Position numbers and translations under genes: made by a program. Of a DNA stretch of 64,000 bases, positions 1 to 64,000 are shown piece by piece (position 1 is the first letter of the stretch; every line of letters starts with the position of its first letter). The notes beneath the pieces were generated by a model. It was not told where the DNA came from, made no database searches, and saw only the letters and a program-made list of their open reading frames with translations. Source of the stretch: Rubripirellula sp. (GTDB lineage: Bacteria; Planctomycetota; Planctomycetia; Pirellulales; Pirellulaceae); assembly GCA_028823035.1 (NCBI GenBank), contig JAPKCI010000001.1:124001-188000 (forward strand). Direction: 5' to 3'.

Positions 1-868
1 ACTCACAGAAGGTATGGTCGAAAATCTGTGATTTCGACGCATCACCACCCATTCTCATTTCACGTCCACCCATGCCGTTGCACTCAACAGGATACTCACC
101 TTTGACCCAGCAACCGACATCGAGATTATGGATGTGTTGCTCACAAATCTGGTCACCTGACAACCAGTTGAAGTGATACCAGTTATTGGTCTGGAACTGC
201 ATTTCGCTCATCTCGGGAGTCCGGTTGCGATACCAGATGCCCCCGCCATTCCAATAAACCCGTTGAGCAATGACGTCACCGATCGCTCCGTCATGAATCC
301 GATCGATCGTCTCCATGTACCGGGGCTCGTGGCGGCGCTGCAAGCCAATGCCCACCATCAGTTTTTTCTTCTTGGATTCTTCAACCGCGTCCAGAACGCG
401 GCGTATTCCAACGGCGTCCGCAGCAACCGGCTTTTCCATGAAAATATGGCGGCCCTTGCTGACGGCGTATTCAAACTGCTGTGGTTTGTAACCCGGAGGG
501 GTTGCGATGATCACCAGATCACAATCAACATCAATTGCTTTCTTGTATCCGTCCAGCCCACCAAAGATCCGCTCATCGGGAACGTCAACCTTGTCCTTAT
601 TGTCGCCTTTGCCCAGTCGGGAAATTGCACTTTTGGCTTTTGCTTCAAATGGATCAGCGACAGCAACCAGCTTGACATTTCCTTTGGTATTCATGATCTG
701 TGCCGCAGCTCCACTACCACGCCCGCCGCAACCGATCAGCACGAAGCGAATCGTATCGCTACCAGCTGCGTGGGCGGTCTTGGCGATGGTGCTAGTCAAC
801 GCGGCACCTGCTGCAGCAGCCGTTGATGACTTCAGGAAAGTTCGCCGATTAGAATCGTTTTGCGTCAT
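1..868 (-). CDS. Gfo/Idh/MocA family oxidoreductase, Tat-exported (3' end cut by window edge)
   Basis: A reading frame stays open from an ATG at 866-868 to the left edge, giving about 289 residues without the C-terminus. Residues 1-36 form a twin-arginine signal (SNRRTFLKSS, then an Ala-rich stretch). A Rossmann fingerprint follows (VLIGCGGRGSG, about 44-53), and the family's EKP motif is at 145-147 in FMEKPVAAD. The family contains NAD(P)-dependent sugar and cyclitol dehydrogenases; many planctomycete paralogues carry this Tat leader. It lies 175 bases downstream of the sialic-acid operon on the same strand, so it may be its last gene, but the gap leaves this open. The substrate cannot be read from the sequence. 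Confidence 0.9.
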   Translation of the reverse strand, partial: MTQNDSNRRTFLKSSTAAAAGAALTSTIAKTAHAAGSDTIRFVLIGCGGRGSGAAAQIMNTKGNVKLVAVADPFEAKAKSAISRLGKGDNKDKVDVPDERIFGGLDGYKKAIDVDCDLVIIATPPGYKPQQFEYAVSKGRHIFMEKPVAADAVGIRRVLDAVEESKKKKLMVGIGLQRRHEPRYMETIDRIHDGAIGDVIAQRVYWNGGGIWYRNRTPEMSEMQFQTNNWYHFNWLSGDQICEQHIHNLDVGCWVKGEYPVECNGMGGREMRMGGDASKSQIFDHTFCE

Positions 869-1043
869 TTATATCCTCGAAGGGGTTGAGGTTGGATACA
901 GAGGGGGAAAGGAGGAATTCGTTTGATTTACCTGAATTGTAAACAGGGATAGTCAAAAAATGGGGATGGGTCCGCCCGGTTTTCGGCAATTTGCCACTGA
1001 TCGAACCGAGAACCATACCCTGACAAGATGCCCCACCAGCCAG

Positions 1044-2210
1044 TCACAAAGCCAAAATTCTGGTGCAAACATGCTGCATCCTCGGTAAATGGAAGGGTCC
1101 TTTCCACAAGTTACCCTTCAATGTCGAGGTCACGCGGCCGGTACGGTCAAGGTAACCAAACCATTCACCATGCTCGGGATCGGGAAAGTGCTGGTATGCC
1201 CACTGATGAATCTGTTGATGCCAATCGGCATACTTTTGATTCCCCGTGAGCCGATACGCCAGCAACGTGGCAATGATCGCCTCGCACTGGGGCCACCAGA
1301 ATTTCATGTCATGCCAGTACTCCTGTACAGGATGCCCGTGCAAGTCCACGAAATAGAGGATTCCACCATACTCGGCATCCCAACCCCGCTGCCACATCCA
1401 ATCCAGCATTTGGCAACCCATATCGATCAGGGACGAATCTTCTCGGTGAGCCCCTTCCCACATCAAAAACCAGGCACCTTCGATCGCATGCCCCGGGTTC
1501 AGCGTCCGGCCATCAAAATGGTCAATCACCTGTCCCTCAAGGCCCACAGTCTCCATGACACAATTCAGCTCGGGCTTGAGATGAAATCTCTGAATCGTCT
1601 CGATACTCTTATCAATCCAATGATCTGCGTCGTCCAGCCCGATAGAATCCCTCAGCTCCTGTGCCGTGGCGATGGTAATCATCGGAAAACCAATGGATCT
1701 TGTTGGCCGGTGATCGGTGAATTTTGGCGGTGTGTCAACGGGATCGAGATTGTGCTGTAAAAACTGCTGAAAAGCTTTGGAGGCACGGTCGGCGTAGTCC
1801 TGGTTCCCGGTCGCCTTGGCAAGTTCTCCAAAGGCTATCGCGGCAAAACTCTCACTGAATGCATATCTGCGTTTTCGAATGGGGGTGCCATCTCGGGTGA
1901 CATGGAACCACATGCGATGATCGGTAGGATCAAAGCAATGTTCAGTAAGAAACTCTGCTCCGTGACACGCCAGTTCCAGCCACTCATCACGAGCTTCCAG
2001 ATTGTTGTAAAGCTCACCTAGAAGCCACGTGAAACGCCCTTGCTGCCAGACACCCTTATCAGTGTCGATCACATTTCCAGTCTGATCCAGCGCCATCATG
2101 AAACCACCATGCTGACGGTCGACACAATGATCCAGCCAAAAGGGCAGGGTGTCTTCCAGCAAGCCGCCGCGGTAAACCGCGACAAGTTCTTCAGCTGTTA
2201 ACCGGCTCAT
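1044..2210 (-). CDS. N-acylglucosamine 2-epimerase (AGE) family protein
   Basis: A 388-residue protein of the AGE family, an (alpha/alpha)6 barrel. The two histidines expected for this family are visible: H241 in [10 protein letters not shown] and H374 in GPFHLPR near the C-terminus. The length matches the family (about 390-420). The start ATG overlaps the stop of the symporter gene (ATGA, 2207-2210), so the two are translationally coupled. Next to a sialic-acid lyase, the likely reaction is interconversion of N-acetylmannosamine and N-acetylglucosamine in the cytoplasm, as in Bacteroides-type nan operons. AGE relatives such as cellobiose or mannose 2-epimerases look similar, so the substrate is inferred from context. 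Confidence 0.9.
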
Positions 2211-4813
2211 GCAGCTGATCCACTTGCATCACCATCTGTGCCGCCATCAAGCATTGTATAAACCGTCAGCCCTGCCAATTTTTCCTCGTTGCAGGCAGGC
2301 CTGAGAAAGCTGACCAGATAGCCGACTACGAAACAGACCCCGATGCCAATCGCAGTGTAAAGGTAACCGTTAATCGCAGTCTCTTTCCAAACCAGATACA
2401 TCGTCAATGCACCCACAATTGCTCCCGTCAGGGCTCCCGTACCGTTGGCACGTTTCGTCATCGCTCCCAGCACAAACAGTCCACCCAATACGCCCATGAA
2501 CAGTCCGATAATTTTGAGAAACTGATCAAATAGTGATTTGATATCGGGATCAACAAACAGCAGGGCTATCAGCGTCCCCAACACACCGATCACGAAGGTC
2601 AGAATCCTTGCGACTTGCAAGTAACCTCGATCGGTACGACAGGTGTTCAGCGGTCGCAAAAAATCGGTCACCAGCGTTGTAGCAGTTGAATTCATACTGG
2701 TGGAAACCGTCGATTGGGCAGCCGCGAAGATCCCGGCAACTATCAAACCGGCAACGCCAATCGGCATCTCGTGCGCAATAAAGAAAGGAAAAATCTGATC
2801 GGTTGTAATGTTTGGATCAAGCTTTTCCGGATGAGATTGATAATAGGCGTGCAGTGCAGTGCCGAGGCCAAAGAACAAAAAGGTTGCCACAATTGCCAAC
2901 GCAGCATTCAGCCAGATGGATCGTGCCGCCAAGCGACGGGTCTCAGTGGTCATGTATCTCTGCACCACTGCCTGATCTGCCGTGTAGGAAGAAACATTCT
3001 GCGCAATACCTCCGACCACGATGACCCACAGAGCGATCTGTGCACTCGTTGCCTCCATGTTCATATTTACCATTTTGAGTTTTTGCGAGGCTTGTGATGT
3101 TTCCTGAAAGCCTTGCCATCCTCCGTCGATCCCCGACACCAGCAACACCAAGGCGATCAAAGCTCCCACAAACAAAATCACCGTCTGCACGGTGTCGGTC
3201 CAAATCACTGCCTCGATACCGCCCATTGTGCAATAGATGATACTCATGATCCCCATTACCAGCACCGATTGAACCGGCGTAAGAGGTGTCGCAACCGCTA
3301 ATGCCATTCCCGTCAGAGACATCACGACTGCCATCCGAAAAATGTGAAACAGAGTGAAGCTGGCGCTGCCAAATAAGCGTACACCGCGATTGAATCGTTT
3401 CTCCAGATACTCATAAGCGCTGGTAGCATCAATTCTGCGGTAGAACGGCAAAGCAACATAAACGGCCAGGATCGCTACCAAGGGAATCATGAAGTTACCC
3501 ACCGAATAAACCCAGTCCTGCGCATACGACTTCGAAGGCACTCCTGTGTAAGTCAGGGAACTGAGCATCGTCGCAAAGATGCTGCATCCGGCTGCCCACC
3601 AGGCAATGCTTTTTCCGCCTCGAAAAAAGTCATCTGTATTCCTGGTCCGACGAGCAAAGTAAAAACCAATCGCTACCATCCCCAGCAAGTAGCCAATCAG
3701 CACGCAATTATTCACGACGCCAAACTGGTTAGTCTTTGGGATTACCGTGACCTTCCAGACATTCGGCGTCCGTACCCTGGGTCGTATCTCACCACTGGGG
3801 ACAATGATTGCGTCATCCCATTTGACAGCGATAGTGGTGACCTGATTCTGCGGAGTTGCACCTGCCGAAACCCAGGTATCAGTAATCGTGTGGTACGCCC
3901 AAGCCTGCTTGGGAAAACCTGGATGGTCATCACGTAATTCATCTCCTTGAAAAAATTTCGATCCGTCGGCGCCACCAAGCACCAGCAAATGACTTTGACC
4001 CCAGCCGACTCCAGTACCCGCCATCACACATTTGGGAACATCGGCTCGCGGACGCCACGTCTTTGATGCCGGCTTGTATTGCCACACATCTGTCAAAAAC
4101 TGAACTTCATCGCCTTCCTGTCTCCGGCCGCTGATCACATAGATCGATTCTTCGTAGCCATCATGCTGGGCCAAGGTCAGGTTCAGGGCGCGTGTCGGCC
4201 CCGGCAAAGAAGGTTCCTCTTTCCACTGAAATCCAGACCCGTCGTTACGTTTGGCCAAGTCAAGAGACCACATTTTTGTGGTCGCACTCTCCAATCCCGC
4301 TCCGGACTGTCCGGCAGCAAGGTAGACAACTTCACCAATGATGGCAGCTGATCCAAAAGCGCATGGTTGCGGCAGCGAGGGGTAGTCAACAACAGTGACT
4401 TCCCCAGTCAGCGGCTTGGCCTGCATCAAAAAGACATCGCTGAATGTCTCGCGACCGTCATTGCCCCCAATGCAAAGGACGCCCACTGAGGTCGAGACCG
4501 AAGCACCATAGGCGATGGGACGTGGCAATCGGCCGCCCTGCTTCCAGACATACTGGCCGTCCTCTCGCAACAGCACATGTATTTGATCGTGCCACGCTTT
4601 GTCATTATCCCAGACCGGTGGTGGAAAGTTGGCACCCCCAGCAACAATCAGCGCGTCACCGTGGACGCCGGCAAACGGACCTGCGACGCCAATGGAATCG
4701 GGCAAGGCCGGTAATTCATCACTCCAAGCCAACAAGTCCTGTTGAACAACCTGCCCAAGTGCCGGCACACCAGTGAACACCAACAAGACCCAACCGAATA
4801 GCAACTCACGCAT
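2207..4813 (-). CDS. Kelch mutarotase domain fused to sodium/solute symporter (SSS), probable sialic acid uptake
   Basis: An 868-residue two-part protein. Residues 1-21 are a signal peptide ([20 protein letters not shown]). Residues about 30-355 are kelch-type beta-propeller repeats, like the sialic acid mutarotase NanM and its circularly permuted relatives. From about 365 on there are some 13 membrane segments of the SSS family, with the symporter signature region [14 protein letters not shown]. The topology puts the propeller on the outer face of the membrane next to the transport path. The gene starts three bases after the lyase stop and overlaps the epimerase start. The inferred role is to equilibrate anomers of sialic acid and take it up with Na+. 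SSS proteins also carry other sugars, so the substrate rests on the neighbours. Confidence 0.9.
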
Positions 4814-4816
4814 GTC

Positions 4817-5749
4817 TCACCTACTGACTTGGGAATCATGACCACACCAGTCAAAAAAGCCAATTCCGTCCAACCTGCGCCGCAAACTCTCAGTTTCCTC
4901 TGTCGAGATTGCGGTCAGCGGCAGACGGCAATGGCCGCCGGGCATTCCCAACATGGACATGATTGCTTTGAGCGCGGCGTGAAAAGCATAGGCCTTCATC
5001 ACGTTGACCATCGCCACCGAATGATATTGCAACTGACGAGCGGAATCCCAATCTCCGGCTTGAATCGCTTCAATAATCCGACGGTACAACGGTGCCGCAA
5101 TATTGTAGGTACTGCCGATGGCGGCCGTGGCCCCACTGGCGAAAGCTGCCAACAACATTTCGTCGCAGCCCCATACCACATCGAATTTTCGCGACTGCGT
5201 GTTCTGGCACGCTTGGAATTCGTGGATAAGTGTATTGGTGTACTTGAGCCCAACGAGGTTCGGGATCACTTCACCACCACGTTCCAAAAAATCGACCACG
5301 TCAATTTGTGATCCGGTCAATGCCGGGATGTGATAGTAGTAGAAGGGAAGTTGTGGAGCTCCACTGGCGATTTTCCCCATACACTTCAGCAGCGTTGTGG
5401 TATCAGCAACCTTGAAATAGGACGGGCAGGTGGCAGAAACAACATCAGCCCCGGCACTTGCCGCATGAACGGCAAGATCACATGCATCAGCGACACTGTT
5501 GTGGCCTACCTGGACAATGACAGGAACTCGCCCAGCAGCAGCCTCGACGCTTGCTTCCACTACCAATTTTCGTTCTTGGCAGGTCAAAGACATTCCCTCG
5601 CCTGTGCTGCCGCAAACGTAGAGCCCAGTCACGCCGGATTCAATCAAACGGCTGATCATCGGACCGATCGCAGCCAAATTGATCTTGCCACTACTATGAA
5701 GCGGCGTGATGGTGGCAGCAATCAAGCCCTGCAGTGGTGGTTCAAACAT
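4817..5749 (-). CDS. nanA: N-acetylneuraminate lyase (DapA/NanA family)
   Basis: A 310-residue class I aldolase of the DHDPS/NAL family. GSTGE at 47-51 binds the pyruvate carboxylate, K169 in GLKYTN is the Schiff-base lysine, and the run PFYYYHIPALTG (135-146) is typical of sialic acid lyases rather than of dihydrodipicolinate synthase. The reaction is N-acetylneuraminate to N-acetylmannosamine plus pyruvate in the cytoplasm. The start ATG has a GAGGA ribosome site just upstream (about 5754-5758). It is the first gene of the tight three-gene run with symporter and epimerase. A related lyase for another 2-keto-3-deoxy acid is the main alternative. Confidence 0.9.
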   Translation of the reverse strand: MFEPPLQGLIAATITPLHSSGKINLAAIGPMISRLIESGVTGLYVCGSTGEGMSLTCQERKLVVEASVEAAAGRVPVIVQVGHNSVADACDLAVHAASAGADVVSATCPSYFKVADTTTLLKCMGKIASGAPQLPFYYYHIPALTGSQIDVVDFLERGGEVIPNLVGLKYTNTLIHEFQACQNTQSRKFDVVWGCDEMLLAAFASGATAAIGSTYNIAAPLYRRIIEAIQAGDWDSARQLQYHSVAMVNVMKAYAFHAALKAIMSMLGMPGGHCRLPLTAISTEETESLRRRLDGIGFFDWCGHDSQVSR

Positions 5750-5797
5750 GTTTCCTCGGCAAGGTCAGGGCGAGATAAATATGGGCTGCTGGTCTTC

Positions 5798-7489
5798 CTA
5801 GTCGTGCTGCAAATACTCTGAGTTCAACAGCGGCTTGTCTCGATTGACCAGATAAGAACGCAAGCCAAACTGCTGTTGTTCGCTTTCCAACTGCCAAACA
5901 CGTACTGCCGTGGGTGAAAACTTCATCCATGACTCGGTGTTCAACAACTTTTCAAGACGCTCACGAATGTTTCGAGTCTCGCCAACATACAGCGTCGAAT
6001 CTTCGTGCAAAACCAGGTACACCCCTGGGCAATCGTATTTGGTCGTTAAACAATTTTCAATCGAACGGCGGGTGGGTGTACGTTGTTGACGCCAGTGGTC
6101 TTGTTGCTCGGAGGCCATATTTCGATAGCGTTTTGTACCTGCACGCTTTCGCAACGCCAGTGCTGCCCAACGGTATTCAAACGGCGTGTAACCGGGTGCC
6201 AACAGACCAGCCAACTGGTCAAACTCGTTTGCAGCCTGAGGACTGCAAAGCATTTCATCCAGCGTCATTCCATAGTCAAGGCCAATCAACCTCATCGCTG
6301 CCTCGCTGGCATCGCTGTAAGGGTCCATATCAGTATACGAAAGACGGCGTCCCGCGTTGGTTGACTTTGGCAACTTGCCCGACTTTCGAATCCGCAACAA
6401 GAATGAATTCCACATTCTCGGATCACCTGGTAACGATCGTTTGCGACAAGCTGACACAAAGCTCTGTCCCAATACGGGATCACAGAGCAGATAGTCGGTG
6501 GAGTGCCCATCCGAGGCTGCGCCGAACGCTTCAATCACCGAGGCCTCCGTCGCAGCATCCAATGAAATCACCGGTCTGCCATTCTTGAACTTCGTCCGCT
6601 TCTTCCCGCGAGATGTTTTCGGAGCACTCTTGAGTGGATCTTCTGGACCATCCAGATCCTGCCCCACTTCGCATCCCGCGATGCGATCCTCAATGCGAGC
6701 CACATACTCTTTGGACAGCTCGAACCCCATCCACTGTCGTCCCAGTTTTTTCGCCACTGCCAAAGTTGTTCCGCTGCCACCAAAGGGATCGACGACCAGA
6801 TCACCCGGATTGCTCGAAACGCGAACGATACGTCCCAGAAGTTGCTCCGGCATTTGACAGCCATGAAATCCCTCACGCTCTTTGAAGGTGCCGGCGACGC
6901 GAGAGAAAAACCAGGTATCGTGGGAAGGCGAAAATCCTGGCGCTGGTGCATCTTGAGGACGCAGGATCCACGTGTTGTCTGGCAATCTGCCTTTCGTATT
7001 GGCACGACTGTCTGCGTAAACCAATTGCCGGGCAGACGCGACACGAACCGCAGGGTTCTCGCCGTTGAACGTGAAGTTGTCAGGATCTTTGACAAAATGA
7101 AACAGGTGCGTGTGTGAACGACTGAAGCCCCGGACACAATTCACGCCGAACGTGTAATACCAAATCACCCAACTGCGGGTATGAAAACCGAGGTTCTGTG
7201 ACAGCACTTTCAGTTCCGCGGCATATTCGTCACCAATGGCAAGCCAAAACGTACCACTGGGCTTGAGTGCTGTGTGCACTTCACGAATCCAGGCCTCACA
7301 AAATTCCAGATAGTCCGTTGTCGTCCGCTGGTCATCGTAAATGTCATACGAATAACCAATATTGAAAGGCGGATCGGCAAAGACCAAATCGACTGAACCT
7401 GACTCCAATTGACGGAGCTTTTCAATGCAGTTGCCCTGATGGGTTCGATTAGGCTTGAGGTTCAATGCAGGACTCCCGTGATGAGGCAC
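5798..7489 (-). CDS. Beta-class DNA methyltransferase with C-terminal GIY-YIG-like domain
   Basis: A 563-residue protein. Residues 1-260 are an amino-methyltransferase: catalytic DPPF at 39-42, followed later by the SAM-binding DPFGGSGTT at 234-242, the order of beta-class enzymes that methylate adenine N6 (or cytosine N4). Residues about 285-480 are a linker and helical region I do not recognise. Residues 484-563 resemble a GIY-YIG fold: GVYLV (489-493), LYVG (500-503), R506 in TRNIRERL, and a final KPLLN (552-556). The position where GIY-YIG nucleases carry their metal-binding Glu appears to be R544, so the domain may not cut DNA. No separate restriction nuclease is next to it. It lies 48 bases upstream of nanA, probably by chance. 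Confidence 0.85.
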   Translation of the reverse strand: MPHHGSPALNLKPNRTHQGNCIEKLRQLESGSVDLVFADPPFNIGYSYDIYDDQRTTTDYLEFCEAWIREVHTALKPSGTFWLAIGDEYAAELKVLSQNLGFHTRSWVIWYYTFGVNCVRGFSRSHTHLFHFVKDPDNFTFNGENPAVRVASARQLVYADSRANTKGRLPDNTWILRPQDAPAPGFSPSHDTWFFSRVAGTFKEREGFHGCQMPEQLLGRIVRVSSNPGDLVVDPFGGSGTTLAVAKKLGRQWMGFELSKEYVARIEDRIAGCEVGQDLDGPEDPLKSAPKTSRGKKRTKFKNGRPVISLDAATEASVIEAFGAASDGHSTDYLLCDPVLGQSFVSACRKRSLPGDPRMWNSFLLRIRKSGKLPKSTNAGRRLSYTDMDPYSDASEAAMRLIGLDYGMTLDEMLCSPQAANEFDQLAGLLAPGYTPFEYRWAALALRKRAGTKRYRNMASEQQDHWRQQRTPTRRSIENCLTTKYDCPGVYLVLHEDSTLYVGETRNIRERLEKLLNTESWMKFSPTAVRVWQLESEQQQFGLRSYLVNRDKPLLNSEYLQHD

Positions 7490-7659
7490 CGATGCTTTAA
7501 AACCAGTGGTGACATCACGAATGGGTGGGTGGACTGATGATCGCTAGATCTTAACACCTCCACGATCCTTCGCGCAAGCCATGGCCCGAATACCGGGACA
7601 CTCAGCTACATCGTTGTGAATCACTCTGACTACCACTGAGTCGAATCGGTGAAGCAAAT

Positions 7660-10600
7660 TCACTCCACCACGAGCACTCCGTTCATCACCATCCAATGCC
7701 CCGGGAACGTACATAGGTAGGGATACCGACCCGGCTCACTTGGAACACGAAAGTAAATCGTGTGTGACGCATACGGTTCCACAACATCGGTGTAGGCCAA
7801 AATGTCACTTGTTGGTGGAATGTACTGCTGCGCAGCAGCCTGCGGATCTGAGATCAGTCGATTGCACTGTTCGCCAACCTTTTTCAGAGTCCCAGGTTTC
7901 AACAAAGCCCAGTTGTGGGGAACAGCATCGGGATTTTTAAAGTTGAGTCGAACTGCTTTGCCGGCGGGCAAATGAATCTCCGTCTGGTCGAACATCAGGT
8001 TCTTTGCCGCAGTCAGCGTAATCGCCTGGGCGTCCGCGATCGCCTTGTTATGCGGATTGCGTTTGGACACCACCGGTCTGGCAAGATCCGACAGCATGGG
8101 ATGAGGTAAAACCACTTTGTCCAATGGCTCATAGGACGGAAAATCGCGAAACGCTTTATCCATGTGATTAACCGACATGAACAGGTCGTGTTCCTGCTCG
8201 TTTCCGGTTTTCACCAGCAGGTGCAACTGATTGACCGGCTGTAGATTCGGGATTTCCAAAAACAGGCTCTTGGCATCCGGCAAGACCGTGACTGATTGCA
8301 ATTTCAGCACATCATGACCACGAAGCCCCAACTGTCTCGAGGAATACTCAGGCGACCCGTACGCTCCGCTGTAGCGATAGTTCCATGCCTGCGCAAAATG
8401 TGACTCGGGATTCTCGGCCAGTGCCCGATCGATGGGCTGTAAAAAGTCGATACGAATGCCGTTTTCGTGGACATGGAATCCAACCGGTAACTGGGGCTCA
8501 TCGCCGCTGTAACGAACACGTTGAAAACAGCCATCATCGGTGGTGTAAGTACCCCAACCGGCCATGCCAGAAACATAAAGTTGCCCGTCACGGGGGTTGA
8601 ACTTGCCGCGATGGGCACCGGAAGCGAATTCTCCGGCAATCGGAATCACCGCCCCCTGAATCCAACCGTCAAACTCGTCACGCAGCAATAGAAAGGCCCG
8701 CCCCGCCCCAAAAGACAAATGGACCATCTGTCCTTTCACCGGGCCCCAACGATCACTATCGACATAAATCTGTCCGCCGCTCGAGTTGTCCAGTCCACGC
8801 GGCAGATACAGCATTGGTACTTCAGGGGGTTGTTGAAGATTACCGCCAGGTCGACCAAAAAATGGCAGATTGCGGCTATCGGGTGACGCACCTGGAAAGC
8901 GATTAAGAATCGGTCCGTCAGGCCGTACTGCCGCAATCATGGACGCAGGCGTCCAATCACCCTCGCTGTTGGGGATCGTTACCAAGCCGTCTGGGTCCAA
9001 TCCCAATCCGTCCGAATTTCTCAAACCGGTCGCCAGCACTTCGGCTGTTTGACCATCAGCGGCAATTCGCATGACACCCTGTTTTCCCGACGCCGTATAG
9101 AACTGTCCTTCGGCGTCACGCCATAGATCACAAGTGAAATCATGCCCCGAAGCTGACGTTTCCAGAGCTTGGCTGAAACACTCGTAGTAGTCTGCTTCAC
9201 CATCATTGTTGAGATCGTGCAATCGAGTCATTTGGTCGCGGCCGATGACAAAAATTTGGTCATCGTGCACAACAATTCCGAGCGGTTGAAAAAGTCCTGA
9301 TGCAATTCGTTGCCAACGCACTTTCTGAAGACTGGTATCTAACCCACTCGCCCGCCAGACATCCCCTTGCATCGTGCACAACACCGCAGAACCATCGGAC
9401 AGAAAATCATGTCCGCTGCCATAGATCAACGCTTTCCATGGATTCTCTCTTGGCAGGGGAATCGTATCGACGGCGTAAGGCGAGCTTGTTCCCAATTTTC
9501 CCTGCACCGTGATCGTCTCGGGCCACTGTGCCTCACCGCCGCTCAGATGACCGCGGTCTGGATGCTGATCACGTGGTGCGACCACACTCTCAAATTTTCC
9601 ATCTACCACCTGCGGGGCATCGAGGTATTCCACACCATCAACGCGGTATGAAAACACTACCCGGTCTCCATAGCGGTAAAAACCAAGATACTTTTTCTCC
9701 TTCGCAGCGTGCAAAAAGTCTCTGCTCTCCTGCTTGACGTTGACCGTTTCACCTGCCTGTCGCAGACCTTGCATGAAACCGTGTCTGACAGTCGAAAAGT
9801 TGACAAAACCGCCTGACCAGACCCTTTGATAAGTCAGCGTATCGGGATCAAAGCAGGCGGACAGTTGCTGACCCGCACTGCCAACCTGCAAACAGATACC
9901 GCGTGTCACTCGGATACCGTCTCCGCTGAAGACACCGCATAGAACAGTTCCAAGGTCCGTCTCGTTCCAACGTCCATCAGCCCACGTTGGCTCAGACTGG
10001 TTCCCCCAATGTCCATCCTTGCCACCATCAAGACCGGGAAATTCTGCCAATAGCTGGGGCCGCGGTTTTACATTCCGAAAGTGCCGGGCCTGCTTTCGGT
10101 AAAAATCATAGATGCGGTCACGATTGACTTTGGCCTGCCAACTGGGCCAACGCTCAGGCTGCAGCGGCGCCCGCAGCATTGCGAAGGACTCTGGATGGTG
10201 GCCGTGTGAATGTGAAAGCAACGCATCGATCGCGACGGGGCTGATTTCCTCGTGTTTGCCAAGATCGGCCAGGAAAGCAATCAAATCATGCTTGTCCTGC
10301 AACGACATCGTCGATAATAAACCAACCGGCATCAGGGAACCGACGGGCTGAACCGCATCGATGTCTTCCTGTTTTATCGTTACCGTTTTTCCAGTCGCAC
10401 TGTCGCGGATCACCAAAACCGCACCATCTTCGCGCACCCGATATCCGCGAACGACCTGACCATCCTGATTCAGGACAGCGATTGACTTGTATTCATCCGC
10501 AACAACACGTTGTGGCCAGAACAGTGATTCGACGATATGAGCGAGTTTCTGTTTCTTTCCTACTTGACTTAAATCGGGACCAACCTCGCCACCGTTGGTG

Positions 10601-10806
10601 CCCACCTTGTGGCAGGACAAACAAGCACTCGTCGGGGCAGCATACATGACAGCGCCGCGGCCAGGGTTTCCCTTCTTCAGGGATTCGGCGACCAAAGTTT
10701 TCACCAAACCCGGATCGTAAGCTGGCTCATCTGCTGACGTCAGCCAGGATCCGGCAAGTTCCAGACACAAAAATCCGAGAACAAAAACCAATAATCTGAA
10801 TGACAT
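7660..10806 (-). CDS. Exported cytochrome c / DUF6797 / beta-propeller / cupredoxin fusion
   Basis: A 1048-residue exported protein. A signal peptide (1-25) is followed by a cytochrome c with CLSCH at 62-66 and a likely Met ligand in VGSLMPVG. Residues about 250-480, with GLDGGKDGHWG, match the planctomycete DUF6797 type. A propeller of the glucose/sorbosone dehydrogenase-like kind follows (about 480-830; GHDF, SDGLGLDPDG). Residues about 935-1048 are a type I copper domain: His in VPHNW, then C1032, H1037 and M1041 in CTFPGHWMVM, the azurin spacing. The parts suggest a periplasmic oxidoreductase that passes electrons between haem and copper. The substrate is unknown. The gene stands alone, with 153 bases to the next one. 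Confidence 0.85.
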   Translation of the reverse strand: MSFRLLVFVLGFLCLELAGSWLTSADEPAYDPGLVKTLVAESLKKGNPGRGAVMYAAPTSACLSCHKVGTNGGEVGPDLSQVGKKQKLAHIVESLFWPQRVVADEYKSIAVLNQDGQVVRGYRVREDGAVLVIRDSATGKTVTIKQEDIDAVQPVGSLMPVGLLSTMSLQDKHDLIAFLADLGKHEEISPVAIDALLSHSHGHHPESFAMLRAPLQPERWPSWQAKVNRDRIYDFYRKQARHFRNVKPRPQLLAEFPGLDGGKDGHWGNQSEPTWADGRWNETDLGTVLCGVFSGDGIRVTRGICLQVGSAGQQLSACFDPDTLTYQRVWSGGFVNFSTVRHGFMQGLRQAGETVNVKQESRDFLHAAKEKKYLGFYRYGDRVVFSYRVDGVEYLDAPQVVDGKFESVVAPRDQHPDRGHLSGGEAQWPETITVQGKLGTSSPYAVDTIPLPRENPWKALIYGSGHDFLSDGSAVLCTMQGDVWRASGLDTSLQKVRWQRIASGLFQPLGIVVHDDQIFVIGRDQMTRLHDLNNDGEADYYECFSQALETSASGHDFTCDLWRDAEGQFYTASGKQGVMRIAADGQTAEVLATGLRNSDGLGLDPDGLVTIPNSEGDWTPASMIAAVRPDGPILNRFPGASPDSRNLPFFGRPGGNLQQPPEVPMLYLPRGLDNSSGGQIYVDSDRWGPVKGQMVHLSFGAGRAFLLLRDEFDGWIQGAVIPIAGEFASGAHRGKFNPRDGQLYVSGMAGWGTYTTDDGCFQRVRYSGDEPQLPVGFHVHENGIRIDFLQPIDRALAENPESHFAQAWNYRYSGAYGSPEYSSRQLGLRGHDVLKLQSVTVLPDAKSLFLEIPNLQPVNQLHLLVKTGNEQEHDLFMSVNHMDKAFRDFPSYEPLDKVVLPHPMLSDLARPVVSKRNPHNKAIADAQAITLTAAKNLMFDQTEIHLPAGKAVRLNFKNPDAVPHNWALLKPGTLKKVGEQCNRLISDPQAAAQQYIPPTSDILAYTDVVEPYASHTIYFRVPSEPGRYPYLCTFPGHWMVMNGVLVVE

Positions 10807-10959
10807 CTATCGAACCTGTACGGCGAGTAATTTGTCGGCGGCTTATCAAAAGAAAAGTATCGAGGTCAGAGCGAGATTGCTGTTCATTGGCCTGACGTGC
10901 GACCTGATTGTCTGATCCCAAATTCCGACTATTCATCAACGGAATCCAACACCGCTAAC

Positions 10960-11943
10960 TCACTTTTTGCCCGTCGGGATATCAATCAGGATAGGGCCTT
11001 TTGTCTGCTCCTTGGCTGGTTCGCTGATCGCGGCGCCTCCAAGTTTTTCATCCCAATCAACAGCCAGCAGCAGATCAAACCCGGGGTTCTGGTCTTTCAC
11101 CTGACATGAACAGGGACCAACGACAAACCGCGAAGCCATCGCGACGGTATCGCGAAAAATCCCCTTGCCCACCAACGCGTAAAGAACCCGACCACGACCA
11201 ATCACGGGGAATGCCATGGGTTCATCCAACGACTCCAAATCGGGTTCGCTGCCCAATAACATTTCGAGAAAAAATGATTCGTTGGGATCCTCACGATCAA
11301 GGGTTATGACCGAAAAACCGAGTCGTAGTTCAATCGGATTTTCTGGTTGGAACAATTCATCCTCCTCCAATTCATCTTGGGGCGGCAGTTCCAGCATCTC
11401 TTGGTTTTTCTTGACCTCAATCTTCAATCTTTCCAATGCGGCTTTATCCTGAGCCTTGTCACCACATGGCACGAAGACCCACACAGCGGATTCCCCTGAT
11501 AGCAATCGCTGCACCAATTCCTGTCGCACGGGAGAATCGATCACACGTGAAATACTCTGGTCGCTCAAGGAGTGCACGCTGACAACCCGATCAGGAACCT
11601 CTTGAGCATTCCTCGGATAAAGCGAGACTAAAAGTGGTTCACCGCTGTTGCCACGATTCTTCCAGACATCCAATAGCACACGGTCTTTAGAAGCCTTGGC
11701 CTCGATAATCCTGACATTGAAATTTGCCGATTTATCTGACCGGTCATCTGCTTGCTTCAACGCCGTTATCTGGACCAAATGCTGCGGACTCAATTCTCCG
11801 TCATGCAGCACTACCAATTCATAGGGGTCAGCTGGCCAGCGTTCCAAAGCGTATCGGAAAACAGGAACATTGCAGGCGATTGCGACCGAACCAGCCAATG
11901 TGCAGGCGATCCAGAAGACAGCAGCTGTTTTTGGATTCTTCAT
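10960..11943 (-). CDS. Exported protein of unknown function
   Basis: A 327-residue protein from the ATG at 11943, chosen because MKNPKTAAVFWIACTLAGS then reads as a normal signal peptide ending near AIAC. An ATG at 11982 would add 13 residues before it. After the leader comes NVPVFRYALERWPAD, then an alpha/beta region and a Glu/Asp-rich stretch (about 195-215, ELPPQDELEEDELF). I recognise no catalytic motif; the part around YELVVLHDGEL could belong to a thioredoxin-like or redox-associated protein, but that is weak. It lies 44 bases after the PQQ-propeller gene on the same strand and is probably co-transcribed with it. Confidence 0.75.
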   Translation of the reverse strand: MKNPKTAAVFWIACTLAGSVAIACNVPVFRYALERWPADPYELVVLHDGELSPQHLVQITALKQADDRSDKSANFNVRIIEAKASKDRVLLDVWKNRGNSGEPLLVSLYPRNAQEVPDRVVSVHSLSDQSISRVIDSPVRQELVQRLLSGESAVWVFVPCGDKAQDKAALERLKIEVKKNQEMLELPPQDELEEDELFQPENPIELRLGFSVITLDREDPNESFFLEMLLGSEPDLESLDEPMAFPVIGRGRVLYALVGKGIFRDTVAMASRFVVGPCSCQVKDQNPGFDLLLAVDWDEKLGGAAISEPAKEQTKGPILIDIPTGKK

Positions 11944-11987
11944 GGGAAACTCAAGGTGGGATAGTACGTGACGGCAGGGCAACCATT

Positions 11988-14900
11988 CTATTCTCTTTTG
12001 CCTGGACGCTGTCGAATCAATTCCAGCCCAGAAAGCAAAGGTTTTCCCTGTTTCGCCTCAAAGCGGATGTTCAGTTCTTCGTCCACAAGAATGTCATCAA
12101 GCACATGGATAAGCTCGTTTTGTTCTGATCTGGAGCCCTTGATCATAACATCTTGCAACATAAGCTCCTCTTCCACGTAAACATCAAACACTCGTGGACC
12201 GATTTCACCCGTATCCGATCTGCCAAAAAACAAACGCAATCGGTAGCGATCCTTATCGGCAGGTTTCAGAGAATCGTCCTTGCCAACCGCGTCAATGATC
12301 AATCGTGCCTGGTTGCCCGCATTCTTGGAGTATGCAGATGCTGTCCGTTTCCCTTTCCCGGAAAACAAAAAAGCAATCGAATTACCTGGCTTCCAATCTC
12401 CCCGCTGAGTGACTGCCTGGATCAAGGAGGCGAGATTGGGTGTACGGTACGTGTTGCCTGCAGCCGGATTACTGGTCCACGGTTCTGGTTCCCAATTGAT
12501 GGTTGACTGCGTGACCATTCGCGAGGACAAATCTTGATTGGCTTTGGAGAAGCTACGAGCATTGCCACTGTCTTCGGCGGAAATGGTCAATTGCGTCGGC
12601 TCCTTTGCCGGTTCCGTACTCGCGAACTCAATGTAGGCATCTCGAATCAGGCTATCGCTATAAAGTCGGATGTCATTGAACCTGATTCCCATCAGCCGAT
12701 TCCCCGAACCCTCAGTAAGTTCGAGGTCCGCACTCAGCAGATCGACTGCACCCTGCTCATCCTCTGCTGCGTCATCGTTGACATGCTTGACCGGTATGCC
12801 CTCCTGCAGTGCATATTCATCTCGAAGGTGCATGGCGACCTGCAATTCCGCAATGCCATCCAAGCCCGATGACATCACCCAGGGGTAATCGGATGTAGAA
12901 ACAGCAGACGTATGGTGACGGAATTCGTTGGCACCATCGTTCCATTTAATTTTCAATGGTGGTGATGGACCCGCAGCAACGGGATACTCCAACCACAACA
13001 ACCCGTTGGAATCACGTCGGTCACCAGCAGCACCAAAATTCATTCCTACCTGATCAATTTTCTCACCATGCGTCTTAACCGATGCTGCTGTATTCACACT
13101 CCACAACTCCACCTCAGGCATGTGCACCAATGCCAAAGATGTCTGGTTCTGGTAAGCACAACTGCACGTGCGGGTGTAATCAGGAGCATTAAGAACGCCG
13201 TTGGCGACGACCAGATTGGATGTGCATCCTGATTTAAAACCACCAAGATTTCCGGTGCCGGCGTTGGTTTGCAAATCATAGTACCCAGCAGCTCCTGATC
13301 GGAACGTCAACAGGTTTTCGCTGGCAATGATATTGTTGCAACCGTAGGCCCGCGTGATCTTCCAAGGCTGCATCTGACCCGTGATCGGATTGGCAACCAG
13401 TTTCTGTTTACCATCGTGCAAATAGAAAGCGCCTGCCGACTCCGCGTATGAATTCGTATTGGTGATGATCAGATCATTGTGCAGGATACAGGGCCCAGTG
13501 TATTTCAAAGAATCTTTTTTCCAGCGAACGGAACCATCGCTGGCAGAATGAACCGCCATTCCTTGACCCGCTTCACTCGAAAGCCGATCGCTGGCAGCGG
13601 CCCCCGCCTGCAACAACAAATCATGCTCTTCGGAGTAACCCAGCCAAGTACCAAATACATCTTCGCTGATTTCCCAGTTTGTTTTCCCGGTCAAATAATC
13701 GAAAGCCAGAATACGATGGCTCGACGCATCCAATTTGCCGCGCCGCCGCAATGCTTCCTCGACTGGCGCCGGGTTTTTGTCAAGACAATAGATCTGATCG
13801 CCACCAGCTACGATCCCGTTGTGCCAAAAACTATGTTTGGCATCTGCTTGCCACAAGACTTCTCCGCTGTGTCGATCGAATGCAACAAGCCCAACACTGG
13901 CGGCTCGATCCAGACTCTTGGATCCAAACCCTGACCGATTCGCTGAAAGCTTCTTATCCGATTCAAAAGAGAGATCCAGACGCTTGCCATAAGTCGCAAA
14001 GCCAATTCCTGCGATCAAAACATCTTTGTAAACCCCGATATAACCCCACTGCACGTCGGGTGAATCTTCAGGCTGAGGCAGCTTAATGTCCGACAGTGTG
14101 TTACCGGTCACACTGTCTAAAATGTGACAGACGGATCCCTCGACAATGTAAACACGGTCCTCTGTCACCACATAATTTGTACCGCGACCGTTTGCTCCGG
14201 GGATGTGAACCTGATTGTATTTGGTGTCTAGCGGAGTGTTTTCGTAGGTATCGTCATAGTAGACGTCGTGCGTTCCCAGATCCTTGAATTCCCGCTTCCA
14301 CAGCACACGTCCCGTGTACACGTCACGTGCGCTAAGACTATTCATTCCCTGAATGTATAACCGCCCACCTACCACCTGTTCTGGAGGGCCGTGCCCATGT
14401 CGCGGCAGCACATCCATATTGCTGCTGCCACCAAACCACAAAACTCCCAGCGGCAACTTGACGCGGCGATCATCGGATTTGATTGAGTTGGCGACATCGC
14501 CATATTGGTGCGTCCAATCAGCCGCGCCAGGCAAGGCGCCCACGCGCGTCACCGTCACACCGAAGGGCTGAACTTGCACCTTGGCCTGTTCAAGCTGCAA
14601 TGTTTCAATCTGCTGGACCATCTGCTGAGAATTACCAGTTGCCAGAATATGCAACACACCTCCGTAAGGACGCACGGAGTTGTACAAATGTTGCATGACA
14701 GACGGATCGAAAGCGCCGAGTGTGGTCTGATCAACAAACACCATATTGCCGACGTAGTCTGGAGACATCGTTTCCGCCGGACGGCCGACGTGAACAGTAA
14801 CCTTGCCATACAGATGTTGCTGATCCAAAGCTCGCCGTTGTCGATCGACGGCTTCGGCATTAGCATCCACAATTGCCAATTGCTCGAATGGCGAAACGGA

Positions 14901-16349
14901 TACGAGCGCTGCCAAATACTCGCTCTCGCAATTCCCAAACCAGAATGCGTAACCTGACGGATCGCCGCTCGCCAGTAGATCACTGATCAACTTATGGGCT
15001 GCAGTTGTACTTTTCTTGCCTGCCACCCCGCTTGTTAACGATTCAATTTGCTTTGATTTTTGTGTCGAGTCTGCTCTAGCATCGGACAAGGGTTCCCCAT
15101 ATGCCAGAATATCGCCACCAACTGTCACCGCAAAAATTTTGTTGTCTGCGGCAACCAACCGCTGTACCGGATCCGCTGTTGGGATCTCACAAACCACTTG
15201 TGGCAATTTCGATTCCTGGGGCAGTAAAATGACTGAGATAGCCTTCTCGCCTGCAGCGACCAGGCTGTCTCCGACCAGAATCAGATCACCAGTGCCATCC
15301 ACCTCGATTTCCCAACGACGCTTTTGCTTTTCATCGTACGCGCGGATGAAATGCTTTCCGGCATCCGTCTCAGCTGAATAAATCTGACCATCGTGTAGTA
15401 CGGGTTCGCTGGGAGTGAATGCTGTTTTGACACCTGTATCGAGTTTGAACGCCCGTGTTCCCTTGTGCCGCGTGTGCACGTAGAAGTGATTTTCATCTGC
15501 GGAAACAAACGAACCGCCATTGCCTTTTCCCGCAGCATTCATCTCGAAATAACGAAAACTGCCATCCAGGCGATTGAACACGGCGGGGACGGAACGCCCC
15601 CCCGGCACCAGCAGGTAGTCCTTTGTCGCAACTAAAGATCCCTGAGGTGCAACACCTGCAAATGACGGCGCGCCATGAGGCTGCTTGATGTATTGCGATC
15701 CCGTGCTGTCATTCACCCACGACACTTCTCCCGTCTCAGCATCCAACGCGTAAAGAAATGTTCCCATGAATGGCCAGATGCTGGCAGCGAAATAAACCGT
15801 GCCGTCTCGAATCACCGGTCCACCACGAGCGGGCCACGCTGATGTCAGTCGGCTGTTCCCAATCGCCTGTTGGCGATTCGGTGTTCCATCAAATTTCCAA
15901 CGAATCTGGCCCGACGATGGATCGACACAGTAGAGACAACCATCGTCGCTGCAGAAAAAAACGCCATGTTCGGTAGCAACTGGGGGCAAGCGAACAGGCG
16001 CGTCTGCGAACGCGGACCAGAGTTCGTCGCCAGTCTCGGTGTCAAATGCTGCCACCTTGTCACGATCGTTAAAACTCAAGAACAGTCGCTTCCCCACCAC
16101 AACGGGTTCAAAGACTCGATCGTAGCTCATTAAATCGAGGTTCAGGGAATCGTCCCACGCCTGCCGTCGAGGCTCGAGCTGTTTCTGCCACAGCAACTTG
16201 AATTCGGTCGGCAAGGAGCCCGAACTGGCAGCCGTGCGTTGGGCGTTGCAACGCCACATCGGCCAATCCTGAGCCTGTACTGATGTTCCCGACACCATGA
16301 GGTGAAGCAGAAATAGCAAGGATGAAAGCGGGGACCATGCTGAGCTCAT
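11988..16349 (-). CDS. Exported PQQ-like beta-propeller protein with embedded Rossmann/methyltransferase-like domain and malectin-like tail
   Basis: About 1453 residues from the ATG at 16349, preferred because AGGA lies nine bases upstream and a classical signal peptide follows (MSSAWSPLSSLLFLLHLMVS). Starts at 16445 and 16370 are possible. After QDWPMWRCNAQRT, typical of planctomycete PQQ-repeat proteins, come propeller blades, interrupted at about 453-606 by a Rossmann-like block (FWFGNCESEY, LAIVDAN, DRQRRAL) shaped like a SAM-dependent methyltransferase. More blades follow, including ALDAETGEVSW and SARDVYTGRVLWKRE types. Residues about 1220-1353 resemble a DNRLRE-like beta domain, and about 1366-1453 a malectin-like carbohydrate-binding domain (RLRLFFGR, FDVYVEEELML). 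Function unknown. Confidence 0.85.
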   Translation of the reverse strand: MSSAWSPLSSLLFLLHLMVSGTSVQAQDWPMWRCNAQRTAASSGSLPTEFKLLWQKQLEPRRQAWDDSLNLDLMSYDRVFEPVVVGKRLFLSFNDRDKVAAFDTETGDELWSAFADAPVRLPPVATEHGVFFCSDDGCLYCVDPSSGQIRWKFDGTPNRQQAIGNSRLTSAWPARGGPVIRDGTVYFAASIWPFMGTFLYALDAETGEVSWVNDSTGSQYIKQPHGAPSFAGVAPQGSLVATKDYLLVPGGRSVPAVFNRLDGSFRYFEMNAAGKGNGGSFVSADENHFYVHTRHKGTRAFKLDTGVKTAFTPSEPVLHDGQIYSAETDAGKHFIRAYDEKQKRRWEIEVDGTGDLILVGDSLVAAGEKAISVILLPQESKLPQVVCEIPTADPVQRLVAADNKIFAVTVGGDILAYGEPLSDARADSTQKSKQIESLTSGVAGKKSTTAAHKLISDLLASGDPSGYAFWFGNCESEYLAALVSVSPFEQLAIVDANAEAVDRQRRALDQQHLYGKVTVHVGRPAETMSPDYVGNMVFVDQTTLGAFDPSVMQHLYNSVRPYGGVLHILATGNSQQMVQQIETLQLEQAKVQVQPFGVTVTRVGALPGAADWTHQYGDVANSIKSDDRRVKLPLGVLWFGGSSNMDVLPRHGHGPPEQVVGGRLYIQGMNSLSARDVYTGRVLWKREFKDLGTHDVYYDDTYENTPLDTKYNQVHIPGANGRGTNYVVTEDRVYIVEGSVCHILDSVTGNTLSDIKLPQPEDSPDVQWGYIGVYKDVLIAGIGFATYGKRLDLSFESDKKLSANRSGFGSKSLDRAASVGLVAFDRHSGEVLWQADAKHSFWHNGIVAGGDQIYCLDKNPAPVEEALRRRGKLDASSHRILAFDYLTGKTNWEISEDVFGTWLGYSEEHDLLLQAGAAASDRLSSEAGQGMAVHSASDGSVRWKKDSLKYTGPCILHNDLIITNTNSYAESAGAFYLHDGKQKLVANPITGQMQPWKITRAYGCNNIIASENLLTFRSGAAGYYDLQTNAGTGNLGGFKSGCTSNLVVANGVLNAPDYTRTCSCAYQNQTSLALVHMPEVELWSVNTAASVKTHGEKIDQVGMNFGAAGDRRDSNGLLWLEYPVAAGPSPPLKIKWNDGANEFRHHTSAVSTSDYPWVMSSGLDGIAELQVAMHLRDEYALQEGIPVKHVNDDAAEDEQGAVDLLSADLELTEGSGNRLMGIRFNDIRLYSDSLIRDAYIEFASTEPAKEPTQLTISAEDSGNARSFSKANQDLSSRMVTQSTINWEPEPWTSNPAAGNTYRTPNLASLIQAVTQRGDWKPGNSIAFLFSGKGKRTASAYSKNAGNQARLIIDAVGKDDSLKPADKDRYRLRLFFGRSDTGEIGPRVFDVYVEEELMLQDVMIKGSRSEQNELIHVLDDILVDEELNIRFEAKQGKPLLSGLELIRQRPGKRE

Positions 16350-17075
16350 TAAGTAAAATCCTGTATTCATCCGTCCGGGAAGCGAAAATCCTGAACCAAT
16401 TGCCGCGGCAGCTATCGGTGCTGTCATTGTGAATGATTCTCTCATTCTAGTCAGGGACCCCCATCGGGATTGCCTTGATCACGACAGACATGCCTATCAC
16501 AGTAAACAAATCATTTTCCGTGGCTGAAAGGTGCCCTGGACCATGCTTTCACCACCACCGCCCCAGTGGACATCATCGTAAAGTATTGAGTTAAAGGAAT
16601 TGGGAGCGGCTTGCCAAAGGGCGGACCAAATCTCGATCAGCTCAGTGATCAGTTATTCACGCCCAACGCAACCAGTATTAACCCCTTCGGTCAAGCCTGA
16701 TCGTGCTTTCCTGCTTCGAATCCACAGCGGGCCAAAAACCAATCGATCCCAACGCAACATTGGTATCTTCTAAAGGATAGGTGCTTGTCACCGTTACACT
16801 CCGGATGGCCACTGCATCTCGTTGCTACAGATCCCGTTCACCAACTTCTGTCGTTACGACTGCCAAGATAGCGATCCATTCTGGAGCAGTTTTCCATCGC
16901 GGTATTACAATGACGGCCACGGTGGTGACCGATCATTGCCGCGGTTAACGTCAAAATCGCCAAGGCGGCAGCAAAAATAAGATCAGAAATTGCTCATGCG
17001 CCTTTAAATACGTACCATGAGTCCGAAGACAACTGAACCAGTGGGAAAGGAGTAGCGATCATCTGTCCAGCACCG
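16350..17075. other. Intergenic region of about 0.7 kb without a convincing gene
   Basis: This lies between two divergent genes, so it should hold promoters for both. No open frame here has a plausible protein. I see no tRNA and no strong hairpin. A purine-rich AAAGGAG at 17046-17052 is the best ribosome site for the exonuclease gene, though its first ATG is 23 bases further on, which is unusually far. Confidence 0.5.
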
Positions 17076-18140
17076 ATGATCGATGTGATGGATTTTGCTG
17101 CGGATTTTACCGCCATCGACTTTGAAACAGCGAGTCAACGCCCCGACAGTGCCTGCCAACTAGGTGCTGTGGTCGTGCGGGATGGACAGATGGTGGACCA
17201 GTTGATGTGGATGATCCGTCCTGAACCACTTCATTTCAGCCGAGGCAATATTGGTATCCACGGCATCACGCCTGAGCGGGTCCGCGACGAACCAACCTTC
17301 GGTGAGCTCTGGCCGGACATTGCGGACAAGCTCGGCAACGATTGCTTGGTCGCCCACAACGCAAGTTTTGATATCAAAGTTCTGCTCGCCTGCCTGTGTG
17401 CTCACCGAAAATCGACGCCCGAATTAAACTTCACATGCACGCGAGCGATTGCTCGCCGAACCTGGCCCCATCATCGCCGTTATGGATTGAAACCCCTGTC
17501 GAATTGGCTTGGTATTCGCTTCCAGCACCACGATGCGCTCGAAGACTCCGTCGCCTGCGCAAAGATTCTGCTTGCCGCCGGCATTGATCGCGAAGCCAAG
17601 TCGCTACGCCATCTCGAGCAACGCCTGAAACTGAGTCGCGGCAAAGCTGGCTCTTGGGGCTATCGGGGTCCGTCTGGAAAATCTCCCCGGCGTGCCGCCA
17701 GCGATGGTCCGAAGTCCAAGCAAGAGAGTCAAACTCAAGGATTACCATTTCTTTTTCCTAATCAGGTCGCCGACCGACAGAACACCTACTTGGCGGTAAC
17801 CGAACCTGCAGAACAAATCGACTTGCAGCGACTTCTTGTTCGCGCCGAATTCATTCGCCCATTGCGTGGAAAAAAAATCGTCTTGGCTGGACATCTGAAG
17901 TGCATGAGCCGCGACGATGCCGAGAATCTGGCCACGCGACTGGGGGGAACCTGTCAGAAAATGGTCGATGAAGGAACCGACTATCTAGTAATTCGTTCTG
18001 CCTCAAAAACGTCTGCTACCGCTGATCAGTGTGACGACGAACGGCGGGCCCAGTCATTTAAGAAAATCGGCAATCCGATCAAAATCGTGGATGAAAGTGA
18101 ATTTTTAGGCTTGGTAATCACACCTAATAGCGATTCATGA
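17076..18140 (+). CDS. DnaQ-like 3'-5' exonuclease with C-terminal BRCT domain
   Basis: A 354-residue protein. Residues 10-175 are a DEDDh exonuclease: D15 and E17 in IDFETAS, D99 in HNASFD, H152 and D157 in HHDALED. This is the fold of the DNA polymerase III epsilon subunit. Residues about 260-345 are a BRCT domain (LRGKKIVLAGHLKCMSRDDAENLATRLGG, here split: LRGKKIVLAG and EGTDYLVI), as in NAD-dependent ligases. The pair suggests a repair or proofreading exonuclease rather than the replicative subunit. ATG at 17076 and 17088 are both possible starts; the AAAGGAG at 17046-17052 is distant from both. Confidence 0.85.
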   Translation: MIDVMDFAADFTAIDFETASQRPDSACQLGAVVVRDGQMVDQLMWMIRPEPLHFSRGNIGIHGITPERVRDEPTFGELWPDIADKLGNDCLVAHNASFDIKVLLACLCAHRKSTPELNFTCTRAIARRTWPHHRRYGLKPLSNWLGIRFQHHDALEDSVACAKILLAAGIDREAKSLRHLEQRLKLSRGKAGSWGYRGPSGKSPRRAASDGPKSKQESQTQGLPFLFPNQVADRQNTYLAVTEPAEQIDLQRLLVRAEFIRPLRGKKIVLAGHLKCMSRDDAENLATRLGGTCQKMVDEGTDYLVIRSASKTSATADQCDDERRAQSFKKIGNPIKIVDESEFLGLVITPNSDS

Positions 18141-18248
18141 GCGATTGACCTTTTTGCGGGAAACACGAATCGCCTACGATCTCCACATTTCGAGAAATAC
18201 GTAATTCATTTTGCGCAACGTTCAAATAGCTCAGGGCTCTAGTGTTCA

Positions 18249-19337
18249 ATGCGAGTCAGTGGAACCATCGACAGGGCCTTTGCGCCACACTGCAGACTCA
18301 GAATCCATTCAGTGGGAAATCGTTCTGTGCAAGTCAATCTAGTCATTTTGCTGCTTTGGCTCGTTGCAGCATGCCTCGCAAGCCATAGCCAGCCTGTTGA
18401 TGCACAAGACAGTGATCAGGATGATGCCCCTCAGAAGGCAACTCCTGTGAATGGCGACCCATCAGCAGATCAATCCACGCGAATCAACTTACCGTTTAAG
18501 ACCTACGGTGGCACACAATTCTGGACCGATCACTGCCACAAGCAGGGATATCGAATTCAATCAAATTGGGCGACCAATCACTGGAGACTGCTGGATGCTG
18601 CCGACATCCGACGTGCGTGGGGGACCAGGGAACAGTGCGAAACAGTACTGAACAGATTGCTCGTCGATGCCAGTCCTGAACCCGAGAGCAAAGAATATGT
18701 CATCTTGCTGCACGGTCTGATGCGAACTCACCAATCAATGCGATCCATGCAACGGGCGTTGCAGCAAGCCGATTGCGGTAAGGTAATCTGTTTCTCCTAC
18801 GCAAGCACACGCCGAACAGTTGGTGACCATGCCGAGGCACTGCAGGAGGTACTGACAGGTTTACCGGATGATGTCCAAATCTCATTCGTTGCCCACAGTA
18901 TGGGTAATATTGTCGTTCGACACTTGCTCGCAGACTTGGAACAGAACGGTGATCCCGCTGGACTGCTGAAACGGTGCCGTTGCATGGTGATGCTGGGGCC
19001 TCCCAATCAAGGTGCCGCCATTGCCCGACGTTTGTCATACATCGGCCTGTTTGGTGCGGTAGCCGGGAAAGGGGCTTTGGAACTCGGCCCCAATTGGAGT
19101 GAACTGGTCGGCAAGTTGGCGGTGCCATCTTTCCCCTTTGCAATTATCGCCGGCGATCTAAGCGCAAAAAATATGCGAAATCCAATTCTCGACGGGGCAA
19201 GCGATTTCGTGGTTCAGGTAGAGGAAACCCACCTCGAAGGGCGGGAATCATTCGCGACCGTCCCAGTACTGCACAGTACGTTGATGAAAGATGAAACCGC
19301 CCAGCGGCTGGTCATTGAATTCCTGCAGTCCCACTGA
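18249..19337 (+). CDS. Alpha/beta hydrolase, lipase-like, probably exported
   Basis: A 362-residue protein. The hydrophobic run NLVILLLWLVAACLA (about 30-44) followed by polar DAQDSDQDD looks like a signal peptide; a GTG at 18327 would give a more standard leader than the ATG at 18249. The hydrolase part starts near 148 with YVILLHGLMR (oxyanion region). S217 sits in the nucleophile elbow FVAHSMGN, and candidate acid and base are in ILDGASD and VLHSTLM. This is the pattern of lipases and PGAP1-like esterases. It has no clear operon partner: the exonuclease ends 108 bases upstream. The substrate is unknown. Confidence 0.8.
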   Translation: MRVSGTIDRAFAPHCRLRIHSVGNRSVQVNLVILLLWLVAACLASHSQPVDAQDSDQDDAPQKATPVNGDPSADQSTRINLPFKTYGGTQFWTDHCHKQGYRIQSNWATNHWRLLDAADIRRAWGTREQCETVLNRLLVDASPEPESKEYVILLHGLMRTHQSMRSMQRALQQADCGKVICFSYASTRRTVGDHAEALQEVLTGLPDDVQISFVAHSMGNIVVRHLLADLEQNGDPAGLLKRCRCMVMLGPPNQGAAIARRLSYIGLFGAVAGKGALELGPNWSELVGKLAVPSFPFAIIAGDLSAKNMRNPILDGASDFVVQVEETHLEGRESFATVPVLHSTLMKDETAQRLVIEFLQSH

Positions 19338-19788
19338 ACTTTTCAGAGCCAATGGTTGCCGAAATCACCGTTTTCAGTGAGTCCAAGCCAATTCACCCTG
19401 CTTGAGACGCCACGCTCAAATAGCCCCACTAGCCAGATCTACTTGGTGCGGCACACTAAGGCACGAAATTCTGAAGCACGGTGCGCTTCGTGCGAGGCTC
19501 CTCACCCGACGTCCCAATCTGGACCGCGGAAGTGGACGCATGAAACCCATCGTCCGACGAGGCCCCTCAGCCCAAAAGTGGGTCTGAGAAATAAAGAACG
19601 CAGGCATCAATTGACGCCTGCGTTCACGATAGAATGGCCGATGAATATAAAAATTGGTATAGATGAGTTCTGGACGCCCACCCGACACTCGGAACAATTA
19701 TCCCTGTAGGTGTCTAAGTAATGTATGTGGCAAATCCAGACGAAGCGATTATTGGTTCAAACGCCGTGGTTGTAAAGAGTAAATTTCT
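19338..19788. other. Intergenic region of 451 bases
   Basis: This lies between two genes on the plus strand. Small open frames on both strands have biased, shadow-like composition and no RBS, so I call none. The only structure that stands out is the 30-base near-palindrome at 19596-19625. Confidence 0.5.
19596..19625. repeat. 30-base near-perfect palindrome
   Basis: Arms GAACGCAGGC and GCCTGCGTTC are exact reverse complements over 10 bases. The 10 bases between them (ATCAATTGAC) contain the palindrome TCAATTGA, so only one A/C pair breaks symmetry over the full 30. It could be a transcription terminator stem without a U-run, a protein-binding operator, or a small dispersed repeat. It follows the lipase gene by about 260 bases and precedes the next gene by about 160. 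Confidence 0.6.
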
Positions 19789-21765
19789 ATGAGTTCAACC
19801 AAGGGCTTAGAAATACCCGAACTTCTTAAGATCGGGGAGAACATCGCACTACTTCCTGTCATTCATGGCAGCGGGCAATTTGCGGTAACAGTGCGTCGCT
19901 GGATGCTTGAACATTCGTTTGATTGCATCGCTGTTCCACTGCCAGAGTCGTTTCGCACTGCGGTCGAGGCAGCCGTTCTGGAATTGCCACGACCGTCCAT
20001 CGTGGTTCAGCCACCTCACGCCAATTTCGCCTCTGAGACGGAAAATTGGGAGCTAAACGATTGGAACCCCTCGGACGCAGATCCCGATGAACTGGACTCC
20101 ACCACCGTCAGTTACATCCCAATTGATCCGTGTCAGAGTGTGATCATGTCCATTCGGGCAGCCATGGGCGAACATATTCCACGCGAATACATCGATCTGG
20201 AAACCGATCCATTTCTGCCCTACGCGACTTCGATGCCTGATCCGTATGCTGTCCGTCATGTGGCACCGGAAAAATTCGCGGCAGCCGTACTGCCGACAAT
20301 CATTCCTCCCACGGAGCATCAAACTCGCCAACGCATGGTTCACATGGCATGGCGACTTAGACAGTTAGAAAAACGGTACCGGCGGATCTTGCTGGTAACC
20401 AGTGTGTTGCACTGGCCATGGATTCGTGATGCTTATACGCAGTTCGAGGTAGGGTCCGCCGCACCCCCCAAGAGCGAAACCGCTGCCGCATTCGAGTTGC
20501 CGGAGCACGATGATGTTCAGGAACCAGTGCGGTATGCCGTAAAAAATCGCACGTTGATGTTTCTGTTTGGTGAATTGCCGTACATCACTGGTCTTTACGA
20601 GCGGGCAAGATCGGAGCTTGAAGAAGATGACGATCTGCAAATCGATGGGGTCAAAGAATTACTGATCGCCGCTCGCGAAGCGTATCGACGGGATCTGGGG
20701 AACCGTGCCAGACGGATTACCCCATTGCATCTGTCGAAATGTCTTCAGTACATCCGCAATCTCTCGTTGATCAACCGCCGGATGACACCTGATCTGATCA
20801 CAATTGTTACAGCAGCCAAACAGATTCTAGGTGATCAATTTGCATTGCACGTCGCCGAACTCGCCAATGATTACCGGTACTCGGAAACCGAGGATGAACA
20901 CGTTGAGATTGAAGAAGTCACTCTGGGGATTGATCAAGCCAGACTTCCTGACGGCGAGATCGTGTCACTTGTCAATCGTTTGCCTGGTCCGCCTTTGACT
21001 TGGTGTACCCTGCAACTAAAACGCCGGCCCAGCAAGACAGAGTCGGACCAGTGGAAGTACCGCTGGAACCCATATAGTCAATGCAGTTACCCTCCAGAAG
21101 ATGATCGTATCGAAAACTTCCGGACCCGGGTTTTTGACCGCGCCCGCTCGATCATGGGGAATGATCTCGCCACAACAGAAAAGTTCACGACCAGTGTCAA
21201 GGATGGAATTGATATTCGGGACACACTACGTCATTGGTATGAAAAACAGATCTACGTCAAAGTCATTCCCCCCAGTCGCGGCACACTCGATGCCTGCGTG
21301 ATGCTGTTCGACTCACCCGCCGACCCCCGCGACTATCCCTGGCGCACGACGTGGTTCGCGGAGCACAAGAATGAATCAACTCTTTCTCTCTATGCAACGA
21401 ATTTTGAAGACGAAATGGTTGGGCCTGGCATCGGCATGAGTGTGTATGGGGGAGCTTTGTTTCTTTACCCGCCGGTTGTCATCCCTGATATCTGGACGGA
21501 CGCGCGACTGGACTACACCGAAACACTTGAGGAACGACTGATTGCCGCAGCCTGCATGCATTCCCGTGGAAAGCAGATCGCTTTGTTGTCATCACTACCC
21601 CCGGGTAATGGATTTCGAAAATTGGCACGCCGCTATCGCAAACATCTGGTACATGTCCCACTCAGTTCGTTCAGTGATGAGCAGGTGCAACAATTGCGCA
21701 CAGTACATGTTTTGAACGGCAGCGAAGTACGAAGCTACGCCGAAGAATTCATCCGAAAAGTCTGA
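19789..21765 (+). CDS. Large protein resembling the DUF5682 / EreA / TIKI-TraB superfamily
   Basis: A 658-residue soluble protein with no signal peptide. Residues about 21-55 read LLPVIHGSG ... FDCIAVPLPESF, which fits the opening of DUF5682-type proteins (a strand, His motif, then a strand ending in an acidic site). A stretch near 120 (SIRAAMGEHIPREYIDL) and another near 187-210 (MVHMAWRLRQLEKRYRRILLVTSVLHW) fit the later family blocks, where a second His follows the strand. The remaining 400 residues are not recognised. The assignment is by pattern recall and is tentative. An AAGAG lies upstream of the ATG. Confidence 0.6.
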   Translation: MSSTKGLEIPELLKIGENIALLPVIHGSGQFAVTVRRWMLEHSFDCIAVPLPESFRTAVEAAVLELPRPSIVVQPPHANFASETENWELNDWNPSDADPDELDSTTVSYIPIDPCQSVIMSIRAAMGEHIPREYIDLETDPFLPYATSMPDPYAVRHVAPEKFAAAVLPTIIPPTEHQTRQRMVHMAWRLRQLEKRYRRILLVTSVLHWPWIRDAYTQFEVGSAAPPKSETAAAFELPEHDDVQEPVRYAVKNRTLMFLFGELPYITGLYERARSELEEDDDLQIDGVKELLIAAREAYRRDLGNRARRITPLHLSKCLQYIRNLSLINRRMTPDLITIVTAAKQILGDQFALHVAELANDYRYSETEDEHVEIEEVTLGIDQARLPDGEIVSLVNRLPGPPLTWCTLQLKRRPSKTESDQWKYRWNPYSQCSYPPEDDRIENFRTRVFDRARSIMGNDLATTEKFTTSVKDGIDIRDTLRHWYEKQIYVKVIPPSRGTLDACVMLFDSPADPRDYPWRTTWFAEHKNESTLSLYATNFEDEMVGPGIGMSVYGGALFLYPPVVIPDIWTDARLDYTETLEERLIAAACMHSRGKQIALLSSLPPGNGFRKLARRYRKHLVHVPLSSFSDEQVQQLRTVHVLNGSEVRSYAEEFIRKV

Positions 21766-21840
21766 GCTTTGGCACGCTGGAACGTCTGTGACCGACGCGA
21801 TGAAACTGACTGTTCCCTTGAGTCGTAGCAAGCGTACAAG

Positions 21841-22911
21841 CTAATTCCCTGCTGCGCGGCGTTGGGCGGCCCGCTGCGCCTCTAGAACCGTGTCCTCCAG
21901 TACCGAACCACCGGAACCACGTCGTGGCAAATTTCTGTCGGGAACCAGTGGCGGGACAGCCCCGGCATTCCGCTGACGCACCGCCGCGCTATAGACCCCG
22001 ATCACACCTGACTGAAGCATCGGTCCTGGAGGAAGAAAGAAACGCCCTATCCCTCGACCCTGAAAATTGATGTCTTCAATCACATTGGGACTCTTCCCGG
22101 TTCGATCAATGGAAACCGATTGCATCGCCCACTCATGAACCACGAACTCATAGCGTATCGCTGGCTGAATCTCGGTGATAATCTCACGAGTCACCGCATA
22201 TCCTGAGGGTGTTATCACTCGATAGTGTGCAATTCGTTTTCCACCCGAATCACGTGCCAATTCAATTTTTGCTGTTGAGCCAGGCTGAATCCGCAACGCC
22301 CGACTTGCTGTGGAATTTTCGAGATCCTGAATACCGACTTGCAACTCTCGCCTGCCGTCGTTGAGCAGTTCTAACTTTGCGGGTGGGATGGATGCGTTTG
22401 GAATCATCGTTGTGCCGAGCAGGATGGACTGCGGGCGTGGCCACAAGAGAGGTGGACCCAACATGAAAACATTTGCCTGGGGACCAATCAACTGGCCAGG
22501 AAAGATTGGAACACTTGCCAGCAAAGGCGTCCCGGCTTGTCCACCTCGAGGCCGCACTGCGGGTCGGGAACGAACTGCGCGACGGGTGTTACGGAATCGA
22601 GGTTGCGGGTCTCTCAAACTCGCAGTTTGCATCACACCCGTACCCGAGCGAGGAAACCGCAGCGCCCGATCGACTGCGTGACTGAAGTAACCAATAAATC
22701 GTCCATCGGCCGAATCATATTGTGCATCACGGCTAAAATAGACTCGTTGACCTGTCTGACCATGAACCAGCAGCCGCCCCCATCCAAGTTGTGCCGTTGC
22801 CGTTACCTGCCCTGTCGGCTCAACGAGGTCAAAGTCCTGTTGCCCTCTGGCGGTGGCAACTGGCAACATAGAGATCAGCACTCCGATACCGAACTGCATT
22901 GCTCTTTTCAT
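21841..22911 (-). CDS. Exported Pro/Arg-rich protein of unknown function
   Basis: A 356-residue protein from the ATG at 22911 (a GTG at 22917 is in frame); GGGG lies about eight bases upstream. MKRAMQFGIGVLISMLPVATARG is a signal peptide. The next part (WGRLLVHGQTGQRVYFSRD) describes a small beta domain; residues about 100-140 are Arg/Pro rich. About 190-290 is a beta-rich region (LELLNDGRRELQVGIQDL, RYEFVVHEWAM), and the tail is low complexity (Arg/Ala). No catalytic motif. It is 193 bases downstream of the 2110-residue gene on the same strand. Confidence 0.7.
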   Translation of the reverse strand: MKRAMQFGIGVLISMLPVATARGQQDFDLVEPTGQVTATAQLGWGRLLVHGQTGQRVYFSRDAQYDSADGRFIGYFSHAVDRALRFPRSGTGVMQTASLRDPQPRFRNTRRAVRSRPAVRPRGGQAGTPLLASVPIFPGQLIGPQANVFMLGPPLLWPRPQSILLGTTMIPNASIPPAKLELLNDGRRELQVGIQDLENSTASRALRIQPGSTAKIELARDSGGKRIAHYRVITPSGYAVTREIITEIQPAIRYEFVVHEWAMQSVSIDRTGKSPNVIEDINFQGRGIGRFFLPPGPMLQSGVIGVYSAAVRQRNAGAVPPLVPDRNLPRRGSGGSVLEDTVLEAQRAAQRRAAGN

Positions 22912-23104
22912 TATCACGGCCCCAAAACAAAACGATCATCACACCCATTCGAACACGGACACCGGTCCTGAAGAGTCCGCTGCTGATTATAGGAGTCGTG
23001 ACCTCCGAAAGCACGAAAAATCGCTTCAATTCTGGCAAGGGTACAGATGCGCTCAGCCGGCTCGACAAAAACTTGCGCCGATGATGCAAGGACTGCTGCA
23101 ACGA

Positions 23105-26100
23105 TTACTGATTCGGCGCGGCAACATCATGCACGGTCGCACCCTTCTCATCACTGATCACGAGGATCGCGAATCGGCTTGCTCCTTGAGCATCAGCTGC
23201 ACTGATACTGGCATAATCAAAGCGACCTCGCGAATCGGTATATCCATCTTTAAAGAACTTAATCTGGCCGTTGGAATACTTGCCATACACTTTGACATAA
23301 GCCGATGGGATGGGCCGATGGGACTCTGAATCTGTAGTTTGAAGTTGTCCAAAACCCTCTGAAACGTACGTCGTAATATCACCTCCATAGTACAGTGCAG
23401 TCGATCGGGCTGCACCTGCGACAACTTCAATCAGGAGCGTTTGTCGCTGCTGATTTTCATCGAGCTCCATGCGTCCTACACCTGTCGCCGACTCAAATTT
23501 CAGGGAATCACTTCGCATCGGTTCAACCATCGCCATCCGCTGTAGATCATCCCTCACAAACGGTGCTTTACTGAACAGTAACTCGAGGTCGACACCATAG
23601 AAATTGACCACTGCTTCCTTTGATCTGCGATGATCAATTCTCAGTGTGTTGCCTTCGACACGAACCACGACTTCAGGTTGCTGTTCGGATGCGCTCGCTT
23701 GCTGTAATTCACGGTCCATCACGGCAAGATCACCTGAACCCTCGGGAATTGGTTCATGTCCTTTTCCAGCATCGACAGCTACGAGTTGCTCTGTCCGAGC
23801 CAGATTTTTCCGCTGTTTCAGTTGGGCAGCCAATTGCGAAAACCTGCCTCGCCAACGAGGGATCTGATCCTCAGCATGCTGAACTGCAATCTGCTCGGCC
23901 TTGTCGTAGTTACCCTCATGCATCGCAAGATATGCTGACAAGTAATCGTACTGCAAACGTGTATTAATCTTTGCCGGGTCTACCAGTCCGAAAGTATCGA
24001 TTGCTTCCGTGATGCGATTCTGGATCAGAAGGTAATACGTCATTACGAGCCACTGTTTATCTTCAATGCGTGAGGAGAACCCGAGTGTTCTGGAAAACTG
24101 TTCGTATTGTGCCCGGAAGGTCGAATTCAGAATCTCGTCTTGTTCACCCAAGCGATGAATACGTGCACGAACCAGAGGAGAATACTCGAGCAATTCGTGC
24201 ATCCGGCGTTCAATGGGTTCGACTCGCAGGAGACTACTATCAAGTACCGGCCCGACGCGGGAGCACAGATCTTTCCGCGTCGACAAGTAGATCTGCATTG
24301 CTGCTTCGTCGCGATGAGCAAATCCATAAGCCCAAAGCAGCGGAACTGAAAGTCTCTCGTCACCAAGTACAGCTGTCACGACTTCGTAAAAAGCTGGGTC
24401 TTTCATACGGTGGGCGATAAGCGACCAATCAAGGCCACGCAAGTTCGCCTCAGCCAGAAACTCTTTTACCGCAGTCGGTTCGCCATTAGCCGCGATGTTC
24501 TCCCATGTGACCTCGTTATCCTCACTGAATTCGGAGACAACGTTAAATTGCCGGACCTCACCACGTGCCAACAGCTTGCCATCAACACCAACGGTAGCTG
24601 GATAGTGCGAAAATTCTCCGGCCTCAGGGAAATAAAACTGATAGGAAATTGCCTGTACCGCAAACGGTTTTAATTTAATAGTTCGACTGTCAGTCAATCT
24701 ATTTTTGGCGAGCGGCAGGCTACCTGCAGGCAATTGCCAGAAGACCTCCACCGTGCGCTCTGCCATGTTCGGGTTGGAAACGACAATGTGCCCCTGGTAA
24801 CCGGCGCCGGCCAGAAACTCTATCGGCTCAGTTGGGTTTTCCTTGCCTTGATCGCCACCCGCGGAACTCATTTTTTCAAATCGCTGCCCAAGCAGGATAT
24901 TTGCGGGTACATCTTCGAACTCAAGTTCCTGGAGTTGCTTGGTAACAACAGCAACGGCGTGTTCTGGTTGATATGCCTGTTCCGGTTCGGTGGGCAGATT
25001 CACGTTCCCCGCGGTCAACGGCAACCCGCACAATGCCAACGCCGCGAGCGCATCATGACGGCTGCCTATGGGTCGCAACAGATTGTCTGACACACCCAGT
25101 TCGTCCACATCCATGCTGGCGAGATCATTCCAGAACGGACCTGCTTTGATCAGATCCGTCGGGCTTGGACCACCCACCGTACGGACATGATCCCACTGAC
25201 CTTCGGCCCACTGCTTGGTTGCATCGAGTTTTCGGAAGAACGCAGCAGCGCCGCCGCCCAGTTGGTCGCCTGCTACGCGACCACGATATAGTTGCCTATT
25301 ACTCAGGCCTGCCGGTGCGTTACTCTGCGGAGGAGCTGCAGCCTTGCCCTTTTCAACTTCTTTACGTAGCGCCCTTCTGCGACCAGCAATGGTTTCGCCG
25401 TCGATGTCTCCTAATCTGCCGTCAGATACGCCAAGCCGTTGCTGTCCCTCGCGATCACGTGAAAGCGAGTTTTTGTCCATCGTAGCGTTCAAACGATTGG
25501 CTTTCAAAGCACTCTCAATACCTATGCGAAGCGCTTCATAGTTTTCATCCTGTCGATCCACCGTTTCCTGCAATTGACGCTGCACCGTCTTACGCATGGC
25601 AGGAACATGCATGGCAAGCAAAGTTCGTTCGGCCGCATTCAGTTGGTTGTACTCCCACAATCTGGTATACGGAGTCAGGTCTTGATCTAACAACCAATGA
25701 TCAATGAATTGCTTTTCTTTCTTATTCTCCAGATAGGGTTTCACCACCTGATCGAAGAAACCGCGATCATGGAATCGCAGAAAGAGGTGAAGTTCGTGGC
25801 TTGCCAAGCGGGAATACGCATCCAGCTTTGCGTCTTGGTCGAGGGCATGCCACACTCCCAACTCATCGAAATCATTCAGTCTGGGATCAGCAACCAGCGT
25901 CTTGTAAAGATTCATCAACTGTGCAACAGAACCGTAAACTTGCAACTGTGCCGAGCCAAGGCTCGTTAGATCAAGTGGTTGGTCAGGACCAGCGATCAGC
26001 ACCCCGCGTTTAAAGGTGTAAGGAACCGCTGCATCAAGAGACTTGGCTAATCGCAGGTCAACCGTTTCTGCTGGATTCGCTTTTACGGTAATCATCCGCT

Positions 26101-29100
26101 GCACGATGACCGCAGGGTCACAAGCCACGACCTGAAGGATGGGAAGGTCTTTGATCAGATCACTGTCGACCAACACGACGCCATTGGCATCCGGAATCAG
26201 GTTCGGCAATACAATCCCTGAATCGGCAAGGAAATCGTAGTCCGAACCCACTGCCGCCCTCTGCCCCTCCTCCTTGGCACGTTTATCAAATTGCGCTGCA
26301 TCCATCATCTCTTGTGCTGAGGCTGGCGGTGGTGCACCGGGACGAACCGACTGACTGGCATTCGAGGTTTCCTCGGTTTCCCATGGGTTCAGCAAGATTC
26401 CTGGTTGGGGCAACATCACCCCGGGATATTTTTTGGCATACCTTCTGCGAAGCACGTACTGGTACTCATCACCCAACCGCAAGTCACTGACGTATCCTGA
26501 CTTTGGCAGGTAAACACGCCGACCGAGCAGACTCGGAATTGGCAGTTCCAATTCTCCGATGGGTGAATTACTTTCGACGTATCGTGAAGCGTACAAATGC
26601 ACACGTGCCAACTGCGTTTTCCCAGATAATTGAATTCGCAAGCCTTCGGGAACTTCACGAATCGATGCGATACCCAGCGGTTGCCTCAATGACATTTGCC
26701 GATGACGGGTCTCCCCAATTGCCACCGCATCAATTACTGGGCCTGCGATGACAGCAATATTGACAATCTTTGCGGTCGCCCGATCAATCAGGTGATAATC
26801 GCCCGCAGGAAGCTTCCGAATTCGAAGCAGGCCATTCTTACCCACCATGCGGTCTGATCGATCTGTACCGTATGCTCCTCCGCGCACCTCGATTAACCGA
26901 TACCGCTCAACGACATCTTCCACCGTCTCGGCCAATGGGAGTTCAATCTCGCGATCTACAGTCGTATGCAACTCGTCAGCCCAACGAACTGCGTTCCGGT
27001 CCAGATTGCGCTGATGCAGAAGCCCGGAAGCTACTGAGAAGCGAACCGAGTTGACACCCTTGAGTGCCCCCAGTCGGACTCGTCCCTGATCATCCGATTG
27101 CAGCGTCTGGTCAACGGTGCTATTGCGGAAATCAGTACTCAATGAAACCGTCAAACTGGCACTTGAAACCAACTCGCCATTACGTCCACGCACCTCGATG
27201 ATGTAGTCCTCACCATCGCGGGTGAGAAAAGAATCATGTGTGAAATTGGTCTGACGTATACCGGCCACATCCCAAGTCCGTGACACGTTCAGCGACTGCT
27301 GCTGTCCATCAGCCACTTTCGTGATCGATCCATTCAACGTCACTGTTAGCTTTGACAACCTCGCTGGCACTCTGATAGGGACAACCAATTCACGATCTTG
27401 CGTGAACTGCAGATCCTCCAGCTCATGATTCATGACAATTCCATCAAGATCTGTCGCGGCCACTTGCACGGAAACATCCGTCATTGTCCGCGGGGCAATG
27501 GGGGTGGTCCCCAGCATTAATTGGGGTCGGATCAGCACTTCTGTTTGACCACCACTCTGAAGCATCGAACGATCCAGATGCATGCCTGCTGACAGGCGAT
27601 ACTGTTCTTGCAGGTGAGAAAACTTCACTGCTGCGGCGATAGATCCATCGCTAATGACTGCACGTCGGGAAACCTGATCAACAACTGGCGGCAGTGTGAC
27701 ACGGCCAGCGTCGTCGGCAATGAATTCTCTGGAACCAACCCACATCGTCGCAGTCGGGATCGGCTGACGGTTCTCGTCGATGATCGTGAAAACCATCCCA
27801 TCCGCGCTGGACGAATGCACGTGATCTATTCTGCCCCGCCGAATCAGAGCACGAGCCCGGAGACCTTTGCCCACAAGATCAACAACCCAAACTCCGCGCC
27901 CCATGATCTCAGGCAGTGCCAATTCTTCATTGTGACGGATAACGGCCGCCTGATTGAAGGTAAGCTTTCTTTCGTGACTGGCAATCAATCCATCGAGATC
28001 AATATCCGTATCAATCGGCTTTTGATGATTCCGGTAATACGATGGTGTATTGATCTCATACATCCGGATCACTATTTCCGGGATATTCTTGATCTCGACT
28101 TTCAACCGCGTAACATTCGCGTCATCAAAATAACTGGGGTTATCAACCGACAGTCGCAATTCCACCTGATCACGGATCCGCTGTCGTTCCGTCGCGTTCA
28201 GCATCTTGTACCACTGTTCTTCTGAGCCAACACCCCGCATCAGCTTGGTCTCTGCAAATACGCGCCGCAAATAATCGGGCTTCAAATATTTGGCGAAAGC
28301 ATCTGCCTTAACTTCGTCTTCGAGAAAGTACTCCAAATAGGCACGCACAACCGGTTCCTCATTTCCCACCGGTGGCAACATCGCACGGTCCATGAAGTCT
28401 TCGTTCAGGTTGGCTCTCGCTCCCCCACCCTTTAACAAGTCCGCATGAACGATGGGACTGACCCTTGGAAGCCGTAGATAACGGTCAAACAGATCGCGAT
28501 CATAGATACCGTTCTGCAAATTCGCCTTCAGCAACCGATGCGCAGCCGACGCTTGCATACCAGCGTAACTTCTGGGCAATGTCCGAACGTATGACTCGAT
28601 TCGTATGAGATAATCTGTTTGAACATCTAATTGCTGAGCGGCATCCTGATCACCATTGGGCCGCAGTCTCTGCAACATCGCTGAAACAAAGTTATTGTCG
28701 GCTGCAACCTTGGGGACTTCCCTGGCAACTTTTTGAAGCTCCTTCAACGTCAGAAATTGATGAGCTTTGAGATCACCGAATGCCTGTTCATTCGGGGGAC
28801 GGCTTTTGATTTCCATGATCACCAAGTCACCCAGATTGTCGATATAGGCACCCTCAACCCGGCCTAAAAGTTCCCGCAATTTGATACTGAAACCAGCTGT
28901 TTTCTCTTCCAAAAACCTGTTCGCCAGGTAACGCAATCCGGGTGGCTTGATACCATCGCGACGTTGCAACGCCTCTTTCAAAAGGCGGTCTACCGACAAC
29001 ACCGATGCATCCAGATCACTGGGAAAACGCCGCTCGTTTCTGGTTGCAGGAGGTGCGTGCTTCAGTTGGACACCCAATCGCCGAACCAGATAGTCGATGG

Positions 29101-29437
29101 ACCGTTGCGGCGATAATTCATAGCCGAGTAAACGCTGACGGTCAGTCATCGCAATGATGGCTGGTGTCTCTCTTCCGTTATGCGATGCAAGCCACTCTCT
29201 GAGGATTGCTTCGCTTCGCTCCAACTGGCCAGTCGTTTGCAACAACAGACAATGGTAGAAGTAGTAGTCATCACTGCCTGGGATCAGTTCGGCAAGCATT
29301 GCCTCTCGATCATTCGACAAGGCATAGCGTTCCATCCAACTGACCGGCTCAGCCTTGACTGGACGCACACCGATTAGCATCGCCAAAAAAAGCAGCGAGA
29401 AGGAAACCCGGCAGGCTGACTGACAAAGCATGGACAT
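23105..29437 (-). CDS. Giant secreted multidomain protein, partly alpha-2-macroglobulin-like (2110 residues)
   Basis: A signal peptide (1-29) is followed by a helical, TPR-like region to about 420. At about 430-480 is a block with EIKNIPEIVIRMYEINTPS, then Ig/macroglobulin-like beta modules (GVWVVDLVGKGLRARALI at about 510, and others to about 1000). A Pro/Ala-rich spacer is near 1030-1060. A second beta part at about 1540-1650 (GHIVVSNPNMAERTVEV) is followed by helices. At the C-terminus, about 2015-2100, is another macroglobulin-like module (TTYVSEGFGQLQ, GYTDSRGRFDYASIS). No CxEQ thioester motif is visible. It probably works outside the cytoplasm, possibly as a protease-interacting or envelope protein. 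No partner such as a penicillin-binding protein lies beside it. Confidence 0.8.
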   Translation of the reverse strand: MSMLCQSACRVSFSLLFLAMLIGVRPVKAEPVSWMERYALSNDREAMLAELIPGSDDYYFYHCLLLQTTGQLERSEAILREWLASHNGRETPAIIAMTDRQRLLGYELSPQRSIDYLVRRLGVQLKHAPPATRNERRFPSDLDASVLSVDRLLKEALQRRDGIKPPGLRYLANRFLEEKTAGFSIKLRELLGRVEGAYIDNLGDLVIMEIKSRPPNEQAFGDLKAHQFLTLKELQKVAREVPKVAADNNFVSAMLQRLRPNGDQDAAQQLDVQTDYLIRIESYVRTLPRSYAGMQASAAHRLLKANLQNGIYDRDLFDRYLRLPRVSPIVHADLLKGGGARANLNEDFMDRAMLPPVGNEEPVVRAYLEYFLEDEVKADAFAKYLKPDYLRRVFAETKLMRGVGSEEQWYKMLNATERQRIRDQVELRLSVDNPSYFDDANVTRLKVEIKNIPEIVIRMYEINTPSYYRNHQKPIDTDIDLDGLIASHERKLTFNQAAVIRHNEELALPEIMGRGVWVVDLVGKGLRARALIRRGRIDHVHSSSADGMVFTIIDENRQPIPTATMWVGSREFIADDAGRVTLPPVVDQVSRRAVISDGSIAAAVKFSHLQEQYRLSAGMHLDRSMLQSGGQTEVLIRPQLMLGTTPIAPRTMTDVSVQVAATDLDGIVMNHELEDLQFTQDRELVVPIRVPARLSKLTVTLNGSITKVADGQQQSLNVSRTWDVAGIRQTNFTHDSFLTRDGEDYIIEVRGRNGELVSSASLTVSLSTDFRNSTVDQTLQSDDQGRVRLGALKGVNSVRFSVASGLLHQRNLDRNAVRWADELHTTVDREIELPLAETVEDVVERYRLIEVRGGAYGTDRSDRMVGKNGLLRIRKLPAGDYHLIDRATAKIVNIAVIAGPVIDAVAIGETRHRQMSLRQPLGIASIREVPEGLRIQLSGKTQLARVHLYASRYVESNSPIGELELPIPSLLGRRVYLPKSGYVSDLRLGDEYQYVLRRRYAKKYPGVMLPQPGILLNPWETEETSNASQSVRPGAPPPASAQEMMDAAQFDKRAKEEGQRAAVGSDYDFLADSGIVLPNLIPDANGVVLVDSDLIKDLPILQVVACDPAVIVQRMITVKANPAETVDLRLAKSLDAAVPYTFKRGVLIAGPDQPLDLTSLGSAQLQVYGSVAQLMNLYKTLVADPRLNDFDELGVWHALDQDAKLDAYSRLASHELHLFLRFHDRGFFDQVVKPYLENKKEKQFIDHWLLDQDLTPYTRLWEYNQLNAAERTLLAMHVPAMRKTVQRQLQETVDRQDENYEALRIGIESALKANRLNATMDKNSLSRDREGQQRLGVSDGRLGDIDGETIAGRRRALRKEVEKGKAAAPPQSNAPAGLSNRQLYRGRVAGDQLGGGAAAFFRKLDATKQWAEGQWDHVRTVGGPSPTDLIKAGPFWNDLASMDVDELGVSDNLLRPIGSRHDALAALALCGLPLTAGNVNLPTEPEQAYQPEHAVAVVTKQLQELEFEDVPANILLGQRFEKMSSAGGDQGKENPTEPIEFLAGAGYQGHIVVSNPNMAERTVEVFWQLPAGSLPLAKNRLTDSRTIKLKPFAVQAISYQFYFPEAGEFSHYPATVGVDGKLLARGEVRQFNVVSEFSEDNEVTWENIAANGEPTAVKEFLAEANLRGLDWSLIAHRMKDPAFYEVVTAVLGDERLSVPLLWAYGFAHRDEAAMQIYLSTRKDLCSRVGPVLDSSLLRVEPIERRMHELLEYSPLVRARIHRLGEQDEILNSTFRAQYEQFSRTLGFSSRIEDKQWLVMTYYLLIQNRITEAIDTFGLVDPAKINTRLQYDYLSAYLAMHEGNYDKAEQIAVQHAEDQIPRWRGRFSQLAAQLKQRKNLARTEQLVAVDAGKGHEPIPEGSGDLAVMDRELQQASASEQQPEVVVRVEGNTLRIDHRRSKEAVVNFYGVDLELLFSKAPFVRDDLQRMAMVEPMRSDSLKFESATGVGRMELDENQQRQTLLIEVVAGAARSTALYYGGDITTYVSEGFGQLQTTDSESHRPIPSAYVKVYGKYSNGQIKFFKDGYTDSRGRFDYASISAADAQGASRFAILVISDEKGATVHDVAAPNQ

Positions 29438-29732
29438 GAAACGTATTTCCGTGAAAAGTGATCAGGAACTTGAACGATGGACAAACCGGTAGTTCAGTAG
29501 CGAGACTCGGCACCAACAACCTGAGGATCTGTCACTCAGCGACAGACAATGAACGGTCCGTGAGTTAGCCTGCTATGATCGAAAACTGGCGATGGTTAAA
29601 CGAAGACTGACCGCAGTTGTTAGTGCTGTTTTCGTATTTTTCCATATAGGCGCGCCTCATTATCACTGGAAACCCCTCGCCAGTACACGAAAAAAGGTCT
29701 TATTCGCCTGATTGAACGAGTTCCTGTAACGA

Positions 29733-30917
29733 TCACACCAAGCGGCGGATTGCATTAAGCAACTGCTCGATCATCTCGTCCTGATGGGCCGCCGAGAGCG
29801 AAATCCGCAATCTGGCAGTACCCTCCGCGACCGTGGGTGGCCGAATCGCAGGCACGTAAAAACCCAATTCAGCAAGCTGCCGAGAAACTCTTACCGCCTG
29901 CGAATCATCGCCAACAACCACTGGAATGATTGGGACAGACGCTTCCAGATCGTTTCGGGGTTCGATCGACAGCTCCGATCGCACACGCCGCGCCAGCATT
30001 TTCACCCGTTGCCGCCGCTCCGGCTGAGTCCTGATGTGGTCGATTCCCGCACTCGCCGCAGCCACCGCGGCAGGCGTCAATGATGTACTGTAGATCAGTG
30101 ACCTGCAGTGATTGACCAAATGATCAATCACCACCCGGGGAGCAGCCACAAAACCACCCTGACTGCCGACCGCCTTGCTGAGAGTACCAATCCGAATCAC
30201 AACCTGATCTTTAACTCCCAACGCCTCACAAACACCGGATCCGTCTTCACCCAGGACCCCCGTCCCGTGCGCCTCATCCGCAATCAGACAGGCTGTGTGA
30301 TCCCGGGCGATCTCGTTCAAACGATCCATGGGTGCGACATATCCATCCATGCCAAAAACGGTATTCGTCACAATCCACACGCGTTCAAACTCATGCCGTC
30401 GCTGCCGCAAAATACTATCCACCGTTTGCCAATCCGCATGCGGGTAAACGATTCGTTTAGCACGCGACATTCGGCACCCGTCGATCAGCGAAGCATGATT
30501 TAGTTGGTCACTCAGAATCAAGTCGCCCGCCTCGGCCAAGGCGCTCACAGTACCGCTACAGGCAGCAAAGCCAGTGGGAAACACGACAGCAGATTCAGTC
30601 GCCTCAAGTTCTGCAATTTGTTCACTCAGCCGTTGGTGCTGTACAGTCCACCCGGATAACAGAGCACTGGCACCACTGCCACCTGCTACCTGCCAACACT
30701 CACCATCGCCGCTATCGGTCCCAGCGTTGCTGTTCTCAATGTCATCCCGCATTTGGACTGCCAGACCGAGATAATCATTCGCACCAAAATTCAGCAATCG
30801 ACGATGATCTGGTTCGATCAGATAGACACCGTCGGCCGCTCGCGGCACGAGATTTCTGAAACGCTGACTTTCTCTGAGGTGCTGTTGGCGAGTGGCCAAA
30901 TAATCAAAGTCGGTCAT
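29733..30917 (-). CDS. bioF: 8-amino-7-oxononanoate synthase (or close alpha-oxoamine synthase)
   Basis: A 394-residue PLP enzyme of the alpha-oxoamine synthase family. Visible are NDYLGLA (47-53), H141 in LNHASLIDG, DEAHGTG at 214-220 (PLP binding) and K248 in GTLSKAVGSQGG (Schiff base). BioF joins pimeloyl-ACP or -CoA and alanine in the first committed step of biotin synthesis. The length fits BioF (380-400). Other biotin genes are not nearby, so a 2-amino-3-ketobutyrate ligase or another family member is possible, but the motifs favour BioF. The HIT gene follows upstream with a 49-base gap, on the same strand. Confidence 0.85.
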   Translation of the reverse strand: MTDFDYLATRQQHLRESQRFRNLVPRAADGVYLIEPDHRRLLNFGANDYLGLAVQMRDDIENSNAGTDSGDGECWQVAGGSGASALLSGWTVQHQRLSEQIAELEATESAVVFPTGFAACSGTVSALAEAGDLILSDQLNHASLIDGCRMSRAKRIVYPHADWQTVDSILRQRRHEFERVWIVTNTVFGMDGYVAPMDRLNEIARDHTACLIADEAHGTGVLGEDGSGVCEALGVKDQVVIRIGTLSKAVGSQGGFVAAPRVVIDHLVNHCRSLIYSTSLTPAAVAAASAGIDHIRTQPERRQRVKMLARRVRSELSIEPRNDLEASVPIIPVVVGDDSQAVRVSRQLAELGFYVPAIRPPTVAEGTARLRISLSAAHQDEMIEQLLNAIRRLV

Positions 30918-30966
30918 CGCGCACCTGGACCGGAAACGGAGTTGTCAAATAGGAAAGTTCGCGGCG

Positions 30967-31305
30967 TCATCCTGGCGGCCAATCCAACTTGCGGCCACCC
31001 AGAACATGAAAATGAAGATGCATCACTTCCTGCCCGCCGTCTTCGCGTGTATTAGCCACAAGCCGATAGCCAGCTTCCAGTCCTTCGGCTGCTGCAATCT
31101 TGGACGCAACAAGCACACATCGCCCCACGATCGCCTCGTCCTCGTCCGACAGGTCTGCCAGTGAAACGATTTCTTTTTTGGGGATGACCAAGAAATGCGT
31201 GGGAGCCTTCGGGTTGATATCGCGAAAGGCCAGGCAAAGCTCATCTTCGTGCAGAACATCGGCGGGGATTTCACCCGCAATGATCTTCGAAAAGATCGTC
31301 GTCAT
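30967..31305 (-). CDS. HIT family (histidine triad) nucleotide hydrolase
   Basis: A 112-residue protein of the HINT branch. The start ATG at 31305 gives MTTIFSKIIAGEIPAD, the usual family opening; an upstream ATG would add 13 unlikely residues. The triad HLHFHVLGG is at about 96-104. HINT proteins cleave the P-N bond of nucleoside phosphoramidates in the cytoplasm. Length and motif fit closely. It is followed by bioF on the same strand. Confidence 0.95.
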   Translation of the reverse strand: MTTIFSKIIAGEIPADVLHEDELCLAFRDINPKAPTHFLVIPKKEIVSLADLSDEDEAIVGRCVLVASKIAAAEGLEAGYRLVANTREDGGQEVMHLHFHVLGGRKLDWPPG

Positions 31306-31952
31306 ACAAACATCCTGAACAGGGAATTGACCGTGAAACAACATTGCAAGACAGCAACCGGAACAAAACAGTCAGTGAACGCTGATGACGCCATCGCATC
31401 AGATTCTTCTCAACGCGTCTCAACTGCACCATCAGACCTAACCGCTGTCAGTAAGTCACGATAGCAGATCAGGCGTTGGGACCAAATCAGCCCCGAAAGT
31501 GAATATCTGCTCATGGGCGACTCCATCAGGTTCAGTGCCACCTTCCCAGCCTGCCGGATTTCGCAGTTGCTGATGTCCATATCCAAAATTCGGAATAGCG
31601 ACTTGCGGAAGCCATTCAGGGTGGCATGCAGCCAACCCGAAACACCCAATCTCAGGGGACATGGGGTTTCACCTCTGTCGCGTGTTTCCCAATGCTTGTT
31701 GTTCCCCAAGCTACCCGACGAAGCCGAATGCTGAGCTCTGAGGCTGCGGGGATGGTATCGGGTAACCGGCATCCGTTTTCCGCACCTGCCCCAGCACGTT
31801 CGGGGTGCCGTGTTCGGGGTGCCGTGTTTCACGGACCATCCTTTACCGATCTGGCTTCGGTGTCGAATTGCGGCGGGTGGATCTTGTTGCATTCAGCAGT
31901 TTCGTCTAATTACCAATGAAAGTGCCGAGAAAATTGGCGATGACAAAACTGA
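31306..31952. other. Intergenic region of about 0.65 kb, possible decayed repeat
   Basis: This lies between divergent genes. Open frames here (for example 31410-31892 on the minus strand) have no recognisable domain and many Arg, Trp and Cys residues, as expected from noncoding sequence. It is locally rich in G+C and has a short tandem duplication at 31798-31827. No tRNA or terminator is clear. Confidence 0.5.
31798..31827. repeat. Tandem duplication of a 14-base unit (GTTCGGGGTGCCGT)
   Basis: The unit GTTCGGGGTGCCGT occurs twice without a spacer, and a third copy begins with GTTT. It lies in the middle of the noncoding stretch between the HIT and HEAT-like genes. Two copies are too few to call a functional array. 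Confidence 0.6.
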
Positions 31953-32471
31953 ATGACAGCGAAACACGATGAGTCACAGAAGATGAGTTCGGCAGACAGG
32001 CTCCACAATTTGACGCAGGGAACTGCCCAGGAACGAGCTGAGGCAGCGGAATCACTCGCCCAACAAGGACCCAATGCCGCATTCGCTGCAACCGAACTCG
32101 TAAAAGCATGTGGTGACGAACAAGCGATTAGCGACTGGGCTGTCGCCGCACTCGAGGAACTCGGGCCACCGCCCACAGCTGCAATCAGCAGTCTGGCCAA
32201 GCTGACCGGTTCGGACAACGCACAGACGGCTTACTGGGCCATTACGCTGCTCGGTCGCGCAGGTCGAGAAGCGGCAAGCTATCAGAACTTACTCGCTGAG
32301 ATTCTCGAACAATCTGGCGAAATTTCTTTGAAAGAGAGAGCGGCATGGGGTCTGGGTCGCATGCACGCCGATTCTGCCAAAGCGGTGATGGCACTGAAAC
32401 AAGCGGCACTCTCTCAAAACGAGCGACTGTCGCGTCTTTCCGGAAAATCGCTACAGCAGACCCAAGCTTAA
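31953..32471 (+). CDS. Small HEAT-repeat-like protein
   Basis: A 172-residue, mostly helical protein with repeating patterns such as AERAEAAESLAQQGPNAAFA, then ISDWAVAALEELGPPPTAAI and AYWAITLLGRAGREAA, spaced about 35-40 residues, as in HEAT or PBS-lyase-like repeats. It has no signal peptide or enzyme motif. Such proteins usually act as scaffolds. An ATG at 31983 is an alternative start. The next gene begins 45 bases on, so the two may be co-transcribed. Confidence 0.75.
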   Translation: MTAKHDESQKMSSADRLHNLTQGTAQERAEAAESLAQQGPNAAFAATELVKACGDEQAISDWAVAALEELGPPPTAAISSLAKLTGSDNAQTAYWAITLLGRAGREAASYQNLLAEILEQSGEISLKERAAWGLGRMHADSAKAVMALKQAALSQNERLSRLSGKSLQQTQA

Positions 32472-32505
32472 AACAAACTCTATCGTAAGACGCGAACACG
32501 GGCAT

Positions 32506-32510
32506 GGAGG
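32506..32510 (+). promoter_or_regulatory. Ribosome binding site of the DNase I-like phosphatase gene
   Basis: GGAGG lies six bases before the ATG at 32517. This is one of the clearest Shine-Dalgarno sites in the window; many genes here have weak ones. Confidence 0.75.
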
Positions 32511-32516
32511 CCTGAC

Positions 32517-33653
32517 ATGGCTCGCAAGAAATCAAAATTTAAGTTGCTGATGTGGCTGCTATTGAGTGGCCTCTCGGGAGGCGGTATCACCGGCTACCTG
32601 ATACCCAGCGTACCAATCATTGGCCCCATCATCACCAAGTTAACCGCCAAGGGAAAAACGGTGGCTGCGGGGAGTGGCGAAATCCTGAAAGATTCCGCCA
32701 CTGGTCTGCTAAACGGCCAATCCCCCAATCGCTACAGTCCCTCAACAGCAGTTGCAGGTCAACTTGCCTCGGCGCGGCAACCAGTCAACGGACAATCGCA
32801 GGTCACGGCGAATACGGCGGCGGCGGGTGGACGTCAAGGAAATGGAAAACTGCTGATCGCCAGCTTTAATATTCAGGTGCTCGGACAGTCCAAGATATCC
32901 AAGCCGGGAATGAAGGAACTGTTGGCACACGTGATACGGCAATTTGACTTGGTAGCCATTCAGGAAGTGCGTGCCAAAGCAGACAACGTCATCCCGGAAA
33001 TCGTCGCCGCAGTCAACACAAATGGAAGCCGATACAATTTTGTGATCGGTCCTAGACTTGGCCGCAGCAATAGCAAGGAACAGTACACTTACGTATTCAA
33101 TACGAACACCGTCGAACATGATCCGTCATCAATAGGCACGGTGAACGACCCCAAAGACTTGCTTCATCGTGAGCCTTTCGTGACCCGGTTTCGAGCTCGA
33201 ACCCAGTCACCCAGCCAAGCGTTTACTTTCTGGATGGTCAATATTCACACCGACCCTGATGAAGTACCTGAGGAAGTAGATGCGTTGGCGGATGTCTTTC
33301 AGGTCATGCAAAAAGCGCGAGCTGATGAAGATGATGTAATTCTGTTGGGCGATCTGAATGCGAGCGAAAAGCAACTGGCAAGACTCGGCAGAATCCCCGG
33401 GATGCAATGGACCGTCCGAGGAGTCATGACCAACACGCGTAAAAACAAAGCTTACGACAATATTCTTTTTCAAGGACAGGCGACGCGTGAATACACCGGT
33501 CGCTGGGGTGTCTACGACTTGGAAAGCAACCTGGGACTTTCCCGCGACCAAGCTCTGCAAGTCTCGGATCACTTGCCAATCTGGGCAGAATTCAGTGTCT
33601 GGGAGGCACCTGCACCCACAACTACTGTAGGCCACTCCTCGCCTTACAACTGA
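32517..33653 (+). CDS. Endonuclease/exonuclease/phosphatase (DNase I-like) family protein with N-terminal membrane anchor
   Basis: A 378-residue protein. Residues 9-36 are hydrophobic (LLMWLLLSGLSGGGITGYLI), and about 45-110 is a low-complexity linker. The EEP domain starts at about 112: FNIQ (117-120), metal-binding E150 in AIQEVR, GDLNAS at about 275, and the terminal SDHLP at about 353. The family cleaves phosphodiesters in DNA, inositol phosphates or lipids. The anchor and linker suggest an enzyme held at the membrane with the domain on the outer face. The target is unknown. Confidence 0.85.
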   Translation: MARKKSKFKLLMWLLLSGLSGGGITGYLIPSVPIIGPIITKLTAKGKTVAAGSGEILKDSATGLLNGQSPNRYSPSTAVAGQLASARQPVNGQSQVTANTAAAGGRQGNGKLLIASFNIQVLGQSKISKPGMKELLAHVIRQFDLVAIQEVRAKADNVIPEIVAAVNTNGSRYNFVIGPRLGRSNSKEQYTYVFNTNTVEHDPSSIGTVNDPKDLLHREPFVTRFRARTQSPSQAFTFWMVNIHTDPDEVPEEVDALADVFQVMQKARADEDDVILLGDLNASEKQLARLGRIPGMQWTVRGVMTNTRKNKAYDNILFQGQATREYTGRWGVYDLESNLGLSRDQALQVSDHLPIWAEFSVWEAPAPTTTVGHSSPYN

Positions 33654-33767
33654 ACCTGACAGTTGATTTCCAAAACAGGTGCAAGCACCAGACCATTCAT
33701 CTGGAATTGAATCGCCCTGATGGTGTTCGCCGCAATGCTGCACAGATCCGTGGCCCAACTCGCCAGC

Positions 33768-34757
33768 TCACTGCTGATCCTGATTTATCTGCCCGAGAGC
33801 ATAGACGGGCGTTAATTCCAACGACCACTGCAAACGTTTAGCTGACTCAGATTGACCGGATGCTTCCAACTTGTTGACCAGCAAACGAGACGGTCCCGTC
33901 TGTAGTGCCAGTGGTAGAGTATCAATCCGTTTTTCCCAAGTCGAACTTAATTTGGCAACTTGTGGTGGGGGTGTCATCCGCCACGAAAGAACTTCAGCGA
34001 TTTGTGCGATCTCGATTCTTGGGTCTTGTTTTAATTGATTGATTACTGCCAAACCCTGATTGCGATCGGGTGAGGAAAGCAACCAACTTGCCGCTACAAG
34101 CCGCACAGCAGTTGAAGTATCCTGCAGTCTTGCCTGCGCTGTAGCGATCACGACTGCGGGCTGGGCTCCATTTGTCCACGCAATAGGAAGCCATGCCAGC
34201 ACCATTGCAGGAAGAGGACGACGATCAAGTTGCCCAACCAGTTCCAAGGCAAGTTTAGCATTGCCACTTTTCCAAGCACTGGTCGCGGAGAGCATGGTGA
34301 GCCATTGCTGCCGCCAGACTGGAGGCCTGTTATTCAAGGCATCAGGCAGCTCAGAAAGTGAACGTGCGTATTCGCCCTGCTTGAAAAGATGGATAAGTTT
34401 CTGCTCGAGATCAGACACCTCGTCGGGTTCAATCCAGAGCACACGGCTTGCCGACGTGACGGTTTCTGTACCTTGTCCCTCTCGGACCAAACGTAGTTGC
34501 TGCGAATCGAATGCAACAATGCGCCCAGACACTATTTCAACCGAACGCGGAAACCAGGTGCTCTGGGAGGACGTTGGACGAGCGGGCTCAAGCCAGACGC
34601 GATCAGCCGCATCGAGCGGGGCAAGACTCAAGGTTGCCACCATGATGAAAAGCACGTCGGCGATCAGATGCACCCGTCCAAAAGGTACCGACATCACGCC
34701 AGAAAGCCTGCCGGATCGCGGTTGTAGTGACTCGACATCGGGGGCAATCGGTGTCAT
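33768..34757 (-). CDS. Exported or anchored protein of unknown function, coupled to the VWA gene
   Basis: A 329-residue protein. A hydrophobic run at about 29-50 (LIADVLFIMVATLSLAPLDA) looks like a signal peptide with a long n-region. A short beta part follows (SVEIVSGRIVAFDSQQLRLV), then helices with TPR-like character (LIHLFKQGEYARSLSELPDAL, LAWLPIAWTNGAQPAVVIAT). Its ATG overlaps the stop of the VWA gene by four bases, so translation is coupled and a shared task is likely. No enzymatic motif. Confidence 0.75.
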   Translation of the reverse strand: MTPIAPDVESLQPRSGRLSGVMSVPFGRVHLIADVLFIMVATLSLAPLDAADRVWLEPARPTSSQSTWFPRSVEIVSGRIVAFDSQQLRLVREGQGTETVTSASRVLWIEPDEVSDLEQKLIHLFKQGEYARSLSELPDALNNRPPVWRQQWLTMLSATSAWKSGNAKLALELVGQLDRRPLPAMVLAWLPIAWTNGAQPAVVIATAQARLQDTSTAVRLVAASWLLSSPDRNQGLAVINQLKQDPRIEIAQIAEVLSWRMTPPPQVAKLSSTWEKRIDTLPLALQTGPSRLLVNKLEASGQSESAKRLQWSLELTPVYALGQINQDQQ

Positions 34758-35821
34758 AGCGAATCCGGAACAGTTTGCTGTTCTGGCGGGGGGGGTGCCA
34801 CACCAAGACTGCGAATATCCACGTACTGGTACTGTCCCCTGTTTTGCGAGGCCAGGTCACGAAGAAAAGTCTCGGCTGGTGCGGATGGCTCGGCGCCAAA
34901 TTCAATGGTGTGAATCGTCGCACCACTGGCATCAGCAAGATTTCTGATCTCGCGCAATTCGCCTGTCGAGAGTCGGGGGATCCTTGCATCGGTCAGAAAG
35001 AAAATAACATCAGGCGCCATCCTCAAGGCCATCTTCAAAGCCGACTCATGCTCTGTGCCACCAAAGGCCACGATCGATCGAATGTAGTTCTCTGCCAACG
35101 AAACGTAGGCCTCGTCTCCGGAAAACAATTGATCTGGGACTCCAGTCAGTTGAAAAGCCTTTGGTTTGTCGTTGTAAAAAATGAGTTGAAAACTCTGGCG
35201 ATCCGTCAGCGTTCGCAAACTGCGGATCAATTCGGACTTGGCCGCTCGTAACGGCTTACCGCCAAACCCATTCATGCTGTCAGACCGATCAAAAACATAA
35301 ACGAACCGCGAACCACTTCCTGACACCCCGAACACAATCGTGGTTGCGTCCGATGATTCACCTTGAGGTCGTACACCAGTGCCTTGGGAAAATGCATCGC
35401 CGGCCAGTTCGGACTGGCCGGACAAGCCATCGCCGGAAACAGGCGAGGGTGTGGACTGCATTGATTCCAGAACACCGGCCAAATCCAGAGGCAGTGACAA
35501 ATCAGCGGGTGGCGCAGCCGACGAAGAAGCCGAACTCTTTTCCGACTCGTTGGTTATGTCATTCTGCTGCTCAACAACCTCCGTAACCTCTTGATACCGA
35601 TCGCGATCAGGCAGGCGATGCACCAAAGCGATTCCAACCGGCCGATCCTTCAACGCACCGGTCCCCCGAGAAGTTTGAGTCCAGATCAGCCCCAATGCGG
35701 TAAATAGGATTACATGCAGGATCAACGACATCAGCAAGGCTGGTGCTGGCCGTTCCGGTGGCACCATTTCCACCATTTCGGCATTCAAAGCGGGCGGTGA
35801 GGAGGTTTTAAGCGGTTCCAT
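34754..35821 (-). CDS. Membrane-anchored von Willebrand factor A (VWA) domain protein
   Basis: A 355-residue protein from the ATG at 35821, which has AGAGGGTG just upstream; a start at 35872 would add 17 residues. One membrane helix (PALLMSLILHVILFTALGLI, about 28-47) is followed by a low-complexity Ser/Pro/Gly linker. The VWA domain starts with FVYVFDRSDSMNG, where DRSDS is the metal-ion-dependent adhesion site (DxSxS). It reads on through FQLIFYNDKPKAF and VIFFLTDARIP. The domain is probably outside the cytoplasmic membrane. The gene overlaps its downstream partner by ATGA. Confidence 0.85.
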   Translation of the reverse strand: MEPLKTSSPPALNAEMVEMVPPERPAPALLMSLILHVILFTALGLIWTQTSRGTGALKDRPVGIALVHRLPDRDRYQEVTEVVEQQNDITNESEKSSASSSAAPPADLSLPLDLAGVLESMQSTPSPVSGDGLSGQSELAGDAFSQGTGVRPQGESSDATTIVFGVSGSGSRFVYVFDRSDSMNGFGGKPLRAAKSELIRSLRTLTDRQSFQLIFYNDKPKAFQLTGVPDQLFSGDEAYVSLAENYIRSIVAFGGTEHESALKMALRMAPDVIFFLTDARIPRLSTGELREIRNLADASGATIHTIEFGAEPSAPAETFLRDLASQNRGQYQYVDIRSLGVAPPPPEQQTVPDSL

Positions 35822-35982
35822 GGCACCCTCTGTTCTAACCCATTTCGACAAAAAGTGCGCGGATGCAGGCAAACTATTGGATACGGACGCTTCTCACAAC
35901 GGCGTTCGCAAACTAATTTATTGCGATACAAATTGTTAAACCCATTCCACCCCAGCGGTGGCAGAGCCTGGAGAATCCCGTC

Positions 35983-37164
35983 GTGAGCAACGCTCGATAC
36001 CTGTTTACAAGTGAATCCGTCAGCATGGGCCACCCGGACAAACTGGCGGATCGTATTTCCGATGGCATTCTCGATGCTCTGCTGGAACAGGACCCAAACA
36101 GTCGTGTGGCCTGTGAAACAATGGTCACCACCGGCATGGCTGTGATTGCCGGTGAAATTTCGACCAAAGCCATAGTCAACTATTCGGATGTCGTCCGCAG
36201 TGTCATCAATGAGGTTGGATACACCGACGATCAGATGGGGATATGTGGCGATACCTGTGCAGTGATGGTATCACTCGACACTCAAAGTCCCGACATTGCA
36301 CAAGGTGTCGATTCGGACGATACGGCCGGTAAAGAAATCGGCGCAGGTGACCAGGGTCTGATGTTCGGATATGCCTGCAAGGACACATCCGAGCTGATGC
36401 CACTGCCCATCGCTCTTGCACACCGCATTATCAATCGCATCACCGATGCACGATTCAACAAAGAAGTCAACTGGCTGCGTCCTGATAACAAAAGTCAAGT
36501 CACTGTCGAATACGAAGGCAACACACCCGTTCGAATCGATACCGTCGTGGTCAGCGCACAACACAGTCCTGATGTGACAAACGAAGAAATCAAGGACTTT
36601 GTGATCGAGCATGTGATCAAGCCTTCGATCCCTGCCGAACTGGACAAGGGCGACATCAAGTATCACATCAACCCAACCGGAAAGTTTGTTGTCGGCGGAC
36701 CCCACGGTGACTGTGGTTTGACGGGTCGAAAAATCATTGTCGATACATATGGAGGTTGGGGACGCCATGGTGGTGGTGCCTTTAGCGGAAAGGATTCCAC
36801 CAAAGTCGACCGTTCAGCCGCTTACATGGCCCGCTACGTAGCCAAGAACATCGTTGCAGCCGGCTTGGCCGAGCGTTGCGAAGTTCAACTCGCCTATGCG
36901 ATCGGCGTAAGCGAGCCTGTCAGCGTCCACGTTGACACAGAAGGCACTGGTAAAATCGACGATACCCGTTTGTGCGAATTGGTCCGTGAGCATTTCCCGC
37001 TGACACCCAAAGGAATCATTGACCACCTCAAACTGCGACGACCGGTGTTCCGCCAAACCACTGCGGGTGGACACTTTGGTCGTGACGGCGACGACTTCAC
37101 GTGGGAACAAACCGACAAGGCTGAGGCACTGGCAGCAGCAGCCGGGATCGCAGCATCGGCCTAG
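35983..37164 (+). CDS. metK: S-adenosylmethionine synthase
   Basis: A 393-residue enzyme that makes S-adenosylmethionine from ATP and methionine. The start codon is GTG. Family motifs are clear: [12 protein letters not shown] (H17 binds phosphate), [12 protein letters not shown], and the glycine-rich [13 protein letters not shown] with [15 protein letters not shown]. The length is normal (about 385-400). No SAM riboswitch could be recognised in the 160 bases upstream. The metallophosphoesterase gene starts three bases after its stop, so the two form an operon. Confidence 0.97.
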
Positions 37165-37167
37165 GTT

Positions 37168-38010
37168 GTGCTCTTGGTCTGGACAACCGACCTGCATCTG
37201 AATTCTGTTTCCACGCTAGCGTGGAAAAAATGGATTCATAAAACTGCCTCTCAAGGGGCGGATGGCATCGTCATCACGGGTGACATCTCTGAAGGTGACG
37301 ATGTTGTCCGACAGCTCCATCGTATTGCCGATGCCACCGGGATTCCCATCTATTTTGTGTTGGGGAATCATGACTTCTATGAAAGTTCACTGCAGGCGAC
37401 CCGGCACGATGTGATTCATGCTTGCCGAGAGCACGAACAGCTGCATTACCTCACTGACCTGTCACCCATTCAATTGACACCCACCACCCATCTTCTTGGC
37501 GACGATGGGTGGGCTGATGCAACCGTAGGTGACTATGAAACGTCGACCATTCGCTTGAATGACTTTGACCGAATCGACGACTTCAAAGCTTCCGGAAAGA
37601 CTGCGTGGAAAGAGCAGCTTCAGCAAATCGGTGCCGCATCAGCGAAACGCCTTCAGGCCAAACTGAATCAACTGCCACCGGATGCTCAACAGGTTTTGGT
37701 ACTCACTCACGTACCACCCTTCCGTGAGGCTTGCTGGTACGAAGGCAAAACCGCTAATGACAATTGGGCACCTTTTTTCGTTTCCGGACAGGTCGGCAAG
37801 GAACTCATGCTCTTCAGCCAACAGAAACCTGAATACGAGCTCACCGTGCTATGTGGGCACACACACCATGCCGGTATCGCTCGGTTGACTCCTAACCTGA
37901 TCGTTCATACCGGTGCAGCCGCCTATGGTCATCCAGACGTCGAAGGCATCATTTCCATGCGTTCTGGGAATCTGCAAGTCAACGTTATTGGCAACCAGAT
38001 TTCTGGCTAA
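37168..38010 (+). CDS. Metallophosphoesterase
   Basis: A 280-residue calcineurin-like phosphoesterase with a GTG start. The five metal-binding blocks are visible: TDLHLN (D8, H10), GDISEG (38-43), GNHD (66-69), LTHVPP and CGHTHH. The family cleaves phosphomonoesters or diesters, including cyclic nucleotides. It is three bases downstream of metK, so it is expressed with it; the link in function is not evident. Confidence 0.9.
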   Translation: MLLVWTTDLHLNSVSTLAWKKWIHKTASQGADGIVITGDISEGDDVVRQLHRIADATGIPIYFVLGNHDFYESSLQATRHDVIHACREHEQLHYLTDLSPIQLTPTTHLLGDDGWADATVGDYETSTIRLNDFDRIDDFKASGKTAWKEQLQQIGAASAKRLQAKLNQLPPDAQQVLVLTHVPPFREACWYEGKTANDNWAPFFVSGQVGKELMLFSQQKPEYELTVLCGHTHHAGIARLTPNLIVHTGAAAYGHPDVEGIISMRSGNLQVNVIGNQISG

Positions 38011-38049
38011 TCACACCGACATCTGACGGTCGTTTAAGACAAGCGAGGC

Positions 38050-39315
38050 TCAACTCTTGTACTGGCTCCAAAGCGACATCAATTCGACCAAGTGCTCCAC
38101 GGCTACCACCATTTCATCGAGACAGGCAAACTCGGTCACGGCGTGAATATTGTGCTGACCACTTGATAGATTTGGTGTTGGCAAACCCTTCTCAGTCAAT
38201 TGACTACCATCAGTCCCGCCACGAATACTTTCACTCCTGTATTCGCGGCCCAAATTGACAAAAGCCTGTTGTGCAAGCGTCACTGCCTCTGGTAGCTCGC
38301 TCAAGCCATCGCGGAGATTACGATACTGTCGAATGATGTCCATGTTCACCTTCAGGCCAGGCATGGCCTGTACCACCTCATCTGCAGTCACCTGAAGTTG
38401 CTTTGCATAACGTTCTAAATCCTCGGACTCAAAGGAACGCAAAATCAGTTCCACCGTCGCCTCGCCCACACCACCCTGAATGGTATAGGGGTGAATGAAA
38501 CCTGCTCGTTCCTCCGTGGTCTCTGGCGAACAGGTATCACGGGGAAGCGCGGCGACAAAATCGGCGGCTGCTCTTACAGCATTGATCATTCTATCCTTGG
38601 CAATGGAAGGATGAATGTTGTGTCCCTCAAAACGGACAATCGCTGCGTCTGCAGAGAATGTCTCTTCGTCAATCACATCCGCTCCACCACCGTCGAGAGT
38701 ATAAGCAACAGTGGCGTCCAGTTTGTTCAAGTCGATCTTGTCCGTGCCACGACCGATCTCTTCATCACACGTGAACAGTACTCTTACAGGTCCATGCATC
38801 AAATGAGGGTTCTCGATCAGCGTCGCAGCCAGTTCCATGATGATTGCAACGCCGGCCTTGTCATCTCCGCCGAGTAATGTCGTGCCGTCAGTCGTGACCA
38901 AGGTCATTCCGACCATGGACTGCAACGCTGGGCATGAGGCCACATCAATCGTTGCACCTGAAGGCAGTTCAATGTCCCCACCACCATACGATTCGATCAC
39001 CCCAGGCTTAACACACTCACCGGGTGCCTCAGGCGATGTATCGAGATGGGCAACCAAAGCCACCGTTGGGCTATTACCACCATCGCTGGCAGGCACCGTC
39101 CCCCATACCAACGCATGCTTATCTTGATGAGCATCTTCGACCGTCATTGCTTCCAATTCCTTGCACAGCAATGCTCCCAAATCCCGTTGGCTGGATGAAC
39201 TGGGGTAACCATCATTACCCGGGTCTGCTGAGGTACCGACCCGAACGTATGACAAAAATCGTTGCAATAATCTTTCGCGATTGATCTGAACACGAGCAGA
39301 GTTAGCAGCAGCCAT
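38050..39315 (-). CDS. pepT: Peptidase T (tripeptide aminopeptidase)
   Basis: A 421-residue M20B zinc peptidase. Metal and catalytic residues: H90 and D92 in AHLDTSP, D151 in GGDDKAG, and E185-E186 in DEEIGRG. The C-terminal motif is RGGTDGSQLTEKGLPTPNL. PepT removes N-terminal residues from tripeptides in the cytoplasm. The length agrees with the family (about 410). It converges with the metallophosphoesterase, 39 bases apart, with no strong terminator visible between. Confidence 0.93.
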   Translation of the reverse strand: MAAANSARVQINRERLLQRFLSYVRVGTSADPGNDGYPSSSSQRDLGALLCKELEAMTVEDAHQDKHALVWGTVPASDGGNSPTVALVAHLDTSPEAPGECVKPGVIESYGGGDIELPSGATIDVASCPALQSMVGMTLVTTDGTTLLGGDDKAGVAIIMELAATLIENPHLMHGPVRVLFTCDEEIGRGTDKIDLNKLDATVAYTLDGGGADVIDEETFSADAAIVRFEGHNIHPSIAKDRMINAVRAAADFVAALPRDTCSPETTEERAGFIHPYTIQGGVGEATVELILRSFESEDLERYAKQLQVTADEVVQAMPGLKVNMDIIRQYRNLRDGLSELPEAVTLAQQAFVNLGREYRSESIRGGTDGSQLTEKGLPTPNLSSGQHNIHAVTEFACLDEMVVAVEHLVELMSLWSQYKS

Positions 39316-39442
39316 AATGATTAACAGGAATTAGGGAAAGCAGACGTCTGGAACCTGTGCTGTTAGAACACAGAGCAGATAAGTTGTACATTGTGTCTCA
39401 GGACTAGAGATTGGTTTTAACACATCCACAGGCAAGCAGAAG

Positions 39443-40282
39443 ATGAGCGAGAAAATCGCACACCTCGTATTCGACGTCGAAAGTATTGCTGACGGGGAAC
39501 TGATTTCCAAAGTCAGATATCCGGGTCACAACCTGTCCGACAGCGAAGCAATCGCTACATATCAGGACGAATTGATGGAACAACGGGGTACGACATTCAT
39601 ACCCCATACCTTTCAGATACCCATCACCGTTGTGATTGCAAAAGTGGCAAGCGACCTGCAACTACTGGACATTGTCTCTCTTGATGAACCCGAATTTCGG
39701 CCCCATGTCATCACCGAAAACTTCTGGAGGGGCTGGGAAGCCTACAAAAATCCCCAGTGGGTCACATTCAATGGACGCTCGTTTGACATTCCATTGATGG
39801 AACTTGCGGCATACCGCTTTGGAATCTCATTGCCCAAGTGGTTCAAGTCAGATGGCTACAAGTCACCTCGAAACCGATTCAACTCCAACGCACATCTGGA
39901 TCTTCAGGATGTGCTGACCAACCATGGCGCTGCCCGCTGCAATGGCGGATTGAATCTCGTCGCCCAATTGCTGGGAAAGCCGGGCAAGATGGGACTGACC
40001 GGTGACAAGGTACAGGAGCAATGGGATGCCGGGCATAAAATGGCAATCAGTGATTACTGCCGCTGTGATGTACTCGATACCTACTTTGTCTTCCTCCGCA
40101 CACAAGTCCTCACGGGAAAGATCACGCTGACGGAAGAAATCGAGCTGGTGCAAAGCTCCAAGGAATGGATTGAACAACGGGCAGAATCATGTGAAGCCTA
40201 CGCGTCCTATCTGAAAAACTGGACAAACTGGCAAAACCCCTGGGAATCCGAAACACCAACCACCTCTGATGAGATCACGTGA
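39443..40282 (+). CDS. Predicted 3'-5' exonuclease, PolB exonuclease-like
   Basis: A 279-residue protein of the DEDD superfamily related to the exonuclease domain of DNA polymerase B. D11 and E13 are in VFDVESIADGEL, a third acidic residue is in NGRSFDIPL, and a fourth in YCRCDVLDTYF. The family has this short stand-alone form in many bacteria. Its biological role is unclear, probably DNA repair or RNA turnover. A polypurine run (AGCAGAAG) precedes the ATG. Confidence 0.87.
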   Translation: MSEKIAHLVFDVESIADGELISKVRYPGHNLSDSEAIATYQDELMEQRGTTFIPHTFQIPITVVIAKVASDLQLLDIVSLDEPEFRPHVITENFWRGWEAYKNPQWVTFNGRSFDIPLMELAAYRFGISLPKWFKSDGYKSPRNRFNSNAHLDLQDVLTNHGAARCNGGLNLVAQLLGKPGKMGLTGDKVQEQWDAGHKMAISDYCRCDVLDTYFVFLRTQVLTGKITLTEEIELVQSSKEWIEQRAESCEAYASYLKNWTNWQNPWESETPTTSDEIT

Positions 40283-40419
40283 AACGGATCGTGAAACCGC
40301 AGTCTTGCGGGACGGGCAAATCCACCTTTACCCCGGAGAGTTCGTACCGCTACTGTCTTGAGTGAGACTGAGCGTCACCACTGTGCGCTCTCGATTGTCG
40401 CATACTCCCAAGTTCGTTG

Positions 40420-43400
40420 ATGGCTGGACACGGAAGTCTTTGCCCAAAGATTACACGCTCAAGCTCGCCTGTCTTGGCGACGGGATGGAAGTACGCTACC
40501 GCGTTGTTGCCTTGCTCTGCGTTGTTACCTTGCGCTGCGTTGTTACTATGCTCCGCGTTGTTGTCTTGCTCCGCGTTGTTGCTGCCGGTTCGTGATTCCG
40601 CCGCTGCAGATCCGACCATCAATCTACAGGCATCACAAGACGATGCGGTCGATGTCGGGTTTGATTTCAGCTGGAACGCAAAAGAGCCCCAGTTTTGTCA
40701 TTTGCGAATACGGTTGGTCGATGAATCAAGCGCAAGCCGGTGTGTCATTCGTGACCTCGAGAATCTTTCAGAATCTGACCAAACGGTTGCCGCGTTCTCG
40801 TTGAATCAAGACGCAACCCAACTGACCTTCCACCCTCGCGCTCAGGTTGATTCTGCGGTTATACGCTTTCGTGTTCAAGGCACACGGAATTCGCGAATTA
40901 TCATCGAAATCCTCGACGATCCACGTACCCGAACAGGGTCCCCCATCGCTCAACCTGTTCGCGAAATTGCGCTCACGGATCTCCTGCAGGTTGAGTCGTT
41001 TCACTCCGAAACAACTTTCTCAACCACCCACACCGCCGAACAACAGCCAAGCTGGTCGATCCGCCGCGTCGAAAACGACGAAATCCGCTTGTCAGGCTTG
41101 CCAGCGGTGCCGGTATACACCCCCGGCGAAGAGTTGAATTTAGCGGCAGTCGTTAACGCAATGATGCGGCATGCCTCTACAGCATTAACGCTGCAGTACT
41201 CGATTGTTCAGGTCAGTAATGACGAAACCGTCGTGCTGCACCGGCACCCCATCCGAATTAATTCGAACGGCAACAGTGACCCAATTCGAATCACCGAGGT
41301 GGCGCCGGATACGCCAGGAGTTTACGAACTACGCTGCCAGGTATCAGAGGTCGAAGATCGCATATGGGATCGGTTGCGACGTCGTGAGCCTCCGTTGCTC
41401 AGGATCGGGCGACCATTTTTCGTCGTGCCGGAACAAGGGATTACCATCTCACCGACCGCGAACCCCTGGAAAACAGCAGGAACGCTGCGACCTTCGGAAT
41501 CCAACTGGTCGGTTGGACAATGGTTACCCAAAACAACGACACGATTCATCCCCGGAGTCAATTCACAAAGTCTGGAGTCTGAGCTTGAAAGAGCTCAGCA
41601 TGATGAAGAAACAGTGTCACTGCTGCAGCCTCAAAAAACTTTCCAAGCTACCCTTCCCATTCTCACCGCCGGCTTGCCACACAAAATCACGATCCGTTTG
41701 CCGGCAACACAGAACGTCCAACTTCGGTTCGAGGTCGGAGGACTAACTGACCGCGATCATCCAGCTACCAGATTCACCCTTGCCGATACAAAGACAACCA
41801 ACTTGGGCGAGCAATGGCGCACGCATACCTTCGTACACTACCCGGTAGATGATGATCAAATCTGGCTAACCAACCTTAGTAACGAAGTGGTGCAACTGGA
41901 GTCGATTCAGGTCGAATCCGGACCACAACACTTGGTTCAAACACGCCCCGATCTGAACAGCAGTGGCGAAACAGCAAGTTCGTCACAGCGAAACACCATC
42001 CTGCAACTTGGCAGTATCGATTGGGTCGATTCTCTCTCTACCGATGTTTCAAAACGTTACCGATTAGACGAATGTGATGCTACTACCATCGCGATGGTCA
42101 AATTGTGGGTGGCTCTCGACCGAGCCTGCGACCTGGCTCACACGAATGGGATGAACGGTATCATGCTGCCAGCGAATGCCGGAGGCAGAACAATCTTCCA
42201 AACCCGCAGTCTGTTACCCAAAAGCGACTCACAAAAGTCCGAGATCAATCGATTAGCCACCACAATGAAGCTGCTGGTAGGACGCGGACTTGAGACGCAT
42301 GTGAGCCTCGATCCCGATTTCATGCTCTCACCAATCGAGCAGGCACTCCGAGAACGACCTGCCCTGATAAATTCGCTGACAAGAACTCATCTGGACAAAC
42401 CCAACCAGTACAACCTGCTGCAACCGCTCGTTCAGGCAAGCCTGCAGGAATTACTCGCTGAACTACGATTCCAATGTAGTCAGTGGGATCATTTTGCTGG
42501 AATCACCGTCGACTGTGGTTCTGAAAGCCATTTACAACCACTTACAAGGATTTTCGATGATACGGCAACACTGACCGCGTTCGCGCAATCGCTCAATGTG
42601 GTGGTAGATCTGGAACAACTGCGTGCATGGACCCGTGGGGACGGAAAACTTAACTACGAGAACTGGGTTCGGGAAGAAACCGATCGGTGTTATCGTGCGC
42701 TGCAGAACGTCGATGAACCGTCTCTTTTGGTCTTGAAACTGGAACAACCGACCAACGGCGGTGCTAACACCGAACCCCGGGCAAACGCGATTCCAGAATT
42801 CAAGTCAAACGGAGATTCCCAGCTAATCGCCGGACGTTCCCTGGGATACACAAATTCGCCATTGCTGCTAAGGAAACCACTGCTGCTTTCGCACCTGAAC
42901 TCGGCAGAAAATGACGCCGCCGAAGGTGCAGTATTCTTCAACACTGAATTACAAACCGACAGTGAACCAGTAGTCCATGGAGGTCCGCTGTTCCTCGAAG
43001 ATACTTGTCGCCTCATCGATCACCTCAACCCATCCCACCTGGTGATTTCCATGCCATTGGATGGTCGTATTCTGCGACCCAATCTTGACCAATTGCTGAG
43101 AACATTCCAGTCCATGCCCGAGGCAAGCACGCAACCAGTCGGCTCACACAGCAAAGCCCAGAATGCCGTACGACTGCGGAGTGTTCAACACGATGGTTTT
43201 CTACACCTGTATTGCATGTGCCTCACGCCATGGGCCAACGAAATCGACATCGAAACCACAGCACCCATCCAATGGCAAGCAGTCGGCGTTGATCCTGAAG
43301 CAATCGAACTCAAGCAAGTGACTGCCACCCGAACACGGGTGCGGATCCCCGAACGGCAACTGATCCTGTTGCGGTCGACCCAACCCGTCGGTGATGCCAA

Positions 43401-44232
43401 AATCGTATCGTGGAAGACGCGTCTCAGTGGCGGACCTGCCGCTTTGGCAGAAATCAAACGCAAAGTCACCGTGATCGCAGAACGGATTGGAATTCTGTTC
43501 GACTTCCAATCGTATGACGCCCTCAACAACGGTGGATTTGAAAATGCTGGCGGCTTGGGGCTGGTGGGTTGGTTGCACGCGCAGCACCCAGATGGCTGCG
43601 TACGCGTCGATGACACACAAGCCCTGGAAGGTAAGCACTCCATCCGGCTGACGACAGATACGGGGATGACTGCGAGAACATGGATCATAAGCGAAACTAT
43701 CTCCCCACCCAAATCGGGGCGACTTGCAGTCTCACTTGCCTGCCGTGCGGAAGCTAACCAAGATTCTGGCGTACACCGATTGAAGGTCTCACTCGAAGCC
43801 ATCGAGAATGGAAAACCAATTCGCTTTTCGAATGAATTCGATGTCCCCAAAAATGGCCAATGGGGAAGTCGCGAAGTCATCCTTGAAGCTCTGAATATTG
43901 ATGCTGCCAATATGCACTCTCTCCGCCTCACAATTGACAGCCTTTCGAGCGGACGCATCTGGATTGATGACATCAGGCTTCATGATCAATTCCCCACAGC
44001 ACGCGAACGAGATGAACTGCAAAACGTAGCCTTTCTAGCGGTACAGGGCCTGCAGAAAAGCAACCTGAATCCTGCAGGTCGGCTTTTGCACAATGGATGG
44101 GCGCTGCACTTGTTAAAACTTGATCCGCTGCAGGATCCGGAAGCGGTAACAGAGGCGGCCCCTGCTACCGAGGACACACCTGGGATTGCGGAACGCATCA
44201 AGGACTGGATACCCAGATCGTTGCGTTTCTGA
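40420..44232 (+). CDS. Large secreted protein, glycosidase-like with carbohydrate-binding-like tail (1270 residues)
   Basis: The ATG at 40420 follows an in-frame TTG. Residues about 26-58 form a hydrophobic leader made of a repeated Leu-Leu-x-Cys-Ser-Ala motif. Its hydrophobicity and the following VRDSAAADPT suggest a signal peptide. The middle part at about 540-700 (WVALDRACDLAHTNGMNGIML, GLETHVSLDPDFMLSP) has the feel of a TIM-barrel glycoside hydrolase of the GHL10 type. About 1030-1190 resembles a CBM4/9-like jelly roll (NGGFENAG, WIDDIRLHD). No catalytic residues can be named. The next gene begins 29 bases after it. Confidence 0.75.
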   Translation: MAGHGSLCPKITRSSSPVLATGWKYATALLPCSALLPCAALLLCSALLSCSALLLPVRDSAAADPTINLQASQDDAVDVGFDFSWNAKEPQFCHLRIRLVDESSASRCVIRDLENLSESDQTVAAFSLNQDATQLTFHPRAQVDSAVIRFRVQGTRNSRIIIEILDDPRTRTGSPIAQPVREIALTDLLQVESFHSETTFSTTHTAEQQPSWSIRRVENDEIRLSGLPAVPVYTPGEELNLAAVVNAMMRHASTALTLQYSIVQVSNDETVVLHRHPIRINSNGNSDPIRITEVAPDTPGVYELRCQVSEVEDRIWDRLRRREPPLLRIGRPFFVVPEQGITISPTANPWKTAGTLRPSESNWSVGQWLPKTTTRFIPGVNSQSLESELERAQHDEETVSLLQPQKTFQATLPILTAGLPHKITIRLPATQNVQLRFEVGGLTDRDHPATRFTLADTKTTNLGEQWRTHTFVHYPVDDDQIWLTNLSNEVVQLESIQVESGPQHLVQTRPDLNSSGETASSSQRNTILQLGSIDWVDSLSTDVSKRYRLDECDATTIAMVKLWVALDRACDLAHTNGMNGIMLPANAGGRTIFQTRSLLPKSDSQKSEINRLATTMKLLVGRGLETHVSLDPDFMLSPIEQALRERPALINSLTRTHLDKPNQYNLLQPLVQASLQELLAELRFQCSQWDHFAGITVDCGSESHLQPLTRIFDDTATLTAFAQSLNVVVDLEQLRAWTRGDGKLNYENWVREETDRCYRALQNVDEPSLLVLKLEQPTNGGANTEPRANAIPEFKSNGDSQLIAGRSLGYTNSPLLLRKPLLLSHLNSAENDAAEGAVFFNTELQTDSEPVVHGGPLFLEDTCRLIDHLNPSHLVISMPLDGRILRPNLDQLLRTFQSMPEASTQPVGSHSKAQNAVRLRSVQHDGFLHLYCMCLTPWANEIDIETTAPIQWQAVGVDPEAIELKQVTATRTRVRIPERQLILLRSTQPVGDAKIVSWKTRLSGGPAALAEIKRKVTVIAERIGILFDFQSYDALNNGGFENAGGLGLVGWLHAQHPDGCVRVDDTQALEGKHSIRLTTDTGMTARTWIISETISPPKSGRLAVSLACRAEANQDSGVHRLKVSLEAIENGKPIRFSNEFDVPKNGQWGSREVILEALNIDAANMHSLRLTIDSLSSGRIWIDDIRLHDQFPTARERDELQNVAFLAVQGLQKSNLNPAGRLLHNGWALHLLKLDPLQDPEAVTEAAPATEDTPGIAERIKDWIPRSLRF
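40500..40586 (+). repeat. Imperfect 18-base tandem repeat, about 4.8 copies, inside a signal-peptide coding region
   Basis: Copies begin at 40500, 40518, 40536, 40554 and (partial) 40572. Consensus CGCGTTGTTGCCTTGCTC; each differs at a few bases. In the gene's frame each copy encodes six residues of the type Ala-Leu-Leu-x-Cys-Ser, giving the hydrophobic core of the leader. Confidence 0.8.
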
Positions 44233-44261
44233 AAACCCACTCGCCAGATACGAAATCCGCA

Positions 44262-45062
44262 ATGAGTAGATGGATTAAACAAATCGGAATCAGTCTCTTG
44301 GTGCTCATCATCTTTGCCTTGGCCGTGGGCTGTTGGGCGCTGAGGCAAACACAAGTTGTTCCCGATTTCTACGCTCGTGCAACGCAGACCAGTCCCGCAG
44401 ACATCGAAGCAGCCAGCCAACAACTCAAAGCGGACGTCGCCAAACTGCAAAAAGACGTAGCCAAAGTTGGTTCATGGAAAGCCATCTTCAGTGAGGATGA
44501 CATCAATGCCTGGCTGATCGAACAGCTCCCAATAAAATTCCGGCAACTGTATACCAAGGGCGCTAGCGAACCTAGAATCAGCATCCAAAATGACCATCTA
44601 CTTGCAGCCGTGCGGTACAAAGACACGAGAATCGACACCGTCATCTCCTGCGAATTGCGTGTTGAACTCACCGAAGAACCCAACCTGCTGGCGGTACACA
44701 TCACTAATCTTCAGGCCGGATCTCTTCCCCTGCCACTGAATCGATTCATGAGTGAAGTCTCAAACGAAGCGGCCAAAGGAAGTATCCAGATTCGCTGGGA
44801 CCAATCCGAATCCGGGCCTACCGCATTGGTCCTGATTCCCAGCAAACACCCCGCGTATGCGCACAACCCCGTCATCATTGAATCGCTCCTCTTGATCGAG
44901 GGTGCCGTCATTTTGTCCGGGCACACAGGACAACGAGCCAAAACCTGCTACGAACCACGAAGCCCGGTCTATCAGTTTGTCACCTACCGGCCCACCAAAA
45001 AACGCAGGCCACAAACCGAACGGCTTTCTGCCAAGCCGCAATCGCTGTCCAAAACTCGTTGA
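44262..45062 (+). CDS. Single-pass membrane protein of unknown function
   Basis: A 266-residue protein with one N-terminal membrane helix (ISLLVLIIFALAVGCWAL, about 10-27). A short coiled stretch follows (QQLKADVAKLQKDVAKV), then FSEDDINAWLIEQLP, which recalls the start of YpmS/DUF2140-like proteins. The rest is beta-rich (HLLAAVRYKDTRIDTVIS). The basic tail overlaps the next gene on the opposite strand by 79 bases. Function unknown. Confidence 0.75.
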   Translation: MSRWIKQIGISLLVLIIFALAVGCWALRQTQVVPDFYARATQTSPADIEAASQQLKADVAKLQKDVAKVGSWKAIFSEDDINAWLIEQLPIKFRQLYTKGASEPRISIQNDHLLAAVRYKDTRIDTVISCELRVELTEEPNLLAVHITNLQAGSLPLPLNRFMSEVSNEAAKGSIQIRWDQSESGPTALVLIPSKHPAYAHNPVIIESLLLIEGAVILSGHTGQRAKTCYEPRSPVYQFVTYRPTKKRRPQTERLSAKPQSLSKTR

Positions 45063-45508
45063 TCTACCTCCAGCCTCGCAAAGCAAACTCCACGACGGTC
45101 CTGCCAGCGCAGAACAGCCTTAAACAGAAGGCCTGTCAGATTCGCTTCGACCCGTGTGTATTCGCCAACCAGCAGTTGCTTGACGCTGCCCCGGCCACCA
45201 CCCAAATCACCCTCGCAGTTCAAATAAGCGAGGCGGTGATCAGCTATCGCTGCACATGGCAGATCAAAGGAATTGTCAAAGGTACTGACCAAGTCAGTCG
45301 ACCATGTCGACAATGACTCACCTGTCTCAAACATCCAGTCCAAATGTGAACTCGTTGTGCGGACAAACTCAGGACCAACGTCATGTCTCAAGACGACGAA
45401 ACGCTTGGAAAAATTCTCAAGAGAAGCTGTTGTTTCCGAACTACTGGATACTGAATCGGTAAGTGCCGAATCGAGAGGGTTTGAGTCGCGGGACACAGGA
45501 CCGATCAT
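44984..45508 (-). CDS. Stand-alone LigD phosphoesterase-like (DNA ligase N) domain protein
   Basis: A 174-residue protein. After a variable 33-residue leader come RFVVLRHDVG (H42), SHLDWMFETGESLSTWS (H55, D57) and DHRLAYLNCEG (H91), with GGGRGSV after. The pattern follows the 3'-phosphoesterase domain of bacterial LigD, where H-x-D and an Arg bind Mn2+ and phosphate; here that Arg is Met59. LigD cleans 3' ends in end-joining; stand-alone copies occur in planctomycetes. The gene is the last of a minus-strand run with the TPR-like and ExbD genes, 19 bases after the former, and its 3' end overlaps a convergent gene. Confidence 0.75.
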   Translation of the reverse strand: MIGPVSRDSNPLDSALTDSVSSSSETTASLENFSKRFVVLRHDVGPEFVRTTSSHLDWMFETGESLSTWSTDLVSTFDNSFDLPCAAIADHRLAYLNCEGDLGGGRGSVKQLLVGEYTRVEANLTGLLFKAVLRWQDRRGVCFARLEVDQRVLDSDCGLAESRSVCGLRFLVGR

Positions 45509-45527
45509 TGATTAGGGGACAGGGAAA

Positions 45528-47906
45528 TCAAGGTTGCTTAACCAACTGGTACTGCCGCCGCAAATCATCATCGATATTGGATTGTGTCAACAGGACAAAC
45601 CTTGCACGGCGATAAGCTTCCTGATCATCGCCAATTTGTTGCATCAACTTAATAGCCGACAGTTTTGCTTCGTGCCACTGCCGACTACCTTGCGGCAACC
45701 CGGCAGCCAATTCATCCCACAACTGCACACCAGCTTGTTGCGCTTTCTTATCGGGACTAGCCCCCAAGATCGTGGCTGCTTGCCGTGTCGATGCCTGGGG
45801 GTTCGACGATTTCTCTCGCACTGTCCGCAATCGGTCAATTGCCCCTTCAACGTCTCCCTTCCAGAGAGAGCGTTCCGCTGATTCAACCGACACATCGGAA
45901 CTGTCAGTCCAACGTTCCAGGATGGTGGTAACGCGTGACCTGCAGTCGGCGTTCTTGCGAGCATCAGCCATCATCCTCGACTCGACTTGCGTCAGTAACT
46001 CGGGAGGCGGCGTTTCAGTGATCGATTTTCCTTCACGACGGAATGCAATCAGTGAGTCGATAAAAGAATCAGTTGACGACAGATCTGGCCCCTGCTCATT
46101 CAATGCGGTCAAGGCTTTGCGGTCAAGTTGTGTCGCTGAAATCAACCGATACCGGGACCGCATCATGTCATTTTCCAGAAGACTCGCCATCGCAGTTTGA
46201 AATGCATCCGTTGTTTCTTTTCCATTCGCCTTGTCAAGGTCGGCGGCCGATTGCTCGAGAGCCAGCAACCACGCGTCTGCGATCATCTGGGATAGGCCGC
46301 TGTCGATGGTTGCAGGTTCAGCCCTGGAAACAATCTGCGCCGCTTCGAGATACCTTTTCTGGGATTGCAGGATGTTTTGCAGCCACGTGCGAACAGATGT
46401 CGAATTTTTACTGTTGGGCCAACGCTGCAAGTTCTTCTGCAGAATCGCCTCAAGACGCGGAAGAGCATCAGCACCAGAATTGTCCATTCTGGAAATCAAC
46501 ATGGCCGCCTGAAGATGGGTTGCTGCCGCTTGTTTCGCCGTCGGCTTTGCCAGAGAAACATCCCGCAACAGGTCGACAGCATCATCCACTCGCTTAGCTG
46601 CCACTAGCGCAGCAGCGGCTTCGGCAACCCCTTTCATTGCCCGATCAGGATCAGTTTCAACGACGGCGGCGGCGGCAAGCCAGTCACCAGCCCGACCGGG
46701 ATAGCCACGCCGCAACAAATCCTGTCCGAGTGCCACGACCAGGGATGGATCAATTGTCGCCTTCGACTGGCCAGTCGAGTGCAAGTACGAAAGCGAAGCC
46801 GCTTCGGCGCGGCGACGAGCAAACGCTCCGCCTCGACGTTGGATTGCGTCAAGCCAATCACCAACGCCATTACTTGCATTTGTCACCAGCAAAAACTCCA
46901 GCCTCGCCAAGTCCATCTCAAGTGCCTTGGGGGCCGATTCCGGCACATCGCCAAAGAACTCTCTCAGCAGGTCACCTGCTTCCGTCATGCGGCCTTGGGC
47001 GATGCGCAATCGGACTCTGAGAGCCTGTAGTTTGGGTGGCAAGGACTGCTCAAAACGCTGGACTAACTCAACCAACAAAGCGTCGCACCGTTCGAATCGC
47101 GATGCTCGAAAAATCGCTTCCACCCGCAAACGCTCGACCTCTTTTCTCGCCTCGGTTCCCGCAGGCAGACGTGTGATGGCGTCATCGGCTACCTGCTCTG
47201 CCTTGGTCGCCGCTGCAATGCAGTCAGCACTTTCGCGGGCAAACAGATCGGTTTGCACCAAAGCGAGAGACACCAAATTGACTTGTAGTTCCTGCTCAAT
47301 ACGACGCAGATCAGCGATCAGTCCCCGGCTGGATACGGTTCTGTCGGATTCCAATTGGGACCGTCTCTCCTGAACTTCTTTGGACAGACTCTGGACATGA
47401 GTCATCGCGGTCAAAAGACGCCGGGTCGCTAATTCCCGAATTTGATCGTTGCGAGGCGACACCGCTGCACGCAACACGCTGTGAAATGCGTAAAACCGTT
47501 CGCACGTCAGTAACTGCGAATCCAGAAACAGTCGACGTCGATGATCCGGATACGAACGCAATAACTCGCTAACCGGCCGCTGCACCTCCGCCAATTCCAG
47601 ATCTCCAAATGCATCACTACCCATCTGCCGGGCCGTCAGAACCTCCGATTTCCGGATCTCCCATTTGGCTGCTTCATCACTTGAGCGATCGAGGTCAACT
47701 GACTGCCAGCGATAAAAATCCAACGCGTCGTCAAACCGCCCCAGACCAATCAGGGCTCGCAACAGATCCGCATCGCGATCATTAGTCGTTCTCCCGACTA
47801 TTTTCGAGACAGGATTGGCCGCAAGACACCACAATCCATTGCCCCGGCTGTGCGCAAGAAGCAGAACCATGATGACGAGCAACCGTAATGATTCAGATCG
47901 TAACAT
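45528..47906 (-). CDS. Exported TPR-like helical repeat protein
   Basis: A 792-residue protein. MLRSESLRLLVIMVLLLAHS starts a signal peptide. The remainder is helical with repeated pairs of about 34 residues, for instance ALIGLGRFDDALDFYRWQS, ALRVRLRIAQGRMTEAGDLL and QDLLRRGYPGRAGDWLAAAA, as in TPR proteins. No enzymatic motif. It begins three bases after the ExbD gene stops, so it belongs to the ExbD operon and probably acts with that complex in the periplasm. Confidence 0.8.
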   Translation of the reverse strand: MLRSESLRLLVIMVLLLAHSRGNGLWCLAANPVSKIVGRTTNDRDADLLRALIGLGRFDDALDFYRWQSVDLDRSSDEAAKWEIRKSEVLTARQMGSDAFGDLELAEVQRPVSELLRSYPDHRRRLFLDSQLLTCERFYAFHSVLRAAVSPRNDQIRELATRRLLTAMTHVQSLSKEVQERRSQLESDRTVSSRGLIADLRRIEQELQVNLVSLALVQTDLFARESADCIAAATKAEQVADDAITRLPAGTEARKEVERLRVEAIFRASRFERCDALLVELVQRFEQSLPPKLQALRVRLRIAQGRMTEAGDLLREFFGDVPESAPKALEMDLARLEFLLVTNASNGVGDWLDAIQRRGGAFARRRAEAASLSYLHSTGQSKATIDPSLVVALGQDLLRRGYPGRAGDWLAAAAVVETDPDRAMKGVAEAAAALVAAKRVDDAVDLLRDVSLAKPTAKQAAATHLQAAMLISRMDNSGADALPRLEAILQKNLQRWPNSKNSTSVRTWLQNILQSQKRYLEAAQIVSRAEPATIDSGLSQMIADAWLLALEQSAADLDKANGKETTDAFQTAMASLLENDMMRSRYRLISATQLDRKALTALNEQGPDLSSTDSFIDSLIAFRREGKSITETPPPELLTQVESRMMADARKNADCRSRVTTILERWTDSSDVSVESAERSLWKGDVEGAIDRLRTVREKSSNPQASTRQAATILGASPDKKAQQAGVQLWDELAAGLPQGSRQWHEAKLSAIKLMQQIGDDQEAYRRARFVLLTQSNIDDDLRRQYQLVKQP

Positions 47907-47909
47907 TGC

Positions 47910-48353
47910 TCACTCCGGCTTGGCAGCGAACAAAACACGGTCAGCCCCGGCTGCACGTGCAGCATCGTAGACCTGCACAGCCAAATCCATGGTGACCTGT
48001 TCGTCCGGGTCGACGATGACAGGCGGCTGCACCCCCAACGAAATGATCTCGGCCAGGCGGTCACTGAGTTCCCCGATACGCTCGACCTGTTGTCCATTCA
48101 ACTGGATCTGGGTCCCATCGCTCTGCCACTTCAACCGAACCACGATTTCGTCAAATTTTTCGATCCGAGGAATTTCGCTTGTTGCCTCCGCACTGCCGAT
48201 TGGTGGCTCCGCCAATGAACTTGGCAAATCGAACTCTGGTAACTCGAAGCTGCTGGTCCAGACGAAAAACACCAACAAAAGAAAGACCACGTCAATCATG
48301 GGCGTCATCTTCAATTCCAGTGTATCGCTGTTCGAAACCTGTGGAACTCTCAT
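47910..48353 (-). CDS. ExbD/TolR family biopolymer transport protein (second copy)
   Basis: A 147-residue protein. LELKMTPMIDVVFLLLVFFVWTS (split: LELKMTPMIDV and VFLLLVFFVW) is the single ExbD membrane helix with the key Asp in MIDV, the residue that couples to the proton motive force. A periplasmic domain follows. Its ATG overlaps the stop of the first ExbD (ATGA, 48350-48353). ExbD works with ExbB and a TonB-like partner; none of these is next door. Confidence 0.92.
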   Translation of the reverse strand: MRVPQVSNSDTLELKMTPMIDVVFLLLVFFVWTSSFELPEFDLPSSLAEPPIGSAEATSEIPRIEKFDEIVVRLKWQSDGTQIQLNGQQVERIGELSDRLAEIISLGVQPPVIVDPDEQVTMDLAVQVYDAARAAGADRVLFAAKPE

Positions 48354-48790
48354 GAGCCTCTCTCCTCGCGCACCGCGATGGCAGCATCCGTGATTCCAGC
48401 CAAGGCAGCCTCACGCAACACAGGCTCGACGTGTTGATACTGGACGGTGCCATCCGTGCGAATCCGAATTGCAGCATCAGAACCCATACGAACTCTTAAA
48501 TCGGCCAAGATGGATCGTAGGTCAGCCAAATCGACCACATCACCAAAAACCAACCACCGAGCCTGCTGATCAACACTGATCGTCAGTGGAGCTTTGTCAG
48601 GATCGACCGGATCAAAAGTCGAGGCAACCGGCAATTCCAGCGGTAACCGATTCTCCTGTCGTGCCAGATGACTGGAGACAAGAAAGAAAATGATCAACAG
48701 GAAAACCACGTCGATCATCGGTGTCATGTTGGCGCCGACGCTGCGACGATTGCCATGTTTGGGAACTTGCATTCCACCATGGTACCTCAC
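48350..48790 (-). CDS. ExbD/TolR family biopolymer transport protein (first copy)
   Basis: A 146-residue protein; a start at 48772 (MQVPKHGNRR) is also plausible. ANMTPMIDVVFLLIIFFLVS is the membrane helix with the Asp in MIDV. The periplasmic part includes IRTDGTVQYQHVEPV. It heads a minus-strand operon of ExbD, ExbD, TPR-like and LigD-like genes. No ExbB-like (MotA/TolQ) gene lies upstream; instead a divergent methyltransferase gene begins 80 bases away. Confidence 0.92.
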   Translation of the reverse strand: MRYHGGMQVPKHGNRRSVGANMTPMIDVVFLLIIFFLVSSHLARQENRLPLELPVASTFDPVDPDKAPLTISVDQQARWLVFGDVVDLADLRSILADLRVRMGSDAAIRIRTDGTVQYQHVEPVLREAALAGITDAAIAVREERGS

Positions 48791-48869
48791 GCTCCGCTCT
48801 TAATAAGATACCCTGTTGGTCCTGAATCCTGATTTGGCGGCAACGCCCAAACACCCGGAACGTGCTTAG

Positions 48870-49454
48870 ATGGGCGAAAACGCGACCTTCTTGAAAAACT
48901 TCCTGCGAAATCCCGGCCAGGTAGGGGCAATTGCACCCAGCAGTGCCGGTCTGGTTCACATGATGGTCGATTGGTTCGACTGGGATCGGATTCGCAATGT
49001 CGTGGAATTCGGACCAGGCACGGGAGTTTTTACTGAGGCCATCAACGAACGGCTACACCCAGACAGTACGTTTTTTGCCATCGAGCAATCGGCTGAAATG
49101 GCGGCCGCAACAAAACAGCGGTGCCCCAACGTCACGATCTACGAAGACAGCGTTACGAACGTTGCCAACCTGTGCGAAAAAGAATCCATCGAGAAAATTG
49201 ATGCTGTGATCTGTGGACTGCCTTGGGCATCATTCCCCGATTCACTGCAAACCGAAATCATGGAATCCATGCTCGGTGTTCTCGCCCCTGACGTACAGTT
49301 TGCCACCTTTGCCTATTGGCAGGGTGTCGCGCTACCTGCAGGAATTCGCTTCAGTCGCCGGCTGCGACAGACTTTTTCGACCGTCCAGCGAAGTCCCACG
49401 GTGTGGCGCAATCTGCCGCCCGCTTTCGTTTACCGATGCACGCTACCGGCCTAG
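48870..49454 (+). CDS. Class I SAM-dependent methyltransferase, phospholipid N-methyltransferase-like
   Basis: A 194-residue protein. NFLRNPGQVGAIAPSS (10-25) is the opening typical of PmtA-like phospholipid N-methyltransferases, and VVEFGPGTGVFT (44-55) is the SAM-binding motif. ICGLPWASFP occupies the place of the catalytic loop. It may methylate phosphatidylethanolamine, or another amine. It diverges from the ExbD operon. The length fits the family. Confidence 0.85.
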   Translation: MGENATFLKNFLRNPGQVGAIAPSSAGLVHMMVDWFDWDRIRNVVEFGPGTGVFTEAINERLHPDSTFFAIEQSAEMAAATKQRCPNVTIYEDSVTNVANLCEKESIEKIDAVICGLPWASFPDSLQTEIMESMLGVLAPDVQFATFAYWQGVALPAGIRFSRRLRQTFSTVQRSPTVWRNLPPAFVYRCTLPA

Positions 49455-49635
49455 TACAACTTTGAGCGGTGCGAGCCACGATCGCGTGTGCCGAACAGCC
49501 GTTGCAAATCGCTACCGACCGTTGATGAGCCAGCCCGAAGTCGGCGGCCGCGAATTTGTAACCTTCATTGAACTTCTGCGGTTAGAATGTTCAAGAATCG
49601 GTGCTCCACCCATTTCTCACAGCAAACAATTTTCC

Positions 49636-52005
49636 ATGCGTGGTTATTCTGTTCTGACCATCCTTGTCATCATCACGACCTCGACAGGATCCTTTACCAG
49701 GGCTGATGACGATATTTCGTTCAATCGCGAGATTCGTCCGATTCTTTCTGATACCTGTTTCTTCTGTCACGGTCCAGATTCTGAACATCGGGAAGCCGAG
49801 TTGCGACTCGACATAGAGGATCTCGCCAAACAACATGCCATTGAGCCGGGCAATGGTGGCAAAAGCGAAATCATCGCGAGAATTCTATCAACTGACCCCG
49901 ATGAACAGATGCCGCCGCCAGATTCGGGAAAAAGCCTTAATCAACAGCAGATAGAACTCTTGAAACGGTGGGTTGATGAAGGAGCAGTTTACGAACCGCA
50001 CTGGTCCTACATAGCCCCCGAATCCCAACCAACACCCGACAACCAAAGTGATTGGCCACGTGACCCAGTTGATGACCACGTCTTGGCCAAGTTGCCCAAG
50101 ACATTCAAGCAACCCTCACCAGACAGCTCGCAGCATGCATTGATTCGTCGCGTCACTTTTGACCTGACAGGGTTGCCACCAACCCGCCAGCAGATCCTAG
50201 CGTTCAGTCGAGACACTAGTCCGCTTGCCTACCAGAGAGTAGTTGATCGTTTGCTCGCCTCACCGGCTTTCGGCGAACGAATGGCAACGTACTGGATGGA
50301 CCTCGTGCGGTACGCAGACACCGTGGGTTATCACGGTGACCAAGACCACAATATCTCTCCTTACCGCGACTATGTGATTGACAGTTTCAACGATGATCTT
50401 CCACTGGATACGTTCACGCGAGAACAGTTGGCTGGTGATCTGCTGAACAGTCCGACCATCGCACAACGCATCGCCACCGGGTACAACCGCTTACTGCAAA
50501 CGTCACACGAAGGCGGAGTTCAAACCAAGGAATATTTGGCGATTTATGCTGCCGATCGCATCCGAAATATCTCAGCCGTCTGGCTAGGTGCCACCGTGGG
50601 ATGCGCTCAATGCCACGATCACAAATACGATCCTTTTTCAAGCAAAGACTTCTACTCGATGGTTGCCTTCTTTGCCGATATCGATGAGCAGCAACACTTC
50701 AAAGTCGGTTCCAACTCACTGCCAACCAAACGACCACCTGAGATCGCTGTTGGGGCGCGCTGGCAGCGGGAACGCGTGGCAGATATTGAGTTGCTACTGA
50801 CCGCACTGCAAAAGAGTCTGAAAGCTGTCGAGTCATCCCAATCCACCGCGATCAGCAATCAGATCACCCAACTGGAAGAGGAAAGGCGTCAACTTCAGGC
50901 ATCAAACAAGCTGACGATGGTCACTCAGTCCATCGCACCACGTTCGATCCACATCCTACCCCGCGGCAATTGGCTCGATGAGAGCGGACCGATCGTCGAA
51001 CCGGCTATCCCGGAATTCATGGGGCAACTCAATACCGGTGAGAACCGGGCGACCCGACTCGATTTGGCGAATTGGATCCTCGACGTTGAGCATGGCATCG
51101 GTGGCCTGACAGCAAGAGTTTTTGTCAACCGATTCTGGTATCTGCTGTTTGGCCAAGGAATCTCTCCATCACTAGGTGACTTTGGTGGCCAGGGCACGCC
51201 CCCCAACCATCCCGAAATGCTGGATCAGTTAGCGCTTGATTTCATTCAGGATAACTGGAGCGTGAAACGCATGATGCGTCGCCTTGTGCTGTCCCGTACC
51301 TACCAGCAAGCCTCTGATACATCTGATACACAGCTGCAAGAAGATCCCTACAACCAATGGTTTGGGCGTCAGGCGCGTTACCGCTTGCCAGCCGAGATGG
51401 TGCGGGACAACGCGTTGGCAATGAGTGAACTGCTGGTCCGAACAGTTGGGGGATCCAGTATCAAACCAAGCCAACCGCCGGGGTACTATCGTCACTTGAA
51501 CTTTCCCAAACGTGTCTATGCCCCAGATCAGGACGATCGCCAATACCGGCGCGGAGTTTACATGCATTGGCAGCGGCAATTCCTGCACCCCATGCTCAAG
51601 GCGCTGGATGCACCGAGTCGCGAAGAATGCACTGCACAACGCCCTCGGTCAAACACTCCGCTGGAGGCGTTGGTGATGTTGAACGATCCCTCGATGGTCG
51701 ATGCGGCCATCGCGTTTGCCGCCAATCTGTTAAATACGGACCACGCCAGCCAGACAGAAAAACTTGGGCAAGCATTTGAGTTGGCGGTCTCACGGCGACC
51801 CGATGAATTCGAAATCGCAGCACTGAAACTATTACTCAACTCCGAAATCGAACATTACCGTGCACAACCCGAGGAGGCTGAAAAACTTCTCGACACAGCC
51901 GACAAGAACATTGATCTGAAGGCTGTAAACCCGGAGGAACTCGCAGCCTGGACCAGTATCACACGAGCACTCATGAATCTGCAGGAAACAGTCACACGAT
52001 ACTAA
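49636..52005 (+). CDS. Planctomycete cytochrome c with DUF1549 and DUF1553 domains
   Basis: A 789-residue exported protein. The start at 49636 gives a signal peptide (MRGYSVLTILVIITTSTGS); upstream in-frame ATGs overlap the methyltransferase and lack a leader. Residues about 27-100 hold the PSCyt1 domain with CFFCH (41-45). About 105-320 is DUF1549 (LIRRVTFDLTGLPPTR, MDLVRYADTVGY). About 470-740 is DUF1553 (RVFVNRFWYLLFGQGI, FGGQGTPPNHPEMLD, VLSRTYQQAS). The family is abundant in planctomycetes and of unproven role, perhaps in polysaccharide or sulfated glycan breakdown. It is followed after 57 bases by DUF1501. Confidence 0.92.
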   Translation: MRGYSVLTILVIITTSTGSFTRADDDISFNREIRPILSDTCFFCHGPDSEHREAELRLDIEDLAKQHAIEPGNGGKSEIIARILSTDPDEQMPPPDSGKSLNQQQIELLKRWVDEGAVYEPHWSYIAPESQPTPDNQSDWPRDPVDDHVLAKLPKTFKQPSPDSSQHALIRRVTFDLTGLPPTRQQILAFSRDTSPLAYQRVVDRLLASPAFGERMATYWMDLVRYADTVGYHGDQDHNISPYRDYVIDSFNDDLPLDTFTREQLAGDLLNSPTIAQRIATGYNRLLQTSHEGGVQTKEYLAIYAADRIRNISAVWLGATVGCAQCHDHKYDPFSSKDFYSMVAFFADIDEQQHFKVGSNSLPTKRPPEIAVGARWQRERVADIELLLTALQKSLKAVESSQSTAISNQITQLEEERRQLQASNKLTMVTQSIAPRSIHILPRGNWLDESGPIVEPAIPEFMGQLNTGENRATRLDLANWILDVEHGIGGLTARVFVNRFWYLLFGQGISPSLGDFGGQGTPPNHPEMLDQLALDFIQDNWSVKRMMRRLVLSRTYQQASDTSDTQLQEDPYNQWFGRQARYRLPAEMVRDNALAMSELLVRTVGGSSIKPSQPPGYYRHLNFPKRVYAPDQDDRQYRRGVYMHWQRQFLHPMLKALDAPSREECTAQRPRSNTPLEALVMLNDPSMVDAAIAFAANLLNTDHASQTEKLGQAFELAVSRRPDEFEIAALKLLLNSEIEHYRAQPEEAEKLLDTADKNIDLKAVNPEELAAWTSITRALMNLQETVTRY

Positions 52006-52062
52006 ACCATACACAACACGCACTTTTCACCTGCATCCCGCCCCCGGTGGAAAACCATCACC

Positions 52063-53487
52063 ATGACAACGAACACATTCATGCTCAATCGACGTACCTT
52101 CCTTACCAATAACGGAGTAGCCGTTGGCAGCGCCGCCCTGTCGTCACTGCTGACGACCGACGCTGCCACCGCCGAGCGAGTCAATGCGGGTGCCAGGGCA
52201 GACGTACCGCATCATCCTCCACGGGCCAAGCGGGTGATCTTTCTGTGCATGGCTGGGGGTCCATCACATCTGGAGACATTCGATTACAAACCGGAACTGG
52301 AAAAACTGAATGGCAAACCGATGCCAGACTCCTACACCGCCGGACAACCGATCGCCCAATTGCAGGGAAAAGAATTGAAGTGCCAGGGCCCCCTGACCAA
52401 GTTCGCCAAATACGGTCAGTCCGGGCAACTGATTAGCGACTACCTGCCATACCATCAGAAAATGGCGGATGACATTTGCGTCATCCGATCGATGGTCACC
52501 GAGCAAATCAACCATGATCCTGCCCATACTTTCATGAATACCGGCTCGGCGATCAGTGGCAGGCCCTCCATGGGATCCTGGGTCACCTACGGGCTTGGCA
52601 GTGAGAGCGAAAACTTGCCCGGGTTTGTAGTATTGACCAGCGTCGGTGGTCGTAACCCTCAGCCGATTGCATCCCGCCAATGGTCTGCCGGTTTTCTGCC
52701 CAGTCGCTATCAGGGAGTCGAATTCAGTGGCAGTGGTCAGCCTGTCAACTACGTCGAAGCACCCCGGGGAGTAGACAAAAATCAGCAAAAGCGACTGATT
52801 GAAACCATTGGAAAACTCAATCAGCATCGCCTGAATTCAACCGGTGATCCAGAAATCGAAACGCGGCTGGCCAATTATGAAATGGCTTTTCGCATGCAAA
52901 CATCCGTACCCGACCTGGCAGACGTGTCAGATGAACCACAGCATATGCTTGACATGTATGGAGCCAAACCGGGTGATGGCTCATACGCTTCCAACTGCCT
53001 GCTCGCTCGTCGACTGGCAGAGCGGGGCGTCCGCTTCATTCAGCTTTACCACCGTGGTTGGGACCATCATGGTGGACTCGAAAAGTACATGGACATTTGC
53101 TGTGGATTGACCGATCGACCAACGTGGGCCTTGCTGACCGATCTGAAACAGCGAGACATGCTGAAAGACACACTGATCATCTGGGGTGGCGAATTCGGAC
53201 GAACACCGATGTTTCAAGGAAAAGGAGGTGCCGGCCGCGATCATCACATCAAAGGTTTTTCAATGTGGATGGCTGGTGGAGGTATCAAACCAGGGCACAG
53301 CTATGGGGCAACCGATGACTTGGGTTATCATGCAGTCGATGATGTAGTCCACGTCCGCGATATGCATGCGACGATGCTGAACCAACTGGGTATCAATCAC
53401 CGCAACTTCAGCCACAAATTCCAGGGACTCGACATGAAATTGACAGGTGTTGAACCAGCGCGTGTGCTGGATTCCATTGTTTCCTGA
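52063..53487 (+). CDS. DUF1501 Tat-exported protein
   Basis: A 474-residue protein with a twin-arginine signal (LNRRTFLTNNGVAVGSAAL, RR at 10-11). FLCMAGGPSHLETFDYKPEL is the family's opening, and MVTEQINHDPAHTFMNTGS and GGEFGRTPMFQGKGGAGRDH (split by the mature fold) are conserved blocks with alkaline phosphatase-like or sulfatase-like His and Asp residues. Length and pairing with a DUF1549/1553 gene are as usual in planctomycetes. The two proteins very likely work together outside the cytoplasm. Confidence 0.93.
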   Translation: MTTNTFMLNRRTFLTNNGVAVGSAALSSLLTTDAATAERVNAGARADVPHHPPRAKRVIFLCMAGGPSHLETFDYKPELEKLNGKPMPDSYTAGQPIAQLQGKELKCQGPLTKFAKYGQSGQLISDYLPYHQKMADDICVIRSMVTEQINHDPAHTFMNTGSAISGRPSMGSWVTYGLGSESENLPGFVVLTSVGGRNPQPIASRQWSAGFLPSRYQGVEFSGSGQPVNYVEAPRGVDKNQQKRLIETIGKLNQHRLNSTGDPEIETRLANYEMAFRMQTSVPDLADVSDEPQHMLDMYGAKPGDGSYASNCLLARRLAERGVRFIQLYHRGWDHHGGLEKYMDICCGLTDRPTWALLTDLKQRDMLKDTLIIWGGEFGRTPMFQGKGGAGRDHHIKGFSMWMAGGGIKPGHSYGATDDLGYHAVDDVVHVRDMHATMLNQLGINHRNFSHKFQGLDMKLTGVEPARVLDSIVS

Positions 53488-53552
53488 ATCCCAGCAGCGA
53501 CGGTTATGAACGAAGTGGCCGACAAGGCCAGCCGAGTCTGCAAACAGATTTG

Positions 53553-54302
53553 TTAAACGTTCAAACCACTTGCCGCCGCCTGATCGAGCACAAAAGTCAG
53601 TTGGGGATGTTGCTGTAACAACGAAGCCGGATTGACGGGGTCAATCGGACCTTCAATCGCGGCCTTGATCACTGCCGCTTTTGCTTTTCCAGTGGCCATC
53701 AGAACAATGCGACGAGACTCAAGAATCGTCCCGATTCCCATGGTGATCGCTGACCTCGGGACCAGATCGGCCGATTCGAAAAATCGCGAGTTGGCATCAA
53801 TCGTGTTTTCCGTCAAAGCAACCATCCGTGTCCGACTATCAATCGCTGACCCTGGTTCATTGAAAGCGATGTGACCATTGTTACCGATTCCCAATAGCTG
53901 CAAATCAATACCACCTGCTTGCCGAATCTGCCGTTCATACTCGACCACATAGCTTTCGATATCGGTGGCACGTCCATCCGGCACGTGTGTGTTTGATGCC
54001 AGGATGTTGACATGATCGAATAACTGCTGCTGCATGAAATATCGGTAACTCTGGCTGTGCTCAGGTCCCAGTCCGACATATTCATCGAGATTGAACGTAG
54101 TCACCCCGGAAAAATCCAGTTTCCCGGAACGGCACCTTTCCACGAGTTGACGGTAGACGCCTACGGGCGTTCCGCCGGTCGCGAGTCCCAGCACGGCAGC
54201 ATGGTTTTCACGCATCGACTCAGTGATCAAGTCTGCAGTGCAACACGCGGCCTCGTCCGGGCCAGCAGAAACAACGATGGTGGGTGCTGTGCTGTCGGTC
54301 AT
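53553..54302 (-). CDS. nagB: Glucosamine-6-phosphate deaminase
   Basis: A 249-residue isomerase/deaminase that converts glucosamine-6-phosphate to fructose-6-phosphate and ammonia. D73 and E74 are in NLDEYVGL, the catalytic His region is LGIGNNGHIAFNEP with H144. The start at 54302 overlaps the stop of the HD gene (ATGA), so translation is coupled; upstream in-frame starts would lie inside that gene. It could finish the hexosamine route begun by the operon at 1-5.7 kb. Confidence 0.92.
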   Translation of the reverse strand: MTDSTAPTIVVSAGPDEAACCTADLITESMRENHAAVLGLATGGTPVGVYRQLVERCRSGKLDFSGVTTFNLDEYVGLGPEHSQSYRYFMQQQLFDHVNILASNTHVPDGRATDIESYVVEYERQIRQAGGIDLQLLGIGNNGHIAFNEPGSAIDSRTRMVALTENTIDANSRFFESADLVPRSAITMGIGTILESRRIVLMATGKAKAAVIKAAIEGPIDPVNPASLLQQHPQLTFVLDQAAASGLNV

Positions 54303-55648
54303 GCTGAATCCTGTTCTAATAATGCAGCAGATGCCACTAATTCTGTTGCCCAATCTTTCGTCTGTAAGCATTGCTTGAGTACTGCTCGCAAATCTTCGCG
54401 AACAAATACTCGAACACGTTTTACCTGATTATCAAATTGTTGACGCGCCAAGGCTGAGGCAACCGGCGAGACGTCACCCAGTGTCCGTCCGGTTCCATCA
54501 CGGCCAAGCACATCCACATCGATATCGACTTCGAGCTTCACGGGAGGTGCATCGATCAGAATATCGGCTGGGTGAATGGCCATACCAGTTCTAGCAGAGA
54601 TCCGCTCGGCGAGGCGTTCCGAACAGGCAACCAACCACCAGTAAGGTTTTCTCGCCAGCAACTGGTGGACATCGTGCCCTTCGACCAAATTGAATTCGGC
54701 AGCACGCTTGTAAAGGCAACGACGTGATCCAAATAATCCTTCCGCAAGTGGTTCGGCGACACTGCCCTCGGCTGCCCTCTGCAACATCGCTACCCAGGTC
54801 GCATCAACGAGAGACAGTGTTGATTCGAGGTCGATGCGGTTCTGCAACAGAAAAACGCATCGTTGCAGCATTGCAGTCGCCGACCTGACTGCATGATGCC
54901 AATAAACCTCGCTGAACATGACATACCGCGAGAACACCATCATTTCGGCTGCTGTCCGTCCCTTGTCCACGATGGCCAATCGTGATGTTTCAGGGTTGAA
55001 ACACATTGCACTAATCAAACGCCCAGCATCGAAGTTTCGACCATAGGGAACGCCAGCATGCAAGCTGTCACGCTGCAGGTAGTCCAGTTTGTCAATATCG
55101 ACTGGTCCGCTAAGACAGCTCCGCAAAAAGCAGCAAGCTACCTGATATACTTCCTCAGCCTGCGAGTCAGATTCCAGCAAGGCGAGCACATGGGAAAGGT
55201 CACACTGCCAATCCTGCTCGATACATTCAGCAAGTTCACTATTAATGACGCATTGTCTGATACGGGATTCATGTTCTCCCATATCGCGGATTCCCATGTC
55301 CTCAATGGGATGACAAAACGGCCAATGACCGACATCGTGTATCAGTGCAGCGATAATGAAGGCTTCAGCCATCACTGGTGTTACCCGCTCAGTAAAATCG
55401 TTGTCTGATGAAAAGCGAGCCAAAACACGAAGCGCGTTGTGGTAAACACCCAACGAGTGTTCCAACCGGGAATGAGTTGCCCCGGGATAAACAAGCGACA
55501 CCATTCCCAGTTGGCTGATGGATGCCAACCGTCGCATCGGCGCGGCATCTAGAATCCTGCGGACACGATCAGAAACCGGCACATCCTGTGACGGCGGGAT
55601 GCGTACCAGTGACCCGATGCGATGCAATGCGACAACTTCAGGCAACAT
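54299..55648 (-). CDS. HD-domain phosphohydrolase (dGTPase-like family)
   Basis: A 449-residue protein. ATG at 55648 is chosen over a TTG at 55666. The HD motif is intact: HSRLEHSLGVYH with the first His, then HDVGHWPFCHPIED for the HD pair and following His. QLGMVSLVYPGATHSR is typical of the dGTPase-like HD proteins. It probably hydrolyses nucleoside phosphates. It starts a two-gene operon with nagB. Confidence 0.9.
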   Translation of the reverse strand: MLPEVVALHRIGSLVRIPPSQDVPVSDRVRRILDAAPMRRLASISQLGMVSLVYPGATHSRLEHSLGVYHNALRVLARFSSDNDFTERVTPVMAEAFIIAALIHDVGHWPFCHPIEDMGIRDMGEHESRIRQCVINSELAECIEQDWQCDLSHVLALLESDSQAEEVYQVACCFLRSCLSGPVDIDKLDYLQRDSLHAGVPYGRNFDAGRLISAMCFNPETSRLAIVDKGRTAAEMMVFSRYVMFSEVYWHHAVRSATAMLQRCVFLLQNRIDLESTLSLVDATWVAMLQRAAEGSVAEPLAEGLFGSRRCLYKRAAEFNLVEGHDVHQLLARKPYWWLVACSERLAERISARTGMAIHPADILIDAPPVKLEVDIDVDVLGRDGTGRTLGDVSPVASALARQQFDNQVKRVRVFVREDLRAVLKQCLQTKDWATELVASAALLEQDSA

Positions 55649-55709
55649 GGACAGGCAATGCGACAAAAGGTGGGAAGAGTGAGCTATGGTAGCCGATCAC
55701 AGTCTGGAC

Positions 55710-56399
55710 TCAGCCACTGGTCGCCAGCTTGAGTCCACTGATCAAGGCCAACATAACAGCCACGATAAAGTACAATCCCGCATGAGTAAGACCATTGACG
55801 AATTCCAGTTCAAACGTAGCAGCCGAAGCGAGGGCACCCAGTCCGATCATGATGGCAAGAATAAGCCCAAAAGCCAAAAAATTCATCTCCGATGGTGAAT
55901 CTAAATCCAGCACGTAGTTGGGCACAAATGCGTACAGCAACCACAGAGCGGCAAAAATGCCGGACAGCATCAGCACACGATTCCGCAACTCAGATCCGAC
56001 ATAGGGTTCCAATTCCGAATCGCGAACAAAACTGTACCCGGCCCAAATCAATGGCGGCGCCAGAAAAAAAGCACCAAGAGCCTGTATATAGACGGGGATC
56101 GTATCGCCACTCATCCTCAGGCCGACTGCACCAGCCAACGCCAACAAAATTGCTCCCGAAGTGATTAATATGCCCTTCCTGGTTACATCTGTTTCGGTAC
56201 GCTTCAGGGGCTTCAGAACACTGACGCCCTGACTATCTTTCGGAACACCATCATCCGGTGCATGAATGATGACTTCTTCAGAGGCGTCCGGAACCTTAAT
56301 CTGCTTCTTGCAACTAGGACACGGACCGGTCTTGCCAGCGAACTTGTCGCTGACTTGAAACCGCTTTAGACAGTTTGGACAGGTGACTTGAATCGGCAT
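55710..56399 (-). CDS. Zinc-ribbon membrane protein
   Basis: A 229-residue protein. Residues 5-35 hold a zinc ribbon with CPNC and CPSC (TCPNCLKRFQVSDKFAG), of the MJ0042 kind that is common in planctomycetes. Then come several membrane helices (ILITSGAILLALAGAVGL, ALGAFFLAPPLIWAGYSF and two more). The ribbon faces the cytoplasm. Function unknown. Its ATG and that of the divergent TrmL gene share the four bases CATG. Confidence 0.8.
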   Translation of the reverse strand: MPIQVTCPNCLKRFQVSDKFAGKTGPCPSCKKQIKVPDASEEVIIHAPDDGVPKDSQGVSVLKPLKRTETDVTRKGILITSGAILLALAGAVGLRMSGDTIPVYIQALGAFFLAPPLIWAGYSFVRDSELEPYVGSELRNRVLMLSGIFAALWLLYAFVPNYVLDLDSPSEMNFLAFGLILAIMIGLGALASAATFELEFVNGLTHAGLYFIVAVMLALISGLKLATSG

Positions 56400-57060
56400 G
56401 AATGAAAAACAGAGTCCGAGTGAAGAGTCTCAATCCGCAAGTGATGGGAAGAACGCAGCGGGGCAGAACAGTTTGTCAGGTAAATGCATTGAACCGCAAC
56501 CCGAGGGGAACGATACACCCGTGATTCCTGACGACCACCATGATACCCGCCCTGTTGAAGAAGCGTGCAACCCCGAAAATTCGGAAAAAGAACCTGCCGC
56601 GCACGTCGTGCTCTACCAGCCAGAGATTCCCCAGAACACGGGAAACATTGGCCGAACCTGCGTTGCTGTGGGAGCCAAATTATGGATTGTACGCCCTGCT
56701 GCTTTTCAGCTGGACGACGCAAGGCTTCGACGGGCCGGACTCGATTATTGGGTCCATCTGGAACGTGGAGACGCGGTCAATTGGGACGACCTGGTAGCCC
56801 AGCTCCACCCGCGGCGGATGTTCTTTCTGTCCCGTTTTGCCAAACGGACGATTTGGGAAGCCGAATTTCGCCGAGGCGATGTGTTGGTCTTCGGACGGGA
56901 AACTTCGGGGCTACCTGCTTCGATTCTTGATCCCGACGATCCACGAGCCCTCCGATTGCCTACTTCTAAGCATGTTCGCAGTCTGAATCTCGCGACCACC
57001 GCTGGAATTGTGCTGTACGAGCATCAACGACAAACCGGCGGTCATGCCGCGAAACGTTAG
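56398..57060 (+). CDS. trmL: tRNA (cytidine(34)-2'-O)-methyltransferase, SPOUT family
   Basis: A 220-residue protein when counted from the ATG at 56398. The SPOUT domain starts at about 68: VVLYQPEIPQNTGNIGRTCV, later FGRETSGLPASIL and LNLATTAGIVLYE, the knot motifs of TrmL, which methylates the wobble cytidine of tRNA-Leu. The domain is of normal length (about 150). The first 67 residues are acidic, Asn/Pro-rich and do not look structured. A GTG at 56521, 12 bases after GAGGGG, could be the real start. Confidence 0.85.
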   Translation: MNEKQSPSEESQSASDGKNAAGQNSLSGKCIEPQPEGNDTPVIPDDHHDTRPVEEACNPENSEKEPAAHVVLYQPEIPQNTGNIGRTCVAVGAKLWIVRPAAFQLDDARLRRAGLDYWVHLERGDAVNWDDLVAQLHPRRMFFLSRFAKRTIWEAEFRRGDVLVFGRETSGLPASILDPDDPRALRLPTSKHVRSLNLATTAGIVLYEHQRQTGGHAAKR

Positions 57061-57138
57061 CTAGCAGTTTATTATTACCTCGTCGATCTCGAACCAGATG
57101 GTTAGACTGGGCGCCTGTCTAAGTCCCCGAGTCTTGAT

Positions 57139-57435
57139 ATGAATCAGCCTTCACGCAGCCCTCGACCACTTCAAATCAGCATCGGATTCATGATGATGTT
57201 GGTCTTGATTTTCTCGTTCATATCAGCCGGCTTGTTTTACGCTTCTCGCGTGCCAGTGATCCAGGATGATTTCGGTATGATGATCACCGGAAAGGTGCCT
57301 AGTGCAAGCAACGAAGATCCGGGGCGACTGGCGCACATCACTTTCATCATGTTCACCTTTACCTCACCCTTGCTGCTTGCCGGCTGCATCTCGACGGGCA
57401 TGGCCATACTGCGATGGTTTGAACGCCGCGAATGA
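57139..57435 (+). CDS. Small two-helix membrane protein
   Basis: A 98-residue protein with two membrane helices (ISIGFMMMLVLIFSFISAGL and ITFIMFTFTSPLLLAGCIS) and a short loop. It overlaps the next gene by ATGA (57432-57435), so it is co-translated with the rRNA methyltransferase. The function is not known. Confidence 0.75.
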   Translation: MNQPSRSPRPLQISIGFMMMLVLIFSFISAGLFYASRVPVIQDDFGMMITGKVPSASNEDPGRLAHITFIMFTFTSPLLLAGCISTGMAILRWFERRE

Positions 57436-58787
57436 ATCGCGTCAACGCTGAACTTCCGATGAACCAGATCACTGCGGCTCTGGGCAAGATTCGTTGTCCG
57501 GGATCGTTGGATGACTTTGCGGCAGCTATGACTCAACGCTGGCGAAATGTGATGCGCCATCGCCGCGAAATTGACCCGATTACATTACCGAGCCCCAACA
57601 CCGCAGTCGAATGGTACTCGCTCGGTCGGCGACCTACCGAACAGTCGGCTCCGCCGTCGCGCAGTGTGGCCTATGCCTGTAATGACTTTTTTGTTCAGGA
57701 CGCGGGATCACTGCTGGCATTGGCAGTTGCCGGAGCCGGCGGAGAAGGATTGAGTGGAAAAACCGTTTGCGACCTCTGTGCCGCCCCCGGCGGCAAAGCC
57801 TCTGCCTTGGTCGAAGCTGTAGCAACCTCTGAAAGTGAACCGGACGGATTCGTGTTGGCCAACGAGGTCATTCGTTCTCGTGTTGGTCCCTTGCAACTGA
57901 ATCTCGCTCGCACAGGTTCCGATTGTTTCGCGATTTCCAGTCTCGATCCTGACACGCTTGCAGATCAACTGCCCCAAGCTTTTGACCTGCTTGTTGTTGA
58001 TGCACCCTGCAGTGGGCAAGCGATGATGTCGCGGGGCAAGCAAAACCTGTCGGCGCTATCAAATCACCAGATCCAACATAGCGCATCACGGCAGCGACGC
58101 ATTCTTGAAGCCGCTGTAAAATTGGTCCGGGACGGGGGCCAACTGATCTACAGTACCTGCACGTTTGCTGAGGCTGAAAACGAAGCACAGGTACGCTGGC
58201 TCGTGGAACACGGGATGGCCACGCCAAATCCTGTGGAGAGCCTGCAGGATCATGAAACTGATCCAGCATGTTACCGTTGTTGGCCGCACTTGCATCATTG
58301 CGCAGGCAGCTTTGCAGCATCTTTGACCATCAACCATTCTGCAGCGGTGAAAACCAAAAAACCGCGACGCAGCAAGCAAGGAAAATCGCCAGTCAAGCTG
58401 ACAGACTGGTATGAAGAAACTGTCGCCGGATCTCGCCTCTGCACCCGGAACTCCGTCGTGTTGGGACTTTCGCCGACCGCACCAGCCTGGGTTGATCAAG
58501 TTGCGATCGGTGGACCTGAACTTGCCCATCGTACTGGCCAAACATGGAAACCGGCGCACGCGGGTGCGTTGCGCCGCACGGCAGGCCTGAAACCCGCCAA
58601 CGTCATCGACATCGACGAGCCTGCCTGCAAACAGTTCATGCGGGGTGAGCCTATTCAGACTACCGCATACGGCTGGAATACGGTTCAGTTGCAGGGCCGA
58701 CCGCTGGGGTGGGTTAAAGCCAACGGAAGAATTGGCAAGAACCATCTGCCCAACGGGGCACGCATGTCAGGTGAATTGGCATCGTGA
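57432..58787 (+). CDS. RsmB/RsmF-type rRNA (cytosine-5) methyltransferase
   Basis: A 451-residue protein. FFVQDAGSLLAL and DLCAAPGGKASALV (114-127) form the SAM site; C193 in VDAPCSG and C243 in STCTF are the two catalytic cysteines of m5C methyltransferases. The C-terminal half, ending with PNGARMSG, is like the domain that follows the catalytic core in RsmF. It methylates cytosine in 16S rRNA or tRNA. It is flanked by overlaps on both sides: ATGA with the small membrane protein and GTGA with the transporter. Confidence 0.9.
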   Translation: MNRVNAELPMNQITAALGKIRCPGSLDDFAAAMTQRWRNVMRHRREIDPITLPSPNTAVEWYSLGRRPTEQSAPPSRSVAYACNDFFVQDAGSLLALAVAGAGGEGLSGKTVCDLCAAPGGKASALVEAVATSESEPDGFVLANEVIRSRVGPLQLNLARTGSDCFAISSLDPDTLADQLPQAFDLLVVDAPCSGQAMMSRGKQNLSALSNHQIQHSASRQRRILEAAVKLVRDGGQLIYSTCTFAEAENEAQVRWLVEHGMATPNPVESLQDHETDPACYRCWPHLHHCAGSFAASLTINHSAAVKTKKPRRSKQGKSPVKLTDWYEETVAGSRLCTRNSVVLGLSPTAPAWVDQVAIGGPELAHRTGQTWKPAHAGALRRTAGLKPANVIDIDEPACKQFMRGEPIQTTAYGWNTVQLQGRPLGWVKANGRIGKNHLPNGARMSGELAS

Positions 58788-60055
58788 TCCCTGCGTACTC
58801 TCATCAACTTGCTGTGCGTCTGCCATTTTTTTATGGCTATGTCATGATTCCGGTTGCCATGCTGGTGCAAATTACCACTAGCCCGGGGCAAACGTTTGCC
58901 ATCAGTGCATTCACGCCTTACCTCCGTGAATCGCTTCAACTCAGTGATAGCCAACTCTCCTTGGCCTACATGCTTGGAACCCTGCTGGCTGCTTTTCCGC
59001 TCGCTCTGGTTGGCCCACTATCGGATCGGTTTGGCTTGCGTAGCGTCACCCTGGTCGCGATCTCGATGCTTTCAGTTGCATGTTACTTTGCCTCAACGGT
59101 TGCCAATTTTCACTCGCTGCTGGGAGCTTTTTTCCTGCTCCGTTTTCTCGGCCAGGGTTCTCTCTCCTTGCTCAGTGGCAATGCAATTTCGATGTGGTTT
59201 CGCAGTCGTATCGGACGCGTATCAGCTGTAATGAGCATCGGAACGGCCCTTGCCTTTGCATGGATTCCTGAATGGCTGAATGACTGCATCACTGTGATCG
59301 GATGGCGAGCAACCTATGAGTCCCTTGCATTGATTGTTGCTGTCACCATGTTGCCGATTGTTTTTTTTCTATTCTGCAACCGACCCGAGGACGTTGGGCA
59401 AACCGTTGATGGAACTCGGTTCACCGCACCCGAGCAGGATCTGGAATCGAGTGAGGCAGCTGCCACATCATTGACCCTCCATCAAGCGATTCGATGTCGG
59501 GCGTTCGCGATTCTGGCAGCCTGCAATACCGTTTGGGCAATGGCCGGAACCGGTATCGTCTTCTATCTGTTCACTCTCTGCGAAGATCTCGGTTTTGATG
59601 CGGATGTGCCAGCAGATCTCTTCAAAACTTTGGGACTGATGATGTTGTTGACCCAACTTGTAGGTGGGGTTCTGGCAGATTTTCTGCGACTCAATCGCCT
59701 GTTGATGCTGGGGACCGTCATGCTCAGTGCAGGGTTAGCGGCGGCTGTCTGGGGACACACCGAACTGGCTTTGCATGCATTCGCTGGACTCTTTGGGGCG
59801 GGGCAAGGGATGCTGCTAGCCGTTGGCAATGTCGTTTGGGTACGCTATTTCGGACGGGCCCACTTGGGATCCATCCGGGGAACGGTGTGGTGCTGTACGG
59901 TGGCAGGCAGTGGTTGTGGTCCCTTGCTGATGGGGATCGCCCGCGATGTTTGGGGTGGATTCGGGCCGGCGATATACCTCTTTCTTGGTCTGATGGCAGG
60001 ACTGTCACTCGTTGCGTTGCTGGCGACACCACCTGTCACTGATTCGCAGTCCTGA
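58784..60055 (+). CDS. Major facilitator superfamily (MFS) transporter
   Basis: A 423-residue protein with about 12 membrane helices. The GTG start overlaps the preceding stop (GTGATC). The N-half has the MFS loop signature (GPLSDRFGLRS) after helix 2, and the sequence FAISAFTPYLRESLQLSDSQ recalls oxalate/formate or monocarboxylate-type (OFA/MCT) carriers. The substrate is unknown. It is the third gene of the run with the small membrane protein and the methyltransferase. Confidence 0.88.
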   Translation: MIPAYSHQLAVRLPFFYGYVMIPVAMLVQITTSPGQTFAISAFTPYLRESLQLSDSQLSLAYMLGTLLAAFPLALVGPLSDRFGLRSVTLVAISMLSVACYFASTVANFHSLLGAFFLLRFLGQGSLSLLSGNAISMWFRSRIGRVSAVMSIGTALAFAWIPEWLNDCITVIGWRATYESLALIVAVTMLPIVFFLFCNRPEDVGQTVDGTRFTAPEQDLESSEAAATSLTLHQAIRCRAFAILAACNTVWAMAGTGIVFYLFTLCEDLGFDADVPADLFKTLGLMMLLTQLVGGVLADFLRLNRLLMLGTVMLSAGLAAAVWGHTELALHAFAGLFGAGQGMLLAVGNVVWVRYFGRAHLGSIRGTVWCCTVAGSGCGPLLMGIARDVWGGFGPAIYLFLGLMAGLSLVALLATPPVTDSQS

Positions 60056-60219
60056 AATTTTCTGGCTCATTCACTGATTTTCAGTACCCTCTGACAAGCA
60101 GCAGTGGGTGAAGGCAGGGTACGCTGAAGTTTTCCATCACCACTGTTCGCTGAGTCGGTGATTTGTCGCCTTCTGGCGTGGAGATCATCTTTTTCTTCTC
60201 ATTTTCAACCTGCATTCCC

Positions 60220-60855
60220 ATGTCACACCTAACAAACTGGTCCTCCGTCGGGGCATCTGCTGACCCCCCCGGCAGTAACTATCGACTGCGGATAGCACCC
60301 ATTCTGATGGTGGTGTTGTCGATCTCCTCGGGATGCTCGAAAGAAGAAATGAACCAGGCCTTGGAGAAGGCCAAGTCCAAGACACAATCGATAACTCAAT
60401 CTGCGGTTCAGGCGGTCGAAGAACAACTGCCAGAAACTGGCATGATCAACCTGAACATGACACCCTCGGCTGTCGCCATCTCAGCAGTGGATCTCGAATT
60501 GATTTCCATCGGCGATGGCCGACCCAATGTTGTCCAAATTGTCACCTACGATCCAAGCGCGTCCACTCGGTCCTATCCGGCACTTCTATTGCACGGAACG
60601 ACCGAGATATCCTCAGCATCGGCGTTAGCAGGAGAAACAGTGCTGTGTGATCTTTATTATCAGGCTACCAATTCATCACCCATCGCAATGACTAAACCGG
60701 GGGAGGCAATTGTCGTTGAATTCCAGCAGTACAAACCAGAAGACAATGCACTGACAGCAACGGTAGGTGCGGTTGCCTTGCTCGGATCAGACGATCGTAC
60801 AGTTCAGATCGAGGGTGGTGATTTTCTAGCAGTGATTCGTGGAGAGGAAAAATAG
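60220..60855 (+). CDS. Probable lipoprotein of unknown function
   Basis: A 211-residue protein from the ATG at 60220. A hydrophobic run (PILMVVLSISSGC) ends in a lipobox-like SSGC, with the Cys followed by SKEEMNQALEKAKS. The mature part is a small beta-rich domain (AVDLELISIGDGRP, TVGAVALLGSDDRTVQI). The next gene begins three bases downstream, with GAGGA inside this gene's end as its ribosome site. No enzyme motif. Confidence 0.75.
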   Translation: MSHLTNWSSVGASADPPGSNYRLRIAPILMVVLSISSGCSKEEMNQALEKAKSKTQSITQSAVQAVEEQLPETGMINLNMTPSAVAISAVDLELISIGDGRPNVVQIVTYDPSASTRSYPALLLHGTTEISSASALAGETVLCDLYYQATNSSPIAMTKPGEAIVVEFQQYKPEDNALTATVGAVALLGSDDRTVQIEGGDFLAVIRGEEK

Positions 60856-60858
60856 CTC

Positions 60859-62754
60859 ATGTTTTCTGCAAACGTTCGAAACCGTACCACGATTGTGACG
60901 CGCGAATTCACCTCGCGGATGTACTTGCTTGCCATGCTGGGTCTCGCAACATCATCCGTTATCAGCGACCCAGCGATTGGCAATCCCACAGGCAATGATC
61001 CTTCGAAACCCCTGAAAACCCACGCCACTGTCGATGGCGCCACGGCGTTAGCCAACGCACTGTATGAGATCTACAACGAGGAACTCATCCATGTCACCAA
61101 GATGTATGAAAACCGTAACAATCCAGCGAGTTTTTCGGACCGACAGATTTCCAAAACGGCAGCCCGATTATGGAAAGCAAGACGTGACGCAAAGCACCTC
61201 GAATTGATGTCTGAACCAGCTGGGGCTGATCTGAGCCGGAAACTTTTTCTGCTCGCCCATCAGATCGACCAATTTGGACTGGCCTATGCGCGAACACCAC
61301 GCGGCAGCCAAATGATGACCAAACTCACAACGAAGCTCCAACGCGAACAGCCACGGTTTCAAAAATTCCTTCAACAAGCAGCCACCAGTCTGCAAAATGG
61401 AGGTGCCCAGAATGTCTTCACAACACAGATGGAAACCAAAGGCGAAGAAAAGCGGGAAGCTCTTGTTTTCTTTCGGCCTTTGGAGCACAAGAAATACTTA
61501 CTGAACTTTGAAGTACTGCTCAGCGAAGGCGACCAGCGACAGAGGAAACAGCGGAGGACGGAGTACCTTGCCAAAGCGACCGAAAAAGTTAATACCGAGC
61601 TCGCCAGCGCGGCAGCTTCTGCAGCAGAGATGAAACGCATCTCACGGGAATTGGTCGACACTGGAGCGGCAGCACTTTCCGAAGGAGTAAAAGGCAGTGG
61701 CGTGCAAGCATTTTCCCATGTTACCGAGTTGTGGGGACAAGCCTCCGCAAATCTGACACGAGCCAATGCGATTGGCTGGATCATGACCAATCGAAATACC
61801 GAACAGATATCCAGCAAAGTTTCTAAATTAAGAACAGAAGCATTGGCTACATTGACCGCAATCATCAACTCCATTGCCACCCACACGCCGCCTGATCAGA
61901 TCCCAGCCGCCTACACCAGTCTGCTGCGGCAAATCAGCGTGCTGGATCGGCGCACCAGCGGCCGATATCAGGTGTCGGAGTCCTGCAAACCGGCTTTGGA
62001 CCTACTTGCAAAAAGAAATTCCACCTTCCCCGCCCGCATCGAGTCCTACAAAAGAGCAACCTCCGAGCCGCTGAGATGGCGGAGTAGCTTTGCCAGCCAA
62101 CAAGCCAAATATCTCTCTACCCAGTATGCGGATGCCGGCGCACTATTGATGTCGAAAGAAAAAGTCGAGAAAAGTATTCGCCCCAATTTCAATCGGACCT
62201 TGGGCGGAGAAACGGTACTGGCAGCCAAAAACTTCAACGAACCAGCCGACTGGATGGTTTATGAAGCGGCCAATCGACTGGTCGGCAAAACGGTCAGGGA
62301 AGGAAAGCTAATTCGACTTTCTCCCACCAGTCGTACCGCTGCAGTTCCCTTCCTTGACGGTCACTACGCGAACATACCTGTCACACTCCCGGTAGAAAAT
62401 GCGCTGGCCGACCTACGGACAGCTTTGCTACTTGATGACAAGCATCAAGCTTTATCCTCCGATGCCACAGAGGCGATTTCCTCCGGAGAGATGCAGGATT
62501 ACCTGGCGGTAGGTGGGACGATCCAGCAGGTTCAACTGGAATCTCTGGTCACGCGGTTTATCGCGTTCCCCGATCTTGCGATAGCACTCACCCCATTGGG
62601 TGGGCTGCCACAGCCTACAGCGGAGAACTCACCACTGGAACAAACTTGTTGGCGTTTGGACATTAGCCCAAACTGGGGGCACTCCCGTTACTTCACAGTT
62701 CGATCCCAGCAAACGCCAACAACGGGCAATCAAACAGCACAGACTGCCAACTAA
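60859..62754 (+). CDS. Exported helical protein of unknown function
   Basis: A 631-residue protein. MYLLAMLGLATSSVIS (from residue 21) is the hydrophobic part of a signal peptide. It is mostly helical with coiled-coil stretches (LYEIYNEELIHVTKMYENRNN, KRKQRRTEYLAKATEKVNTEL) and has no Cys-rich or catalytic motif. It follows the lipoprotein by three bases. The stop is four bases from the stop of the convergent gene at the right edge. Confidence 0.75.
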   Translation: MFSANVRNRTTIVTREFTSRMYLLAMLGLATSSVISDPAIGNPTGNDPSKPLKTHATVDGATALANALYEIYNEELIHVTKMYENRNNPASFSDRQISKTAARLWKARRDAKHLELMSEPAGADLSRKLFLLAHQIDQFGLAYARTPRGSQMMTKLTTKLQREQPRFQKFLQQAATSLQNGGAQNVFTTQMETKGEEKREALVFFRPLEHKKYLLNFEVLLSEGDQRQRKQRRTEYLAKATEKVNTELASAAASAAEMKRISRELVDTGAAALSEGVKGSGVQAFSHVTELWGQASANLTRANAIGWIMTNRNTEQISSKVSKLRTEALATLTAIINSIATHTPPDQIPAAYTSLLRQISVLDRRTSGRYQVSESCKPALDLLAKRNSTFPARIESYKRATSEPLRWRSSFASQQAKYLSTQYADAGALLMSKEKVEKSIRPNFNRTLGGETVLAAKNFNEPADWMVYEAANRLVGKTVREGKLIRLSPTSRTAAVPFLDGHYANIPVTLPVENALADLRTALLLDDKHQALSSDATEAISSGEMQDYLAVGGTIQQVQLESLVTRFIAFPDLAIALTPLGGLPQPTAENSPLEQTCWRLDISPNWGHSRYFTVRSQQTPTTGNQTAQTAN

Positions 62755-62758
62755 ATCT

Positions 62759-64000
62759 TTAGTGGGAATCACCACTGCTGTCACCACGCGAGTCATTTTC
62801 CATCCAGCGAGAACCGGCTCGACGGGCCTGATCCTCTCGCTCGCTGCCAGCAGCTTTCCCCATGGCATTCACCAGGAGCTGTTTCAGAGAATGACCACTG
62901 ACATCCTCATCTGACTCATGATCGCCCCACCGTTGTGCACGTCGAATCCTCTGCCACAGTTGCCGTGCATCATCAGCGTCTTCGATGTACTCAAGCTCTG
63001 TATCGATGTTGAGCGAAGTCAGGAATTGCGACCGCGTGGAATCAAAGTGTGCCGCCCGGAAACGCTGGATAACCCGGCCCACTTCTTCAAGCACTGCTCG
63101 TTGCCGTTTTAATCCGTCACGACGACGACGTGCAGCCTGTTCCAAATCTCCCCGATCTGATTCGACACCTGCCAAACGGGCAACAATTTGATCATCCGTC
63201 AGATCATCAAAGGTCTCTTCTGCCCGGCGTTTCAAGTCACTTGCCTTAAAGTCCTGCAGGGTTTCCCTGAACAATTCAATCGCTTTCTGGTAGTGTGACC
63301 CCCGAGGATCTTCGATGTCACTGACTCGGCGTTCTGCCTCTTCCGCCGACTCGAGAATGTAATCGAGGGTTTGCAGGGTTTGAGCACGCTGCTGGGTAAG
63401 TCGTTCCGTGAGTTTTATTTTCTCTGGCAGACCACAGTCGTCAGCAACACGATCTCGCTTGCGTTGCAGTTCCTCCATTACAACATCAAGTGAGCGTCGA
63501 TCTTCCGCTATGATTTTCCTCATCTGATCCGGCGTTTGTTTTAGAAAATCATAGCCTTGCCTCGCTTTATTGAATTCGATGTAGCGGGCCAGCCAGCGAT
63601 CAATACGACGAGTCAGTCCCCGCCTTTTGTATTCCGTTCCGCCATACCCACAGTCGTACAGATATTGAAACAGAGCACTTGCTTCGTAGGCGGGAAGTTT
63701 TCGGACGGCATCCTGATCGATTTCATGCTGATTGGACTCGCCCCTCTCAAGTGCCACTTCGGCGATCGCTGCCCGATTTGACAAATCAACAAATTGAGCA
63801 TCATCCTGCAACCGACTCTCAACTTCGGCGGACACCTGGTTTTGCGAAACAATCGCAGCATCCAGAAGATCGTTGGCCTTCACCAATGCTGCTTCGGACA
63901 CAATGCGGTTACTGCGTAACTGCTTCAGCTCTCCCTGCAGCCCGCGAGCCTCATCTTCCTTTTGTAACAATACCACTGAAATCGCTGACTGGACCTCTTT
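62759..64000 (-). CDS. Coiled-coil protein, 5' end cut by window edge
   Basis: An open frame runs to the right edge; the GTG at 63976 may be internal since codons before it stay open. At least 413 residues are visible. Long heptad stretches (GLQGELKQLRSNRI, VMEELQRKRDRVAD, RRDGLKRQRAVLEEVGRV) imply a coiled coil. A short globular part (EASALFQYLYDCGYGGTEY, then RRGLTRRIDRWLARYIEFN) is followed by an acidic Ser-rich tail. It could be part of a membrane or cell-division complex; I do not recognise the family. Confidence 0.75.
   Translation of the reverse strand, partial: KEVQSAISVVLLQKEDEARGLQGELKQLRSNRIVSEAALVKANDLLDAAIVSQNQVSAEVESRLQDDAQFVDLSNRAAIAEVALERGESNQHEIDQDAVRKLPAYEASALFQYLYDCGYGGTEYKRRGLTRRIDRWLARYIEFNKARQGYDFLKQTPDQMRKIIAEDRRSLDVVMEELQRKRDRVADDCGLPEKIKLTERLTQQRAQTLQTLDYILESAEEAERRVSDIEDPRGSHYQKAIELFRETLQDFKASDLKRRAEETFDDLTDDQIVARLAGVESDRGDLEQAARRRRDGLKRQRAVLEEVGRVIQRFRAAHFDSTRSQFLTSLNIDTELEYIEDADDARQLWQRIRRAQRWGDHESDEDVSGHSLKQLLVNAMGKAAGSEREDQARRAGSRWMENDSRGDSSGDSH

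What the first reader, a model, noticed from the sequence alone, without database searches (positions are those of the whole stretch)
23105..29437. A 2110-residue secreted protein with macroglobulin-like modules but no thioester
The protein has macroglobulin/Ig-like blocks in the middle and at the very C-terminus, and long helical parts between them. The order and the lack of CxEQ differ from bacterial alpha-2-macroglobulins. Blocks such as MYEINTPS and GYTDSRGRFDY look strongly conserved; from memory they resemble blocks in large uncharacterised proteins of diverse microbes.
Basis: partly seen in the sequence, partly recalled or inferred. Interest (0 to 1): 0.6.

Follow-up and report, generated by a model that had tools for sequence, protein, structure and literature searches.

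The report
Bacterial CAGE protein, macroglobulin-related
This very large secreted planctomycete protein looks like a bacterial member of the recently described CAGE family, whose protist relatives form hollow megadalton cages of unknown function, and its sequence ties that family to bacterial alpha-2-macroglobulins, the proteins that trap proteases.

Summary
The frame is real: 23105-29437 (-), 2110 aa, signal-like N-terminus, no Pfam or NCBIfam match, no CxEQ. Full-length relatives occur in Planctomycetota and in the phylum of a Kiritimatiellia genome. Length, order and sizes of the helical and beta blocks in two AlphaFold2 models match CAGE1 of a 2025 preprint (PMC12485934): a hollow homotetramer of about 1 MDa, role unknown, bacterial homologues mostly in Planctomycetota and Verrucomicrobiota. 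CAGE sequences were not held here, so none was aligned. New here: profiles show homology to 2.4-2.8 kaa TPR-containing bacterial macroglobulins (residues 415-789 against 509-893, E 4.6e-11; 1830-2073 against 2284-2533, E 1.3e-11; reversed control 0.46). Both kinds carry an NIE-MG1 module before the MG array and again at the C-terminus. A hypervariable loop of nearly fixed length sits where a bait region would be (inferred). No neighbour is shared at a fixed place beyond close relatives, and relatives lost the gene alone. Best reading: subunit of a periplasmic cage, kin of thioester-poor macroglobulins; trap function about 0.3, inferred.

The parts
23105..29437 (-). whole gene, 2110 aa, bacterial CAGE-like protein
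   Evidence: ORF; full-length homologues
29351..29437 (-). residues 1-29, signal-peptide-like N-terminus (inferred)
   Evidence: sequence by eye; hydrophobic core in 44 of 47 members
28169..29341 (-). residues 33-423, helical domains (CAGE1 domains 1-2)
   Evidence: AlphaFold2 model
27602..28186 (-). residues 418-612, NIE-MG1 module, first copy (CAGE1 domains 3-4)
   Evidence: direct profile hit on own-genome A2M frame
28040..28063 (-). residues 459-466, MYEINTPS block in the first NIE module
26516..27625 (-). residues 605-974, further MG-like beta modules (CAGE1 domains 5-8)
   Evidence: profile homology extends to residue 789
26249..26365 (-). residues 1025-1063, hypervariable loop A of nearly fixed length, bait-like position (inferred)
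   Evidence: (pLDDT under 50)
26087..26218 (-). residues 1074-1117, beta strands after loop A (CAGE1 domain 8, second part)
25034..26017 (-). residues 1141-1468, two strands and a helical domain (CAGE1 domains 10-11)
25244..25486 (-). residues 1318-1398, hypervariable loop B of variable length inside the helical domain
24536..24955 (-). residues 1495-1634, Ig-like/MG-like beta domain (CAGE1 domain 12)
23684..24505 (-). residues 1645-1918, helical domains (CAGE1 domains 13-14); part of the second is TPR-like by profile
23120..23674 (-). residues 1922-2106, NIE-MG1 module, second copy (CAGE1 domain 15)
23213..23245 (-). residues 2065-2075, GYTDSRGRFDY block, most conserved stretch of the family together with 1201-1250

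Best explanation
The gene encodes a bacterial CAGE protein: a 2110-residue exported subunit that most likely assembles into a hollow homotetrameric shell in the periplasm. CAGE and the TPR-containing bacterial macroglobulins are descendants of one ancestor that already had helical repeats, an NIE-MG1-MG array and a second NIE-MG1 module at its C-terminus. CAGE lacks the thioester motif and shows no recognisable thioester domain. Its flexible, hypervariable loop A sits before an MG-type strand block, where macroglobulins carry the bait region. The mechanism I commit to: the cage is a non-covalent, macroglobulin-like trap or container; an intruding protease cuts an exposed loop, the shell rearranges, and the enzyme is shut in the cavity away from large substrates. 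Shown here: frame, family, domain order, MG fold of both zones, profile homology to TPR-macroglobulins, lack of CxEQ, loops, loss of the gene alone. Inferred: membership in CAGE (0.9, by architecture and the published description, not by direct alignment), common descent with A2M (0.85), tetramer and periplasmic site (from the preprint and the signal-like N-terminus), trap mechanism (0.3). The confidence given is for identity and descent together.
For: Architecture of two AlphaFold2 models (mean pLDDT 78.6 and 70.9) against the CAGE1 domain table in PMC12485934: same order of blocks, with ours against CAGE1 d12 140/133, d13 84/83, d14 147/133, d15 185/202 residues, disordered inserts in the same two places. 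Taxonomic spread: strong matches (E 1.2e-65 or better) in 41 of 199 Planctomycetota genomes and 25 of 240 genomes of the Kiritimatiellia genome's phylum (E 1.6e-65 or better). Foldseek on residues 28-1175: the 50 listed rows (of 129 with E <= 0.001) are complement C3/C4/C5, membrane-attack-complex, A2M, A2ML1, CD109, TEP1 or cobra venom factor entries. VIA: Salmonella and E. coli A2M Z 12.0-13.5. Second NIE-MG1 at the C-terminus, Z 13.0. Profile-profile homology to 24 TPR-macroglobulins, E 1.3e-11 and 4.6e-11 for collinear stretches. Reciprocal: the C-terminal profile of 6 TPR-macroglobulins hits six CAGE frames, E 7.0e-8 to 4.7e-4. The module tree puts CAGE-N with TPR-A2M-N and CAGE-C with TPR-A2M-C, 99/97. 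Loop A: 39-45 residues in 44 of 47 members, mean conservation of window 1035-1064 0.25 against 0.49 overall; TPR-macroglobulins have their least conserved window just before MG7.
Against: No CAGE1 or AbpF sequence was held; PDB sequence searches found none, so membership is not shown by alignment. The AU test does not reject the alternative tree with both CAGE modules together (p 0.33), and a first quick tree with two bad rows left in gave the N|C split only 42. Between residues 790 and 1830 profile homology is not significant (best E 0.0046 in part of it). Foldseek global TM-scores are low (0.07-0.17). Domain 12 also matches TRAP, dextranase and transglutaminase Ig-like domains at similar Z. 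Low conservation is not special to loop A: loop B, the linker 1878-1907 and the signal region are as variable, and loop A is not enriched in K/R (0.117 against 0.123 overall). The C-terminal model has pTM 0.42. The preprint saw no cargo in the cavity and in eukaryotes the protein is cytosolic or ciliary, which fits a protease trap poorly.
Confidence: 0.8

Rival explanations
1. A passive container or chaperone: the periplasmic cage holds or folds proteins or stores a small molecule; the MG modules are only building blocks and the loops only spacers.
For: The preprint proposes chaperone or container roles and reports cross-links to several proteins inside and outside the cage (PMC12485934). The cage is also intracellular in eukaryotes. 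No enzymatic motif was seen. Loop A is not enriched in K/R.
Against: Kinship with macroglobulins and a hypervariable loop in bait-like position favour a reaction to proteases, but do not show it. The gene is dispensable: lost alone in relatives, unlike a general chaperone.
Confidence: 0.4
2. A structural or adhesive cell-surface protein built of Ig-like and helical modules, not a closed cage in planctomycetes.
For: Large exported Ig-rich proteins are common in planctomycetes (general knowledge); Foldseek also lists multi-domain glycoside hydrolases with Ig-like modules for the C-terminal half.
Against: Conservation runs through the whole length with 74 positions at 98% or more in 47 rows and a fixed block order; block sizes match CAGE1, which is solved as a closed tetramer in two protists (PMC12485934).
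Confidence: 0.08
3. CAGE and macroglobulins share MG modules through domain shuffling or convergence, not a common two-module ancestor.
For: The AU test does not reject the two CAGE modules as each other's closest kin (p 0.33); NIE-MG1 of both ends of CAGE match each other weakly (E 6.4e-4 over 63 columns, reversed 0.27); no significant homology between residues 790 and 1830.
Against: Two collinear profile matches spanning 375 and about 245 residues with the flanking helical repeat included in the second; N with N and C with C in the tree at 99/97.
Confidence: 0.15

Closest known systems
CAGE complex (CAGE1-3 of Tetrahymena, AbpF of Dictyostelium; PMC12485934, bioRxiv 2025.09.22.677704)
   Same: About 2,100-2,200 residues; helical, beta array, split beta/helical, beta, helical, helical, beta order; no Pfam domain; Ig-like modules whose best PDB matches include A2M; bacterial members in Planctomycetota and Verrucomicrobiota with signal peptides.
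   Different: Exported rather than cytosolic/ciliary. This report adds profile homology to TPR-macroglobulins, a second NIE-MG1 at the C-terminus and bait-like loop A, which I did not see in the parts of the preprint that I read (parts 1-5 of 7 plus passages).
Bacterial alpha-2-macroglobulin of E. coli / Salmonella (ECAM 4zjh, 4zjg, 4rtd; SaA2M 4u48)
   Same: NIE-MG1 module (Z 9.8 and 13.0), tandem MG array aligned in order over residues 424-1122 (Z 13.5, rmsd 14.0 A, so modules are differently arranged in space).
   Different: No CxEQ, no A2M/MG2/BRD Pfam match, extra helical domains, second NIE-MG1 at the C-terminus; ECAM is monomeric and membrane-anchored (PMC4498604, passages; monomer recalled).
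TPR-containing bacterial macroglobulins of Planctomycetota (2.4-2.8 kaa; Pfam TPR, bMG3, MG2, A2M_BRD, A2M, bMG10)
   Same: Helical repeats then NIE-MG1-MG array; hypervariable loop before MG7; TPR then NIE-MG1 at the C-terminus; CxEQ in the thioester domain rare.
   Different: They keep recognisable MG2, A2M_BRD and A2M (MG7) domains and are about 500-700 residues longer.

Membership tests
CAGE family | Order and rough size of helical and beta domains as in CAGE1 | tested here: met
   against the domain table read
CAGE family | No known Pfam domain; Ig-like modules with A2M among best structural matches | tested here: met
   (0 families for the query at E <= 5). Across 20 members one search lists weak hits only, best CarboxypepD_reg 8.6e-6 in 6 of 20
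CAGE family | Bacterial members exported, mostly in Planctomycetota and Verrucomicrobiota | tested here: met
   other phyla were not searched
CAGE family | Sequence homology to Tetrahymena CAGE1 / Dictyostelium AbpF | not testable with these tools
   no eukaryotic collection; no such chain found in the PDB sequence copy
CAGE family | Hollow D2 homotetramer of about 1 MDa | not testable with these tools
   needs biochemistry and cryo-EM
Alpha-2-macroglobulin family | Tandem MG-domain array including NIE-MG1 | tested here: met
Alpha-2-macroglobulin family | Thioester motif CxEQ | tested here: not met
   0 of 47 distinct sequences
Alpha-2-macroglobulin family | Pfam A2M (PF00207), MG2, A2M_BRD matches | tested here: not met
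   query; none among the 9 families listed for 20 members at E <= 0.1
Alpha-2-macroglobulin family | Bait region | tested here: inconclusive
   hypervariable loop A in like position; no cleavage data; profile match there not significant (1018-1105 against 1278-1359, E 0.027)
Alpha-2-macroglobulin family | Thioester domain (helical toroid) with CUB | tested here: inconclusive
   helical domain 11 has no significant profile match to the TPR-macroglobulins; not folded on its own

The most novel reading that the evidence does not exclude
The CAGE family is a thioester-less macroglobulin lineage that turned a monomer-type MG array into a closed tetrameric trap: loop A (and perhaps loop B) is a bait region, cleavage of which closes or re-shapes the shell around a protease. 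CAGE would then be the missing link between bacterial macroglobulins and a eukaryotic intracellular cage.
Probability: 0.28. Interest if true: 0.8.

Novelty: new member of a known kind. Interest (0 to 1): 0.58.

Why it matters
The CAGE complex is a newly described, widespread megadalton shell with no known role. A bacterial member with sequence homology to macroglobulins turns an open question into tests: is it a protease trap, are loops A and B bait regions, and did eukaryotes acquire CAGE from exported bacterial macroglobulin relatives or the reverse. It also gives culturable bacterial models (a Rhodopirellula baltica strain has a member, L013).

Tried and rejected
Rejected: ordinary thioester A2M (no CxEQ, no A2M Pfam). 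Operon-based function: gene order is shared by 8 of 13 loci, all close relatives, and absent in the other 5; among 25 wider loci, 11 clusters of non-overlapping ORFs occur in 3 or more loci, ten of them in 3 loci and one in 6 at scattered places on both strands (which repeats without ORFs that overlap the CAGE gene). The adjacent secreted gene 21841-22917 is kept in two relatives that lost the CAGE gene and is found beside only 5 of those 8.

Led nowhere: PDB by sequence (none at E <= 5; ten antibody chains, E 0.68 or worse). Domain 11 as a remnant thioester domain: no significant match. Domain 12 as MG7 or as the C-terminal MG domain: the two weak profile matches tie (E 0.029 and 0.030) and the structural matches include both and unrelated Ig folds. 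Viral and PADLOC libraries were not searched. Literature: searches; no other paper on CAGE or on TPR-macroglobulins was listed; searches returned nothing. Subscription papers are not held.

Rows dropped: L162 (frame picked by length was presumably a shadow frame: 2708 against 2575 aa reported) and L103 (long branch) left out of the second tree; the tree used 31 of 47 CAGE members and 24 of 25 TPR-macroglobulins. L162 was also left out. L022 (the window's own gene) removed as duplicate of the query from then on.
Full report
Observation. The gene at 23105-29437 (-) is one open frame of 2110 aa in a 7.4 Mb genome. It has no Pfam or NCBIfam match at E <= 5, no PDB match by sequence and no CxEQ. 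Of 60 genomes searched with it, its own included, 29 match at E <= 0.001; one of these, G011, holds only a broken remnant. Within the genus, of 21 other genomes, 14 carry the gene, one the remnant, and six have no match, four of them at least 98% complete. Named records range from Rubripirellula and Rhodopirellula to a Phycisphaerae and a Kiritimatiellia genome. With a 20-member profile of residues 425-1000, 50 of 199 Planctomycetota genomes match (own included), 41 of them strongly (E 1.2e-65 or better) and 9 only weakly; in the phylum of the Kiritimatiellia genome 26 of 240 match, 25 strongly (E 1.6e-65 or better). Other phyla were not searched.

What it is. A search for macroglobulins in planctomycetes led to the CAGE preprint PMC12485934 (I read parts 1-5 of 7 and passages). 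It describes a hollow homotetramer of about 1 MDa made of a 2,216-residue protein in Tetrahymena and of AbpF in Dictyostelium, with bacterial homologues most prevalent in Planctomycetota and Verrucomicrobiota, mostly with signal peptides, and with function unknown. Its 15 domains run: helical 1-2, beta 3-8, split beta 9-10, helical 11 with an insert, beta 12, helical 13 and 14, beta 15. I folded the window protein in two overlapping pieces from alignments of window and the search for related loci sequences (residues 28-1175, pLDDT 78.6, pTM 0.73; residues 1140-2110, pLDDT 70.9, pTM 0.42). Converted to protein numbering the blocks are: helical 33-121 and 144-423, beta 426-974, disordered 975-1063, beta 1074-1117, two strands 1141-1168, helical 1171-1321, disordered 1315-1424, short helices to 1468, beta 1495-1634, helical 1645-1728, helical 1772-1918, beta 1922-2106. 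The order is that of CAGE1, and blocks 12 to 15 are 140, 84, 147 and 185 residues against 133, 83, 133 and 202. I did not align it to a CAGE sequence, as none was held.

Macroglobulin kinship by structure. Foldseek against the PDB with the N-terminal model: 129 matches at E <= 0.001; the 50 listed are complement C3/C4/C5, membrane attack complex, cobra venom factor, A2M, A2ML1, CD109 or TEP1 entries, E 1.3e-11 to 5.9e-8, but with TM-scores of 0.08-0.17, so modules match in series while their arrangement in space differs. The second look ranks Salmonella and E. coli A2M first (Z 12.0-13.5; 4u48 model 397-1095 against 157-1011, rmsd 14.0 A), with E. coli NIE-MG1 on residues 418-607 (Z 9.8), while unrelated rows lie at 7-8. 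For the C-terminal model NIE-MG1 of E. coli A2M comes first on residues 1914-2107 (Z 13.0, rmsd 3.3 A, 180 of 208; Foldseek E 1.3e-6, TM 0.58 by the target). Domain 12 matches C3/C4/C5 MG7 and the E. coli C-terminal MG domain at Z 10-11, but TRAP, dextranase and transglutaminase domains score nearly as well, so which MG domain it is stays open.

Macroglobulin kinship by sequence. The weak hits of the 425-1000 profile are frames of about 1,700-2,800 aa, one of them in the window's own genome (E 2.2e-7). Seven frames that I scanned with Pfam include six with MG2, A2M_BRD and A2M (PF00207), most also with TPR repeats and bMG3; the seventh is the C-terminal TPR part of a gene split by a stop. Fetching more of them gave 25 frames over 2,100 aa, 24 after dropping L162. 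Of these 24, one (L167) has GCLEQT at residue 1672; two others have CLEQ near residue 264-297, which lies in the N-terminal repeat part; a fragment, L117, also has GCVEQT. So the thioester motif is rare, not absent, in that branch. Against the profile of these 24, the 47-member CAGE profile aligns at 1830-2073 with 2284-2533 (E 1.3e-11), 415-789 with 509-893 (E 4.6e-11), and crosswise at 428-571 with 2371-2518 (E 1.9e-6) and 1919-2101 with 519-714 (E 7.5e-6); the reversed profile reaches 0.46 (E-values are for one comparison). Earlier, with 7 such sequences, the module matches already stood at 2e-9 and 1.8e-8 against reversed controls of 0.07 or worse. In the other direction, a profile of six TPR-macroglobulin C-termini hits six CAGE frames at E 7.0e-8 to 4.7e-4. 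The middle of CAGE, residues 790-1830, shows no significant profile match.

History. In a tree of 110 NIE-MG1 modules the first modules of CAGE and of TPR-macroglobulins fall on one side and the second modules on the other (support 99/97). That suggests that the duplication is older than the split. The test of the alternative, both CAGE modules together, does not reject it (lnL 7.0 lower, p 0.33), and a first quick tree that still held two bad rows gave that split 42. Within CAGE the two modules match each other only weakly (E 6.4e-4, reversed 0.27).

Loops. The least conserved 30-residue windows of 47 members are 1324-1353, 1878-1907, 1-30, 1368-1397 and 1035-1064 (0.21-0.25, mean of the protein 0.49). 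Loop A (1025-1063) is unusual in being hypervariable yet 39-45 residues long in 44 of 47 members; loop B (1318-1398) varies from 45 to 134. Loop A is followed by a conserved ...DFL...NLxPDxDGxV strand block that recalls the ...FWxPxVxTDxxGxA start of MG7 after the hypervariable segment of TPR-macroglobulins, which holds the least conserved window of those proteins (0.14). The profile match at this place is not significant (E 0.027), so the bait reading is inference. In E. coli A2M the disordered bait region lies near 923-963 (PMC4498604, passages); the structural alignment ends at residue 1122 here and 1019 there, so the distance from loop to end is about 55 residues in both, a consistency rather than a proof. 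Loop A is not rich in K or R (0.117 against 0.123 overall).

Context. Gene order around the gene is shared by 8 of 13 loci, all of them close relatives. In 25 wider loci no non-overlapping neighbour occurs at a constant place in more than 3. In two near-complete relatives (G006, G009) the flanking genes are intact and the CAGE gene is gone but for a 26-codon relic in G009; in G011 it is in pieces. So the protein acts without an operon partner and is dispensable.

How it most likely works. The protein is exported (signal-like N-terminus), probably into the periplasm. By the preprint it should form a closed tetramer with a large cavity. Its modules and history are those of macroglobulins without the covalent thioester step. 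I commit to a non-covalent trap or container triggered at exposed loops, at about 0.3; a passive container or chaperone is at least as likely (0.4). All steps after export are inferred.

Verdict. The family is already in a preprint, so this is a new member of a known kind, with a new sequence link to bacterial macroglobulins that makes its function testable.

Noticed in passing
G006 (L178), G009 (L179), G011 (L180): Same-genus genomes that lost the CAGE gene between intact flanks (G009 keeps a 26-codon relic) or hold it in pieces; the neighbour 21841-22917 is kept.
   Followed up: yes
G000:C316 (L087) and G000:C31 (L166): The window's genome also carries a TPR-macroglobulin: a frame open at the end of contig C316 and a 920-aa frame with its C-terminal module on C31; they may be two ends of one gene. 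Not joined.
   Followed up: partly
L110-L119, L148-L167: Planctomycetota hold many 2.4-2.8 kaa TPR-A2M-TPR-NIE-MG1 proteins, most without CxEQ; 76 of 199 genomes match their C-terminal profile at E <= 0.001 (some weak ones may be CAGE frames).
   Followed up: partly
L007-type genomes G075, G077, G078, G166, G232: Some genomes carry two CAGE genes, so paralogues occur in bacteria as in Tetrahymena.
   Followed up: no
1044-4813: GlcNAc 2-epimerase next to a fused NANM-kelch and sodium:solute symporter protein (868 aa), a likely sialic-acid uptake pair.
   Followed up: no
40417-44232 and 45528-47906: Frames of 1271 and 792 aa without any Pfam match at E <= 1e-5.
   Followed up: no
17076-18140: RNase T-type exonuclease fused to a BRCT domain.
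   Followed up: no
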